From the NCBI GenBank assembly GCA_905221615.1, contig CAJNDT010006125.1, positions 186,001-250,000 of the forward strand: a DNA stretch of 64,000 nucleotides, given 5' to 3'. Of the stretch, positions 1-64,000 are shown piece after piece. The position numbers and the translations under genes were made by a program. The notes under the pieces are model-generated. The model made no database searches, was not told the DNA's origin, and saw nothing but the letters and a program-made list of their open reading frames with translations. The DNA is from Symbiodinium sp. CCMP2592 (Eukaryota; Sar; Dinophyceae; Suessiales; Symbiodiniaceae). Position 1 is the first letter of the stretch. Every line of letters starts with the position of its first letter.

Positions 1-30
1 AAAGCCATCCCCAGTATGGCCATTGAAACT

Positions 31-130
31 ACGCCCCCCCACCCTAAACCCTAAACCTTCAGAGTGATTGTGCTGCCAAAAAAACCCTAAACCTTAAACC
101 CTAAACCCCCACCCTAATCCTTAAAGCCAT
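31..130. repeat. Degenerate telomere-like CCCTAAA tract
   Basis: CCCTAAACCCTAAACC units, broken by other sequence, match the heptamer telomere repeat of dinoflagellates and plants. It lies well inside a sequence with genes, so it is interstitial. Confidence 0.75.
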
Positions 131-3100
131 CTCCAGGACAAGGCCGGGATTTTAGGGAGGCCTTTGAGCTTCAATGCCTTGGACCTTAGTCGACGGTTTA
201 GGGTATGGAGTGTTAGGGGATTAGGGAAAACGGTATGGCTGATCGCAAGAGCCTGGGTTCAAGAAAGGAAAAGGGTATGAGTAGACCGTACTGGGGTAAT
301 AGGGATTTTGGATTTTCTGGTTGAAGGGGTGCTCTCCACACGAGAGCCCCTTTCAATCGCTACATCCGACGGCTGGGACCCTGACAGCCCCTACATGTGA
401 GGAGGGTTGTCTCATTTCATGGCTCCAATGCAGGCCGATTCTGGATTGAAATGCCCCTACACGAACCAAGCCGTGCAAACCAATAGGAAAGCCATTGCAG
501 GGCAGCGATACTCAAGTCCTACCTTGTAGAACCCACACATTTTTGTAAGGCCTGTGCCTTGTAGGACCCGTAAGCTTCAGAGGGGCTTCAGTTACTAGTA
601 AAAGGATTCCTAGACCGCCTGATTTCAACTACCTACTATGATCTACCGTCCACGTCCCCGCCGTCAGTGCTTCGACCCTGGCTTTTCTATGTCTAGCAAA
701 AGCTTTGAGAAGAAGCCGCTGTATTGCTAAGCTTACTGTTATCGTTTATAATTTATTGGCATTGTCACTGTTACTATGACCGTGGCACTGTGGTTGTGGT
801 TGTTGCTATTGTTGTCGTTGTCGCCATTGTCCTCGCCAACGCATACCCTAGTGCAAACTGCTGTCGTACTGTTGTTCTTATTGCCCCTGTTTGGGGATCT
901 GTTGGGTATGAGCTCAGCCTAGATGTGACAGGCTTTACTGCAAAGACGTCCGCCGTCTTTGGTGCCTCAAGGCTGGATGGTTTGAGGGTTGACGTCTTTT
1001 GGTTTTGGGGGACTCTCAGAGCAGCCCTGCTGCCAGCCTGCCTCTCTCGCTTCTTTGCACAAGTTTATACATTCAGGACGGGCCCGCTGTAGGTGAATGG
1101 GGATGTGTAATCTGTAAGCGTCGCCCCACATCGTGCCACAGCGGAACCGCCGCCCATGCCTGCCGTGCATGTCCCACGCCATCAGCAACCAAACCCCTTG
1201 CACTCCCTTTCTCTATATTATCCCAACTGATGCAATGAGAGCCCCGTAGCATAGACGCATTGTTTGTGGAAGAACTACATGTGGTGTACTACAAAACTCT
1301 GTTCTCAGCATGGCCGACAGTTCTGGGCCCATACAGTTCATCGCGCCAGGCTTTTCAAGAGAAGGTGCGGAACGAGCAAGTTGCTTCCCGGCGCCATCTC
1401 CCATGGCTATTGGGTTTGGGGCGCGAAGAACTTATAGAAGGTTTGGGAGGCAAGAAATCGTGTTTGCAAAGCTTGTCAAAGGCTTCATCACTCTGTTGAC
1501 ATGTGAGTCGGTCGCCTCTGGAATGTCTTGGCATTTGATCAAGCCAACGTTTCAAGATGAATGAGTGCTGGCCTCCCAGCCTTCCGAAGCCCATCGCCCC
1601 GGTTCCCTGTCTAGCATCCTTTCACGGGTTTTCCTTGCAATGAACCCCTGGCGCAACCCACCGAGAGCGGCTGGATCTGGCTAGACCCCGAGTTGATTGA
1701 GACTTGCATGGGAAGTTCTTCAGGCCTTACGTAGGTGGAAACCGCGAGTCCTCTTTAGAGAGGAAAAGGTGAAATGAATCTGCGAACACTTCACGGGTCC
1801 TGAACTGCTCTAGGACTGGGAGCTAACCCTGCAGACCCGATGCGTAACTGTTCTTGGCTAACCTGTTTGTATCCTATAAACAACAAACAAGCTTACCAAA
1901 AGCTTGAAAGCTGGTATGGGGAGTGTATGCACACTTCTGCACATGAGAAGTCTGCCTGAGCCGAGGTCTACGTCCGCGTGAGGACGGATCCAGCACTTTG
2001 GCCCAACACAATCAGATGCCTACAAAAGGGGTCCATCATCATCTGACCGTCTGACCTTCTTCTTCTGACTTTGGTAAAGGTCTAGCATCTTGCAAGATGC
2101 TAATGCTGTAGATGGTCTCGTTTTCCCTCGTCTTGAGACCTTGTTACTTGTTGGGCTAGCGGCAGACGGTAACCCATTCTGCTGATTGAAGGAGCGCAGG
2201 ACCCGAGTCCCCCGAACCGACGATTCCTGCAACTACTCGCCCGAAGAATTTTCAGACCAGCACAGAGATCCGAAACTGGCCCTAAACCCTCAAAGCTGGT
2301 ACCCTAAATCCTATAATTAACCACGAAACCTAACTGTGGAAGTCCGACGAAACAACCGTGGCCCGCAGTACCAGGTTGGGCAACGGCGCTCGCGAGGGCG
2401 CTTGTCCCGTTGTAGAGGCCCCTGTGGGCATCATCACCATGCCTTTGGGGTACTTAGAAATATTATTTTTAGTTTTTGGGTTATTATAATCCCTAAGAAA
2501 CAGCTAAAATTACAATTTTTGCTAGAGTTCTAAGTTCAGTATAGATGCCTGCAAACGGGTCGGGCGAAACTGCAACGCAACTACGCTCTAGAAGGGCCGC
2601 CGAATCTGTTTCGCTTTGTCGAAAGTATCCAAGATGGGCGGCAGTGAGACTAGAGTGGGCTGGAGGTAGTATAGTTTACGGTCCGTTTGTTGGACTCCTT
2701 CGTTTGAGGAGCAGTAAGGCTTGAACCAGCGGCTGATAATCATATTGCTACGCCTGGGCCCTGCACATTGAAGGACTAGACACGACGACTGTTCAAGGAC
2801 GCATCCTGGTACCACTTCAACACTGAAACATGATTGAAAAGTCTCAGTGGCACATTCCGCATTCAGACATGAAAGATCATGACTTTCAGGCTGTTGTCCT
2901 TTTCAATGAACCGTGCTGCATGCATTCTTGGCTGTCAGAGCGTTCGATCAGGTTTAGGCCGTTTAGATGCTGCCAAGCTGTCCAATCCACAATGGGGCTC
3001 CGATCAAACATGACAGCAAACCCTGCTGCCGGATGGCATGACGTAGCAAAAACTGCTCGGAACGGAACTCCACAGAAGACCAATGGCGCGCAAAAGAAAG

Positions 3101-5345
3101 CAGCAAAGCAGAAGAGCACTAGCGCCCATTGTGTCCACCGAGGGTTCCCTAAACTAGTATGGGAACCCCTTTGTTGTCGTGGGTTGGGGCAAGAGGTTTC
3201 GTCCTGTCTTTTCAACGGTGGCTCAGGAGATTTCCCTTCCGTGCCTCGTCTGCTCCTCGCTACAGGGGTGCTTACACAACAGACCTCACCTTTGTGCTTC
3301 GGCGATGATTACACCACACACCCTCAACCTGGAAAGGCCCGGCAGCAAACCTGTAAATTGGAATCCGAAGAGGCCTAACAGCAAAGCTCGGAGGGTTTCG
3401 GATGTGGCGCGAGGGTCCTCCTTCCACGGGGTCTCGTCCTTTCAACTGTCAGGTGAGCGTCAGACGTGTGATCAAGAGTCGAGGCACGTGCGTCTAATAT
3501 CGGGATTTGAGCAATTCGTATCAAGAAGTTCGTGTTGTCTTGGAGGTACGTCATATGCCCCCGAAACCTTTCTAGCCATGAAGACCCCGATCTGACCTGA
3601 CTTCAGGCATTGATGGGGTTTCTGCATCGAAAACTGCGGCGAAAGCAAATTAAGACCCTTGATGCACTTTTGAAGACACAGATCACTAGAACCGTACGGC
3701 CCAAATAGACCCTATGAGGACGGGCATTCAAGCCCGAAAGCATCCTCACAATCAGTATATAGAGTGTATATACGGATGGTCGCCATATACACATGTTTGA
3801 GTGGTATAAATACACACACATATCTTTTTAGTCCCTCCGTCGGCTGATCGACACCAATGTGCATAGGCCGTGTTGAGGAAGACCCGTAAATGTCCTCAGG
3901 AGTTGGGCTGGCACCCTTTAACGCGAAGTGCCCGCTTACCTTGGCCCAGGTGTCCACGCCAGGTGAGTGCATCGTTGACAGAGGCTTCCCGGCCTGCTGT
4001 AACTGCCTTAAACTAGACCCAAACCTAGACCCTGGAAGTCTTTCACCTCATCCGACTACGCACCGATAACCTCGCCTGACTAGTCCCAGCGCGAGCGCCG
4101 ACACACTAAACCGTTGTCGTTCGTGCCGAGTCTACTAGCAGCTTAAATGGGAAGTTTGGGCCCTACACCCCAAACCCGTAGACCCTAAGCCCTATGTAAA
4201 GACCAAGTGTAGGGGTTAGAGTGAAGGAAATCGGGACCCGAAGATTGCAGAAGCGCCACAACATATGGAGGGTTTGGTTAATTCGGGTTTCTACAGGGCT
4301 TTTGTATAGCTTTGTTGGGCCTGTAGCATTTAGGGTTCAGGTTTGAAGAATGATTTTCGTCATTTGGGGTTTGCATGGGATCTGGGGATGACCGTATTCC
4401 CTAATAGTCGCCAGATATGGGTACAATTTAAATAACCTTGCCCACAGCCTGTTCAAATCGCTGCGACGCCTATAGCAATGTACTTGGTTTTTGGAATGGG
4501 GAGTCGTGGGAAGCGTAGTGTCCTGGCTGCATTGGGTACTCAAAGACGGCCTCAAGGCCTGGATGTTGCCGTGTTCTTCATCCGCCTCGACACGGCTTTA
4601 ACCTACAACACTCCAAAAGTCAAATCCTTTCCAGTCCTGAAGCAAAGCTTCACACGACTTTGCAGATGAAGTCCCACCGGCTGAAGCGCAAAAAAGGCCC
4701 CGAATCTATACCCCTGAAGATCGCTCAACACTCCTCAGCCCCCGAAGCCCAATCTATAGAGGTCGGAAAAACTACCAATGGTATCTCCATAGAGCCCCTA
4801 TGTAGCTACACTACAAGTCCAAGATCCCACGCTATAATCATTGCAGCCCTTTGAGGTATTTCCTCCTCCGAGCCCAAAGCCCTAAACCCTAATCCCTCGA
4901 AGCCGTGCCTGCGTCAGCGAGTGCGCGTGTCGAAACCCTAATCTAATCCCTCTCACTTCGCAGGTTTCAGCAGACAAGCCGAGATCGGTTCACGGACGCC
5001 GCCGCACGAAGATCATCAGAGATGTGAGAGCGAAACCCCCTTAGGGCCTAGGAGTTAAAATCGTTTGGCGTATAGGGTTTAAGGCTTCGGGTAATCGTTC
5101 GGGTTTAAGGGCTTACGACTTAAGATTTAAGGCTTAGAGTTTATCGTTAAGGGGTTTGTCCATACCTGCCTCACGGCGTTGCCGTGACTTTTTGTGCAGA
5201 CAAGGTGGCATGTGCCACGTGGTCGCGAGGTGCGACCAGCTGTTCCATGATGCAGTATTGTTCAGGATCCTACACCGTTGTTCAGGATCAGCAGCCCAGC
5301 TGCCAGCAAACGAGGTCACAACATCCGAGATTTGGGTCAGTAGTC

Positions 5346-5437
5346 ATTGAGAGCAAAGTTGCCACAATTCAAGTATGCAAAGAAATGCATGGCGAGTTGC
5401 GAAAAGAGTGTGTTTCTATCTTACCAAGTTCTTAAAC
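5346..5437. repeat. Dispersed repeat, copy 1
   Basis: GCAAAGTTGCCACAATTCAAGTATGCAAAGAAATGCATGGCGAG through TGTTTCTATCTTACCAAGTTCTTAAACC matches 42300-42390 with scattered substitutions (roughly four in five bases by eye). Confidence 0.75.
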
Positions 5438-5577
5438 CTAGGATACCACGATTTTTGTTTTTACACGGGGTTCTGGGCTTCGTAACGGTTTTCAACGGCG
5501 GGTTAAAACCACAGACTGGCTCTTCATCTCCGATCAGATGGAGGACTTGGAGGTTTTGAGCTTCCTTCCTACTATCG

Positions 5578-5650
5578 GGGCCGAAAATACCAATACTACT
5601 GTGGGGTTCCATATGATGAGTATAGTATACTATACCCCAGATCCTACATT
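5578..5650. mobile_element. Family E palindromic element
   Basis: GGGGCCGAAAATACCAATACTACTGTGGGGTTCC opens the element, and AGTATAGTATACTATACCCCAGATCC resembles the middle of the copy at 48853. The right end is decayed. Confidence 0.6.
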
Positions 5651-7297
5651 ACATACGAATCATAGTGATAAGACAAGACCCTGGACAGCTCTTAAACCGG
5701 AAGCTTAGGGTGGAGGGCTTGAGGGCTTGAGGCTGTCAAAGCTCAAAATAAAAATGGAACCCCAAAATCTACAGCCGGTCAGAGGTGATATGGAGGCTGC
5801 ATAGCTTCAGGTTTAGGGCCCATCCACGGGACGGTGGATGTATGCCGCAGGTGCCATGAGGGCTGGAAGATCGACATCTTTGTTGCAATTCTGATCTTCC
5901 GCCTCCTAAACCCTGCATGATCCCCTTCTGCACAGATGCCCCCGAACCCCGAAAATCCCAAACCTTCGGCTGCACCGGAATTAGTGTGCCTTCAACGCCA
6001 GCTTCTTGGCATAGATGTTGCAAATCCGCGAGCTCCACAATCGCAGATGGCCCGAGTTAGCATATAAATATAGCTTTAGATTTAGATGCCATTTCAGCAC
6101 GCCAGAGATATTAGATCGTGAAGACCTGCCTCAAACCAAGACCTGATCTCCCAAACCCCAATGCCCGGTTCCCGAAAAGACTGTACAACCCTTGCAGAAT
6201 CCTTATCGAAACGTGCCAAAACGTAGCCGAGACAGACTCCAAAGAGGGTTTCAACACCGTGCCTGCAGGAGAACTGAGAGAGCATTCTGAGGGCGAAGCA
6301 CGGGCTGTGAAATGGCGGGTGGAAAAGAGTTGTGGTTGTCGGGATTTAGGGATCAGGGTTGAGGAAGAGGGGGTCCTCAACTCTAAACGTAAGGGTTAGG
6401 GCCAGGGGTTTAGGGAGTTCATGCCCCCCTTTTCGATTTGTGAGCAGCCGTGTGTTGTTGGCCTGGGATGCTTGACTTGACCTTGATGGCTTTGCGACCC
6501 TGTTGCCAGGTAGCGGCAGGCCAGCCATGAAATCCTAATTCCTGCAAAGTCCCCGAACCTCGAGTCCACTGCCATCGAGACGCAACATGCCGAGACCCAC
6601 AGCCTACCTATATGGCCTCTGAATTCAATCCTCTGCAACCCTTGTTACCCAACTTCGCAAGGTCCTTACGAAGCTTCCCGGAACGGACAGACTCCCCCAA
6701 ACCTCGAGTCCACAGCCGTCGAGACGCCAGCTCAAGCACAACATGCCGAGACCCGCAGCCTACCCTTGTTACCCAACTTCGCAAGGTCCTTACGAAGCTG
6801 CCCGGAACGGACTGACTCTATTGTACTAGAGTCTGTCCGGTTCTGTGTCCATCGCGTTATGCAGGTAGGTAGGTAGCTAGGTGGGTTTGTGGGTAACTCG
6901 ATCGGTATGTAGGTAGGTCGATTGGTAGGTCGGTAATCAGTTGACCGGTATGTATGGTTTTTTACTGAATAGGTGTGCATTTGTATACATAGAGGTAAAG
7001 TCTGTAATGTAGTGTCGTTTTCAAGAAGAAGAAGAATCGTCATATAGAGATTGGGATATCTAGACCTAAACGTACAATCTTTGTAGCAACGGTACTCAGC
7101 ATAATCGTGACTACTATTGCGAGTTAGTACTATATACAGTTCCATCTTTGCCAAGGTGCCTCTGATGCCCCGGCTCCTACCAAGGCTTGGGTTTCCGATT
7201 TCTTCAGCCTGCGCCGGGATACTTTCCAGATAGCAAGGATGATGTCGATGCTGCGGCTGGAGGGTTGAAGGTATGCACGGTACGTGTACACATATGT

Positions 7298-7326
7298 GTA
7301 TATACATATATATATATACATATATT

Positions 7327-7370
<44 letters not shown>

Positions 7371-7388
7371 TGTGTGTGTGTGTGTGTA
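7298..7388. repeat. (TA)n followed by (TG)n microsatellite
   Basis: An ATATAT tract of about 70 bases passes directly into TGTGTG. The Ile-Tyr frames across it are by-products. Confidence 0.9.
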
Positions 7389-8304
7389 TCTGAACACGGA
7401 CGGTTTGGGGTGGCGCGTTTCTGGTTATGGAAGCATGCTTACGACTAGTGTGGTGCATCATAGCGATCAATCGTAAGGTTTGTAGCTGTGACTGTTGAGA
7501 CCGGCAGACTGACGACCGAATATCATGCTAACAACGGGCACACGTAGTGGTGCACACCATCACCAAACTCAACATACAGACCCAGATCTGTACTTACCCA
7601 AAGGATTCGGATTGTTGTGAGTCGTGCGAGCTTGTCCCTTGTTCAAGGCTTCACCGGCACAGGCGGCGGCAGAACAGCAGAGGCCCCTTGCTGCAAAGCG
7701 AGCCAAAGAGACGTTCTGGCGCATGCAGCTCAGATGGGCAAGTCATAAATCCTCAGCCCTGATAGGTGGGTAGGTAGGTAAGCGGTCTCCGTAGGGATAC
7801 CCGACATCTTGCTGCCAAGCCCTGGAACAAAAGTAACAGTACATAACTCGACTGTAGGAACCTGAGACGCTGGTCAATTCTCTGGGCTTGTCGTTGCCAC
7901 TAGAAAGGGTTTCGAGTATATTATGCTAAGTTGATGATAAGGAACCCTCACCATAGCATTGCTAATCATTGCACCGCTTCCTTCCAAGCCGACAGCTTCG
8001 GCCTCGGAGGCCCCAAACGGTTAAATCCGGGTTTGTGCCGACCCCAACACAAGTAGTGATGTGATTTCTTGACGACACCCGTGCACCAACTGTAACATGT
8101 AGTAACTTCATAGCTTTGCTGGTCTTACTCCTGCCATTAGCTTGTTTATCAGTCCACGTAACATGGATTCCTGAATAATTGCCGATGTTGTTCCTTAGGG
8201 TTCCTGACTACAGCTATAACGACTATGACCATAGCGTACTTCAAAACGCTATTCTAATTGTATATAAAGGTTCCTATATGAGCCAGCTAGCTGTTCTTGT
8301 TAGG

Positions 8305-8365
8305 ATGCTGTCCGCAAGCAGCTCGATGGCTGCAACAAGCCGCCTGGCCAGTCGAAGCGAGGTCG
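8305..8365 (+). CDS. Candidate short exon, function unknown
   Basis: After TTGTTAG the frame reads DAVRKQLDGCNKPPGQSKRG, charged and coding-like, then enters TTTAGGG sequence. Neighbouring exons were not found. Confidence 0.2.
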
Positions 8366-8920
8366 GGGCATAGGGCTTAGGGTTTAGGGCTTCAGGGTTT
8401 GGGGAATGAGTAGACATGCTATCCCTGACATGGGCGGGGGTTTAGGGGTCCAGATCCTTGCATCAGGATTTATGGGGTTCCCATCACACATCTGTTCCGT
8501 GTTAAAGTGTCTAAGACCGTCGTTTAAGTCAGAAGGCCCTATGACATGGTGTCGGGCTTGTTTTGGTAGCCGTGCGCGAACGGAATGCCACGGCGGCTTG
8601 CTTTCGTGGTTTGATAGACCCTATGCTCGAGGAAGATCCCCCAACACCAAAAGCACCCGCAACCGCTAGAAACAGACACTAAACCCTGAACCAACCCTAG
8701 GCGAATTTAGTGCCACTGTGTTTATTGACGCGCAGTCCTCCACAGTGTTTCGTGCACTTTGTACCGGATTCCAGAAGCGAGGAATAAGGCCAACCACAAG
8801 ACCTTGACACAGATCGTCGGAAGGGTAGTACCTCAAACACAACCTGGAAACCTACACCCTCAACCTCAGACCCCGAGCCGTAACACAAAGATCTGAGAAA
8901 GAACCTTACCTGGACCCCCA

Positions 8921-8983
8921 AAGTATGTACAATAATAGCCTTTTATAGGTTTTGGACCATTATTTTACCTACTTTGTGGGGTC
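8921..8983. mobile_element. Family F palindromic element
   Basis: GACCCCCAAAGTATGTACAATAATAGCCTTTTATAGG is paired with CCATTATTTTACCTACTTTGTGGGGTC. A candidate start exon follows at 9073. Confidence 0.75.
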
Positions 8984-9072
8984 TAGTCTAGGTACTCTCT
9001 GATGCCAACCTAGCGCGAAGGGCGTAGTCTTTATCTCCAAACGAGACCCGAGGCTCGTATAAGCTTCGGCAA

Positions 9073-9132
9073 ATGGGGGGCGGAACGCCAACGCAGCAAT
9101 TGGGCATCGCCCTCAACCTGCTGCGCTTCAGG
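9073..9132 (+). CDS. Candidate exon of an unidentified gene
   Basis: An ATG opens MGGGTPTQQLGIALNLLRFR, with GC-rich third positions and a possible GC donor (TTCAGG|GCGTTAGG). It follows a family F element. It may belong with the stretches at 9591 and 12169 in one + strand gene; the joins were not resolved. Confidence 0.3.
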
Positions 9133-9590
9133 GCGTTAGGTTTTCGGATTGTAAGATTTATTTGGTGTATGGTGTTTGGGTTTAAGGTTCGGCTTAGGTC
9201 CGGATAGTTTGTAGGAGTTTGTGAAGCTAATTAGTCCTCAAGGTTCCTTGAACAACTGCTGTGTTGTGCTACTCGTGTCTGAAATGCGCATGCGAGGTTG
9301 TTGACCTCGAGCTTTCACCACGGCATCCTGATTCCCCAAACTCTGCACCCAACCCCCCCCCAAACCTAGACCTAAACCTTGTAACCCGAAAACCCTGAAC
9401 ATTAAGACATCCAGCTCCAAACCCAGAGTTTGGAGATTACCGCCCACCGCAGCCTAAATTCTTGTCTGGCTACTCGGGCTCATCTTGCTATAATAGTCTT
9501 GGGCTCTTGCAGCTTACAGGGCTGAAAGGGTTCTGTCGGGCCTTCGGGGTGTACACGGCTTGTAGGCTTTGTAGGGCTTGAGGCTGTTTC

Positions 9591-9750
9591 AGGTTGAGCT
9601 CGCCGCCAGAGATACAGTTTACTGACACGGTGTACAAAGTCCCGAAGACTCGTCGAAAACTCCAAGCATGTAGAGGGAGTGATCTCGCGGCCACACTCAA
9701 GACAACAAGCGAACACCGCGTCAAAACAAACGAAGGCATAATGCAGGCCT
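9591..9750 (+). CDS. Candidate exon of an unidentified gene
   Basis: After TTTCAG|G the frame reads LSSPPEIQFTDTVYKVPKTR followed by RKLQACRGSDLAATLKTTSE, then runs on to a possible GC donor (ATGCAG|GCCTTG). No family is recognised. An overlapping minus-strand frame is also open, so the strand is uncertain. Confidence 0.25.
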
Positions 9751-9954
9751 TGATCAGTGTCATCCTAAGTTTGAAGAAGCCCACTTTGACCTGTAAAATA
9801 TGCTTCCTACTGTAGAGCCCTCAACCCTCAGCCCAGCACCACTGCAGCCGAAAACCCCAAAACCGTTTAGAACCACTATTCTCGAACCATCAGAAAGCCA
9901 TTTGAGAAGTCCTATATTCCAGCCTAAACCCTGGACCCTATAACCCCTAAGTGC

Positions 9955-10035
9955 CTAAACCTAAACCCAAAACCCTAAACCCTAAACCCAGGCCATGCAG
10001 GAGGCAAAAAAACCCTAAACCCTAAACCGAACTAA
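9955..10035. repeat. Interstitial telomere-like tract
   Basis: Short runs of CCCTAAA occur twice, separated by a 15-base interruption. Confidence 0.7.
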
Positions 10036-10140
10036 CCCAACGGAAACCCTAAAATCGAAACCCGAAACTCGCCCTCTCAAGGGATGGCTCGCAAAAGCTC
10101 CAGCGCAGACTTGCAGGGAGACCTAGGTTCAGGGTACAGG

Positions 10141-10243
10141 TGGGTGGTTGTCAAAATTATGGTCCCTTATTGGGTACCCTAAATAATAGGTGCCGTATTA
10201 TGATAAGGACCCAAAAGGGGACCCTAATTCTGACAACCACCCA
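10141..10243. mobile_element. Introner-like element, family C
   Basis: The inverted ends are TGGGTGGTTGTCAAAATTA and TCTGACAACCACCCA. The inner GGTACCCTAAATAATAGGTGCCGTA block is shared with the copy at 22015. Confidence 0.85.
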
Positions 10244-10363
10244 GGTAGGAGGTTTATGGGGCAGAGGGTTCAGGGTATCGGGTTTACGGGGTCCCAAAAG
10301 CGACCGGAATGCGTAGGGTCCTGTATGTTCAGGGGTTAGGATCACCTCAATGCGCAGGGTCCT

Positions 10364-10364
10364 A

Positions 10365-10421
<57 letters not shown>
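10364..10421. repeat. (CT)n microsatellite
   Basis: About 28 CT units are followed by TATATATA. Confidence 0.9.
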
Positions 10422-10431
<10 letters not shown>

Positions 10432-11159
10432 TCATAAGGTTCACGGGTTAGGGTACGTATGGCTGTTCTTCTGTGCGTATTGTTTATATGTACATGCATG
10501 TGTATATATATATATATATATACACAATTACTCAAGCATACTCAAACTATAGGGTGTTGTAGTGCCCCTCAAGGCCACAAGCAGAGGAAGCCGATAAGCT
10601 GACTGCAAATGGGCACCTATGTTTTGGATCATACAAATCATCAAAACTGTAAGCCCCAGATTCAGATTCCCAAACTCTGAGCGGTCAAACCCGCTTATGT
10701 GGTCTTTTTCAAAACCGTTGGAGAGACTTCATTGCAACATTTTGAAACCGGACTTGCCCTTTCCTGTGATTGCTGCAAGTGTACCTATTGCTATCACATG
10801 ACTGCAATTGTCGTTAGTTTCAATGCTCATTCTCACAAGTATGAACCACAACGCAATTCAGCACGGCTGCAGTATGAGCAGTCAAAATCACAGTGGCCGT
10901 GGCATTAGCAGCAGCCCTCAGACCACAAGCCAAAAGACGCTAAGCCTTTTCCACTTCTATGCCAAGGCCCTGACCCCCAAGCCGAAAACCCCTACGATGG
11001 AAAGCAGTTCGCCTAAATCCCCACAGTGACACTTGCTGAGGTCTTCGATCATCCGCCGAGCCCCGTGGCAGCATCCAGCAAAAGGAACACTCATCGAGCT
11101 CATCTACTGTGTAGAGCTCAATCGAGTAACTAGACATGCATCTCCAGATACACTCGCTA

Positions 11160-11860
11160 GATACATATACATACATATGTATGTATGTACATATACGTCC
11201 GTATACCTATATGTATATGAGAAGTGGGGACGCCCTGGGGGTCCTATATTTACAGTGTTTTCGCATGTTTTGTAGGGAGAATCACTGTTGAAATGAAAGG
11301 GGAGGTCTAACACGTGCAAATGCACTCAGCTCCAACTAGTAGGTTTCCGTCATTCCATATGATGGGTTTTTTCCGTGCAAGTCATTTGCAGGGTTCGTTC
11401 GTGTATATATATATATATACATATATATATATACACAAATATATATATAGATATAGATAGATGCTCGTCCAAGTTTAAGGAAATCTCATACATATATATA
11501 TATATATGTATATGTATATGTCCATATACAATATACTAGAACATAAGTCATGTTGTATCACATGTTTTATAGAGTAGTATTATATTGTAGAGGTGTGCAT
11601 GCATTCATGCCTGTATGAGTGCGTGCCTGCCTGCATGTATGTATGCATGTATGCATGTGTTTGTGCATATCTGTTCATGTGTAGACAGGCGCGCGCGCAC
11701 ACGCACCCACACACACACACACACACGCCCACACACACAGATATGTATATATATATATATATATAAATGTGTGTGTGTGCATGCATGTATATCATATGTA
11801 GGTAGGTATGTAGATGTTTGGACCTATGCAGCTATGCATGAATTTAAGGTATAGAGGTGT
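11160..11860. repeat. Cluster of TA, CA and ATGT microsatellites
   Basis: TATA runs at 11165-11215, 11403-11460 and 11492-11530, GCATGCATGTATG repeats at 11596-11660 and a CACACA/GCGCGC run at 11690-11740 fill this stretch. No coding exon is evident in it. Confidence 0.8.
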
Positions 11861-11905
11861 GCATGCATGTAAGTAGCTAAACTCTGAACCTTAACACCTA
11901 ACACC

Positions 11906-12004
11906 GGGGCTTAAATGAATACCAATACTATTGTGGGGGTTCCTCATTATAGGTATAGCAGAATGGGCCCCAAAACCCTGTTCGAATTATTAAGGCCCCT
12001 ACAT
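11906..12004. mobile_element. Family E element
   Basis: GGGGCTTAAATGAATACCAATACTATTGTGGGGGTTCC on the left pairs with GGGCCCCAAAACCCTGTTCG and TTATTAAGGCCCCT on the right. A second piece (ATTATTAAGGCCCCTATATTC) follows at 12055. It precedes the probable last exon at 12170. Confidence 0.75.
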
Positions 12005-12168
12005 TATAGAACCCTATAGATCCCTTAGAGACCAGTTTAAGGTCCCCTTAAAGGATTATTAAGGCCCCTATATTCGATCTCCTCTTGGGGGATGTCCTAC
12101 CCTCTTATGTATATATAGCTCTATTAAAAGTATATACCTAGGGACCCAGGCGTCCTTATTAAGGGTCT

Positions 12169-12273
12169 CCTTTTACCCTTGCAATGTCGTCTCCCGAGGA
12201 TCCGGCATGGAAGATGGCCGTGAAAACAACGGAATCCGACTTCGACGAGATCGCTGACATTAACGATCTTTAG
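12169..12273 (+). CDS. Probable last exon of an unidentified gene
   Basis: After ATTAAG the frame reads SPFTLAMSSPEDPAWKMAV then KTTESDFDEIADINDL and a TAG stop. The acidic Phe/Asp-rich tail has a C/G-rich third-position pattern like the HPPD exons. The family E element immediately upstream suggests an intron there. The ATG at 12186 could alternatively start a 28-residue peptide. Confidence 0.4.
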   Translation, partial: PFTLAMSSPEDPAWKMAVKTTESDFDEIADINDL

Positions 12274-12914
12274 CTTCCGTAGGTGTTGCCAAACTGGCAG
12301 CCTTTAACTCATGTGAGGTTTGCATTGGGCTTTGATGTGAACACGAGTGGTATCCTACTTCACATGTCTTTATTCTTGGGTTTGACTTTGCTGGTACACT
12401 TCCCAGCAAGTTTGCTGGCTGTGTCGCAGCAAGATGTGTCAATGACCTGATGGCCTAATTTGCTCGGCAGGCGTCGCATTTGTGTGCGGGTCAAGATGCT
12501 AAGCAGACTTTCCATGGTGCAAGCGTGGGGAGGCTCATTTCCGAGAGGATATGCGAAGCAATGCGTGTCCTCTTGCCCCTGACATCTTGTGGCCAGTGTG
12601 TCCACGGATCTAAATTCGATTAAACTCGCTGGTGGGCACGAGTCTGCGGCCGAGGGTGTGAGGCAAAAAGACTGCATGCGCCAGGTGGCTGTTTTTTTCA
12701 GAACCCGGAAATGCTCCCGTGTTCGTTTGCGGGTCCGCAGCCGGAGAACTTGCAAATGAGTCCTGACGCCCTGCGCAAACAGGTACGTCGCTGAGTAAAT
12801 GTCTTTGTTCCTTGGTATCCACGCAAGGTGAGTCGAAACCATTGCAGGCGTGGTGCTGTAGCCCTCTCAGTATCCCCAGACAGGACGACTGCTGCGATCG
12901 CACTTTCGGCCCTC
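12274..12914. other. Intergenic region upstream of HPPD
   Basis: About 640 bp separate the probable last exon ending at 12273 from the spliced-leader relict. It has no strong inverted repeat and no telomere-like tract. Open frames on the minus strand here (for example 12360-12842) show no recognisable motif and I read them as chance. It should contain the 3' UTR of the upstream gene and the 5' flank of HPPD; I see no TATA-like or other promoter element. Confidence 0.4.
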
Positions 12915-12924
12915 AGCCATTTTG
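12915..12924 (+). other. Relict dinoflagellate spliced-leader core upstream of HPPD
   Basis: The ten bases AGCCATTTTG match the core of the dinoflagellate spliced leader (…TAGCCATTTTGGCTCAAG) and end 15 bases before the HPPD start codon. The bases on either side are degenerate (CCCTC before it, TGGGGCC after it). Relict leaders at this position are known to mark genes that passed through a trans-spliced mRNA and were copied back into the genome. The match is short, so chance cannot be excluded, but its position next to a start codon is what retroposition predicts. Confidence 0.55.
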
Positions 12925-12939
12925 TGGGGCCGCCCCGAC

Positions 12940-15900
12940 ATGGGGCAGAGCCGCTTGTTGTCTTTGGCCTTAGTTTCGATTTTCCTGCTCCGCGCCACTG
13001 AACGCACGTTTCTGGGTGCACGACAGCAGCCTCTTCACTACCTCGCGCGGCGGGCAAGGTCCTGCAGTGCACCCGACACACCAGCCATGTCTTCTGTGAG
13101 CTTCTCCCATGTCCACATCTACTGCGATGCTTTGAAGGATCTAGCCGAGTACAAGAAGTCCCTGGGCTATGGTTAGGTTTCAACTTATGTTCCCATACTG
13201 GGGTACAACGCACAAAATGTCTCACAAACTCCCGGTAAGGTCTTATGACTCCAGCATTCGGGGCCTGTTCAACCTCTTCGACCTCCCTCTTAACCCGAAA
13301 TCCTACACTCGAAACATCAAGAACAAACTAACAATCCAGGCTCGAAGAGAAACTCAATGCCTTTGGCCGGCAGCCCTTCGACAACGTGGCAGCAGGCCGG
13401 GACGCGTGGTTGGCCCTTGCTTCCACCCATGGCAATCCTGTGACAGGCGAGAGAGACCGGGCTCTTGTTAAGGAGCTTTCTTGGATTTTTGCGTTGCTTC
13501 GAGATTCAGATGGTTTTTAAGGGTTTGTACGAGCCTGCTTGAGGTTACCATTGCAACGAAGCCAAGATGTTCAATCCCAATTGTATTCTTGCACCATCAT
13601 TTTTGCAGTTTTGCGACGTTTATTCATGTTTACATGTCCCTCCAATGTGCTTAACAACATGTCTATTTAACTTCCTTTAGGAACCGCGCTGCTCAGGAGA
13701 TCCGCAGAAATGGACAGGTCACAAGCAAGATGTGGTGGAGCAGATGCTTGTGGGCCTGGGCTGGCGTGTCTAGACCATACTTTTTCGTCAAACACCCCAT
13801 AGTGAACACCGGAAAGTTGGATCATTGATTAGTGCTGGGAATCCCTATGTTTTACCTCAAGGGCATAAGGAAAATAATGTTCCAACTTTCCTGGCTTCTA
13901 CTGTAACCCCCACGGTTTCGGGCTACTGTTGAACATCGTAGGAACCCTAAAATGATTGGAGTCTCTGGGTACACCTCCTGGAATCCTCTCTCGGTACAGC
14001 TGGGCGGGTGGCAGAAAAAGCCTAGATTTCAAAAAGCCTTAAGCGATCGCCATACACCTATAAACCCAGCACCCCAAACCTTAAACCCTAAACGTAAATC
14101 TCACCACCGCATGAAAGGTAGGCTTGATTTGAAGGGGATACCGGGCAACAGAGGTGTCACCGGTTTCGGCCAAACAGCATCCACCCGCTCGGTGGCCGTC
14201 ACCAGCAGCGACAATGACGGCGTGAAGTTCGTGATCACGGCCCACCAGGACAAAAGCATGGCTGACTTCGCTTCTGCAGACGGCCACCCTGCGGCCAAGA
14301 GGCAGAAGTCGGAGAAGGAGGCCTTTGACCACCTTGGGGAGAGTCACCTGGAGCGCTTCTCTCAGCATCAGGCTGGCCGACAGGGCGTGGCTGTCTTGGG
14401 CTTCCAAGTGAACTCTGGGGAGCTGGACGGCATCGTGGCCAAGTACGCGGAAAAGCACCCCAAACTTCTCCCACCCGGCATGCCCAAGGAGTATCCAGGC
14501 GTGCGCATCCTCGAGGTCTACGCTTACTACCAGGGCGAGAAAGGCACAACGGAGGTGGACTGCGGCACAATGCTTCGCTTCGTAGAGTGCTCGGACCAGA
14601 ATGTGGATCATTCGGTGCTTCCAGGCCTGAACCCTGAAGCATCCTGAAACCTTTGCAGATCCCTTTCAACTAGCTAGCCCCTTCCATTCAATTACGAAGG
14701 CCCGCCCCTGAGGCATCGAGAAGGTACCTGCCACCTTCGATCCGAGCAGCTTGCCGGCCTACTGCGATCATTGGGTCAGCAACGTCGTGAGCCGTCGCGG
14801 CTTCCTCGACACCTTAGAGGACACCTTGGGCTTCAGCCCCAAGGTTGACTTCAACGCCGGAGTCGTCGCGGCAGGGGAGGCCCAGATTGAGTCCACGGTC
14901 ACCGGCAACGAGCCAGGGACCTTCATTGCCAACGAGCAAATCGCGCTGAAGGATCAGAGTCAGGCGGGGCGACTCTTGAGGGATCCTGAAGCATCAGCAG
15001 TCTATCTATCCAGCCTAAGAGCTCTACTTGGAAGTTCATGGGTAGTTATAAGTGGGGTCATAAGTAGGGTAACTAAAGTTGTAACCCATGTTGAACGGAC
15101 TTATATCCCCATCTATAAATGCCCATGAACCTCCAAGTACTTCCCTTTCTTGGGGCGATCTATCTATACCCTAAACCGAAACCCTAAACCCTAAACTATC
15201 CAACTTAAGAGCTGAACTCCCTACAGTACCTTTAGAACCCTAAGCTCTGAACCCTAAATAGAAGAGCTCTGCTTTCCTTTCTTGGGGCGGTCTCGATTGG
15301 CTTTTGGAAACTCTTGAGGTCTATCTCCCGATCAACAACGCGCTGTCGGAGGTGGGCCATGTCCATCTCTATCTACAGGAGACTGGGTTAAGCTTCAGTA
15401 GTAATCATAGTAAGAGTACTAGTAGTAATTAGAGTAATTATAATAATAGTCGTGTCTAATTACAATGTTTGTAGTAATAGTAGTGGTTATAGTAGTTATA
15501 GTTCTTGTAGAGGGAGTTGGTTAAAGTTACCACAAAAAGGTAACCGAAATATGTACCATGGACCTTTACTATGGCAACTTAGTTATTTCAAGTTACCATA
15601 ATATAGAGTATCAGTGACATGTACTCTGGATCTCTATTATGGTAACTTAAATTATAATAAGTTCCTTGACAAGAGCCCAGGAGATCGGTCAGGGCGTGCA
15701 GCACATCGCCTCGCGTGTGGCGGATCTCCCGGCATTGGTACAGCGGGCGAACGATTGGCGTCGGATGACGGGTGCAGGGGTCTCTTTCCTGTCCATCCCA
15801 AGATCCTACTACGGCAGCTTGACGCCGAAATACTTGCACAAGGTGGCCGGGCTGGACGATGACATGGCGCAGAGGGTCGTCGCCTCCCTCAAGGCAGCTG

Positions 15901-17468
15901 GTGTGGTGGATGCCAGCGACATCGTCGACTTGGATGTAACTGGGTACCATAATAGGGATCTATAGTGAAGAATATGGTTTCCTTATTCTGGCAACTTAAC
16001 TTATATCCTTTATGAACCCAATAATCAGCATGGTTTCCGTAGTAGTATTGTAACTAAACTTATAAGTTCCTTAACAAGAACCCCAGGTAAGCAAGGAGAA
16101 GATCCTGGCGGCCTTGCCAGAGGGCTGTGACGAGGAGCTGGTGGTGCACATCCGAAGGGCCCGGTACGGCAACCTCTATGCCTTGCTTCGGGACAACATC
16201 GGTGACTAGGGTTCCTGAGTAGTACTCTTCTTATTCTTGAAGAGTTCCAAAAGAGATTCTATAAGGGATCCTTAAAGGGTTCTACAAGGGATCTATGGGG
16301 GTTTTGTGTCTACTAGGTTCCTGAGTAGTCCCCGTTTGCCCTTTTTTCTTTAGGGCCATAGTAGAAAAACGGGTAATCACCCTGTATTTCAGAGAGGCTA
16401 CTCAAGAACCTAGGTGAGGAGACCTATCTTCGCATCGTTCGGAATAACGTCTTGGTGGATGTTCAGGGGGAAGACCTCTTGATGCAGATCTTCACCTCCA
16501 GCATTCTCCAGAGGGCCCCGGGGGAGGAGGCTCCCTTCCTAGAGTTCATCCAGCGCGTCTGCTCCGATCGGAAGGATCCAGTCTCTGGGGAGCCACGGCC
16601 CATCAAAGCAGGCTGCGGTGGCTTTTGAGCCGGTTTTGCATACAATTTTCGATTTAGTAGTATAACCTAATGAAGTCTCCAAAAGAAACAAAATAGCAAA
16701 CAGATAAGTAATTATGTATAACTCTGTGTATGTATATATATATATATGTAGATAAACAGATAAAAATATTGCAGATCCTCGAGCCAAGAAGAGCCCAGGC
16801 TTTGGCATCCGGAACTTCCTCACTCTCTTCCTTTCCATCGAAGTTTCGAAGGCCAGCAAAACCCGGGAAACTTAAACTCTCAAATTCCGGTGGAGGAAAA
16901 GGGGCGTTAAAAAGAAAAACCTAAGCCTCAAACCTTAGACCCCTGAACCACTAGAGCGTAATCCCTAAACCCCCCCAACACCCCTAAACCCCGCAACTCG
17001 AGACCCCCAAAACCCCGAACCTCTATAAACCCTTCCCTAAACCCCAGGCCCTAAAACCCTAAAACCCTAAACTGACCTTGCATGCTCCCATGAAAGTTCG
17101 CAATCAACCTCACCCGTGGACAGTAAACCCTAAAACCCTAAACCCAAAACTCCCTGCAATTTGGACTTCGTCCTTGCTGGTAGGAGGGATAAAAACCCTA
17201 AACCCCTACAGTAGAAGCCAGAAAGTTGGAATATCATTATCGTAACCCCTTTAAGGTAAATTATAGGGGATCCTACCATTAATCCATATTCCAACTTTCT
17301 GGAGTTCCCTGTACTCCGCCCTTTCGGAGTTTCCAAGGCCACCAAAGCCCGGGGCGAGGCCGAAGCTGCTGGGAACCTGGGCCTGTCGCGTTACTACGGC
17401 AGTACCTCGGGGACTAAAGGGTGCAAGGGTTGATCATGCATGTGTAAGTACATACAAAACTAAATAAA

Positions 17469-17503
<35 letters not shown>

Positions 17504-17572
17504 GAGTGCGTGAGGAATAAACTCCGATACAACATATTTTTTGGTATGATAGACTGTACTATTATCTTTCTT

Positions 17573-17605
<33 letters not shown>

Positions 17606-18025
17606 TTGTTTTCTCTCTCTCTCTCTCTCTCGATATATATATATATATATATATATACATCTGCATATCTGTATATATATATATATATAGATATGCATGC
17701 ATGTATCTTCCGTACGTGTTCATGTCTTTAGACCATCTTAGGAGCCGGGTTATGACGAGTATAAGATGCCTCTCTACAGGGTCCTTCAACCCTGAAAGGC
17801 ATGGTGGATGCCTTCACCTCGCAGCTGGATGAGTCGAACCCAGTGCTGACGGCCATCTCAGATGCTATGACGGCCGAAGGCGAAGCCTTGGAGGCCGGAA
17901 ACGGCCCCGAAGCGGCCAAGTGGGCAGAGGAGAAGGCGAGAGGACAGCAGAAGCTGCAGGAGATCAGCAAGAAGTACAAGGAGCACATGCGAAGCCTCAG
18001 AGAAAGAGCGCCAGTAGAGGCATAG
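12940..18025 (+). CDS. HPPD: 4-hydroxyphenylpyruvate dioxygenase, plastid-targeted, 12 exons
   Basis: This Fe(II) enzyme converts 4-hydroxyphenylpyruvate to homogentisate (tyrosine breakdown; plastoquinone and tocopherol supply). Exons: 12940-13157, 13340-13446, 13697-13765, 14154-14635, 14724-14963, 15319-15378, 15681-15935, 16087-16201, 16414-16620, 16799-16851, 17338-17409 and 17780-18025. They sum to 2124 nt, 707 codons plus stop, with phases agreeing at ten junctions; the exon 11/12 junction is irregular. Residues 1-49 form a signal peptide (LLSLALVSIFLL) and a basic segment with TFLGARQQP, like a bipartite plastid presequence. The vicinal-oxygen-chelate halves follow. Predicted iron ligands are His308 (AYCDHW), His400 (GVQHIA) and Glu559 (FLEFIQR); the C-terminal GCGGFGIRNF motif is at 582-591. 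The ORF is longer than usual (about 360-450 residues) because of an insert between His400 and Glu559 and a charged C-terminal tail of about 80 residues. Donors are GT, GC or GA; every acceptor is AG|G. The start is the ATG directly after a spliced-leader relict; the in-frame ATG at 13087 is the alternative. Confidence 0.87.
13809..13894. mobile_element. Introner-like element, family A, in HPPD intron 3
   Basis: The element has terminal inverted repeats CCGGAAAGTTGGA and TCCAACTTTCCTGG around an unrelated centre. Related copies lie at 17219-17302 and 44251-44329. It sits inside the 388-bp intron 13766-14153, so it is part of, but does not equal, the intron. Confidence 0.75.
15379..15680. mobile_element. 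HPPD intron 6 with nested GTTACC palindromes
   Basis: The intron begins GAGACTGGG (GA donor) and ends AGCCCAG. The sequence CAGGAGA stands at both edges. From about 15519 to 15655 it has repeated arms of GTTACCA / TGGTAAC type (AAGTTACCATAATA, ATTATGGTAACTTA, ACTATGGCAACTTA). Intron 7 has related pieces, suggesting one element family built both introns. Confidence 0.6.
15936..16086. mobile_element. HPPD intron 7, element related to intron 6
   Basis: This 151-bp GT–AG intron contains GGTACCATAATAGGGATCTATAG and CTGGCAACTTAACTTATA, resembling the arms in intron 6. GTAA occurs at both edges (GAT|GTAACT and CAG|GTAAGC). Confidence 0.55.
16202..16413. mobile_element. Introner forming HPPD intron 8, termini at the splice sites
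   Basis: The 212-bp intron has inverted ends CTAGGGTTCCTGAGTAG (from 16207) and CTACTCAAGAACCTAG (to 16413). The right end finishes exactly on the acceptor AG, and the left end begins five bases after the donor. GGTGA stands at both exon-intron borders like a target-site duplication. This is the clearest case here of an inserted element being the whole intron. Confidence 0.85.
16621..16798 (+). other. HPPD intron 9 (GC donor)
   Basis: The 178-bp intron begins GCTTTTGAGC and ends AGAGCCCAG. GGCTTT occurs at both borders. It contains a short TATATA run near 16735 and no clear palindrome. Splicing here restores GCGGFGIRNF, a conserved HPPD motif, which fixes the junction. Confidence 0.75.
16938..17160. 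repeat. Telomere-like tract inside HPPD intron 10
   Basis: Degenerate CCCTAAA/CCCCTAAACC units fill the first half of the intron 16852-17337. Confidence 0.7.
17219..17302. mobile_element. Introner-like element, family A, in HPPD intron 10
   Basis: The inverted ends are CCAGAAAGTTGGAATAT and ATATTCCAACTTTCTGG. The centre (TTTAAGGTAAATTATAGGGGATCCTACC) matches the copy at 44251-44329 closely, while the HPPD intron 3 copy shares mainly the ends. Confidence 0.85.
17410..17779 (+). repeat. HPPD intron 11 with TA and CT microsatellites
   Basis: The stretch holds TATATA runs (about 17470-17497 and 17634-17690) and CT-rich runs (about 17571-17630). No register gives both a GT/GC/GA start and an AG end: the frame-preserving join ACC TCG | GGT CCT leaves either a GG start with an AG end or a GA start with a GG end. 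The GGG present at both edges makes the exact cut ambiguous. Confidence 0.5.
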
Positions 18026-18938
18026 TCCGCTATGCAGTTCTGGCTCCTGTCGGAAGATGGTTTGAAGCCTCTTCTGGCTTTTCGGGAAGCTTCCAAAAGG
18101 GACACCAGGTACCGATTTTGGATAATGTGTAGCTTTTTGTTTAGGGTTTGGGTTTAGGATTTTGTGTTTAGGGCTTAGAATTTAGAAGCCGAATTCATAC
18201 ATAATTTTGGGGACTGTTGAAATCGACACCCAGGACAGCATGCAGAGCGTGCCCGGCTCTTGTGACAGCCGTTTGGGCTGGTGCCTGGCAGGGCGCGGCC
18301 CTCTTTTGTGGGTCACAGACTTGCTGAAATTGATATTGTTCCTGTGGTTCCTAGATGCCAGTGCAGTTGAAGAAGAGGCTCCTAGTAGATGTAATGTTGA
18401 TTAATAAGGCAAGCATCTGCAACAAGCACAGCTCCTTAGCCGCGCACTGTTCTGTACAGCCGTGAAAGTGCGGCCAGTGCGTGTTTCAATCGCCAGGCTC
18501 AGTGCCCTTTGACTTTGCATTTGTGGCCGCGTATTATTTGTTCATTCCTTGGACCTGCCTGCCAACACACGCTATTCAGAGATCAGAGCTGCGCACTTGC
18601 ATCGTGGACCCTCTGCAGTAGCTCTCTCGAGAAATCCTGGGACCCAGGCCTTGTCTGCCCCCTCAAAACCGACAACACCAAAACGTTGAAACCATGCGCT
18701 GTGAGATTGAAGCAGCCGTGCGCGCAGCTTGTTTTGACTTGGCTTCAGCCTCCTCTTGCGGGCTTTTTGCGAGATGCGTCTCTTCACCGTGCGTGATCAT
18801 CGCGTTTCTTCTATACGTCCATATGTAGTAGGGCACAGCGTTCAGGGCTTCAGTGCCTTTGCAGGAGATGGAAAACCGAGATGCTTCTTGCTTTCACGGT
18901 ATTGTAGCGTTTTGAGCGTGCTTGCGCCGACCGCGACC
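18026..18938. other. HPPD 3' flank
   Basis: The first 110 bases after the stop should be 3' UTR. TTTAGGG-like sequence (18138-18185) follows. No AATAAA-type signal stands out. The rest, up to the candidate start at 18939, has no coding signal that I trust. Confidence 0.4.
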
Positions 18939-19018
18939 ATGAGCGCCTCGCCTTCGCTCAACGTGGATGCCCGGGACCTACGTCTCCGGGGTAACAGCCC
19001 GATGTCCAAGAAGGGCCA
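18939..19018 (+). CDS. Candidate first exon of a gene, possibly NhaD
   Basis: An ATG opens a GC-rich frame reading MSASPSLNVDARDLRLRGNS then PMSKKGQ, followed by possible donors (G|GCCAGC or C|GTCTTGG). About 20 bases upstream, GTAGCGTTTTGAGC resembles the spliced-leader core GTAGCCATTTTGGC with two differences. It is the first coding-like start after HPPD and is placed correctly to be the NhaD N-terminus, but the link is inferred. Confidence 0.35.
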
Positions 19019-19651
19019 GCGTCTTGGCCTTGCGGTTTTGGGTTTCAGGCTCGTGGGTTTTGTGCGCATGGTTAATTACAAAGGTGATCAGAATACAGCG
19101 ATGACAGAAGTCCCACCATCCTTACCAAGACACCGTCAACCACAAAAGGCCCCGAAGCCCCTGCATTTCCAACCTCAGCAGACTCCACACCCGAGACATC
19201 AAGCCCCGAGAGCCCGAATCACCCAGACTTCGCAAAGCTCTATCTGTATCTCTATCTCTGGATCTGTATCTATATCTATACCTATACATATATATCTATA
19301 TCTATATCTCTATCTATATCTCTGTATAAACACGTTACGAAATTTGTGTATACATACATACGTACATGCATACCTCTGGACTGCCGGGCAGGGCTTGGAA
19401 AACCCAAGCCCTGGAAGCCCTACCAAAGTGTCGAGAAACGCAATTTGTGTTGTGACCAGTGATGCACTGCCCTTCCCCTATCCTTAGTGTAGGGTTTGGG
19501 GTTCCGGCGGGCATAAACGACCCGAACCTACATTACCTTCCCCTATCCTTAGCAGGTGGTATCAGTTGTATCAGTATGGAGAGTTGTCCTTACTGTGCCG
19601 ATCATTGATGTTTCACCCCATCCGACCTACAGATGCAATCTAGGGGCCCAA

Positions 19652-19845
19652 TTTTTTTGAATAACTACCTATCCTATTTTGGAGGTTCCTTATTGTAATT
19701 ATAGCACAATTGGCCCCAAAACCCCTATTCTCAGCATTGTCGTTGCATTGCACATTCAACTAGTAACTAGTGACAGACCTCGCGAGCGGATATTGCCTTC
19801 CAGCCATGCGAGAGGGAAACAAATTATTAAAGCTCCTATGTTACA
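19652..19845. mobile_element. Family E element split by about 80 bp
   Basis: GAATAACTACCTATCCTATTTTGGAGGTTCC through GGCCCCAAAACCCCTATTCT matches family E. The terminal ATTATTAAAGCTCCTAT appears only near 19825, so extra sequence (19737-19820) separates the arms. Confidence 0.5.
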
Positions 19846-20227
19846 AGTAGTTGAGCTCGGAGACCCGATCCCAAACCCCCCAACTCCGGCTCTCCACATG
19901 CGAGTCTCAGAAAAGATGCCATCCTAGCATTATCCTGCCTTGCATTATTACTACCCGGAGCCCTTATTCAGGCAGGACCTCTAATTTTCAAGAGTAGTTT
20001 CCACACCCCTACTTTGTCGAGTGCTGGGAGGGGTGCTAGAGGTGTCAGGGACACAAGCCTGTCTCACTGAGGCTCTCCGTGCCATGCGGTGTAGAAAGAA
20101 GCAGACTGAAGCCCCTAAACAAAACACAAACCCTAAGGCCCCAAACTTCCCCTCAGGCCCTGAACTCCCCTACGATCCCCTTAAGGCCCTAAACTCCCCT
20201 TAAGCCCCAAACTCCCCTTACAGAACC

Positions 20228-20335
20228 CCGGAGTTCAAGACGACGATCCCAGGAGCCCCACCGCCGTCCCCGAGGTCTCCACGGGCTGTGGTAGCGAAAA
20301 GGCGGTCCTTGGCTCTTCCGTTGAGAGAGAGGGTT
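20228..20335 (+). CDS. Coding-like stretch, possible exon
   Basis: After TTACAG the frame beginning AACCCCGGAG reads NPGVQDDDPRSPTAVPEVST followed by GCGSEKAVLGSSVEREG with mostly C or G third positions. A second frame (FKTTIPGAPPPSPRSPRAVV…) is also open, so the frame is undecided. It could be an N-terminal exon of the NhaD gene. The telomere-like tract starting near 20333 ends it. Confidence 0.3.
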
Positions 20336-21844
20336 TAGGGGTTTAGAGTTTTCAGGGTTTTGGGGTTTCGGGCTTTAGGGTTTGGGGTTTCAGGGTTCAG
20401 GGTTCGGTCTGAGGCGTCATACCTAAAGGCCCAGGCAGACTTATTAAGCTTTGTAAGCCCTAGGCCCTTACCGACCCTCGTTTGCATGGTTTAGGGGTTG
20501 ATTATTTCTCGGTGGGCTTTTGGGGGTTGGAGGTTCGCATTCTAGCCCTCAGAAAACCGAGCGAAAGCCCCAAAAGCAATAATACGCCCACATAATCAAT
20601 GTAGTGTCTGCGATGCTTTGCGGTGTAGTGACTATTGTAAGCGGGTTCCCTCAACGCCATGACGTCCAAACCCTAAGCATAAGTAGCCCGACAAGCCTAT
20701 TTGCGGTCTCGACAGGTCGCGCGAGGCATAGCCACGGGTTCTCGGCGGCTGACCAAGATCGCGGGCCTAACGCTGACCCTTGTCGCTCCAAAGTTCGGGT
20801 TAAGCATGACCAAAGCTGTAGCACGGCACTATGGTTATCAATGCTAGTCGTCAAGTAGGCAGTATTTGTTAGCTGTCAGTAATGGGGTTGTTTCAGAGTT
20901 GGGGATGAAGGTCAAAGTTCGAAGCAATGTAACCGCTCGAAGTCCCACCCAAGCCTGGGATTCAAGCCTATGGTACACAAACGAAAGCTCGCAACCATGT
21001 TCCAAAGCCATGCATTATAGCTCCAAAGGCATACACTATATAAGACTAAGGGTCCGATTAGTGTTGTTTTCTCATGGTTTTTGGTATTCAAACGAAGAGT
21101 CAAAGAACATGCTGCAGCACAAGCCCAAGCCTGAAATACCCAAGAACCAGTCAGGAGCACTCTGAGGTTCCCAAGACCACCCCACACAAGGCATTATTGA
21201 CTTGAATAAGGTTTGAAGCATGCCACAACATACTTCTGATGACGAACCCTAAGGAACAACCGTACAAGGATTCGCAATACGATTCCTTCATGTCTCTGTA
21301 GTACGCTGTGAAATATCTCCAAGTCTCAATACGATACTCAAACCAAGTTTTGTTCCCACCCTCAGACTAATATGGCCGTGCCACGATCGTTTACAATGAT
21401 GTCGAGCGATTCGGAGGTCAACACGAGCTCAGCAGAGAGGTGTTTCGCATCTTAGTTTCGGGTTTACCTAGAGTATCCTATCTACCACATTGGTACGTGC
21501 TGTTTTGTTAAAGGTACCCTGGTTACTTTCGGTCGGGCTTAGGCGAGGCACGTTTCATCAACTTCGGAAGCGCCAAAATCGTCCCCGGCCCGGCTCCCGA
21601 CAGGCGAAAAGGCCATGTTGAAGTTGAACCTCCACCAAAAAATACCTTATCACGAGCTCTATTCCTTTTTTGACCAGAGTCGGCTTCATCTTCTCCCATC
21701 AAACCCCTCAATCGATTCCGTGAAAACCACCTAGGCCCTTTTTGATCGGTTCGGCCTAGTCTTCCTGTCCTCAAGTACCGATGAAACGCGAAGCTCCTGA
21801 ACAAGAGCCTGTGTTGGAATCCTAGGCCCGTGTAAACTTACCTT

Positions 21845-21919
21845 TGGTTAGTAGGGAATGGAGCAATGAGGTACAACTATAGTTACTATTACTACCATTC
21901 TTCCATTCCCTACTAACCC
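21845..21919. mobile_element. Family J palindromic element
   Basis: The terminal inverted repeats are GGTTAGTAGGGAATGG and CCATTCCCTACTAACC around a TA-rich, ACT-repeat centre. The ends match the last intron of the nested glycosidase-like gene. Confidence 0.75.
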
Positions 21920-22014
21920 CGTGTAAAGAGCGCCTGGAGCCCTATGCTCCTCAGTAAGAGCTTGCATTTGCCCCAAACCCAAGACCACAAGCCGCAAAGC
22001 TCTAATATATCATT

Positions 22015-22117
22015 TGGGTGGTTATCAAAATTAGGGTCCCTTTTTCGGTACCCTAAATAATAGGTGCCGTACTATAATAGGGACCCAAAAAGGGACCATA
22101 AGTTTGACAACCACCCA
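22015..22117. mobile_element. Introner-like element, family C
   Basis: It has ends TGGGTGGTTATCAAAATTAGG and TTTGACAACCACCCA and the same centre as the copy at 10141. A candidate exon begins 12 bp after it. Confidence 0.85.
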
Positions 22118-22128
22118 TTTGGTTTACA

Positions 22129-22191
22129 GGTTCGGGCTCATCTTCCTCCTCGCTTTTTTGGGCTGGCCGGGAGCACTCATCGAAGATGACG
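22129..22191 (+). CDS. Candidate hydrophobic N-terminal exon of the NhaD gene
   Basis: After an AG|G acceptor (TTTACAG|GTTCGG) one frame reads FGLIFLLAFLGWPGALIEDD followed by ATH, a signal-peptide or helix-like segment. A GA donor (CACAG|GAGAGG) follows. It lies just after the family C element at 22015-22117 and upstream of the first certain NhaD exon, where NhaD proteins carry an N-terminal hydrophobic leader. Junctions to neighbouring exons were not found. Confidence 0.3.
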
Positions 22192-22681
22192 CGACTCACA
22201 GGAGAGGATTCGGAGTTTAGGGCTTTCGCGCTGTGCTGGCTTCACGAGGGCAAGCTTATAAAGCTTCTCCCCCGAAAAAATGGCTTTGGGGTTAAGGGGT
22301 TTAGGTTAGCGGGGGAAAGGGGGGCTCTTGCTGTAACCGGGCTGCTGGACAACGAGGCCTGCTGCAAAAAGGTTAGCTTTTTCTGTAGGGTTTTGAATTT
22401 ATGGTTCAGGGCTGAACAGTGAACACCTGAACCCGAAATCCCAAATCCGTCTGATCACCCAAGTTGACAAGTTAAGGTACCCTGAACTCCCACAGGGCAT
22501 GCACAAGCTCGCAGAAGCCTGAAAAAATTGTAAGGACTTTCCCTTCCGATCCCGATTGCAGTGGTATTATAACATACCTCACACCCTATCCTAAGCATTG
22601 GGGCTCCTGTATTAAGGCAGTTCTTGAAGCTTGTTCAGGGTATTGGAGCATAGGGCATGGGGTTTGACGTTGCGAATGTCC

Positions 22682-22920
<239 letters not shown>

Positions 22921-23208
22921 AAGATAGACAAAGAGCCCTATATATGCCTTAGAGAAAAAACAGTGGGAGAGAGAGGGAGGGTTTTGGCCTCAGGGGCACA
23001 TAGAGGACCTACCTCAAGCTACCACATCCTACTTGTTTGCTGGGCCTTGTCGCCGAACCGATGAAAGTCCTGTAGCGGCCTCACAAAGCAATTGTAGTTG
23101 GGTTTAGGGATTGACAATCGCCAAGCAAGTTGTGAGCATCGACATAACGTGTCCAAGCCTTTACCGAACCTGCAGGATCCAGGGCAGTACCTCAGTTGAG
23201 GCTTTAAG

Positions 23209-23312
23209 TGGGAGTTTCCGAAAATAGTGGAGCTTAATAGAGCACCCTAACTAGTAGGATCCTTATTACAAGGACCTCAAAATAAGGTACCCCTATTTTT
23301 CGGAAACTCCCA
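23209..23312. mobile_element. Introner-like element, family B
   Basis: The ends are TGGGAGTTTCCGAAAAT and TTTTTCGGAAACTCCCA. The inner TAGGATCCTTATTACAAGGA and AATAAGGTACCCC blocks recur in the copies at 24190, 37705, 50196 and 53676. It lies upstream of the first certain NhaD exon. Confidence 0.85.
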
Positions 23313-24038
23313 AGTGTGACGATTGGGGCAGCTTCTGGCAGCCGAAGCCCTACACGCTAGCTAATACAGCATAGCTTATTCAGCGGCTCTGGGCACCGGA
23401 AGGTCGAAGCAGATACTGGTTGGTAACAGAGGCGACTCCTCTAGGCCGAGTATCTGAGGTAGGGGTGTAACCGGCTCTGTGTGAGCTCGGGCAGGGGACA
23501 TATTGGCTTGACTGGGCGCGCGGTATAATGGCAAGACCGTGCATCAATGTGCCCGGGGGCTTTCAAGTCTTCTAGTCTTACAGCAATTCCGAAACCGTAA
23601 TTAAGCCGTTCCATCCGCAACGCTCCGCAGAAGCTCATGTTCCCCAGGCTTTGCATCTATCGAGTAGATGGTACTAGATAGTATCTAGCAGCTTGTATAG
23701 ATCAGGCTGGCCATGTGCAGGTACCCACCTAGGTCGTTCCATAGCTGGGTAGGTGAGCAAATAGGTTGGCAAGTAGATCCTTCGGTCGACAGACAGGTAG
23801 AAGCGTAGATAGAGGCATTTAGACGCGTAGAAAGAACGATGGGCAGTTGGCAAGATAGATAGACAGATTTATACTGTGAGGCGCTTAGATAGACCGATAA
23901 ATGCCCGTGTAAGTGAAACATGCATGAACTATACCAGATGAATACCTATGCGTGTATGTATGTCGGAACAAAAAGCTGCTCCGACCTAGACTTATGGTTC
24001 ACCTTTTTAGCTCCGGACCCCCGGAGCCTTCGTGGCAG

Positions 24039-27000
24039 GAAGATCCTCGCGTCACTTTTCCTGACCGGAATCACATTGGTTGCTTTGGAGGACGTCATTC
24101 GGCTCGACGCTTGGGCCAACATATCCATAATCAGAGTGCGGTAAGAAAAAGTCGGAATGATTTTTGGTACACTCCGGTGGGTTCCTACATGGGGGTTTCC
24201 GAAAGTTAGGGGTACCTTATATTGGGGGGGTTATTAGGGTCCCCTATTTTCGGGAACCCCCAAATGTCTGGGGGTGAGAAGCAGAAGTAGATTGCAAGGA
24301 CAAGGCGGCCATCATGCTAGTCTTGGCCTCCGTCATGTGGACCTACCATGCCGCACAGAAGCATCCGACCAAGTCCCAAGAAGGGCACGAGCTGCTTCAT
24401 CACGACTCTCGATTGCATTCGAGCCACGATCGTTGACGCATCGAAGCGGCTGACATTCAAAGCCTAAAGCCCAAGATGCAGACGTGCCATGCCATGTTAT
24501 GTTCTGTCTGCCCCTTCACTCGCTAGCTTGTGTGACTGCAGGAGCTATCCAAAGGCTTGACGGACGTCGGAAGTGTGATTCTCTTCCTTCTCCCTGCCAT
24601 GGGCATTGTGGAGTCCATCGACCACATGGATGGTTTCGCCGCCGTCACGTCTTTCATCGTCCGATACACCCAAGATCACCCGGACCGGTTGATGCCAATG
24701 ATTTGCAGCTTGATGGCATTGCCGGACTTGGAGGAGAACTAGTGCGAGTTGAACCGGCTGGGTGACGGATGTCAAGCTGAGCTCGAACAGTTCCTACGTT
24801 TCTGTAACTTTAGGCCGCTGCTTGCCGTCTGCCACGAACTCCCCTGCTGCTTCGAGTGTCTGCCTCATCATGAGACTCAAGTGCATTCACAGCGTATTAG
24901 ATGTTCATGTTACAGCATCCCTCCTCGAAGCATAGAAGCATATTTGGGAAAAAACCAGCTTGCAGCTTGCACCGGGATGCGTGGCAAAACCAGCAGACGC
25001 TGCGTGTCGCAAGCAGTCTCCGCATCCATGCCGCTCCAATCCAGGGCAAGTGAATGCCAGAAAGATCCTTTAAGCGTGTGAACATGCGGCCGTGGCTGAC
25101 AAAGCACAGGCACCCTTGCCTTCTTCTTGAGCTCCGTCATCGACAACCTCACCGCCACCATTGTGTGCATCAAGATCCTGAAGCGCGTGGTACCTCACAA
25201 TCAGGCAGCTCAGCTTCGTCAGGTTGAGGGCTACGAGGTTGATGGAGGTTTTAGTTGAGCGTGATGTTTCCATGGGTCTTACCACTGGTCAGTATCTGGG
25301 TTTTGGAACAAGCAGATGGGGTTATGCCAGAGATTTCTAAACTACGTGTTCTTGTCGTCCAAACAAGCCCACCGCGAAGCTGAGTTCATGAAATAGTTAG
25401 CAAAGCTTCTGATATAGGAGTCGGATTAGTTGGTAACTGAGTAATGGCTATCCCCTCATTGTCCCTAGTATCATTGTCATTGTGGCCTAACAGCTTCAGT
25501 GGCCCCGGTGTGCGCTTACGGTTTCTTTCCTGTGGACTCTCTAAATCCCAAAGCCCTAAACCCTTAACAGGCTGCCGAAAGGCCGGAGACAAAGGCCTGC
25601 AAGATCTGCAAAGCCTAAACAGTCAAGACCTTCGAAGATGAAACCCTTGCAGGAATCCTTCAGCAATCCAGCTAGAAAAATGCAACGCGGAGACCCCGAG
25701 CGAAACTGCAAGGACTGGAGGCACTCTTGTGGAGGGGTCGTGGTCGTCGCGGCCAATGCTGGAGGCGCTTGGAGCCCCATCGGGGATGCTCCTTTGGCTA
25801 AACCGTAAGGAAACCCTTGTGACGCACCTAAAGGAACCCTTCAGGGTCCCAAAGACCCTAAGAGTTGGCATTCGGTTTTGGGATAGAATATATAATCTTC
25901 AAAGCCTAGTTCTTGGGTGAATATATGCGTGGTAATATGAGGCACTTGGACCTTTACGTCACGGCATGAAAGCTATAGCAGCTATAGGGTTTAGGATGAC
26001 GGCTGACGGCGGGTCCTATGCTTTCTCATGTTCGTTAAGGTTTCGGGCTGTAGGGCTTTGATTTTGGGTTCCTTGCCTAAATCAGGTAGGTTTAGTTTAC
26101 GCATACACGCACGCACGCACGTGCACGCTCGAAAAAGCCAACCTCAAACAAACCCAGAACTGAGACCGGTCTTCTGATCACCATAAGCCAGAGAAGCCAC
26201 AGGTCGACACAGGGCTGTGTACAATGGGTAGTCCTTAGAATGAGGATCCTAATCTCTATGTAGGGTACTATATTTAGGGTCCCCCATTGTCGGGAACTCC
26301 CGTATCGCCACTCCTCACTGACACCTTTCCCTATTTTCAGTCTAGCTGAAGCGGATCCAGCGGTTCTGCTTGCGACACAGCATCGGCAGCAATGGCTATC
26401 TGCTCCGCAGGAAACCTTGAAACATCGTCTTCTGGTTGACTCACTACCCCAAAATGTTGGAGCTACTCCGCATGGGCATCCAAGGTGACGACGACCATGC
26501 TTTGGATTCTCACCTGCAAAGAAACAGCAGTCAATGCTGTTGAATCGGCCCAGAAAACCAGAAATTCATGCCAAGCTCCCAAGCACCGCCAGTTGGATTT
26601 TTGAGGGACTCAAAAGCAGCTATTTAAGCTTGACGTTTAGGTGCTTTTTGCGAGCTCCGAACTATGAAAATCCTGCCACCATGCTTGAAACCGCTGGAAC
26701 CTAAGCAATTATCCCTCCCAAAACCCCGAAACCCCTAAACCCGACTCCCTTAACTCAGCTGAGCGAACTACCACACTACCAACATCAGGACCATCTTCAT
26801 TCCCTAGTGGTATATTTTATAGTACAGTACTATATACTGTGATGTGGGTCTAGACTAGGGCGGTGAGGTTGCAGGTCTGCGGATGTAAGTCTCAAGTGAA
26901 GCCGTCGGCCATGGACGTCGCAAGAAGCACTTCCAAATCTCGAAGCCCAAAGCCCTAGAACCGACCCCATGAGCCCTGAACTTCCAAAACGCCTGACCTA

Positions 27001-28763
27001 AGCCCCTAAACCCAAGTGACCCTAGACTCTTTGACCGCCAAAGTCTGAGGATCCAGCACAAGATTTCAACCTTCGGGACTGTGGACCTTTGGTCTGCTTT
27101 CAGAGTTCTGGGGCTTTAGGGCTTAGGGTTTCAGGGTTCTGGGGCTTCTGAGCTGTATACTAGTGCTCAGGGGTTTAATTTGGGGTCTGGGGATTTAGGG
27201 CAGTTTAGGGGTTGGAGTTGGCTTTCTTGCTGGCTTGAGGTCTGGAGTTGAGAGATTTGGGTTCCTGGGTTCGGGGTCGACCCAGCCGCCACAAACACAC
27301 ATACTTGTCTCTCATGGGAGTTTTGTCTCTCCTGCACCTCTGCAAGGATGTCTGGCGTGTTGTGAGGCCATGCAACCCTGAACCCTAAACCTGCCTGCAC
27401 ATCAGACTCATGCCCACACCATTGCAAGGCCCCACCTTCTTAAAAAAAGCTCAATTTCGGGTCTTCTTGCCTTTCGGAAGTCAGCCGGAGCTTGGGTGTT
27501 GGATGTATAGGGTCACCGAGGCAAGAGTTCTCAGCTTCAGAGCAGAATCACTTCCCTCCACGCTTAGTTCTTATTCCTCGGTGGTAGGTGCCCGGAGAAG
27601 GAGCCAGCAGGTGTGACTTCACCAGCTTCTAAATCCCTCGACGAGTGGAGGGACCCTGCATGGAAATCTCGGAGCATCTCTTGCAATCTGGAAGGTTCTC
27701 CTGTGTGATTTCAGGTATGGCTTTTCTTTCCTTCGCTCGTTGCTGGCTTTGCCCCGCTCTTTGGCATCTGGTGGCAGGCTGCATGGGGACCATTGAGGGG
27801 ACGGATCACCGGGGGCAGTTCGGTCTGTATTGGGTTTCGTCACTGCAGTATGCCGAAATTCTTCTTCGACGGATTAGCATAGACATGCCGTTCGTCGTGG
27901 GACTTGGCCCGCAGCCTCTCGCGCTGGCTGACTGCTTTGCCGTCGAGCCCTAAACACCCCAAGACCTTAACCACGACACCCTCAACCCCTAAGTCCTAAA
28001 CGCTGGCTGTAAACCAACAGCTCCTAGACGTAGCCGCCGTAAAGGTCTAAGTCCTAAACCCGAAGCCATCCCAAAGGACTGCAGCCCTAAAACTGACACC
28101 TTGGAGCGCCCGGAAGGCCAAAAAATGCCAGAAGGGTTCTCTGCGGGACGATGCGAAGCGCGACGTGAGCACAGCCTCCAGCACGAACGGCCGCCCGGGT
28201 CTTGTTTTAGCAAAACCCTAAACCCCTAAACCCTATACCCTAATCCCCTAAACCCCTAAACATCCCTAAACCCTAAACCCCTAAACCCCTAAACCCTAAA
28301 CCCCTTTAGTGCCCCTTCCAATAGCTGAGGGCGGCCCGAAAGTTCCGTGATTTCCACCGTTTCTGCCCAGAGAGCCCAGTACCCCTTAACTAAGGAATAT
28401 GCCTGAATTTATAAGGGGGTTCATATTGAAATATAAGGGGGCTCATATTGAATTATAAACGGGCTCATATTGAATATTGTGATTTAGGGTATATTCCTTA
28501 ATTAAGGGGTATTGGGCTCTCTGGGCTCGTCCGGATATGCTCCAACAAATCTTGAGCATTTCCGCCGCCAAGGTACTGCGACCTTGATTGTGGGAGCCTC
28601 GACGGCATTTGATTGCTGGTTCCGAAACTTCAGCCCACTACGAAAAAGTTTACATTGCTTTTTCGATGATGATGATGATGATGATGATGAGGATTACCCT
28701 TGAATTGAACTATTTGTGTTATCGTCATATGTATTGGAATTCACAATTTTTAATGCTACTACG

Positions 28764-28798
<35 letters not shown>

Positions 28799-31700
28799 TG
28801 CCACTATATTCTTTATGCGCATTATTAGTAGTCTTCGTATGATTAAGCTATACCGGCCCAAGGCTGGTCGTAAGCCGAGCAGTTTTGTTTTGATAGGCCC
28901 ACCTGCTTTCGATAAAAAACCTCTGAGGTGATGACACGGTTTAGAGTTTTCGGATTTAGGGTTTCGGGTCTAGGTTTTAGGATTTAGGGTTTCGGGTTTA
29001 GGTTTGTAGGGTTTGGGGTTTAGGTTTCAGGGTTTGGGGTTTAGGGGTTCGCCCTAAGGCCGAAGGCCTGAAACGGTGAACAGACAATCCAAGAGCTCAT
29101 TGTACCTGCATACCGAAACCAACCGTCAAAAAATGGCTGATTCCGGTAGTGTAGCTTATGGCGGCCCATGTATGTATGGCAAGGATCCGCGAAGCCGCAC
29201 TGTAGGCTTCTGTCGGCTAAGCTTGCGGAGTCACGGGGCACAGGAATGCTGTGCATCCTGATGGTGCCGGTTGTGAAGATGGTCACTGGGCTTCTGGCCG
29301 GCATTATGGGTTGGGGATGTTGGTCGAGGTTGTCACAGTGCTGCGTCGTTCGCGTTCCCCAGTTGGCGAGATTGATTTTGAGGTATAAGTTTGTCACACG
29401 CATCGGCCTCAGTAAGGGTTAAAAAAAGTGTCGGATTTGGTAATCGACCAAGCCGTAGCATTATCACTCACATGATGGGCGCTCCTTCTTGTCTTCAGCT
29501 CTTGACATCCTACCAAAACCTACTACACCATCTGTACAGATACGACCTTCCAAAGTTCGTGTTTAAGTGCCCTGTGCTGGTGCGACCTTACGGCCGTGGA
29601 CCGCCCATTGTGCAAAACAGGCTGCCTCCTTATCTTGGTATGATGATGGCTTTGGGTGTCTTCTGGCTGGTCGCCGAAATCTGCGAGTTGGGTGCGGCCC
29701 CTTGGTGTGAATGGGGCTTGTGATTTTAGGGTCTCCTAACCCTCAAACATCCTAAAACCATAAACTCCCTCAACCCCCCCCCCCTCCACAAAAAGGCCCT
29801 GACATCCTACCCCCACCCCCCACCGACCCACAGAAAGCAAGACTGAAAGCCTCCCAGCCAGGTCATCTTCGACCAGAAACCCCTAGCAAACAACAGAAGC
29901 AATAGAGACCCCCCTTTTTGAACCAAAATGCAGGGCTTAGGGTTTCGGGCACCAAATAGCAGAAACGACTACACTAGACCTGCAGCCCGATCTATTCATC
30001 AATCAGAACAACTTATATAGACCCTAAGCCCTAAGCGCCTTAGACTGTGGATGCAGGTACGCAGCCCCTGAACTCTATGCCTTAGCTGCACCATTTGCCA
30101 CCAAAGGTTGTGAAGATGCTGCGCAAGCGTTGTCGGTATTGGATTTTGCTAAAGGTTTCATAGGGTGTTAAGCAGTTGTTCTGAATAAGAGTTCTATCGT
30201 TTTGATGTTTGTCATAGCTTGTTGCAACGTGTTGATTGATTGCTTCTATGGTCAGTATAGGAGTTTACCGGGTTTGACAGGTTTTCAGGTTTATTTCCAG
30301 GTTTGTTGCCATTCTTAATAAGATTGTGCGGCTCTAGGGTGCCCCTACACCCTAAATAAAAGTAGTATAAGTATAATACCCTAAACCCTAAATACACGTA
30401 CGTTAATCGTTGCCGCAAGAGCTGGGGCCTGATATTACTCACAAGGATCCCCCCACGCCCCACCACCCCTGGTCCAGGTTACGGACGGCGATGAGGACTG
30501 ACTTCCATGGTATCATCTCCAGGGATCCTAGGGACTCAAGGGTTTAAAGATTGAAATAATGGGGCATAGTTTAGGGCTCCCATCAAGGAGTGTTTATTTA
30601 GTTACTTAGTATAGGGGGGTGACAACAGCACATTTTTTCCAAAAGGGCCTGTGCCAAAGCGGAATTCTGCCTCTCAGGAAGCCTTACTCCCCTCGGTGCT
30701 TTAGGGTTTAGGGACTTGAGCTCGGATTTTTGGGCTTACGGTTTAGGGCGTTGAGCTCTGATATTTAGGGTCTAGTGTATACCTAAACCCCCCAAAGTAG
30801 GCAAAATCATGGCGCAATACCTTCAAAAGGCTACTATTCTACCATACTTTGGGGGTCCATTTAGTAAGGGGTTTTGGTCGCCGGGTCCGTGGCGAGAGCA
30901 TATTTCGAACCCTGAACTAATCGTTTCAACTATAAACTAATAGTCGGAACCCTAAAATAGTAGTCCGAAGCTTAAATTAATAGAATTTTCGAACCGGAGG
31001 AGGCGGGGACGGCGCACTCGCTTCGAGGTGTCCCTGCGGCGTTGCACAAGGCCACGGGTGTAGGGGTTTAGGGGTTTCAGTAGGGTTTAGGGTTTAAGGG
31101 GCAGAGGCTTAGGGTTTAGGGTTTAAAGGGCGATGCAAAAAAAAGGGTTTAAAGGGTTTGGGGTTAAGGTGGCAGAGGATTAGGGTTTAAGGTTTAAAGG
31201 GTTTAGGGTTTAGGGGGGACAGAGGGCTTCGGAAGGCACATCGGCACATTCAGGTGTTCAGAGGTTTCGAGTTGCAAGTCTTTCGTTGGTTTGTTCAGGC
31301 CTACGACATAGCTTGAGACAGTTCGTTACAGTTTTCATGATTGGGGCTGAGTAGGGTTCGGCACCAAGGGCTCTTACCCGTCTTACCCGAATCACCCTGA
31401 ACCCTAAACCACCAAGAAAACCCGAATCCCTGAACCCTACACCCCAATTCACCAAGAATCCGTAAACCTTAAAAAGCCCTCCAAAAACATACAAGAATGC
31501 GCTTGGTGGCGATTCGTGGGTTCGGCCACTGGAGCAACAGAGGACCCTAAACCCTAAACCGTGACATGACATGCCTCCGAAGGAGTCGGAGAGCAGAATC
31601 TTTCTAGAAGTCCAGTGCTCGGAAAGTGGTTTACCCAAAGGCCCCAAAGTAGTTCCTTTTTTGGGGGTTCATATATAGAATCCTATAGGGTAACTCCAAA

Positions 31701-32152
31701 AAGGAACTACTTTGGGGCCCCTGGGTAGTTTAGAAACGCAAGTTTCAAGCAGTGTGAACGCGTAGGATCCTAAACCGGGATCGACGCCCTCCAAAGTACT
31801 TCCCTCAAACCCCCGCAGCCTCCGGCCCATGAGTCGAAATCTTAGTAGCCGAGTGGATACACTTTATATACACTTTTTATTTGGGATAATATTACCCACT
31901 ATAAAACTAAAAGTGTACACTTTTGGGGGCTTATGAACTCAGCAAACCTAGAAATCAAATTAGCACTGATCCTTCTTCATCGCTCTGGCGAAGCTCCGCC
32001 CAGAGATTGGAGTCAGTAATGTCCCTTCAGCTTAAGCTGTTTCCAAAAAGCCTCATGCAGAGTGTAGATATACATCAAGAAAATACATATATCATATTGG
32101 ATATAATCGTGTATTTATGTTTATATATATATATGTATATATGTATACATAC

Positions 32153-32183
<31 letters not shown>

Positions 32184-35065
32184 CTTTCAGCAGCCCCTTG
32201 GGTTGTTGAAACTGTCCAGGTGGACTTGAGCAGCCTGCTCTTCTTTACGGGCGCCACCCAGCTTGAAGCAGCAGCAGCAACGCAGGAGGAGGAGGAGGCG
32301 GAGGAAGCGGAGGAGGAGGAGGAGTCGTTGTTATAATATAGTGGTCGTCGTTGTAGAAGTCATATAGGAATTTCGGGGTATGCGGCGCAAATATAGGGTC
32401 TAACGTTCGCAACAAGTTGTAGCAATATCTAGATGAATTTAGTAGCAACAAGCTGAAACTAGTATATCGATTATGGTGAACAGCATTTAGCACGCAACAC
32501 GTTGCTAAGTGTCCACATGGCAGGAGACAAGGGAGTAGTGAGTACCAAGTAGTACCGTACTTGGAGGGGTACGCGTTACCTAGTCGCTCGTCGTCCTGGT
32601 CGTTGCGGTGTTAGTGGTAGCAGCAGGGGGAGTTGTAGTAGCAGTAGCAGTACTAGTGGTAGGAGTTGTCGTTGTAACTAGTCGTACTCGCAGTAGTAGT
32701 CGTCGTCTTCGTCGCAGCAGCCGCAGTAGCTGCAGGCATTGTGTGCAGTGGTACAAGGAGCAGTGGGGAGTGGCTGGGGCAGGTGGGGACAGGAGGACAA
32801 CGGGTTAGACGCAGCAGTGGCTGGAGTATCATTCGTCGGGTTATGCTGCAGGAAAGGCCCGGTAGAGACGGGGCAGAGAAGGGGGAGAAGCAACAAGCAA
32901 CTGAGGAATGCTACTAAATTGGACACCCCTCAACTTAAACAACCTTGAACAGTTCCTTCCCTTGTCCTCAAGTATCCGGCGACACAGAGAAACACCATAT
33001 TCAGCTTTTGTAGCCAAAACCGCAACGTTGAAAAGTGAACTCAAAACCCCGAGACATGAGCGCAACATGGTAAACTCTATAAGCCACACGGCAACAGCCT
33101 GAAACCCCTAACCTTTAGCCCAAGATCCTAAGCTGTACACCTGAAACCATAGGTACATGTTGCGGCAAAGCACCCTCCCAATGACACCCAACAGTCACAG
33201 CATTCGATATGAAGATGCATCGGCAACGACCCCGTAAGAAATTTTCATGGAGACCGCTTGGTGGCGAGAAGCACCCTCATACTCCCCCATATAATGCAGC
33301 AATGATATTATAGAACCACAAATCCTACACCCTCGGGGTCTAATCCCGAAACCCTGGCTACAGAACCCAACGGCCCAACGGCAACAAAACCCCACACCCT
33401 TACAAAACAAAACGTTTGAAATCCTAAACCCAAGCCCCCAAAATCCTAACGCCCCAAATCCTAAAGCCCCAAAACCAAAGCCCAAACTCGTAATGACCTT
33501 ATAAGCCAACATCGAAAATCCTAAGTCCCCAAATACTGCAACCCAACAGCCCCCAATCCCAAAAACCCGAAGCCACAAGCCCCCAAATTCCAAGAAAGCC
33601 CCAAGCCCAAAGACAAAACAAAGCAACATCCCAATCCCTCATCACGGTTTAGGGTTAGAGGGCTTAGTGTTTAGGGTTTAGGGTTTCTTCCCCTCCCGCC
33701 CACCCCCCCCCCAAAAAAAAAAAAAAAAAAAATCGAAGAAGCCGAGGTCTTGCTTGGCGTGGCAGCCCTAGAGTCAGCAGAGGTCCTTGAGCGCTACGCC
33801 AAGTTCATGGAAGAGGCCCCCGGGGGGGGGGGGGGGGGGGTTATGGTTTTATGTGGTTTCAGGGGGTTTAGGGGCTTCCGGTTTGGGGATTACGGGGTTT
33901 TGGGTTTTGTGGGGTTTTCGGGGTTCCGGATTTGGAGATTACAGGCTAGAGGGCTTTTAAGGGGTTTAGGCTTACGGGCTGGGGATTGCAGGGTTTGGGG
34001 TTACAGGCTTAGGATTTGAGGCTTTCGGGTTTGGTTTAGTGGGGTTTGGGGGGTTATGACAGGCTGAAGGTTTAGACTCGAGGGTTTAGGGTTTAGGGTG
34101 TACGGTTTAGGGTGTCGGGTTTAGGGTTTAAGGTTTAGGGTGTAGGGTTTAGGGTGTAGGGTGCAGGGTTCAGGGTTTAGCGTTCAGAAAGTTGGGTTTT
34201 CTTGGGGTTGAGCGCTCAGGGGTTCTGGGGATTGGGGGGGCTTGAGGTCTAAGAGTCTACGGTTCAGAATTTCAGATTCAAAAGACTTAGAGGTTTGGGG
34301 GTCCCAGGGCCAGGGTATTATTAGAATGTTTTTTGGGTCGCATTGTAAGTGTTAGGATTTAGGGTTTTGAATTTATTTGGGGTTTTATGACAAGAGTGAT
34401 TTAGGATGTTGTGTTTGTGTTGCCCCATTCTTGCGTCAAGGGTTCGATAGCACTGGTTTGGGTGTTAGATCTCATTGTTTATTGGCCTAGGATTTCGGTG
34501 GGCGTTGTAATCCTATGTTAGCATTTTATAGGGTTTGGAAGGGATGGGTTTGGAAGGGTAGAATATCTAAGGCCTTCATAGCGCTTTAAGACGCTTTAGG
34601 ACGGCTCACAACATAATTCGCTTATAGATGTTTCAGGCGTATGGTTGAGGCGGTAGTGAGGTGCTGGCCAGGGGGGGTAGTCGGGGTTGGAAGGTCTGGG
34701 CTAAGGGTTGGATTCAATTTAACGCCGTGAAGTGCGCGGTGGGCCTGTTGACAGCTTGAGGCACGATGTTGCTGTTGCGTCTGCCGTTCAGGGGCGCTTG
34801 CAAGGATCTGGAGTCGGTTTGAGCGTTTGGGACTTCGGGTGCAGGGCTTAGTGCTTGCATCGACAAGAGCTCGAGGTGAGGACCACCTGTCGAGAGCTAG
34901 GTCTCTTGCAAAACTCCAAACTTTAGGCTGCTTGTTAAACCTAGACCTTGAACTGTAGCATTTCGATGTGTTGGATTGGTTGTCTGATCCTGAAATCTAA
35001 AAAGAAATGAATCCGAAAACAGGCTGCAATCCGGTTTCGAACACGCCGCATAAGTGTCACCATGA

Positions 35066-35099
<34 letters not shown>

Positions 35100-38000
35100 T
35101 GTGTCTGTGTCTGTCCGCAGTTGCTACTATCTGATGCGGGGGCTGTTCTGGAGGGATTAGGGCCTTCCGTGTCGCCTGAATCCGAAACAAAGCCCTACAC
35201 CCTACAGCCCCCGACGCAACTTGCGATCGTTTGGTTGTGCCATGCGTCAAAGTACACCCTAGTCACCACCAACTAAACCTGAAACACGAAGCCTCAACTT
35301 CAAACCCTTAAACTCAAAAAGCAATGTCAAGGACCCTGGATGAATTGCTGAGCCTCAGAGCCCCGAAACCCCAACCCAAACCCTAACCAGACCTTTAGCC
35401 CGAAGCCCTAAAGGTTTCTAACACTCGGTTTAGGGTTTAGGGCCTAGACCCTGAATCCCTAAACCCGCTCAACCAGTGTAGCTTCACTCAGCCGGCCTCG
35501 AACCAAATGCCTCGCCTGGATTGTCCGAGTGTGAGCGCCGAAAGCCGATAAACTCCAAACCCTCAACCCCTAAACCCGTGGTGTACAAGTAGCAAGCTCA
35601 GCGGACCCAGTGCCTGAAGCCGTGCCTGCCTTGTGCGAGGGTGTGAGTCGGAAACCCCTAAACCCCTAAAGACTAGGTCACCCACGGCAGCTCCTTGCTC
35701 TTATGCTCCCTTCTGGGCATCTCCTCGGCTGTGGTTGACAACGTTCCGCTGGTCCAGGCTTCACAACTCTAAAGGGTTGCATCCTAAACATCCCTAAGAC
35801 TTTACGGGCCACATCCTAAACATGCCGTATCATTAAACCTTAAAGGTTTAAGGTCCGGGGTTTATATAGGGTCTAGGTTTCCGGCATTCAAGGTTTAAGG
35901 TTGTCTAGGTAGCACTTGGGAATGCTTTTGAGTTCCCTTGTGGTCCCAGAACGGTAGCGATGGAATGAAACCGTAGGCCTAGGGTTAAGGGTTTTAGTGT
36001 TTAGGATTTACAGGGCTTTAGACTGCAGGGTCAGGGTCAGAGACAAGCTGGGCTCGTTTGCTTGCTCAGGTCCTGCACTGCGTTGTCTCCTCCTAGGCCA
36101 TAGTTTCCCCTTGCCTCATCATGCTTGAGGTGCGAAGTTGACTCTAGTCAGTCACAGACACATGCTCGTCCACCTTGCCAAGTCCCGCGGGTCAGATTCT
36201 TTGTCCTAGAACTTTTCACATTCAAAGGATCTTCGATTTCAGGTGTCGAGTCTGAGAGAGTTGGAGGTGTACAGCCACTGCATAGTAGAGCGCAGCATGC
36301 CACACCATAACTACAGCCACTACATCGTATAGTCTATAGTTTACCACAGAATCAAACACTATGATGCTATACCACTAGCTACTGGTATAGTACAAAAAAG
36401 AATTCACTATGATGCTATACCACTAATGGTGTAGTATAGTACATAAACCAGATCGTACGTTGACCTCGCTGGCAGCTCGCATGAAACGCCCATGACCACG
36501 GCAGGCATCCATCGAGATGTTCAAGGACCGAAGCTCAGGGGCTCCTCCTAGCTTGGGCCTTGGGTTTTGGTGTTTGCAAGAAGGCTTTGGGTTCAGGGCT
36601 TAGGGTGGTTTTGGGCGTAGGCTTTGAGGGTCTTTTTTTAAGCAAAATTTGGTTTTGGGATTCAGGGTTTAGGGTTTATAAACAGGGTTCAGGATGAAAT
36701 GACCTTGTAGTTCCAGTTCTGCTATCACCAAGCCCCCTACGACAGTGATCGGAAAACAGGGAGCGAAGCTTTACGCGTGATTTTCGGATCCTCGCCAGAA
36801 GGAGCCCTGAAGAAGGCATCCTCAATTTTCCCTTGCCCCCAAACAAGTGTCTATGCATTGATTCATTTGTTCTTTCTTGCAGCAGCGTGCCAGCAAGGCC
36901 TCAGGTGTTCCCGCTCGCGTTTGTTCTTCTCTGAGTTTAGGGACCCCTTACCTTAGTGGCTTTAGTAACGGATTTTTTTAATGGGGCATCCCTAGCCTGA
37001 TTTTTGCTTCTGTGCTTTTTCGGGGCCCTATCCGAGTGTGGCACCTCGTCAAATGCCTTGTAGTAGAGTATTTGACCTTTAACCTCTGTTGGGGTAGTAT
37101 AGCCCCCAGATAATCCCTATATAACCAAAAAGGTTACAATTAACCTTCAGTTCCCCATGATACCCGACAAGTAGGAATGTTCTTGGTGGGTCAGGAGCCG
37201 ATGGATTCACCGTTGTGGCAGCTGACTGCACTCGCTTCTGCCTTAATTACCTATTGCGATTATGCGGGTTCCTGATTTTATTGATATCTATATTCTAAGC
37301 CTAAACCTAAACCCCTAAACCCTAAGCCCAAATCTATATTCTAAGTCTATCGGCCCTGTATTTGGGTTTCGGTTGGGGGGATCGGCCCCGAGAAGCAGCC
37401 TACGCAGGACTTCAGATGCGCAGTTGCCCAAACCCTATAACCATGCATTGCTAGGACGCAGAGTACGCCCTTTTTCCGGTTCCTTTGGGGTTTAGGTTCC
37501 TTTTGACCCCCTTTAAACCAAAAAGGGCACCCTGGTTATTTCAGGATACTCTTAGGTCTACAGATTGCGCAGGGGGCGACTGGTTGTCTTTCAGGTGCGG
37601 CATTGCAGTAGCAATGAAGAGGCAGGCCCCATGCCGAGCCGACGAACCGGAGCTTCAGAGCGGTATCTACCCCCGGCCCCCAACCTCTAACTCCCAAACT
37701 CAAGTGGGACTTTCCGAAAATTAGGGGTACTTTATTTGGGGTCCTTTTTCTAAGGATCCTATTACATAGGATACTATATTCGGGTCCCTATTTTCCGAAA
37801 CCCCCGAGGAAACCTGCCAAACTAAGAAAGTAGGCAGATCGGGGGTGCAAACAATGGCCCATCTGAACCCTGACCCGACGGAAACCCTCCTTGGACTTCG
37901 GGATCATTACGTACAGCGACAGAAGTGTGGCAAGAATTGCGAACCGCCAGACCGCACCCCTACAACCATGAAGAAAATGATGCAGCAGTATTGAGGCTGG

Positions 38001-41000
38001 CAAGTAGTGGCAGATTGTTAGAAACTCGAAGGGCGAAAATCTCCGCCTCAACCCTAAACCTGAACGGCGAAACCCAGGCCGCTGGAACCGGAGGTTCCAT
38101 GCTGGCCGTCGGCAGCGTCGCAGGTCTGGGCGTGACTTGCGAGGTTCAGGTCAAACACGCGTGCTCATGACACTGATCATGTTGCAAGTGATGATGAGGA
38201 TAAGCCACACTGGACATGATGAACACCAGGACAGACGTGTATGATCAGAACCCATCAAACGGCCACGGCTCAAGGATTTCTTACGGGGCATCACTTGCTC
38301 TCAGAACCTCTTCGGCGAGCTTTCCCAGAGTCGGTCTTGCAATGGCGTTCGGAAGTAGCTCTCCGGCCGTCTTGGAGGACAGACTCCAGAGTGAGGAAGC
38401 TCATTATCATTGTTAGTAGCATCTGATGCTTATCGAACCCTACACGTTAGGCGGGAGTAAAACTATACCGAAGCCTTGATGAAGCATTTTCAATTAATGC
38501 TCCTCTAAAAGGGATCCCGCGCGAGGCCAAGAGCCAACTTGGACCAAAGTCGCGCTACATCGGAAGCTTGCTGGGTTTGCTGGGCTTGGTCTTCGTGATC
38601 TCGAAGCGGGTCCCGCTCTTTGGGACCGATGGCACCAACCACCGGAGATTGTCTGAGGCGACTTCGCCCCAGCTTGCCAGCTCTGGATGCTGCCGCTTCG
38701 CCAAGGAGTTCGAGGGCGTGGATTGGCACGATGCGAAGACTCGGGCAGATTACATGGCGAATGTGATGTACGTGGAGCGTGGCTTTCTTGGAGGAGCAGC
38801 TAAGCTCTCTTTCGATCCCGACACCGGCATGACCTATGACGGCGTTGGACTGGACGACAGCACTGGCGAAGTCCAGCATGGAACTCTCCGAACTTTCTCG
38901 GCACCATCCAAAGAGGCTCTGCATTTGAGCCTGCTTGCGTTGGCCCTTCAGCCCGTCGAGGACGTGCCTGCGGAGCTGGCCACAGTGTTTCCTTTGCTTT
39001 ACAGCGCCGATGAGGCACTCGACATCCTGGACAAGAAGGCCAAGACCATGGAGGACTTTGACGCAAACTACCCAGGTTTCGGGGGCTTCCTGCCTTGGTT
39101 CTGTTCTCGTGGCATCAACAAGGCGGGGCATTGCAAGACCCTTGCAGACCCTGGAACCAAGATGACCCCGGTGTCCGGCTGGGAAAGGACCCTGCCTGGC
39201 CTGGATAACGGCCAGCTTGCATTTGGCGCTGCTGCCGTGGTACATGTTCTGGAACGCCGTGCTAAGCAGGAAGGCACCTCCAGTCGGTTTGCACAGACGG
39301 CCCGGCGCTGGAACGCTCGCTTGGAGCGGATGAAGGAATCCGTTGTCAACTTGTTCTACAATGGAGCCGGCTTGGTGCGCATGGTCAGCGAGCTCGACAA
39401 CGTCACAGTCGATATTGCCAAGAATGCCTCCAATGCTCACAACGAAAACGGCTTGTTTCTTTGGGATGCCTTCGAAGGGGAGATGATTGTCCTCTTCTTG
39501 GACATCTTTGGCAACTGGACCAAGTACCCAAACAATGGTGAGGAGGAGAAGAAGCTGATGTGGAAGATCAAGGCGGAACATGTCGAGCCTGTTGTGTACA
39601 CAGCCGCCGACGACACGAAGATGGTTCTGCAGAAAGGGTATTGGTTCTCAGCACATGAGCAGTGGAAAACCTTGCAGCTCCCCTACATGGATATCCCACT
39701 GGTCAAGCACCTTTTCGCAAACGGTGAGTTCGCACGCTTGGAGAATTCCGTGCGAGAGCAGCTGCCTGGCCTCATGGCATCGGTGAATGCACCCAACGGT
39801 GTGCAATGTGATGCCCATCCCTACTGCAGCGCTGTAGGAATCCAGTCCTTGGCCGAAGAGCCCGTTTTCAGTTTCAAAGAGTCGGAGACAGTCCTTACCC
39901 CCTACGCCGCTTTCCCTTCGATTTTGGTGGATCCAGCTGCTGGGCTTGCATGGTACAACCACATGCTGGCCATGCCGCGGGTGCAAACACCTGTTGGCAG
40001 CATTGAGTCATTCACAGTCACTGGGAAAGCCGTTGCCCCCATGGCGACATGGGACGCCAAGGTTACGACCGTTTTGGCCATGCTTGGCGGAACGGGGCCC
40101 CTGCTACGCACTTACATGGAGGAGCGGGGAGTCTACGGCATCTTCGAAGATCGTGTGAAGTCCATGTACGAGCCGGTGTTCAAGCCAGTTATTACATCTG
40201 TAATGCCCGGCAAGGCCTCCGTCGACCTGCACATCGCGCAGCTCCCGCAGCTGCCCTGGCCGGCACCTCATCCCGCAAGCAAGGACTCCCTGGTGCTTAG
40301 TAGGGAATGGGGGAATCGATCCCTTATAGTAGTCTGCTTTGTAGTGAATGGGGGAATCGATCCTATATAGTATAGTAGTCCCTATATAATCCGCAATAAT
40401 AGTCTCCACAATCCATTCCCCGATTGCCTAAGAACCAGACAGCCAGGAGTCTGTGCCGGAGGACTTTCCGAGCTGCCGCTGCCTCGAGCACGAGAGCGCG
40501 CCCGGCTTCCTGCAGCCGAAGAATCCCTGAGGTGAGCAACGTGGTACGTAGTACCCTGACAAAGACATCCCTGGTCTCAGATTCCAGCCTGAACTCAAAG
40601 CCCAAAAAACCTTTAAAGCCCTAGGCCCTATGGTAAGCCCAAAAACCCTACAGGAACCAGGGATTTCTGCATCAGGTTCCTGCAATAGGCCCCTGAACTC
40701 TGGGCTTCTCAAGATGGCAGAGTAAGCTTAGGGTTTAGGGTCTCAGAGTTGGGGGCTTTTGAGCTTAGGAGAAGGGCTTAGCGTCAAGATGTGGTCTGAG
40801 ATAGGGTTGAGGGCTCAGGGGTACGAAGGGGCTTGGGGTTTGGGATTTAGGCTTGCTTACTCACAATACTAGTGTTTAGGGCGGAGGTACAAATAACAAC
40901 AAGGTTTCGACGTTTGGGATATGGGGTTTACGGTGCAAGGAATAGTGGTGTTTAGAGTTTAGGGTTTGGGTTAAGGGCTCAAGGTACTCACATTCAGGGC

Positions 41001-42639
41001 TTGGGGTTTAGAGATGATCAGGGTTTGGGGCACTTGGAATAAGGACTCTGCCATTTGGTGTTGTTGTTGTGGCTTTTCTTTTCTGAAGATTCTTGAGACG
41101 CCCGGCAGCAGTAATTCATTTGTTACAAAAACACATGCTTAGAACGGTGACGATGTTGTCAATGATTTTGGGTTTCTGACTCTCTGGCACCTGTGGCGTG
41201 CAGACAGTCTGTATAGAGGTGGTTGCAGTGTGCAGGTTTACAGGCTGGCATGCCGCAGCTTCTTCTTTTGAGCAGCCCTTGTGGCTCCAATCCGCTCAAC
41301 AGCAAAGTGCAGAGCATAATCTGCTTTAAGGGCGCTGCTGTAGAATCTACAGCAGGGCACAATTTAATCTGCGGAATTGCAAACTCTGCAATTTCTTCCG
41401 TTTTGCCGTATGCGGGCTGGGCGCCGGAGGATAAGAATACTGTAAACCGCATGCCATAGCCAATCCACAACCGGAAGTGCCGAGACGCCCAGCCGCAATA
41501 ATTCGCAGGGCTTGTATATATGTACATGCTTAGAACTTTGGCGATTTTGTCAGTGATTTATGTTTCTTGACTCTCCGGTCCCTAGTGGCCAAGACAGTCT
41601 GCATAGAGGTTGTTGTAGTGTGCCCTGCTGCGAGTAGTGGCATGCCGCAACTTCTTCTTTTGAGCAGCCCTTGTGGCTCCACTGACTGCGCGCCTAACAG
41701 CAAAGTGCAGAGCATAATCTGCTTTAAGGGCGCTGCTGCAGAATCTGTAGTGGTGCGCGAATTCGACGTGCGGAGTTGCACCCTCTGCAACTCCATATGC
41801 CATTTGAACGAACTGTTTTCCAAAGCACTAGTCTGTGCGTGAACAAAATACACAAGGTGCAGCACCTGCAGTGCCCGAGCTGTGACTCTCGTTCAGCCAT
41901 CTGCCGTCTCGGAAATTTCTCGAGAGACCCCAGGACCATCCTGGACACAACCCTCGCAAATCCAAGTGGAGCCTACCCGGATTGAACCCCAGAGCTTCGT
42001 ACGGTTGATGATATTAATCCTGCATTACCTTAAGGACCTTAAACTATTCCTTATTATGGGTCATGCAGGATTTATATCATCAACCGCAGCATGGGAGGTG
42101 TCACCCTCATGGGCCTGGAGGGCGTCGGCTTTCTCTGGTACGCGCGTCGCATAAGCCTCCCGATTTCAGCAAGAGCAGCCTTCTGTTTGTCGTAGGATTC
42201 TCCTCAAGTCGTGGTGGTGTAAGTATGTCTTGTTCTGAATAAGTATTCTTCGTAGTGGTGACTGTGGTAGAAGATTGTAGATCCTTTGGTTGGCAAGGTA
42301 AAGCAAAAGCGCCACAGTTCAAGTGTGCATAGACATGCGTGGCGAGTCGCGACAAGAACTTGTTTCTATCTTGCCAGGATCTTAAACCCTGAACCCCAAG
42401 CACACAATCGCCCTTTCACACGAAAACTCAGATCGTTCAGGTTACTATGAAGTGGTGTTTGAGATTTTTGCTAACTACTAGCAATAGCAACCGTTAGTGG
42501 TAGCCGTGGTAGAGGTAGTGGTGGTAGAGTCGCACTACCACTACTACTATTACTACTACTACCACCACTACCACTACCACTACCACTACCACTACCACTA
42601 CCACTACCACTACCACTACCACTACCACTACCACTACCA

Positions 42640-42684
<45 letters not shown>

Positions 42685-42687
42685 CTG

Positions 42688-42760
<73 letters not shown>

Positions 42761-43202
42761 CTACTACTACCACTACTACTACTACCACCACTACTGCTGC
42801 TACTGCTACTCGTATTGCTACTAGTGCTAGTACGAGTAGTGGTACTAGCACTAGTACCAGCAGTAAGCAGTAGGTCTTCTCAGAACGAGCAGTCGTAGTA
42901 AAAACAACGCCAGTAGCTCTGGAAATACTACTAGAATCAGAATACTACGACTGCTACGACGACGACTACTGCTGCTGCTACTGGTGGTACTATTGGTACA
43001 TGTTGGTCCTACTCCGACTCCTATTACCACCTCAACTACTATTACCACAACTGCTACTACTGTCACTTTACAACTACCGGGTCAGCCGGCGAAAAGGTCA
43101 GATGTGCAAGAACGCTGCGCCGGATCAGGTCTCTGGGCTGCGCTGGGTTACGCCCTGGGCCTGGCAACCTACACGGCCCAGCGGGCTTGGACACCGCAGT
43201 AG
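24039..43202 (+). CDS. NhaD-family Na+/H+ antiporter, at least 17 exons
   Basis: This polytopic membrane protein would exchange Na+ for H+. Exons: about 24039-24105, 24299-24403, 24542-24707, 25110-25204, 25713-25787, 26485-(end unresolved), 29244-29289, 29621-29684, 31000-31050, 32220-32252, 33747-33815, 35677-35757, 36505-36525, 37195-37233, 38078-38129, 42098-42154 and 43129-43202 (stop TAG). Family-type motifs in order are FFLSSVIDNLTATIV, VVVVAANAGGAWSPIGD + VTTTMLWI, LPPYLGMMMALGVFWLVAE, VLLGVAALESAEVLE, SAVVDNVPLV, AAGTGGSMLAVGSVAGLG and VTLMGLEGVGFLWYARRI. Both DN-containing helices and both Gly-rich re-entrant-like stretches are present. All 15 resolved donors are GC (11) or GA (4), every acceptor is AG|G, and phases agree. 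A segment between MLWI and MLCILM is missing, and the N-terminus is unresolved. The intron 38130-42097 contains the separate gene 38342-40530. Confidence 0.83.
24190..24262. mobile_element. Introner-like element, family B, in a NhaD intron
   Basis: The ends are TGGGGGTTTCCGAAAGTTAGGGGTACC and TATTTTCGGGAACCCCCA. It lies inside the intron 24106-24298, between exons ending EDVIRL and starting DKAAIML. Confidence 0.85.
26225..26302. mobile_element. Degenerate family B element in a NhaD intron
   Basis: The right arm (TAGGGTACTATATTTAGGGTCCCCCATTGTCGGGAACTCCC) matches family B. The left arm (TGGGTAGTCCTTAG) is decayed. It lies between the exons at 25713 and 26485. Confidence 0.6.
27645..27953 (+). 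CDS. Open stretch in a NhaD intron, function unknown
   Basis: The most coding-like part begins at an ATG near 27718 (after TTTCAGGT) and reads MAFLSFARCWLCPALWHLVA, then runs on to QPLALADCFAVEP and a stop at 27951. It lies between the NhaD exons at 26485 and 29244. It does not resemble the missing NhaD segment. It may be chance. Confidence 0.2.
   Translation: MEGPCMEISEHLLQSGRFSCVISGMAFLSFARCWLCPALWHLVAGCMGTIEGTDHRGQFGLYWVSSLQYAEILLRRISIDMPFVVGLGPQPLALADCFAVEP
28205..28312. repeat. Interstitial telomere-like tract in a NhaD intron
   Basis: About a dozen CCCTAAA or CCCCTAAA units lie head to tail. Confidence 0.8.
28365..28525. mobile_element. Long palindrome with three internal tandem units
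   Basis: The ends GCCCAGAGAGCCCAGTACCCCTTAACTAAGGAATAT and ATATTCCTTAATTAAGGGGTATTGGGCTCTCTGGGC are inverted over about 36 bases. Between them GGGG(G/T)TCATATTGAA-type units of about 22 bp repeat three times (28425-28475). It lies in the unresolved part of the NhaD gene. Confidence 0.8.
28533..28580 (+). CDS. Candidate exon filling the NhaD gap
   Basis: The frame reads DMLQQILSISAAKVLR, and ISAAKVLR resembles the I-S-x-x-K-V-I/L stretch that follows MLWI in NhaD proteins. It lies between the flanking exons at 26485 and 29244. No AG|G acceptor is immediately upstream; the nearest is inside the palindrome ending at 28525. I therefore treat it as a candidate only. Confidence 0.3.
30788..30860. 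mobile_element. Family F element, opposite orientation, in a NhaD intron
   Basis: CCCCCAAAGTAGGCAAAATCATGGC pairs with AAAAGGCTACTATTCTACCATACTTTGGGGGTCC. It lies in the intron 29685-30999. Confidence 0.75.
31055..31220. repeat. TTTAGGG-rich tract directly after a NhaD exon
   Basis: Starting five bases after the donor at 31051, TTTAGGG-type units and a GGCAGAGG-containing larger unit repeat about four times on the + strand. Confidence 0.75.
31631..31738. mobile_element. Introner-like element, family D, in a NhaD intron
   Basis: The ends are TTACCCAAAGGCCCCAAAGTAGTTCCTTTTTT and AAAAAGGAACTACTTTGGGGCCCCTGGGTAG. It lies in the intron 31051-32219. Copies occur at 63406 and, more decayed, at 54602. 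Confidence 0.85.
31857..31945. repeat. Dispersed element with GTGTACACTTTT arms
   Basis: ACACTTTATATACACTTTTTATTTGGGATAATATTACC pairs with ATAAAACTAAAAGTGTACACTTTTGGGGGCTTATGAACTCAGCAA. The right part recurs at 52610-52650 as GAAAGTGTACACTTTTTGAGACTTATGAACTCAGCAA. Confidence 0.7.
32156..32182. repeat. (AG)n microsatellite
   Basis: About 13 AG units lie 37 bases before the NhaD exon at 32220, close to its polypyrimidine region. Confidence 0.85.
33640..33745. repeat. TTTAGGG, C-run and A-run before a NhaD exon
   Basis: A TTTAGGG tract is followed by a run of nine C (33705-33713) and about 20 A, which reaches within 15 bases of the acceptor at 33746. Confidence 0.8.
33819..33840. repeat. Poly-G run next to a NhaD splice donor
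   Basis: The exon ending GAAGAG at 33815 is followed by GCCCCC and then about 19 consecutive G. The run lies only six bases inside the intron, and could cause assembly or sequencing length errors. Confidence 0.85.
33841..34320. repeat. G-rich degenerate TTTAGGG tract
   Basis: GGTTTAGG, GGTTTCGGG and GGGGTTT variants continue for nearly 500 bases on the + strand, with the purest units at 34080-34170. It lies within the intron 33816-35676. Confidence 0.75.
35068..35112. repeat. (GT)n microsatellite
   Basis: GTGTGT of about 30 bases passes into CTGTGTCTGTGTCTGT. It lies in the intron 33816-35676. Confidence 0.9.
36316..36445. repeat. Repeated ACTATGATGCTATACCACTA units
   Basis: CACTATGATGCTATACCACTA occurs near 36357 and again near 36408, with TGGTATAGTAC arms that can pair with it. 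It may be a palindromic element with an internal duplication. It lies in the intron 35758-36504. Confidence 0.65.
36505..36525 (+). CDS. 21-nt microexon of the NhaD gene
   Basis: The exon encodes ASIEMFK, bounded by CAG before it and GA (GACCG) after it. It joins SAVVDNVPLVQ (35677-35757) to EPMDSPLWQLTAL (37195-37233) in phase. The joined stretch VDNVPLVQASIEMFKEPMD follows the family pattern of VDNVPLVAA, a short linker and a Met-Asp pair. No other phase-0 AG|G segment that I could find between the two neighbours fits. Confidence 0.7.
37705..37805. mobile_element. Introner-like element, family B, in a NhaD intron
   Basis: The ends are TGGGACTTTCCGAAAATTAGGGGTAC and TCCCTATTTTCCGAAACCCCC. 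It lies inside the intron 37234-38077. Confidence 0.8.
38342..40530 (+). CDS. Type II membrane glycosidase-like protein nested in a NhaD intron
   Basis: Exons are 38342-38390, 38512-40292 and 40447-40530, with phases agreeing, giving about 637 residues. The first exon reads MAFGSSSPAVLEDRLQ; the second opens with a basic stretch and a single membrane segment (IGSLLGLLGLVFVIS), predicting a short cytosolic tail and a large lumenal domain. Sequons NVT, NAS and NWT support a lumenal location. Motifs such as WDAFEGEMIVLFLDIFGNW, TPYAAFPSILVDPAAGLAWY and GGTGPLLRTYMEERGVYGIF resemble (alpha/alpha)6-barrel glucoamylase-like proteins (PF10091, GH144/GH162 type); family and substrate are inferred from memory. 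Both introns start with GT, unlike the host gene. The 1,781-nt central exon contrasts with the host's exons of 21-166 nt. The tail reads CRCLEHESAPGFLQPKNP. GCCACGGCTCAAG at 38262-38274 resembles a shrunken spliced leader. Confidence 0.75.
40293..40446. mobile_element. Family J palindromic element forming the last intron of the nested gene
   Basis: The intron starts GTGCTTAGTAGGGAATGG and its right part reads CCATTCCCCGATTGCCTAAG before ACCAGACAGCCAG, giving inverted ends CTTAGTAGGGAATGG / CCATTCCCC…CTAAG. The centre has two copies of GAATGGGGGAATCGATCC. The ends match the element at 21845-21919. Confidence 0.75.
41095..41860. repeat. Tandem duplication of a ~385-bp unit
   Basis: Copy 1 (41095-41481) and copy 2 (41482-41860) share GAGACGCCC, ACATGCTTAGAAC, GACAGTCTG(T/C)ATAGAGGT, GGCATGCCGCA(G/A)CTTCTTC and GCAAAGTGCAGAGCATAATC, each in the same order. 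They differ by substitutions and small indels. Neither copy has a convincing reading frame. The duplication lies in the large NhaD intron, after the nested gene. Confidence 0.85.
42003..42085. mobile_element. Palindromic element just before a NhaD exon
   Basis: The inverted ends are GGTTGATGATATTAATCCTG and CAGGATTTATATCATCAACC, separated by about 40 bp. The element ends 12 bp before the exon at 42098, so it lies at the 3' end of the large NhaD intron. No second copy was found in this window. Confidence 0.7.
42300..42390. repeat. Dispersed repeat, copy 2, in the last NhaD intron
   Basis: AAAGCAAAAGCGCCACAGTTCAAGTGTGCATAGACATGCGTGGCGAG through TTGTTTCTATCTTGCCAGGATCTTAAACC matches 5346-5437. 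Its boundaries are not palindromic, so it differs from the introner-like elements. Confidence 0.75.
42535..42860. repeat. (ACT)n and (CCACTA)n compound microsatellite
   Basis: About 15 CCACTA units are followed by about 35 ACT units with rare interruptions, all inside the last NhaD intron. Confidence 0.95.
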
Positions 43203-43501
43203 GCCACCTGCGCACAATCTCCTCATGACGAGAGTAGATTTGGGCGGTTTGCAGGATTGTCGGAGTGGCCTAGGCTTCGACATGAGGTCGCGTGATGGCT
43301 CTCATGTACTGCAAATCCTTTTCCCTCTATTTGTTTCGCAGTTTCGATTATAATACCGTGTTCCCGACTAAACTCAACACAAAGCGCATCAATTGATTCG
43401 TATCTCAGGGCGTCTGTTATAGCCTCCAGAGTGAGATGTTTCCGCATCAGTTGCCTTGGAGACTCGGGGAAACTGAAGCTTAGATCTTCAAGCCCTACTT
43501 A

Positions 43502-43602
43502 GGGGCCGAAATAACTACCAATACTATTTCGGGGGGTTCCTTATGACTACAGTATACGTATTGTGCCCCAAAACCTAATTCTAATTATGAAGGCCCCCAT
43601 AT
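43502..43602. mobile_element. Family E element
   Basis: GGGGCCGAAATAACTACCAATACTATTTCGGGGGGTTCC pairs with GTGCCCCAAAACCTAATTCTAATTATGAAGGCCCCC. Confidence 0.8.
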
Positions 43603-43945
43603 TCCTTCCTTCGTATGCAAAGGCCCGGAAGTCAGCGAGGCTTCTACTGAAAGCAGAACTTTGCAGGTGAGGCTCAAACTCGGCTGAACCCAAAACCCGA
43701 GATGTACCCCGAGCCGGACATGAACCCAGCAAAAACCTACAGGTTTGGTGAGTGATCTGGGGTCTAGCTTAAGACCAACAAAGGCACTAAAGCCAAACGC
43801 AGACCCAAGTCCAGCTAAACCCCTTAAGCCCTAAACCGTGAAACTTCCAGCCCCCATGCTCTGCAAGTTCCTGCGCCCCCACAGGCGATCGTCACTGGCG
43901 CCTGATGTCTCGCATGGGAGTTTCAGAACAGAGGGGACTCCCAGT

Positions 43946-44057
43946 TGGGTGGTTGTGAACATTGTGGTCTCTTCTTGGGTCCTGAATTCAATACGGCACC
44001 CTAGTATTTAGGGTACCCAAGAAGGGACCATAATGTCATAATGTTGACAACTACCCA
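43946..44057. mobile_element. Introner-like element, family C, inverted centre
   Basis: The ends are TGGGTGGTTGTGAACATTGTGG and ATGTTGACAACTACCCA. The centre reads CAATACGGCACCCTAGTATTTAGGGTACC, the reverse complement of the centre in the other two copies, so this copy is inserted the other way round. Confidence 0.8.
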
Positions 44058-44250
44058 GTTGCCTTAATTGTCTGAAACCCCTATATGGGGGGCAGTTTCA
44101 ACTGCTTCGGCCCATTTTTACAGAAGGGACAGTAGCTCCCGGTAGGAGGTGGCTGAGAATTCGAAATGTTTAAACCAGACAGGGTGGCCCAAGATGACGT
44201 GAATGTTCAGAGTGCAGGGTTGAGATGTACTACAGGCATTAAAGTAAAAG

Positions 44251-44329
44251 CCAGAAAGTTGGAATATGATTATCCTAAACCCTTTATAGTAAATTATAAG
44301 GTATCCTACCCTATATTCCAACTTTCTGG
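44251..44329. mobile_element. Introner-like element, family A, outside known genes
   Basis: It has the same inverted ends (CCAGAAAGTTGGAATAT / ATATTCCAACTTTCTGG) and nearly the same centre as the copy in HPPD intron 10. The next bases, GGAGTTCCCT, are also shared with that copy, so the homologous unit extends slightly past the right terminus. Whether it lies in an intron of an unseen gene or between genes is unknown. Confidence 0.85.
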
Positions 44330-44979
44330 AGTTCCCTTTAAGAGGTTGGGAGTCCCGGAGTTCACAGTCAAGGATTGCTTATGCGGGCTTAGCTTCCGCC
44401 GAACCGTTCAGGGTGTCGAGATTAGAGGTTTAGGGTTTTAGTGGTTTAGGGTTTAGATCACCAGGAAATCCTGTAAGACCCTTGATATCTTCGCAGACAG
44501 CAAGCCCTACAGCAGGACCCCCACCGTACCGGGGAGGAGGTTCCCTAGGATTGCTAAGAAGGTAGTATGATACAGTAATGGGACTTTGGCAACATACTCA
44601 TACTCGATTGTCTGGCGACCTTGACGACAGAATGACTAGCTCTAGTATATTGGTGTTATATTCGTAGTGTATTACACTTACTAACCATTCCGGCCTATAC
44701 CTCCTTGGCGAAGTCACCCCTGGCTGGTCTTAGGGCTTGTTCATCCAAGGATGTGAAGCCGTTCGGGTCCCAGTGAAGAGCTGAACCCGACCACGACTCA
44801 TGTGGCCTTTGCGCATCAAAGGGGCTGTGACACAATAGGCGACGGCAGAAGTGCAAAATCATCATCTTCTTCATCACCAACACCAACATCACCACCACGT
44901 GCCAGCAGCAGCATCATCATAGCCCTTGGTTCAACGCCGCTGACGTTGACGTCCTCCCCGTCTTTATATACACGCACGC

Positions 44980-45045
44980 GCACGCACACGCGCACACGCA
45001 CACGCACACGCACACGCACACACACACACACAGAGAGAGACAGAC
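44980..45045. repeat. CACGCA/CA microsatellite
   Basis: CGCACACGCACACG passes into CACACA and GAGAGA. Confidence 0.9.
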
Positions 45046-45652
45046 ACACGCAATCACGGGTGCTGTGTTCGTCGTGTTCAGCACTGGCCTGTCATCAGCG
45101 TCTTCACCCACTCTGCCACCAGATTCATGTCACATTCCGCTCTCAACATTATATCCTCGTCTTCATCAGGCGGGCAGACAATGGCAAAGCTCCTGTTTCG
45201 GTTGTCAGATGTGCAATGGCTACCATGTAGATTTTGGCCGCACAGAATGGAGAGCACAAGCTGTGGCCTGAGCATTTCGAATCAAGGGCACGCCAATTTG
45301 AAAAAGCTGGGCCCCATCGAAGCTTGTGTCCTCCGCCATCCGGCGTGCGACTTCTATTATGGGCACCCTGATATCTCCAAAGCCCAATATGCCTTCGTAC
45401 TCCGAGCGCTCGTTTGAGTATGTTTGTCTTCACGAAGCAGCATATTCCTCGCAAAGGGTGTATTGGGCTCTGCATGGAGGGTCGCACAGCTCTTCCCATG
45501 CTCTCTCCAAAGTTGCCGAACAGTTGCTCACAGCTTCGCGTCTCGCACGATGCTGACGCAGCTGTCGATGCATCCTCGTTTTAGGACTTCCGGAGAGATA
45601 GGTCCCCTCTAAACGAGAGGATCTCGACCCCTCCATCCTTCACTGTGTCCAG

Positions 45653-45925
45653 GTGGGACACGAGGCTTTTTTGCCTTTCGTACACCGTCTCGGCTGCTTC
45701 ATTGGATATGGGTTGCCTAAATGTATGCTGGGGCGAAGTTGCAGAGCTTTGCACAAGCATCGTGCAACTCTTGTAGCAGGGACTGTAGGAGCATTCGCCG
45801 GAAGATTCTCTGAGATATGGTGCACGTGGTACCTAGACTGCGTTGGTAGGATTAAGATGAAGGAGGCATCGTGTCGAGTAAGTCTCTGTGCTGAAGTATA
45901 TGATATAACAGAGAGGCCGGAGTAA
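45653..45925 (+). CDS. Open stretch after AG|G, function unknown
   Basis: After GTCCAG the frame reads VGHEAFLPFVHRLGCFIGYG and continues to a stop at 45923. Third positions are less GC-rich than in the HPPD or NhaD exons, and an antisense frame (45640-45978) is open too. I cannot decide whether it is coding. Confidence 0.2.
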   Translation: MGHEAFLPFVHRLGCFIGYGLPKCMLGRSCRALHKHRATLVAGTVGAFAGRFSEIWCTWYLDCVGRIKMKEASCRVSLCAEVYDITERPE

Positions 45926-46837
45926 TCACTCGCAGTATCCCTGTACCGCTCTTTGATATTTATACCATGCATTACCATGCTACAAATAACTTTAAACCAT
46001 GTTTCAAACTATGAAGCCCCCTCTACTCTGCATGTTTCATTCAGTCTTGCTTATGCGTGATTGTGACCTGACAACAGCATCGGCTGCACGTGGCCGTTTC
46101 AGAAACACCCGAACCCCCGGTAACCCCGTCAAAAGATACCCAGAACCGAATTCCTCTCGAAACAGCATCCACAGAGCTCACAAACCGCCCTGCAACCTAC
46201 AGCCCTACACACACCCAAATCCTATTAACCTTGAAGCCGTGAACCATGAAACCCTGAAACCTTGAGCCCGAACCCTATCCCAAAAGCCTCCAACCCCGAA
46301 TCCCTAAACCAACGGATACAGTCTGTAAAGAACCAACCCCAACGCTTCCTTGCAGCTGATGGAGTGGTGCAGGACCATTGTGGGGAGGGGGTCAGGTGCA
46401 GGGTTTCGATTTCGGGCGTAGGGTTATTAAGGTTTATACAGATGTGTGTGCGTGCGTGTGCGTGTTTTTTGGTACGGGGTCTATGTTCCCACAGTATTTA
46501 CTGTATAGGATCCCACATAGAGCCGAATTATGCGCGAAATGGTTACATGGATCCGGCGGGCAGGTGGCAGTGAAGGAACCTTCCGAGGGTTGTTCGATGG
46601 CTTTAAAGTTTGATTTCCTGAGCGGTGCGTATCGGTGTCCCGATGTTTAAGATATTGGTAGTTGTGTTTGACAGGCGGGGGTGTTGGCTCAGCTAGGGCT
46701 TAATCTTAGAGGGTTCGAAGATAGTAGGCAGAGGAGGCAACACGGATGTTGTGTAGTGTAGCTCGTGCCGAGCGGACGAAGGGGAATGAGCTTGACAATT
46801 TCGCGGACAAGAGTGGGAATTGACAGCATGAGAAGAG

Positions 46838-47367
46838 ATGCAGCACAGTGGGGAAGCAATCACTGGGAGGAACTTCCGCAAAGGCCTTCTTCCATTATCG
46901 TGCAGCCTGCTCACGTGCAGGCAAACAGAATCGGGGTTGAAGAACAAACCAGGCGATCTCGGACGCTTTGAGACAACTTTTCATGTCCAGTCCGTTGGCA
47001 AGAACAAGCCGGAAGCTGACTCTGAATACTTCAGGACAGAGTCAGACCTGAACGACTGTTGGAAAGATGAAAAATTGTGACGTCCGAACGACTCGTGGGG
47101 AATTTGAAATCAGTGGCCAGAGCATTCTTATCGCAGTTTGGCACGGCGTGCGGCTGGGAGTTTGATAGTATGGCGCGGAGGCCGGTAGAGGGGACTTTGA
47201 GGGAGGGAGACACGAAAGTCAGAAACTACTTTCAGGAGGTGTGCAGAGCTAGACCGAATACCTGTCCGGCAAGAAACGGTGGGTTGACTAGGGAGAAGCA
47301 GCAGGGCAAGGGCTGCCAGAAACAAAGTGAAGAGGGCCAAGAGTTGGGGGTGGGCTTAGTGTTTTGA
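46838..47367 (+). pseudogene. Two overlapping coding-like frames, possible broken gene
   Basis: Frame 1 (to the stop at 47078-47080) ends …GKNKPEADSEYFRTESDLND followed by CWKDEKL. Frame 2 begins at that stop and reads LVGNLKSVARAFLSQFGTAC then GWEFDSMARRPVEGTLREGD. Both look protein-like and meet at one point, which suggests a gene broken by a one- or two-base shift. No domain is recognised. An unrecognised intron is the alternative. Confidence 0.3.
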
Positions 47368-47639
47368 ATAATGCTCCATAGAAAAACACTATAGTATACT
47401 GAAAACCCTGTTCCGCTGCATGAGGGCCCCCCTCCACAACAGAAGAAGATCCAGAAAAGCGACCCATACCAAAAATGAAGCAGCACACCGCCTGCGAATG
47501 CCACCTGTAAGAGTGTAGGGTCGTATCTACTGTTCAAAAGAATGACATGAAGAAGACTTCCCCAAGTTAGTTTCCACGTGACTATAGATCCAATACACAA
47601 AGTTCAGCGACTCGTGCCCCTGAGCCTCGTATCCTACAC

Positions 47640-47835
47640 TCTAAACCTTCCACCCCGGACCTTAAAGCCCCAAGACCCTGCACCCTAAACCCTAAACCTT
47701 AAAACCCCAAAACCCCGCACCCGAAACCCTAGACCTTAAAACCCCAAAACCCTGGACCCTAAACCCTAAACCTTACAAACCCCAAAACCCCGCACCCTAA
47801 ACCCTAAACCTCACAAACCCCAAAACCCTGCAACC
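47640..47835. repeat. Telomere-like tract with a ~60-bp higher-order unit
   Basis: The unit CCCTAAACCCTAAACCTTA…AACCCCAAAACCC recurs about four times, so a second-order repeat is built on CCCTAAA. Confidence 0.8.
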
Positions 47836-48852
47836 TTCGTCCTATAAAGGCCCTCCCCGCTTCCCCACGGCTCTGTTTCTCCAAGGCTCGTCCGCCATGG
47901 GAGTCTGATCTGGCTGCTGGGGCCTTAGTTGGGGGGGGGTTCTTGAAGTATCGCACGGGCCAAAGAAATTTTGCAATTCACTTCTTTTGGTTATCAATTT
48001 AGGGTTTAGGGTTTAAGACCCCAATCATCTTGACCGAGGCCGACATGCGGACTCAAGTGGCAAAAAGGGTTTAGGGTTTAGTGATGTAGAACTATGATTG
48101 AGTATACCCCATATTCCCAGTGTCTAGGAGGCCTAAACCCGAAACCCTTCCGAGTTGCGAGAGCGTAAAGCCCTAAAGTGCAGTGTTTGCGAGACCAGAT
48201 CGCCCCCAAGCTCCAGAAGTTAGAGCGGTTGAGTGCTCCTGTCCTGGGTCTCAGAATGCACTAAAGCCTTTAATAGAGGAGCATGAACCCTAAAAATCTA
48301 CTACTTCTGCAGACCTTGCCAGGCTTGTCCGAGTGTGAGTGTCAAAAAAAATCTACTGTAAGTTCTTTAGGCCTCCGAAGCCCTAAAAATCGCCATAAAA
48401 CCCTAAACCTAAGTGTAAATGCTGAAACTCCGGTGTTTTGGGTCCGGTCACACGAAGGTCCTTGGCATATGGGAGCTTGGCCCAAGGCATGGGGCAGCTG
48501 CAAGATTTCTAGGCTAAGGGTTTAGGGCTCAGAGTTCTTATCAAAAGCTCCTGCTTGAAAAAAGGTTCAGGTGTTGATCACATTTTGAGCTCACGGGGGT
48601 ATGAAACAAATGGTTTCTGTTCTAGTTAAAGCTCAAGGGTTCTATGGTAGGGTATCTTTTTCGAGCTGGCATTTCAGGGAGGGATCGTTCAAAATGGTTC
48701 AGGAATGAGGGCTCAGGATCGTTAGAGCTTCTTAGTTCGCAGGCTACATGGTGCAGGGGTGAGCTGAAGTTTGCATGTATTGAGGCTTGTGAAGGCGAGG
48801 AGCCTCGGAGTAGTGCTAGGTTTGACCCGCATTGCTGTCTCCTGTCCTAGAG

Positions 48853-48949
48853 GGATCCGAGCAATTACCAATGCTATATCGGGGTTCCTTGTTAGACTTA
48901 CTATAGTAGACTATACCCCAAACCGCTATTCCAACTATACAGGCGCCTA
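48853..48949. mobile_element. Family E element
   Basis: GATCCGAGCAATTACCAATGCTATATCGGGGTTCC pairs with TATACCCCAAACCGCTATTCCAACTATACAGGCGCC. Confidence 0.75.
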
Positions 48950-49229
48950 ACGAGTCATTGCATTTGGGTTGGACTTGGCGGTCGGCACGCCCTTGCAATA
49001 CAGCGCACGTATCAACACGCGGCCTACCCTCAAGTCCGAAGCATCAACTACCAGACACCCGCCACGCCAAAAGAAATGCCTCTGAATGCAGACGGATTTA
49101 CAGTTTGGGGGCTCAGTTTCATGTAGGACAGCAGCCGGTACTGCATCGTCTTCGTTCTGCCTGCAGCGCAGCAGCTGCAATCGATTCGCAGGTTTAATAA
49201 AGCATACTATGTAGGTAGGGGGAGAAAAA

Positions 49230-49305
49230 GTTAGTGTATATATATATATATATATATATACGTATAAACACATACATCTGCATGTGTATATATATATATA
49301 TAGAA
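49230..49305. repeat. (TA)n microsatellite pair
   Basis: Two TATATA runs flank CGTATAAACACATACATCTGCATG. The 186-residue open frame that begins in it has no recognisable domain. Confidence 0.85.
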
Positions 49306-50195
49306 GTAATGCTTCCCCCCGCTTATGTGCTTCGCACTTCGATGCCCGACACAGGACTCGGATTGGCAGCGCGGAGCTATACCTGGTTGAGCGCTTGCTG
49401 TCAGCATGAGAACTTGAAGAATAGTGGGCCGGTGGTGACGGTCTTGCTTGGGATTGAAGTGAACAGACTTCTGATTTTTGGGCTTTACCGTAGGTTCAGT
49501 CTGCTTTGGCTGTCGCCCGTTGTTGCGGCTCTCGGATTCAACATGACCCTACCCTCACCCGTTCTCAACACATCGCTACGCAGAAGGTTTTCTTGGCGTC
49601 TGCCAAGAGGCGAGTGGTTGCTAACCCTAGAGATCAGAGGGCGTAAATATTGTGTGCGCCGCTGCAGAAACAACCACAGCATCTCAAAATTACTTCGCGC
49701 CCAAAAAGGTGAGCCGCTCACACTGCGTTTTGCAGTCTTGTTGAACATAAACAAGGTGCTTTTTAACACGAACTCGATAATCGAACATGTTTAAACATGT
49801 CCCTAGGTGTTTAAACATGCACCTTAAGGTTTGTAGACATGATCGGCTGTTTGTTCGCGAATGTTATACACGAGCAAACATATTCATGCTTTACACATGA
49901 ATACACATGCATCGCAGAGAGTTGATGAGAGAAAGACTATGCACGGGTTTGGGATTTCGAGGCTTTGCAGGTAAGGACCTCGGTTTGACTTGATGCGCAA
50001 ACGCCTTGGATTGTCACATGTAGAAGAGCCAAGCCGGTATCAGTATCACGCTCTTGCAGCCCTGAACCCACTCCCTGAACCCGAAACCATCCTGCACCCC
50101 CTGATGTGAGATCCACCTCGGGGGAAACTGCTGCAGTGTGAGGATTCGTGGACCTTGCTGGCTGACCCTGCTGGCTTAAGACCATGACTAAGAAT

Positions 50196-50299
50196 TGGGA
50201 GTTTCCGAAAATTAGGGTACCTTATTCTGGGTTCCTTATAGTAAGGATTCCTATTATATAGGGTACTATATTAGGGTCCCCTATTTTCGGAAACTCCCA
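50196..50299. mobile_element. Introner-like element, family B
   Basis: This is the best-preserved copy, with ends TGGGAGTTTCCGAAAATTAGGGTACC and GTCCCCTATTTTCGGAAACTCCCA. AATTGGGAG on the right repeats GAATTGGGAG on the left. No gene is recognised around it. Confidence 0.85.
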
Positions 50300-50441
50300 A
50301 TTGGGAGAGTTTAGAGCCAGACTGCCCTCCCAGGCGGATCGCGCCGACTTCTGCCGGGACGTTCGGTCTGCCCCAGCAGTGCTAGATGAGACGTTGGAAG
50401 CTCGGTACTGCTGCGTTTCAACTTTGAGGGCATCTGAGATC

Positions 50442-50860
50442 TTAGCGTCCCACGACACCTGCCGCCGACGCCATCACTGTGAATGCCAACGCACAAATTT
50501 GCTCGTCAACTTTATCGTTTTCACTTGTGACACCATCCAATCCACCGCGAACACGGTTGCCACCACGACCTTCTTCGCAGTTATCTCCGTCAAGATTGTC
50601 ATTACGAACACCACTATTAACAGCATCATCATCACCGTCGTCGCTTGAGGGTATGACGAAGTCAAGCAAGACATTGAATCCCGGAGACAAATGCGAAGCA
50701 AGCATGACACTTCTTTCATCGTGATGACGTTGTAACTGAAGGACCGCTTGCCTGCACCATTGCATAAGCCTTCCTTATCTTCGCCATCATGGTCGCTTAC
50801 AGCACCAATCATCATCATGGTGGTCGTCAGTACAATCAAACTTATGACCCGTACTTTCAT
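50442..50860 (-). CDS. Minus-strand low-complexity open stretch
   Basis: Two minus-strand frames are open for over 100 codons: one Asp-rich (SSDDGDDDAVNSGVRNDNLD) and one starting with a signal-peptide-like MKVRVISLIVLTTTMMMIGA. CATCATCA-type simple sequence underlies parts of both, so chance openness is likely. Confidence 0.15.
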
Positions 50861-52178
50861 CTTGCTCTCCGCATCCGAATCGTCGGTTTCGTGTACCGGC
50901 TAGACGTACGAGCGTTGAATATCGAGATTTTCATGTCCTTTGTCCTCCCAACTCCGTCGGGGGTTGTCCATAGCAGTATGGCTTCCAAGCTGAATTGAGC
51001 AAGGTCGTATTCGGAAGGCATCGCAGTCACAGCCTGTACAGCTTACCCCAAAGTAGCTGTCTGTGAATTTGGGGATTGTTGCAACTTTTCTCGGCTTATG
51101 AGGAAGTCTACAGAGATTGCGGGGCGCAGCCTTCCCCTAGGAATCCAAAGGCCGACCGCTACACCCGAAGCTTAGAACGAACATCAAAAGACCAAACGAC
51201 ACACAGCCTCAAACTCTAAAGAAGCAGTTCTAAGCCCTAGGAAGCATAAAAGCCATAACCTGAGAAGTCGCACCTCAGTGATTCCAAACCCCACACCAAA
51301 GCTCCCACAGCCAACGGTTCCTTTCGATTCCTTTGGTTCCGCCAGGAGTTTCGAAAAAGTTTGTAGTGGTTCTTTAAGGGTTCAGTAAGTTCACTCAAAA
51401 AAGGGTTCCACAACAAGGGGCTTCGCGGTTGTAGGGCCTCGAACAGTGGCTCTCATTTCTTTGGACCGCAGGAATTGGAGTGGAGAGAGTTGCGAAACTC
51501 TGAAGCCCACGAAGACACTTACCAGAGCCCCGTCAGGCTCTTATAGAACACCTTCAGAATAAAAAGAAACTGAAGCCCTAAACCAGAAAGGGAACCCTGA
51601 AGCCATGCTCTGGAGCTTTACCGACTCTGTCAAGGCGGCTCCTGTCATGAAGCTCGTATAACGCCGAATAGTACCGTTGCAAAACCCAAGTACGAAGGAC
51701 TACATACCTGAGAGAGTTGCTGGATCTTCCAAGGTCAGCATACCCGCAGACTCCTTTTGACCAGCAGGCTCGATCTCTGTGTGCTTGATGCTTCCAAGTT
51801 AGGGTTCTTTTGAGTTTGGGACTTCGGGCTAGCGGTTTACAGTGTTGTTTTCTTGTGGTGCAAGATTAGGGTCTTGAGCACTCCTGTTGAGACTTAGTTA
51901 GTATAGGATTACGCGCTCCAGCAAGGTCGACGCATTAACGTTATTAATGATAGTGAGGTGTTGGGTAAACGAGGTATTGCCTCACCCCATAACCCGGGAC
52001 CTGAAATTGGCTCTTACCGTAAGCCTAGGGAAAAATACAAACCCGAAAAAGCCCTGTGTCGTGAAGCTTCGCCGGACTGGCCTTTGGCTTGCCAGATTCG
52101 CCTTTGCTTCCCGATGAGGTTCCGTCCTGTAGACAAGCAAGTCTATGGTTGAAGTTTGCATCCGACCATACCCTAATA

Positions 52179-52277
52179 AAGGGGCCCTTAATGAATAGGG
52201 TTTTGCGGGCTCCTTATTATAACTATGATAAAATATACTGCACTCACTTTTCTAATTATTATGGCCCCTATATTGGA
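52179..52277. mobile_element. Family E element, decayed centre
   Basis: AGGGGCCCTTAATGAATAGGG on the left pairs with CTAATTATTATGGCCCCTATATT on the right, and GGGCTCCTTATTATAACTATGATA marks the family core. Confidence 0.65.
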
Positions 52278-52609
52278 TCTTGGAGTTCGGGGCTTAGATA
52301 GGTACTGGCATCCACCTCTACTAAACCCTAATTAAAGCCTCAACTCTGAATCCTGAACCCAAGCCAAGAGCTCGACTGGTTGAGCTCGCAGCTGAAAGCC
52401 CCCAGCACAAAGCCCAGACCCTGCTGTAACAGGCATCTGAAACAACACGAGGGCAGAACCCCAAATTCAAAGATTCGGATATCCGACGCCCTCCCTAAAT
52501 CCGAAACCTTACCTCCGAATTCCTACACCGCAAAATCCCAACACCTTGACACCCCAAACCCTCATTGATTCCGAAACCCTACTTACTAGCTGATAATCTG
52601 GCCCCTTAT

Positions 52610-52650
52610 AGAGCTGAAAGTGTACACTTTTTGAGACTTATGAACTCAGC
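52610..52650. repeat. Partial copy of the 31857 element
   Basis: Only the right arm, GTGTACACTTTTTGAGACTTATGAACTCAGCAA, is present; the left arm is absent or replaced by CCCCTTATAGAGCTG. Confidence 0.65.
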
Positions 52651-52659
52651 AACTAAGCC

Positions 52660-53010
52660 TAACACCCCACAACCCTACACCCTAAACCCCTAAACCCTAA
52701 GTTTTAAACCCGTAAAGCCCTAAACCCCTGAAGCCCGAAACCCCCAAACCCCCAAAGCCTTAAAACCCTAAACCCTAAACCCCAACACACTCCAAACAAA
52801 TCCCGACCAAAGAGCCGACCCACAGGAGGGTGCCGAGGCAAGGGGTGTTCTCCAAGCAGCTCCTCAGCACTTTGTGGCTTCAGCATCGATCTTAGGTTTA
52901 GAGTTTAGGGGTTTAGAGTTTTAGGGTTTAGGGTTTCGAGTTTAGGCTTTAGAGTTCAGGGTTTAGGGTTTTGGGGTTTAGGGTTTAGGGTTTTAGAGTT
53001 TAGGGTTCAG
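52660..53010. repeat. Opposed telomere-like tracts
   Basis: CCCTAAA units (52670-52795) and TTTAGGG units (52890-53005) face each other across about 95 bases, forming a very long imperfect inverted repeat. Confidence 0.75.
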
Positions 53011-53439
53011 GGCTTTCTAATTACACCCAGACCGGGAAGTCTACTTCAGAGGCTCGGTTCGTCTTGGGCTTATGAACATAGGTGTTTTAGTTAACCGGTT
53101 AACCTTCATGTCATACTTACAAGAAGCTTAGGGCTGTAGGGTCTATAGAACCCTAAAGCTTAAACCCTTATAGAACGACTAGGGCGGTGGTTCAAGTTTG
53201 GGATCTGTGGATTTGGGGTTCGAGGCTCGTCGGTGCCGGACGTGGAGTTGTCTTTCGGCCTGAGATTCGAGTCCCTTGTCCGCGAGCTTTAAATTCCTAC
53301 TCAGACTGCCCCTGATGATTTGTTCATGAGGCTACCCTAAACCAGGGGCGCCTGTGTTTGTTCACGTTGTTGTGCGATGTTGCCCGGTGCCCATACTGTA
53401 GAGGTCCGGCACGGTTGACCCGAAATCCGGAAACCGTTC

Positions 53440-53668
53440 CACCCAGGGATACCGGGACGACGACTATTTGCTGAACCTCTTCAGAAGCTGCCCACTAGTG
53501 ACCATCTCAGTTCGTGCTAGCAAGGGTCTGGAGGAATGGATGCCACATCTTCCGTTCGTGCTTCAACTGTCTTTGACATTTATTTGCATACTGCGCCCGA
53601 AAGTGACCAACCTATTGCTGCCAAATCATGAAGCCCTAATCTTCAACAATCTTGCAAGCATTGATTAA
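53440..53668 (+). CDS. Open stretch after AG|G, function unknown
   Basis: After CACCCAG the frame reads GYRDDDYLLNLFRSCPLVTI, then a hydrophobic region (LPFVLQLSLTFICIL), ending at a stop eight bases before a family B element. The first 14 residues look exonic; the rest may be intron read-through. Confidence 0.25.
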
Positions 53669-53675
53669 ATACAGA

Positions 53676-53771
53676 TGGGAGTTTCCAAAAATAAATGATC
53701 CTGATATAAATAGTAGGATCCTTATTATAAGGATCCCAAAATAAGGTACCCCTTGTTTTCGGATTCTCCCA
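53676..53771. mobile_element. Introner-like element, family B
   Basis: The ends are TGGGAGTTTCCAAAAATA and TTGTTTTCGGATTCTCCCA, with the shared inner block TAGTAGGATCCTTATTATAAGGATCC. It follows the open stretch 53440-53668. Confidence 0.8.
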
Positions 53772-54364
53772 GGTGATGATTCGGACTTTGGCTGTCGGGC
53801 TTATGTTGATCGAGTTTGAAAGTCGACGGGGAGAGGTGTTGTAATGGAAAAGGCCTGTGAAGTGAAAGGGGAAACACGCACTAGTTTAGGTGAACTCGCT
53901 ATCTCTCTCTCTCTCTCTGTCTCTCTCTCTCGCTCTATCTATATATGTATATATATATATACATACCATGAGTCTACATATTTACAGCATGCAGATAGGC
54001 ATAGATAGATAGACAAACAGATAGACTGTTGATGTATTCATTCATTTCCATACAGATAAGTACAAAGTCTGTTTCTCTATGTATTGTTACGGATGGACAT
54101 ACCCACACAGAATCGACATATAAGAACATGATGGATATAAGTTGGCAGGCCCTTGACGATGCGATGCCCCTAAACCCGATAAGCCCATGCAGGCCGTAAG
54201 CCTTTTGAGCCGATACAGAACCTAAGCCATATAGACCCAAATAAACCCTAAGCCCTAAAAGCCCCAAGCTCTTCGTCCCTGCTAAGGCGGAGTGAACAAA
54301 GCCATAAGCATACCCAGAGACCTCGTCTGGCTTGTCCGAGTTGCGAGAGCACATAGGCCTTAAG

Positions 54365-54425
54365 CCCAAACGCCTAAACCCTAAACTCTAAACCCTAAAC
54401 CCTAAACCGTGCCCTAAACCCTATA
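54365..54425. repeat. Interstitial telomere-like tract
   Basis: Six CCCTAAA-like units lie in tandem. Confidence 0.7.
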
Positions 54426-54601
54426 CCGCCTTCCGCAGCTGTCCTGGCTTCAATCGCCGCCACTTCAGCAAGGAAGGCACTTGTTGCGCAGTGGTCATGG
54501 TGAGGTTGACCTCAGCCGTGGTTCCTCGACATCTTCGTGGGGGAAGCCTTCAGGGTGTAGGGCTTAAGATCGTTCAAGGCTTAAGGTTTCGGGGGTGTTT
54601 C

Positions 54602-54680
54602 ATAGAGGCTCCATGTTTGTGGTTCATATTTAGAATCCTATAAGGTAATCCCAAAAAGGAACTACTATGGAGCCTATGGG
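54602..54680. mobile_element. Introner-like element, family D, decayed
   Basis: ATAGAGGCTCCATG and GGAACTACTATGGAGCCTAT form the ends, and GGTTCATATTTAGAATCCTATAAGGTAATCCC is the family D centre. Confidence 0.75.
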
Positions 54681-55368
54681 TTTAGGTAGCACAGTGGGCC
54701 CCGAAACCATGTTCTAATTATCAAGGCCCTATATTAGATCCTTCTGGTAGCCCGTAAAGCCCTGCATTACCCATAATAAGGAATATACCATAATTCCCAT
54801 AAGTTTTGGGTCCTTATGGATTCATTTCATCAACAGTAGTTCCGGGCCTCCAAGTCCCGACCCATTCGTATCACACCCCGCGAAGCGCACTCAGACTCGC
54901 GTCGCGCTCTGTAACCGTTTTTTCGGGTGCTCCGGTCCCTGTACAGCCGGACAGGTAAGAAGGTACGGGAGGCTTCATGGGATTTTCGAGTTCTTCCGAA
55001 GAGTTTGTGCGGCTGTGGTAAAAGAGAGTGGAGTTCCCAGGACGGGGGGTCACCCTAAACCGTAAACTCTAAACCTTTAAACCCCAAGCTCTAAACCCTA
55101 AACCGCAAGCTCTACACCCTAAACGGTTTCGGAGCCAATCGCAGCTAGACCACTTCCTGGAAGCAAGATCCTGCAGGAATCGGGATTTTATATAGAAGTC
55201 CTAAACCACCTTGCCATGGGGACCTGAATAATCAGAATAGGGGCCTGGGGTCGATAAAAGCATCTGAAATCAGGAGCCCCCGGCCCGCACCGAAGAAGGA
55301 CTTTTGGGAGTCCCGCACCGCGTGACGCAGCACGGAAGTTATTCTACTGCACTGCAATGAAGCGCCAG

Positions 55369-55462
55369 CACCCATACTATTTTGGGGGTTCCTTATTATG
55401 ATTATAGCAATTAAATATACTGGGCCCCAAAATCTTATTCTAATTTTTTAAGGCCCCTATAG
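55369..55462. mobile_element. Family E element
   Basis: CACCCATACTATTTTGGGGGTTCCTTATTATGATTATAGC pairs with TGGGCCCCAAAATCTTATTC and AAGGCCCCTATAG. The left outer arm (GGGGCC) is missing. Confidence 0.75.
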
Positions 55463-55566
55463 TCGGGTCTTCAGGCTGCAGGGCCTGAAACTCTAATCCC
55501 GAAAGGCTAGATCCCAAACGGTTGACCTTAGTTAAACGTGCGAGTCAGCACTGTAAGGTTCTCCTG

Positions 55567-55673
55567 CAGCTCTCAGTGGCCGTGAAAGCAACCACTTGCG
55601 CGAACTATGACGGCACCAATGCCTCCTACTGCCAGTCGATGAACGACGGTGGTTGTGCCTAGACTATCATGAG
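55567..55673 (+). CDS. Cys-rich candidate last exon, function unknown
   Basis: After CTGCAG the frame reads LSVAVKATTCANYDGTNASY then CQSMNDGGCA and a TAG stop. Three Cys and an NAS sequon suggest a secreted or lumenal module. A second frame just downstream reads CQMQGACVWASYLWACG, also Cys-rich, so the region may hold degenerate repeats of one Cys-rich unit. Confidence 0.3.
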
Positions 55674-56914
55674 TTCGGAAGCGCGCGCAGGGTGCGGCAA
55701 TGGGAACTCACACAGATGCTTACAACAGCCGTGGGGAGATCCTTTGAAGTCCACCCAAAACTATGCACTTAACGCGCTGACAGCTTGCCAAATGCAAGGT
55801 GCATGCGTGTGGGCATCCTACTTGTGGGCTTGCGGTCGGCCGCCTCAGACGTGAGGTGATTTCACCGGAAACACGGTTTAAAGGCCCAACCCTGTAAATA
55901 CTAAAGTCGATCAGCCTTGTTTGAGGTCTCAGCGGAAGCGCCCCAAACTTTACATCTTAGTGAGTTCACAGCCCGTTGCCCTGTGACTGTCGCAAGACCC
56001 CAAATCCACACATTGCCCGAATCCCGTAATTTGAACAACGCTCACCTCTTGGCCTCTGAGCTGCGAGGATAAAAGCCGCCCCAAATTCCCAGTTCAACCA
56101 CATGTTTGCTTAATTGTTTGTGTGAGTACGTAGTTTGAAGATATACCTATAGTACCTATAAGCCCTATACTACCTATACCCTGTGTAAACCTTAGCCACC
56201 TGTAGTCTATCTTCCTGTCTGTTTCAGGAAACTTCGTGCATTAGCCTAGGTCTTTCGATGGTGGAGCGCCGTCAGTTTATCGCTTCCCCTTGTATGATGG
56301 AGTGAGACACACACACACACATCAAAGCTTCAGCTGAGAGCGTGACGACTCACAGGTGGTAAGCGGCTGGACAGCAGCGCTCGTCGGGCCTATTTAGATG
56401 AACACATCCCAGTTTAGCTAAACCTTGTCATTTATTGTATACATGATCTCCCAGACGACCTAAACCCTGAACCCCTAAGCCCTATAAACCCCACACGATT
56501 TCCCGAGGTCAAGGCACGGAGTGTGGTGGAGTGGGGATCACCAGTGTCGGGGACGAGAACACGACCAACACAATGACCACGACTACAAGCAATGATGCCA
56601 GTGCCCAGGTGGCAGACTCCTCGTCTTACAAAAGTTCGGGTGATATCAGAAACCTCTGGCTCCAGGGCGGCAACTCGTTTGATGCAGTAGGACAGGACAG
56701 CATTGGAGTCGTTACGAAGAGTTCTCGAATTGTGCAGGATCCGAAAGTCAAAGACCGAATTTAGACCCCCCAACTATTCCCTGTCTGTACTATACCCCAA
56801 ATACCCACTATATGAGGGCCATAAGGACTCTATTAAAGGGCGCTTGGGGGGCCCTGAAGAGTTTAGGGTTACAGTAAGGCTTTCAGAAACGTTGCTCCGA
56901 GTGGTCAATCTGTG

Positions 56915-56996
56915 AGCCTATAGGACCCTAAATAGTAGGATCCTTACTATACGGGCCCCAAAACAAGGTACCCCTTATCTTCGGAAACTGTCAAAA
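56915..56996. mobile_element. Half of a family B element
   Basis: CCTAAATAGTAGGATCCTTAC and CAAGGTACCCCTTATCTTCGGAAACT match the right part of family B copies; the left terminus is missing. Confidence 0.55.
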
Positions 56997-57926
56997 ACTT
57001 GTTGGGTTTCGTCGGGTTGACTGAATTAGTTTTTCGGTGTGCCCTAAATCAAAGCCGGAACAAGGCATGTTCAGTGCGAGCCGTTGGACGGCTCCAGGAC
57101 TTTGGGCGCTGGCTGGGGCCACGCGGATTGTGATAGGGACTGCGACAGCCGTTTTGACAGGGCGTGGGTGGTTTTCAAACCTGTAGTCGATGAAATCGGC
57201 AATGCTATCTGGCGACATCGGCGTAGTTCCATCAACAGTTGGTGGTTGCTATTCCTTTTAGGAAGGTTGAGGTGCATTCTTCGCGGTCCGGGCGCAGCAT
57301 AATTTCTAACCTGCGCGCACAGAGGTAGTTGTCCACTCGACAGGCAGTCTCAACCTGCGACAGAACGTAGCTCTGCAGCTACCCGAAGACATGATATCTC
57401 TTCACGTTTGCACTGAACAGGAGGATCGTTCTCGAGGTCCTAGGTGTTGTTGTCAGCTTCCACAGCAGGAAGTTCAAGATATCTTGATAAAGTTATTCCA
57501 GGGTTAGTTAAGCAGGGGTGAGAAAGAGACAGCCCAACGAAGGAAAGAGTTTCGGATTTCGGGGTTGGCCATTGCAATGGATGTTCAGGAGGCTGCAGGG
57601 TCGTTTGTGGTGCCGGCTATATAAGTGCATGCACACGTCCGGGCGGTATTTTGCATGAGCTTTATGTAGTCTGTTGGTAGGCTTTGTAGTCTAGGGAGAC
57701 AGAATCAGACAGCCACATAAATCAAGAGGCAGCTTGCAACACTGGTAGGGAGCTGTGGAAATGGTGGATCCTATGTTGAAGAGAAACGCCGACACATATC
57801 GTGCAAAAAGTCATCGTATCCGAGGCAGCTATGCTGAACCACTTTCGCTGAGTTTGCTGGCTGCAAACGCAGGCAACGTGAGGTGGCCTGATAGGAGCCT
57901 GTGCAGGTTTGTGCAGTCAGAGTAAT

Positions 57927-58022
57927 ATAGGGGCCTTAATAATTACCAATGCTATTTCGGGGGTTCCTTACTATAACTTTGGCATAATGGGCCCCAAAAC
58001 CATATTACTAAGGCCCCTATAG
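57927..58022. mobile_element. Family E element, complete
   Basis: ATAGGGGCCTTAATAATTACC on the left is inverted as ACTAAGGCCCCTATAG on the right. The inner GGGGGTTCCTTACTATAACTTTGGCATAATGGGCCCCAAAACC is the family core. This is the best copy for defining family E. Confidence 0.85.
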
Positions 58023-58556
58023 TAGCTTCTGCAGCTGGCCGCTCTGCGCATTTGCCAGCCGTCGAGGCTTGTCAAGGATCCATCACAGAGAGCATTAAGA
58101 ACTTGACTAGGGCTCTACTGGGTGGTGCCAGAGCGTGTATATCAAGTGTATGTACGTATAGTTTTACATAGAGAGAGTGTTTTACCTCAAATTTATTTGT
58201 TTATTGATTACGTGATTTATTCATATTCATAGATGGATAGATCGATAGATAGATAGATAGGTAGATATGAAGAGGGAGAGCGAGCACGAGCGAGAGAGGG
58301 CTTCATAGGGTGCACTATTGCTGGGTGCGGGGTTTGAGGGCGAATCGTGAGACTAGAGAGCTATTGAAACACGGATGCGACAGTCGTTGACGGCAGTGGA
58401 GCTTGCCAGACATTTGACACAAGCTGAATAGGTCACAATTCAAGAGCAACGCTTAGGCTTAGGCTTTCGAGCATCATGTTGCACATCGGCCAGGTCTCGA
58501 ACTGTTGGACCGGGCCTGTGATTTTGTTTTGAGGGTTGAAGACTAAGGACATATAC

Positions 58557-58634
58557 CTGGATCCCAAAAGTATGTAGAATATTAGCCTTTCAGGGTATTT
58601 GGGCCATTCTTTCACCTGCTTTGGTGGGTTTAGG
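58557..58634. mobile_element. Family F element
   Basis: TGGATCCCAAAAGTATGTAGAATATTAGCCTTTCAGGG pairs with GGGCCATTCTTTCACCTGCTTTGGTGGGTT. Confidence 0.75.
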
Positions 58635-58884
58635 TAAGGGCTTGGTCTAGGATCGCCCGGCTTGAGGCTCCTGCGGCAAACTGTTTTGAGCGCCATGCCA
58701 GCTTCTCCAGAAGTCGGGGATCACGTTTCCAAGGATCGCAGACAGAGGAGGCATGCCGGATATTCAGATGATCTCCAGCACGTAGTCGCCACAAAAAGTT
58801 CTGCTGTTCAAACCATTTGACCCATTTGCTGACTTGCTGACTCCTCGACGCACTGCTTCTCGATAGAGAAGACATCCATGTATG
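58630..58884 (-). CDS. Minus-strand coding-like stretch, function unknown
   Basis: On the minus strand one frame reads QQVSKWVKWFEQQNFLWRLR and on to LLEKLAWRSKQFAAGASSRA. Another, starting at the ATG near 58879, reads MDVFSIEKQCVEESASQQMG. The two could join by a splice or be a broken gene. A family F element directly follows on this strand. It would be the only minus-strand gene here. Confidence 0.25.
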   Translation of the reverse strand, partial: HTWMSSLSRSSASRSQQVSKWVKWFEQQNFLWRLRAGDHLNIRHASSVCDPWKRDPRLLEKLAWRSKQFAAGASSRAILDQALT

Positions 58885-58972
58885 GTTCCGTCATCTATGT
58901 CCTTTAGTCGTCGACGCAGAAGGACGTCGTGGCCCAGGGAGTACCTTGCCAGCGCTCCTTACTTGGCATTAT

Positions 58973-59099
58973 ATAGGGGCCTCGACAATTACCCATACTA
59001 TTTCTTGGGGTTCCGTGTCGCAAACATACTTCGAATACAGCAACCCTTACAGAGAACCCATTGAGCAGGAACCTTTGTTTGGCTAGGAAGGCCCCTATG
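58973..59099. mobile_element. Family E element with a diverged centre
   Basis: TATAGGGGCCTCGACAATTACCCATACTATTTCTTGGGGTTCC opens it and GAAGGCCCCTATG closes it. About 75 bp between GTTCC and the right end do not match other copies. Confidence 0.65.
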
Positions 59100-59844
59100 T
59101 CATTGTTTTGCCACAGAGCCGGATGCTCGAGAAGAGGCCGCGATTGCACCCGGCTGAGATCTTGTGAGAAAACGGAGCTTAAGATTGAGGGTTAAGCACT
59201 TTGGAGCTTAGGGTTCAGGGTCTAGGGGTTAGGGTGAACCTGCATGTTGAACAAAGATGGATTCCTTTGACCCATTGTATGTTCCGTTCGTTCACACATG
59301 CTGTGTTCCCGCACGTGTCCTATTCCTTGTACGCGGACGTCGACGCGAAATCAAGCAATGTATCTACCCTCCTAGACGTTAAGCACATCTTGGGCGCTGT
59401 GGCGATCTTCCGACATTGCGGTATCTTGGTAAAGCCGAGCACAACTCAATGACTACCAGCAGCATAATCAACTTGAAACTTGTGCATCCGGCCATGTTCC
59501 ATACAAGCTGCAGTTAAATAGGGTTAGCACTGTCGCCCAAAAGAACATTGTTGGCACATCGTGTTTTAAGTTAGATGAGTGGGACCTGTGCAAGGGAGCC
59601 GTGACACTGAAACCTACGATCTCAGAGCCCCAAAGCTGCGAGAGGCGAAGGATATCATACATTTATAGCATGCGATGAGAATGTATGTAATTGTATCATA
59701 GCACAATATACCCACCCCCCTCCCCCAACAAAGAATTTAAGACCCCTGTACTCGAACCTGAACCCTGATCCGATATAAGGTGGAGCCCATCATCTCCAGC
59801 CAGGGCCTCAGACAATCCGCTTGCATCTCTTTCGGGCAAGCCTG

Positions 59845-59847
59845 CAA

Positions 59848-59899
<52 letters not shown>

Positions 59900-60002
59900 C
59901 GTAGTCGTAGTAGTCGTAGTAGTCGTAGTAGTCGTAGTAGTCGTAGTAGTAGTTGTTGTTGTAGCAGCAGTAGTAGTCGTCGTCGTAGTAGTAGTAGGAG
60001 CA
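59845..60002. repeat. (TAG)n / (TCGTAG)n microsatellite
   Basis: About 18 TAG units pass into TCGTAG units. It gives Ser or Thr homopolymer frames on either strand that are not genes. Confidence 0.95.
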
Positions 60003-60480
60003 GCAGCAAACATGAACGACTACCAAACCAATCACCAACCATCTTAGGATCTTCCTTAAGTCTGCAAAAAGACATCGAGAAAGAGTTCTCCAGAGTAGAT
60101 GCCTTAATGCACCTAGACATTGAGACATAGCTCCCAATTACATATGTTCTCATGTAGCAGGCGCTGTTGGAGCAGCATGTTGTTTCTATTCGTTTCTGGA
60201 TGTTTACGAGTACGCATATACGTGCGCAATCATGCACACGTGTGTATCCGTGTGTGTGTATGTGTATACACATCACGCGATTTGGCCGTGAAGACTCGGG
60301 GCGGAAAGTATCAGAAGTTGTTGCTGCCACTACACGATTCATATCGGGGCGAGAAGGAGAACTGAGTATTTCAATCGGGGCGGGAGAGGGATAATATTCC
60401 AAGGAAGGCTGGAGGGAGAGAAGGACAAAGGGACAACCACAAGCCGCTTCTCTTTGGCCACACATGTAAAGTTGCCGAAG

Positions 60481-60552
60481 TTACTAATACTATTACTATT
60501 ACTATTACCATTACTATTACTATTACTATTACGATTACGATTACGATTACGC
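60481..60552. repeat. (ATTACT)n passing into (ATTACG)n
   Basis: About eight ATTACT hexamers change to ATTACG within one tract, a visible spread of one variant along the array. Confidence 0.9.
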
Positions 60553-62559
60553 CTTTTAATAGGATCTCCGAATATGACTTAAGGTGTATTCCTTATAGAG
60601 CCCTGATAGATCCCTTTAAAGAACCCTTTGCTCTCTTGAGTTTCTCGTCTGCTCCGTGTCCCTGGAAGTGGTCCAGACTAGGGTCCTTATTGTAAGGTTT
60701 AGGGTTCAGGGTTTAGGTTAGCGTATGCAAAGGTTACTGTACCGTAAGACTTATGTGCGCCTTTTCAGGCCCAAGTGCATATTCCATAATATTACCTAAG
60801 TGGCTCCATGCTTGTATGTTGCAAGGGACAGTCTTCAAGCTGTTGGCTTCGAGTTAAGTGAAATGTCTACCTCAGGCGAATGCAGCACGCAACTCGAGGA
60901 GCGTGGTGGCTGCTTAGTCCTGACACGAGTATTGATTGTTGCTGCTAGCCTGCTGGGTTACGATGATGATGTTGCTGACGATGAGTCATAAGGAGGTTTC
61001 TGCAAGTGTTGTGAATACTCGGGTGAACTTCGGATGTTGGGCTGCACGACCGTTGACTGCATCTCCGGGCCCAAAGCCAATCGGAAGTACTCCCCCGATA
61101 GTATACATGGGTGTCTTTCTCCATGCATCTTCAGAGCAATTACCCGCACGTGAGGCTTAGTTGAAATCCACATGGAAGGCGTGCAGGCACAACCTCAGGC
61201 ATGCGCCTGCGCTTAGCACCCAGCTTTGCTTGTAGGTATATCAAGGTCAAGATCAAGCACTGAGCCACCAAAGCTTTGGGTTCTGGTTGCTGTAGTTCTG
61301 TTGGTATAGGGTTCGATCGCAATTTTGGACATGCAGCAGGTTCAGGCTTTTTGGATTTCGAGGTCCTTCCCGATCTCCAATTTGAAGGGCCCTAGAGTGA
61401 GCGGAATTAAGCTGTCTTCCAGTAGTCTCCGCTGGGCTATCACATGATGCGGCTCTTGTGCTTCTCTGTGGTGCTGCTTGCCTCTGCTTCGAAAGCATGG
61501 TACTCAAAACTTAACACCCATACAGGCTAGCCGACTGGGGGCATAATTACCACGTGGAACCTGCATGTGTATTGTGCTGTCCTTCTGCACCGCCGACATG
61601 AAATAAACTTTTGCTTCGGACGATGTACGTTCCAACCGACTACTCACTGTACCCGCGCTGGTATCCCTAGTCGTTGTTTCATTTCTTGTAAATTCCTGTC
61701 AGCTTGCCTGTTGCATGTACACCGGTCGTTCTGTGCTCGGCATTCCTTTGATGCCGGCAGGAGTACCTCTTTAGCCTGCTCCTTTTCGGCCACCTGGCGG
61801 CCATGAGCGAAGCGCGGGGTCTTAACGGCGAACACGAACTTAGCCCCCACGGCAAGACAGGAACCTTGTTTGCTTCAGGGGAACGTTTGGCGGTTAGGGC
61901 TTAAGTTAGGGTTTAGGGGGAAGTTGCCTCAGTCAGTGCGACCTTCGTCATGCTTGGTGCAGTCGGGTGTACGTCGTGTAAGTCTCATTGTCAGGGACTT
62001 TTTCTGGAGGAAAGCCGCAAGTCTTTGTTATTATGTTCAAGTGGGATTGGATGTTGATGTTTAAGCAGAGGCTCCATGGTAGTTCCTCGTTGTTGTTAGC
62101 CAAAGATTTATTATGTTATAGGATCCTATCATTTAAAGCTAGCTATCCCAAAAAGGAAACACAAGGGAGACCACAGGCGGCATCGCCGGCAACCAGGACG
62201 TCCATCACAAGCATGCCTTGCCTGGAGTGCGTGTGCGAGCCTTCGAGGTCTTTGGATGGCGACGCGCTCACTCTCACACACACCACACATTTGGGGCGAA
62301 AGCCGCAAACTAAACCCTTAAACCCTAAGCCCTCAAATCCTTAAGCCTTAAGCTCTGCACGATTGATCTCCCAAAGCCCCAAGCCCTGAATCCTAAGGCT
62401 CGCCCATCATGGCCGGTCTCTTCTTCATGCTTGTGTGGCAGGCCAGGGCTGGAAAATGGCTGGGTGTCGACTTGTTGGAGTGTAAAGCTTAAAATCGGGC
62501 TTAAGGAGTAGGGTTGTGAAAATCTGGTTCTGCTAGCACTGGCCGGTTGTGCAGAAGCC

Positions 62560-62915
62560 CAATAATCCGTTTTACATGCATGCGGGAATGCGTTTTGATC
62601 TGTTCTGGATCCGTTTGGGGATCTGTTTGGGGATCCGTTTTGGCCCCAGCCCCGGCGGGACCCCAAAAGGGATTCGCGAACGGATCTGCAAACGGATCCA
62701 AAACGGATCAAAAACGCATCCCTCTCGAGTGAAACATGGGTTCGGGGATCCGCCGCAGGACGTCTGGAGGTCCGTTTGGGGGTCCGTCGGGGGATCCGTT
62801 GGGGGATCCGTTTTGGATCCGTTGGCCGGGCCGGCTGGGGCCGGCTGGGTTGGATTCCAATCGCATCCCAAAACCGAGCCAAAACGGATTCCAAACGGAT
62901 CCGAAACGCATATTC
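62560..62915. repeat. GGATCCGTTT repeat cluster in both orientations
   Basis: GGATCCGTTTGGGG-type units (at 62608-62640 and 62770-62822) alternate with their complement (ACGGATCCAAAACGGATC at 62693, AACGGATCCGAAACGC near 62894). The block is therefore a series of inverted tandem repeats able to fold on itself, with a GC-rich stretch near 62822-62860. Open frames across it encode repeating Ile-Arg or Asp-Pro text and are by-products of the repeat. Confidence 0.85.
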
Positions 62916-63405
62916 AAGAAAAACAGAATTTCCAGAGTTAGCAGGCAACAGATTTTCACAAGTGTAGGCTCTACGGTTCGCAATTGGTTTAGGCTTTACG
63001 GTGCGTGCTCTGTTGTGTTTGTGCTAACAACCTTGCTTGAGCCCTCTGCTGCTGCGGCTGCACTGCAGCACCTGTTGCTGCACCTCTTGTTTGCTTCTCC
63101 GGTCATCGCCCCTGCCAGTCCCAATCTCTAAACTTTGGCCATAAACCCTAAGACCTAAACTAGGTGGAAATTTGGGAAACTTTGAGATTTCCCGAAAGGT
63201 TCCTAAAGAGGTACCCATTCATAAATACTTTTCAGAGCCCCAAAACTACAATCCCGTAAACGCTGGGGGCCGCTCGTCGGCTTCATTGCAAGAGAACCCA
63301 ACGACGGTCCAGCTCCAGTCCAGGATGTTGGCTTGTTTTATTGGGTTGCTCGTTTTAATGCCTTGAAGTAATACCGAATAGCACTAACCAAGCCCAGTAT
63401 TCCCT

Positions 63406-63501
63406 CTACCCATAGGCCCCAAAGTAGTTCCTTTTTGGGGTTCATGTATAGAATCCTATTAGGTAATCCCAAAAAGGAACTACTTTGGGGCCTATGGGTA
63501 G
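63406..63501. mobile_element. Introner-like element, family D
   Basis: The near-perfect ends are CTACCCATAGGCCCCAAAGTAGTTCC and GGAACTACTTTGGGGCCTATGGGTAG. The centre GGGGTTCATGTATAGAATCCTATTAGG matches the other two copies. Confidence 0.9.
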
Positions 63502-64000
63502 TAGCCCTCCTAGAGTCTTTGCACGTCTAGTGGGTCGAAGGCTTTGAGGTGGTTCAGGTCTCGTCTAGTTCAAGCCTTGACCCAAATAGGAAACAAATAC
63601 CTTCAATTTGAGGTACCGTGTTTAGGTCTGAAAAGCAGGATCTTATTGTTTGGGGTTTAGTGTAGGGTCCTTTGCTTTCCGAAACGCCCAGTGTTGCGGT
63701 CTTGTGTAGTGTCTTGAATTTTCTTGAGGCTTTCCTTATTGGTTTAACTACAGAGGATTATGTATGTTATTATTCGGGACATCCCAACCTTCCGGTTTTT
63801 GTTTAAGTGCTACCGAGATTTTGGGTCCTCACGTTATAAGATCTGTTTTCTGAAGCTCCCAGGTCTGCTGCTGCACAGGCATGTGCCGCTGCTGCCGCAG
63901 ATGCTCCTAGCATGCATTCATCATTCAACCCTTACCCTGAATCTAAAGCCCTTTCTCTTTCCTAGCAGCACAAATACTAGCACGAAGAGTACTAGTAGTA

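What the first reader, a model, noticed from the sequence alone, without database searches (positions are those of the whole stretch)
38130..42097. A complete gene nested on the same strand inside a NhaD intron
NhaD exons 38078-38129 and 42098-42154 join in phase to restore a conserved C-terminal motif, yet between them lies a 637-codon gene with its own start, membrane anchor and stop, on the same strand. Same-strand nested genes need either separate transcription or very accurate skipping. The nested gene is almost intronless (one 1,781-nt exon) and uses GT donors, while the host has exons of 21-166 nt and only GC/GA donors. This suggests a later arrival, possibly a retrocopied mRNA.
Basis: partly seen in the sequence, partly recalled or inferred. 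Interest (0 to 1): 0.85.

Follow-up and report, generated by a model that had tools for sequence, protein, structure and literature searches.

The report
Retrogene-like glucanase gene inside NhaD intron
In a dinoflagellate genome, an intact sugar-cutting enzyme gene that looks like an old copy made from messenger RNA sits inside an intron of a sodium pump gene; such nested genes are common in these algae, so this is a clear example of a known kind.

Summary
An NhaD-family Na+/H+ antiporter gene (25-26 modelled exons, about 20716-43202) is confirmed by a nearly intronless paralog. Inside it, same strand, lies an intact homolog of GH162 endo-beta-1,2-glucanase with three catalytic-site residues conserved. 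The genome is a dinoflagellate's (93 matches to spliced leader plus donor). It holds three more copies: one with about 45 introns, two intron-poor. Similarity among copies covers a transcript-like unit (about 38250-41885), beginning at or within about 20 nt of a spliced-leader-like GGCTCAAG; flanks are unrelated. The window copy is under purifying selection (dN/dS 0.10-0.19). So 'later arrival, retrocopied mRNA' is the best reading, but the copy is old (dS 0.57 to its sister), and its last intron is an introner-like hairpin element, better read with a GA donor. Genes nested in introns make up 6.5-8.4% of Polarella genes, so the arrangement is known. Transcription could not be tested.

The parts
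20716..43202 (+). Host NhaD Na+/H+ antiporter gene, 25-26 modelled exons; first exon(s) uncertain
   Evidence: spliced alignment to L008; NhaD models E 1.8e-96 and 6.3e-41; CitMHS E 1.8e-28
38078..38123 (+). Host exon just before the nested gene (...SVAG)
38124..42097 (+). Host intron, GT-AG, 3974 nt, holding the nested gene
38267..38274 (+). GGCTCAAG, candidate relict of the dinoflagellate spliced leader (its 3' 8 nt), at or close to the 5' edge of homology among copies, 67 nt before the ATG
   Evidence: a 12-mer match here is not above background
38342..38377 (+). Nested gene first exon (start codon 38342); its 3' boundary is uncertain (38377 to 38390)
38526..40283 (+). Nested gene main exon, GH162-type glucanase domain with a hydrophobic N-terminal stretch (likely membrane anchor, by eye); the 5' edge could be 38512
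40284..40446 (+). Nested intron 2: hairpin (inverted-repeat, introner-like) element, GA-AG; absent at this site in copies C1024 and C4135
40447..40530 (+). Nested gene last exon and stop (TGA)
41133..41885 (+). Likely 3' UTR, with a tandem pair of about 390-nt units shared with the two other intron-poor copies; one unit in the intron-rich copy
42002..42086 (+). 28-nt-arm inverted repeat just before the host acceptor
   Evidence: genome copies not counted
42098..42154 (+). Host exon after the nested gene (VTLMGLEGVGFLWYARRI)
43129..43202 (+). Host last exon and stop

Best explanation
A 25-26-exon NhaD antiporter gene carries, in one intron, an intact same-strand gene for a GH162-type beta-1,2-glucanase, probably membrane-anchored. 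The nested gene descends from a processed (intron-free) messenger copy of an intron-rich glucanase gene; a transcript-sized unit (about 38267 to 41885) landed in a pre-existing intron of ordinary size (about 355 nt remain outside the unit), was kept by selection, and later re-acquired introns, at least one from a hairpin repeat element. Shown: gene structures by homology, selection, limits of homology, and the hairpin element at a site that is empty in two copies. Inferred: retroposition as the route. Expected but not shown: the nested mRNA gets its own 5' end by spliced-leader trans-splicing (the AG before GATTT, kept in all four copies, is the likely acceptor), while the NhaD mRNA arises by cis-splicing 38123 to 42098.
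For: NhaD chain and the exact join. The TIGR00775 match covers residues 34-469 of the joined protein, into both exons beyond the nested gene; exon 42098-42154 against L008 shows 9.5 changes at 14 synonymous sites but 4.5 at 43 non-synonymous ones. GH162 homology E 8.5e-77 to 6imu, with E262, H316, D446 of TfSGL conserved (alignment; residue roles from passages of PMC12102758; positions matched by hand with a constant offset). Intron-rich relative with 46 modelled exons against a single-frame copy (C4135) and an intron-poor one (C1024). At E 1e-6 nothing outside the unit matches C4135 (30 kb against 29.7 kb) and only non-colinear dispersed repeats match C1024. SL-like motif at the homologous place in all four copies, in the -50 to -100 zone reported for relicts (PMC6050394 passage). 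dN/dS 0.096, 0.186, 0.175 against C1024, C4135, C4913. 93 exact DinoSL+GTA matches, 0 in the reversed control.
Against: The SL-like match is only 8 nt in the window; the best 12-mer match there (8/12) is not above background, and the intron-rich copy carries the motif too, so it would tag an older event shared by all copies; there it lies about 240 nt before the ATG in genomic DNA, outside the -50 to -100 zone. No target-site duplication or poly(A) was found. Nested introns fall at or near introns of the intron-rich copy (after E12 and K608), so partial retention is possible there. Window and C1024 show weak similarity for about 20 nt upstream of the motif. The last host exon is less constrained (18.2 of 19 synonymous and 13.8 of 50 non-synonymous sites changed). 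No transcript data.
Confidence: 0.75

Rival explanations
1. DNA-level dispersal: an already intron-poor glucanase copy was moved into the NhaD intron by segmental duplication or a transposon, not by reverse transcription of its own mRNA.
For: Three intron-poor copies share the doubled 3' unit that is single in the intron-rich copy, so they share one intron-poor ancestor; about 20 nt of weak similarity upstream of the SL-like motif between window and C1024.
Against: No colinear flank homology with C1024 or C4135 over about 30 kb; the limits look like those of a transcript.
Confidence: 0.25
2. The intron-poor state is ancestral and the C4913 copy gained about 45 introns; no retroposition was involved in the intron-poor copies.
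For: Hairpin elements do enter these genes; the intron-rich copy also carries the SL-like motif.
Against: It needs about 45 gains against one processing event; only 1 of its 45 introns has exact terminal inverted repeats of 8 nt or more, though that measure also misses nested intron 2.
Confidence: 0.1
3. The NhaD gene is split or dead here: its transcript ends upstream, or the two last exons belong to another copy or a misjoin.
For: No transcripts were available; trans-splicing inside the intron could cut the host pre-mRNA.
Against: The exons beyond the nested gene complete the NhaD protein in order and phase; tblastn of the paralog found no significant further NhaD exon within the intron (only E 5.0 and 9.7 matches); constraint on exon 42098-42154.
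Confidence: 0.07

Closest known systems
Genes nested in introns of Polarella glacialis
   Same: Genes located in introns of multi-exon genes in a dinoflagellate: 4898 (8.4%) and 3359 (6.5%) genes; the paper states that the nested structure was confirmed by full-length transcripts (PMC7245778, one passage)
   Different: The passage gives no strand and no retroposition history; here the history of one case is traced through paralogs
Dinoflagellate retrogenes with DinoSL relicts
   Same: Intron-poor copy, intron-rich relative, SL-like motif in the -50 to -100 zone (PMC6050394, passages; PMC12014239, passages)
   Different: The possible relict is short (8-9 nt) and shared by all copies, the intron-rich one included
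Mammalian H13/Mcts2
   Same: Nested gene within a host gene, with questions of transcriptional interference (PMC13309782 and PMC3107425: titles and starts of abstracts in the listing); that Mcts2 is a retrogene in an intron of H13 is partly recalled
   Different: Imprinted there; spliced-leader processing expected here
Dinoflagellate introners
   Same: Transposable elements that create introns (PMC11453091, passages; PMC11114475, one section read)
   Different: Here one introner-like hairpin element sits in the nested gene at a site that is empty in two paralogs; splicing not shown

Membership tests
Nested intronic gene | Complete gene within an intron whose flanking exons join in phase | tested here: met
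Nested intronic gene | Both transcripts are made | not testable with these tools
   no RNA data held
Dinoflagellate retrogene | Lacks introns of the parental copy | tested here: met
   41 of about 45 introns absent; the remaining 4 fall at or near the two nested introns and cannot be scored (count by hand)
Dinoflagellate retrogene | DinoSL or relict upstream | tested here: inconclusive
   8-nt GGCTCAAG at the homologous place in the copies; a 12-mer match is not above background in the window
Dinoflagellate retrogene | Unrelated flanks | tested here: met
   (E 1e-6); weak 20-nt upstream similarity to C1024 noted
GH162 endo-beta-1,2-glucanase | Sequence homology to TfSGL | tested here: met
   E 8.5e-77, 35% identity
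GH162 endo-beta-1,2-glucanase | General acid E262, general base D446, H316 | tested here: met
   alignment, roles
GH162 endo-beta-1,2-glucanase | Hydrolysis of beta-1,2-glucan | not testable with these tools
   needs an enzyme assay
NhaD antiporter (host) | Match to NhaD models | tested here: met
   NF038006 140.7 bits, over its cut-off of 80; TIGR00775 323.5 bits, below its cut-off of 577.1
Introner element (nested intron 2) | Dispersed repeat with inverted ends, with empty sites in paralogs | tested here: met
   47 matches from 40 scored of 1316 first-look candidates; empty sites in C1024 and C4135
Introner element (nested intron 2) | Is spliced out as an intron | not testable with these tools
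   inferred from the reading frame and the paralogs only

The most novel reading that the evidence does not exclude
Host and nested gene share one pre-mRNA, and spliced-leader trans-splicing at the intronic acceptor near 38274 competes with host cis-splicing, so that each transcript yields either NhaD or the glucanase: a built-in either/or switch created by a retrocopy that brought its own trans-splice acceptor.
Probability: 0.2. Interest if true: 0.65.

Novelty: new member of a known kind. Interest (0 to 1): 0.4.

Why it matters
It gives one well-resolved history for a nested gene in a dinoflagellate: intron-rich source, processed copy, landing in an intron, selection, and renewed intron gain from a hairpin element seen against two empty sites. 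It also offers a clean locus to ask how cis-splicing of a host and spliced-leader trans-splicing of a same-strand nested gene coexist.

Tried and rejected
A pattern scan of viral contigs confirmed no relative of the glucanase (26 candidate stretches, 0 confirmed). Two bacterial relatives at 31% identity in UBP9 MAGs (44 candidate stretches, 2 confirmed) only served as outgroup; the branch order of C4135 against the intron-rich copy is unresolved. A test for terminal inverted repeats in the introns of the intron-rich copy was insensitive: it missed nested intron 2. The SL-like 12-mer was tested against background and is not significant in the window alone. Pfam on 10 of the 12 listed ORFs of at least 150 aa gave nothing over a cut-off; of the other two, the glucanase frame was scanned and the antisense ORF 38505-39581 was not scanned. 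Rfam at gathering threshold gave nothing. A first comparison of host and L008 coding sequences failed because I had misplaced the L008 intron and was redone. Searches were only pauses.

Full report
Setting. The window is G000:C5263:186001-250000 of a 1.098-Gb assembly in 5383 contigs. The exact DinoSL sequence followed by GTA occurs 93 times in it (50 forward, 43 reverse), much of it in arrays, against 0 for the reversed control, so the organism is a dinoflagellate. Size, about 50% GC in the window, long genes and long introns resemble Effrenium voratum (assemblies 1.1-1.3 Gb, 50.7% GC, mean gene 20 kb; PMC11114475, passages and one section read), but the species was not tested.

Host gene. 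A family search brought in a paralog (L008, contig C5340) whose 479-residue protein is encoded with a single 71-nt intron in my reading. Aligning that protein to the window with a splice-aware dynamic programme (donors GT, GC, GA; acceptor AG) gives 25-26 exons between about 20716 and 43202. Donors are 15 GC, 8 GA, 2 GT of 25 introns; 19 of the 21 introns examined are followed by G. The review PMC11453091 (passages) gives GC/GA donors for 25-74% of introns in Symbiodiniaceae, so this is ordinary. The host protein matches NhaD (TIGR00775 E 1.8e-96, below that model's curated cut-off; NF038006 140.7 bits, over its cut-off of 80).

The intron. Under all three donor weightings the alignment picks 38123|38124 and 42097|42098, giving SVAG|VTLMG exactly as in the paralog. 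It is GT-AG and 3974 nt long; the other 20 introns have 138-1861 nt. The last two exons complete the family profile. Exon 42098-42154 shows protein-level constraint against L008 (9.5 of 14 synonymous, 4.5 of 43 non-synonymous sites changed); the last exon less so (18.2 of 19 and 13.8 of 50). Host and L008 are saturated at synonymous sites (dS about 3.2), so this constraint cannot be dated to the time after the nested gene arrived.

The nested gene. Its product has no Pfam match but matches endo-beta-1,2-glucanase 6imu/6imw with E 8.5e-77 over residues 58-561 of the query, 35% identity in the two-sequence alignment. PMC12102758 (passages) names E262 as general acid, D446 as general base and H316 as the residue that stands in GH162 for the clan's phenylalanine; with a constant offset of 12, counted by hand, these fall on E, D and H that are conserved in the window protein. 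The same paper says that GH162 is distributed almost exclusively in eukaryotes. Third-position GC (0.69) resembles the host's (0.71).

Copies elsewhere. The own-genome search found 6 matches at four places: the window; C4135 (one open frame, 635 residues, 79.7% identical over 631); C1024 (89.7% over 575 aligned residues, with at least one clear intron); and C4913, where a spliced alignment gives 46 exons (the tiniest are uncertain) and 78.6% identity over 631. Window and C1024 are sisters (98/99); the order of the other two is open. dN/dS of the window copy is 0.096 to C1024 (dS 0.574), 0.186 to C4135, 0.175 to C4913: an old, selected gene, not a fresh insertion.

Why retroposition. By my count the nested gene lacks 41 of the about 45 introns of C4913; the other four (2, 3, 4 and 43) fall at or near its own two introns and cannot be scored. 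Similarity among copies covers 5' UTR, coding part and 3' region, up to about 41885. At E 1e-6, over about 30 kb, nothing else matches C4135 and only non-colinear dispersed repeats match C1024; with a looser search, similarity to C1024 begins at 38246, about 20 nt before the motif. The motif is GGCTCAAG|GATTT in window and C1024, GGCTCGAG|GATTT in C4135 and TTGGCTCAAAG|GATTT in C4913, which is the 3' end of DinoSL; the ATG follows after 67 nt in the window. Relicts are reported between -50 and -100 (PMC6050394, passages); in C4913 the motif lies about 240 nt before the ATG in genomic DNA, so a 5' UTR intron would be needed there. The 8-mer has a chance of about 0.001-0.0016 in a 51-nt zone, but the best 12-mer match in the window is not above background. 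Because C4913 has it too, it would mark an event older than the copies' split. The three intron-poor copies share a doubled 3' unit that is single in C4913, so they share an intron-poor ancestor. Removing the unit leaves about 355 nt of intron, an ordinary size for this host.

Intron regain. Nested intron 2 is a hairpin repeat with inverted ends (RNA fold -49.8 kcal/mol for 40285-40450), one of a large family (47 matches from 40 scored of 1316 candidates). Of the 12 fetched family loci, one of them the window's own, 10 were printed before the script stopped on an error, so the last two were not inspected. Both other intron-poor copies are empty at this site. With the GA donor at 40284 the joined reading K|ESVPEDF equals C1024. 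C4913 has an intron after the same lysine, but no similarity between the two introns was found.

How it probably works. Spliced-leader trans-splicing, general in dinoflagellates (PMC6050394 passage), makes it unnecessary for the nested gene to have an isolated promoter: a trans-splice at an AG upstream of 38342 would give its mRNA a 5' end. The AG before GATTT is kept in all four copies and is my candidate. This is inference; no RNA data are available.

Known or new. Nested genes make up 8.4% and 6.5% of the genes in two Polarella glacialis genomes, and the paper states that the nested structure was confirmed by full-length transcripts (PMC7245778, one passage). Retrogenes and introners are also well described in dinoflagellates. 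The listings of my five searches on nested genes, introns, retrogenes and trans-splicing (49 rows in all, abstract starts only) showed no paper on this gene pair; the library holds only openly licensed papers. Verdict: real, well supported, new member of a known kind.

Noticed in passing
L008 (C5340:1035451 region): NhaD paralog with a single 71-nt intron against about 25 in the window copy, dS saturated; possibly an old retrocopy itself, but no spliced-leader-like match above background was found in the 400 nt upstream.
   Followed up: partly
42498-42870: Long ACT/ACC trinucleotide microsatellite in the last host intron.
   Followed up: no
41133-41790: Tandem pair of about 390-nt units in the likely 3' UTR, doubled in the three intron-poor glucanase copies but single in the intron-rich copy.
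   Followed up: partly
L019 (C1024 copy): The C1024 glucanase copy carries its own hairpin-ended intron (10-nt exact inverted ends) at a site uninterrupted in the window and C4135 copies, and probably two more insertions near its 5' end (by eye): independent intron gain.
   Followed up: partly
42002-42086 and 44239-44341: Two hairpin elements with 28-29-nt arms; the first ends 11 nt before the host acceptor, and 25 nt of it recur inverted at 54761-54785.
   Followed up: no
L001 (C5051:2529984-2531567): An intronless 610-residue frame of the CitMHS family deep inside a long contig, bacterial in look; horizontal transfer or contamination not examined.
   Followed up: no
L009, L010: Relatives of the glucanase (31% identity) in two MAGs of candidate bacterial phylum UBP9, although GH162 is described as almost exclusively eukaryotic.
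   Followed up: no
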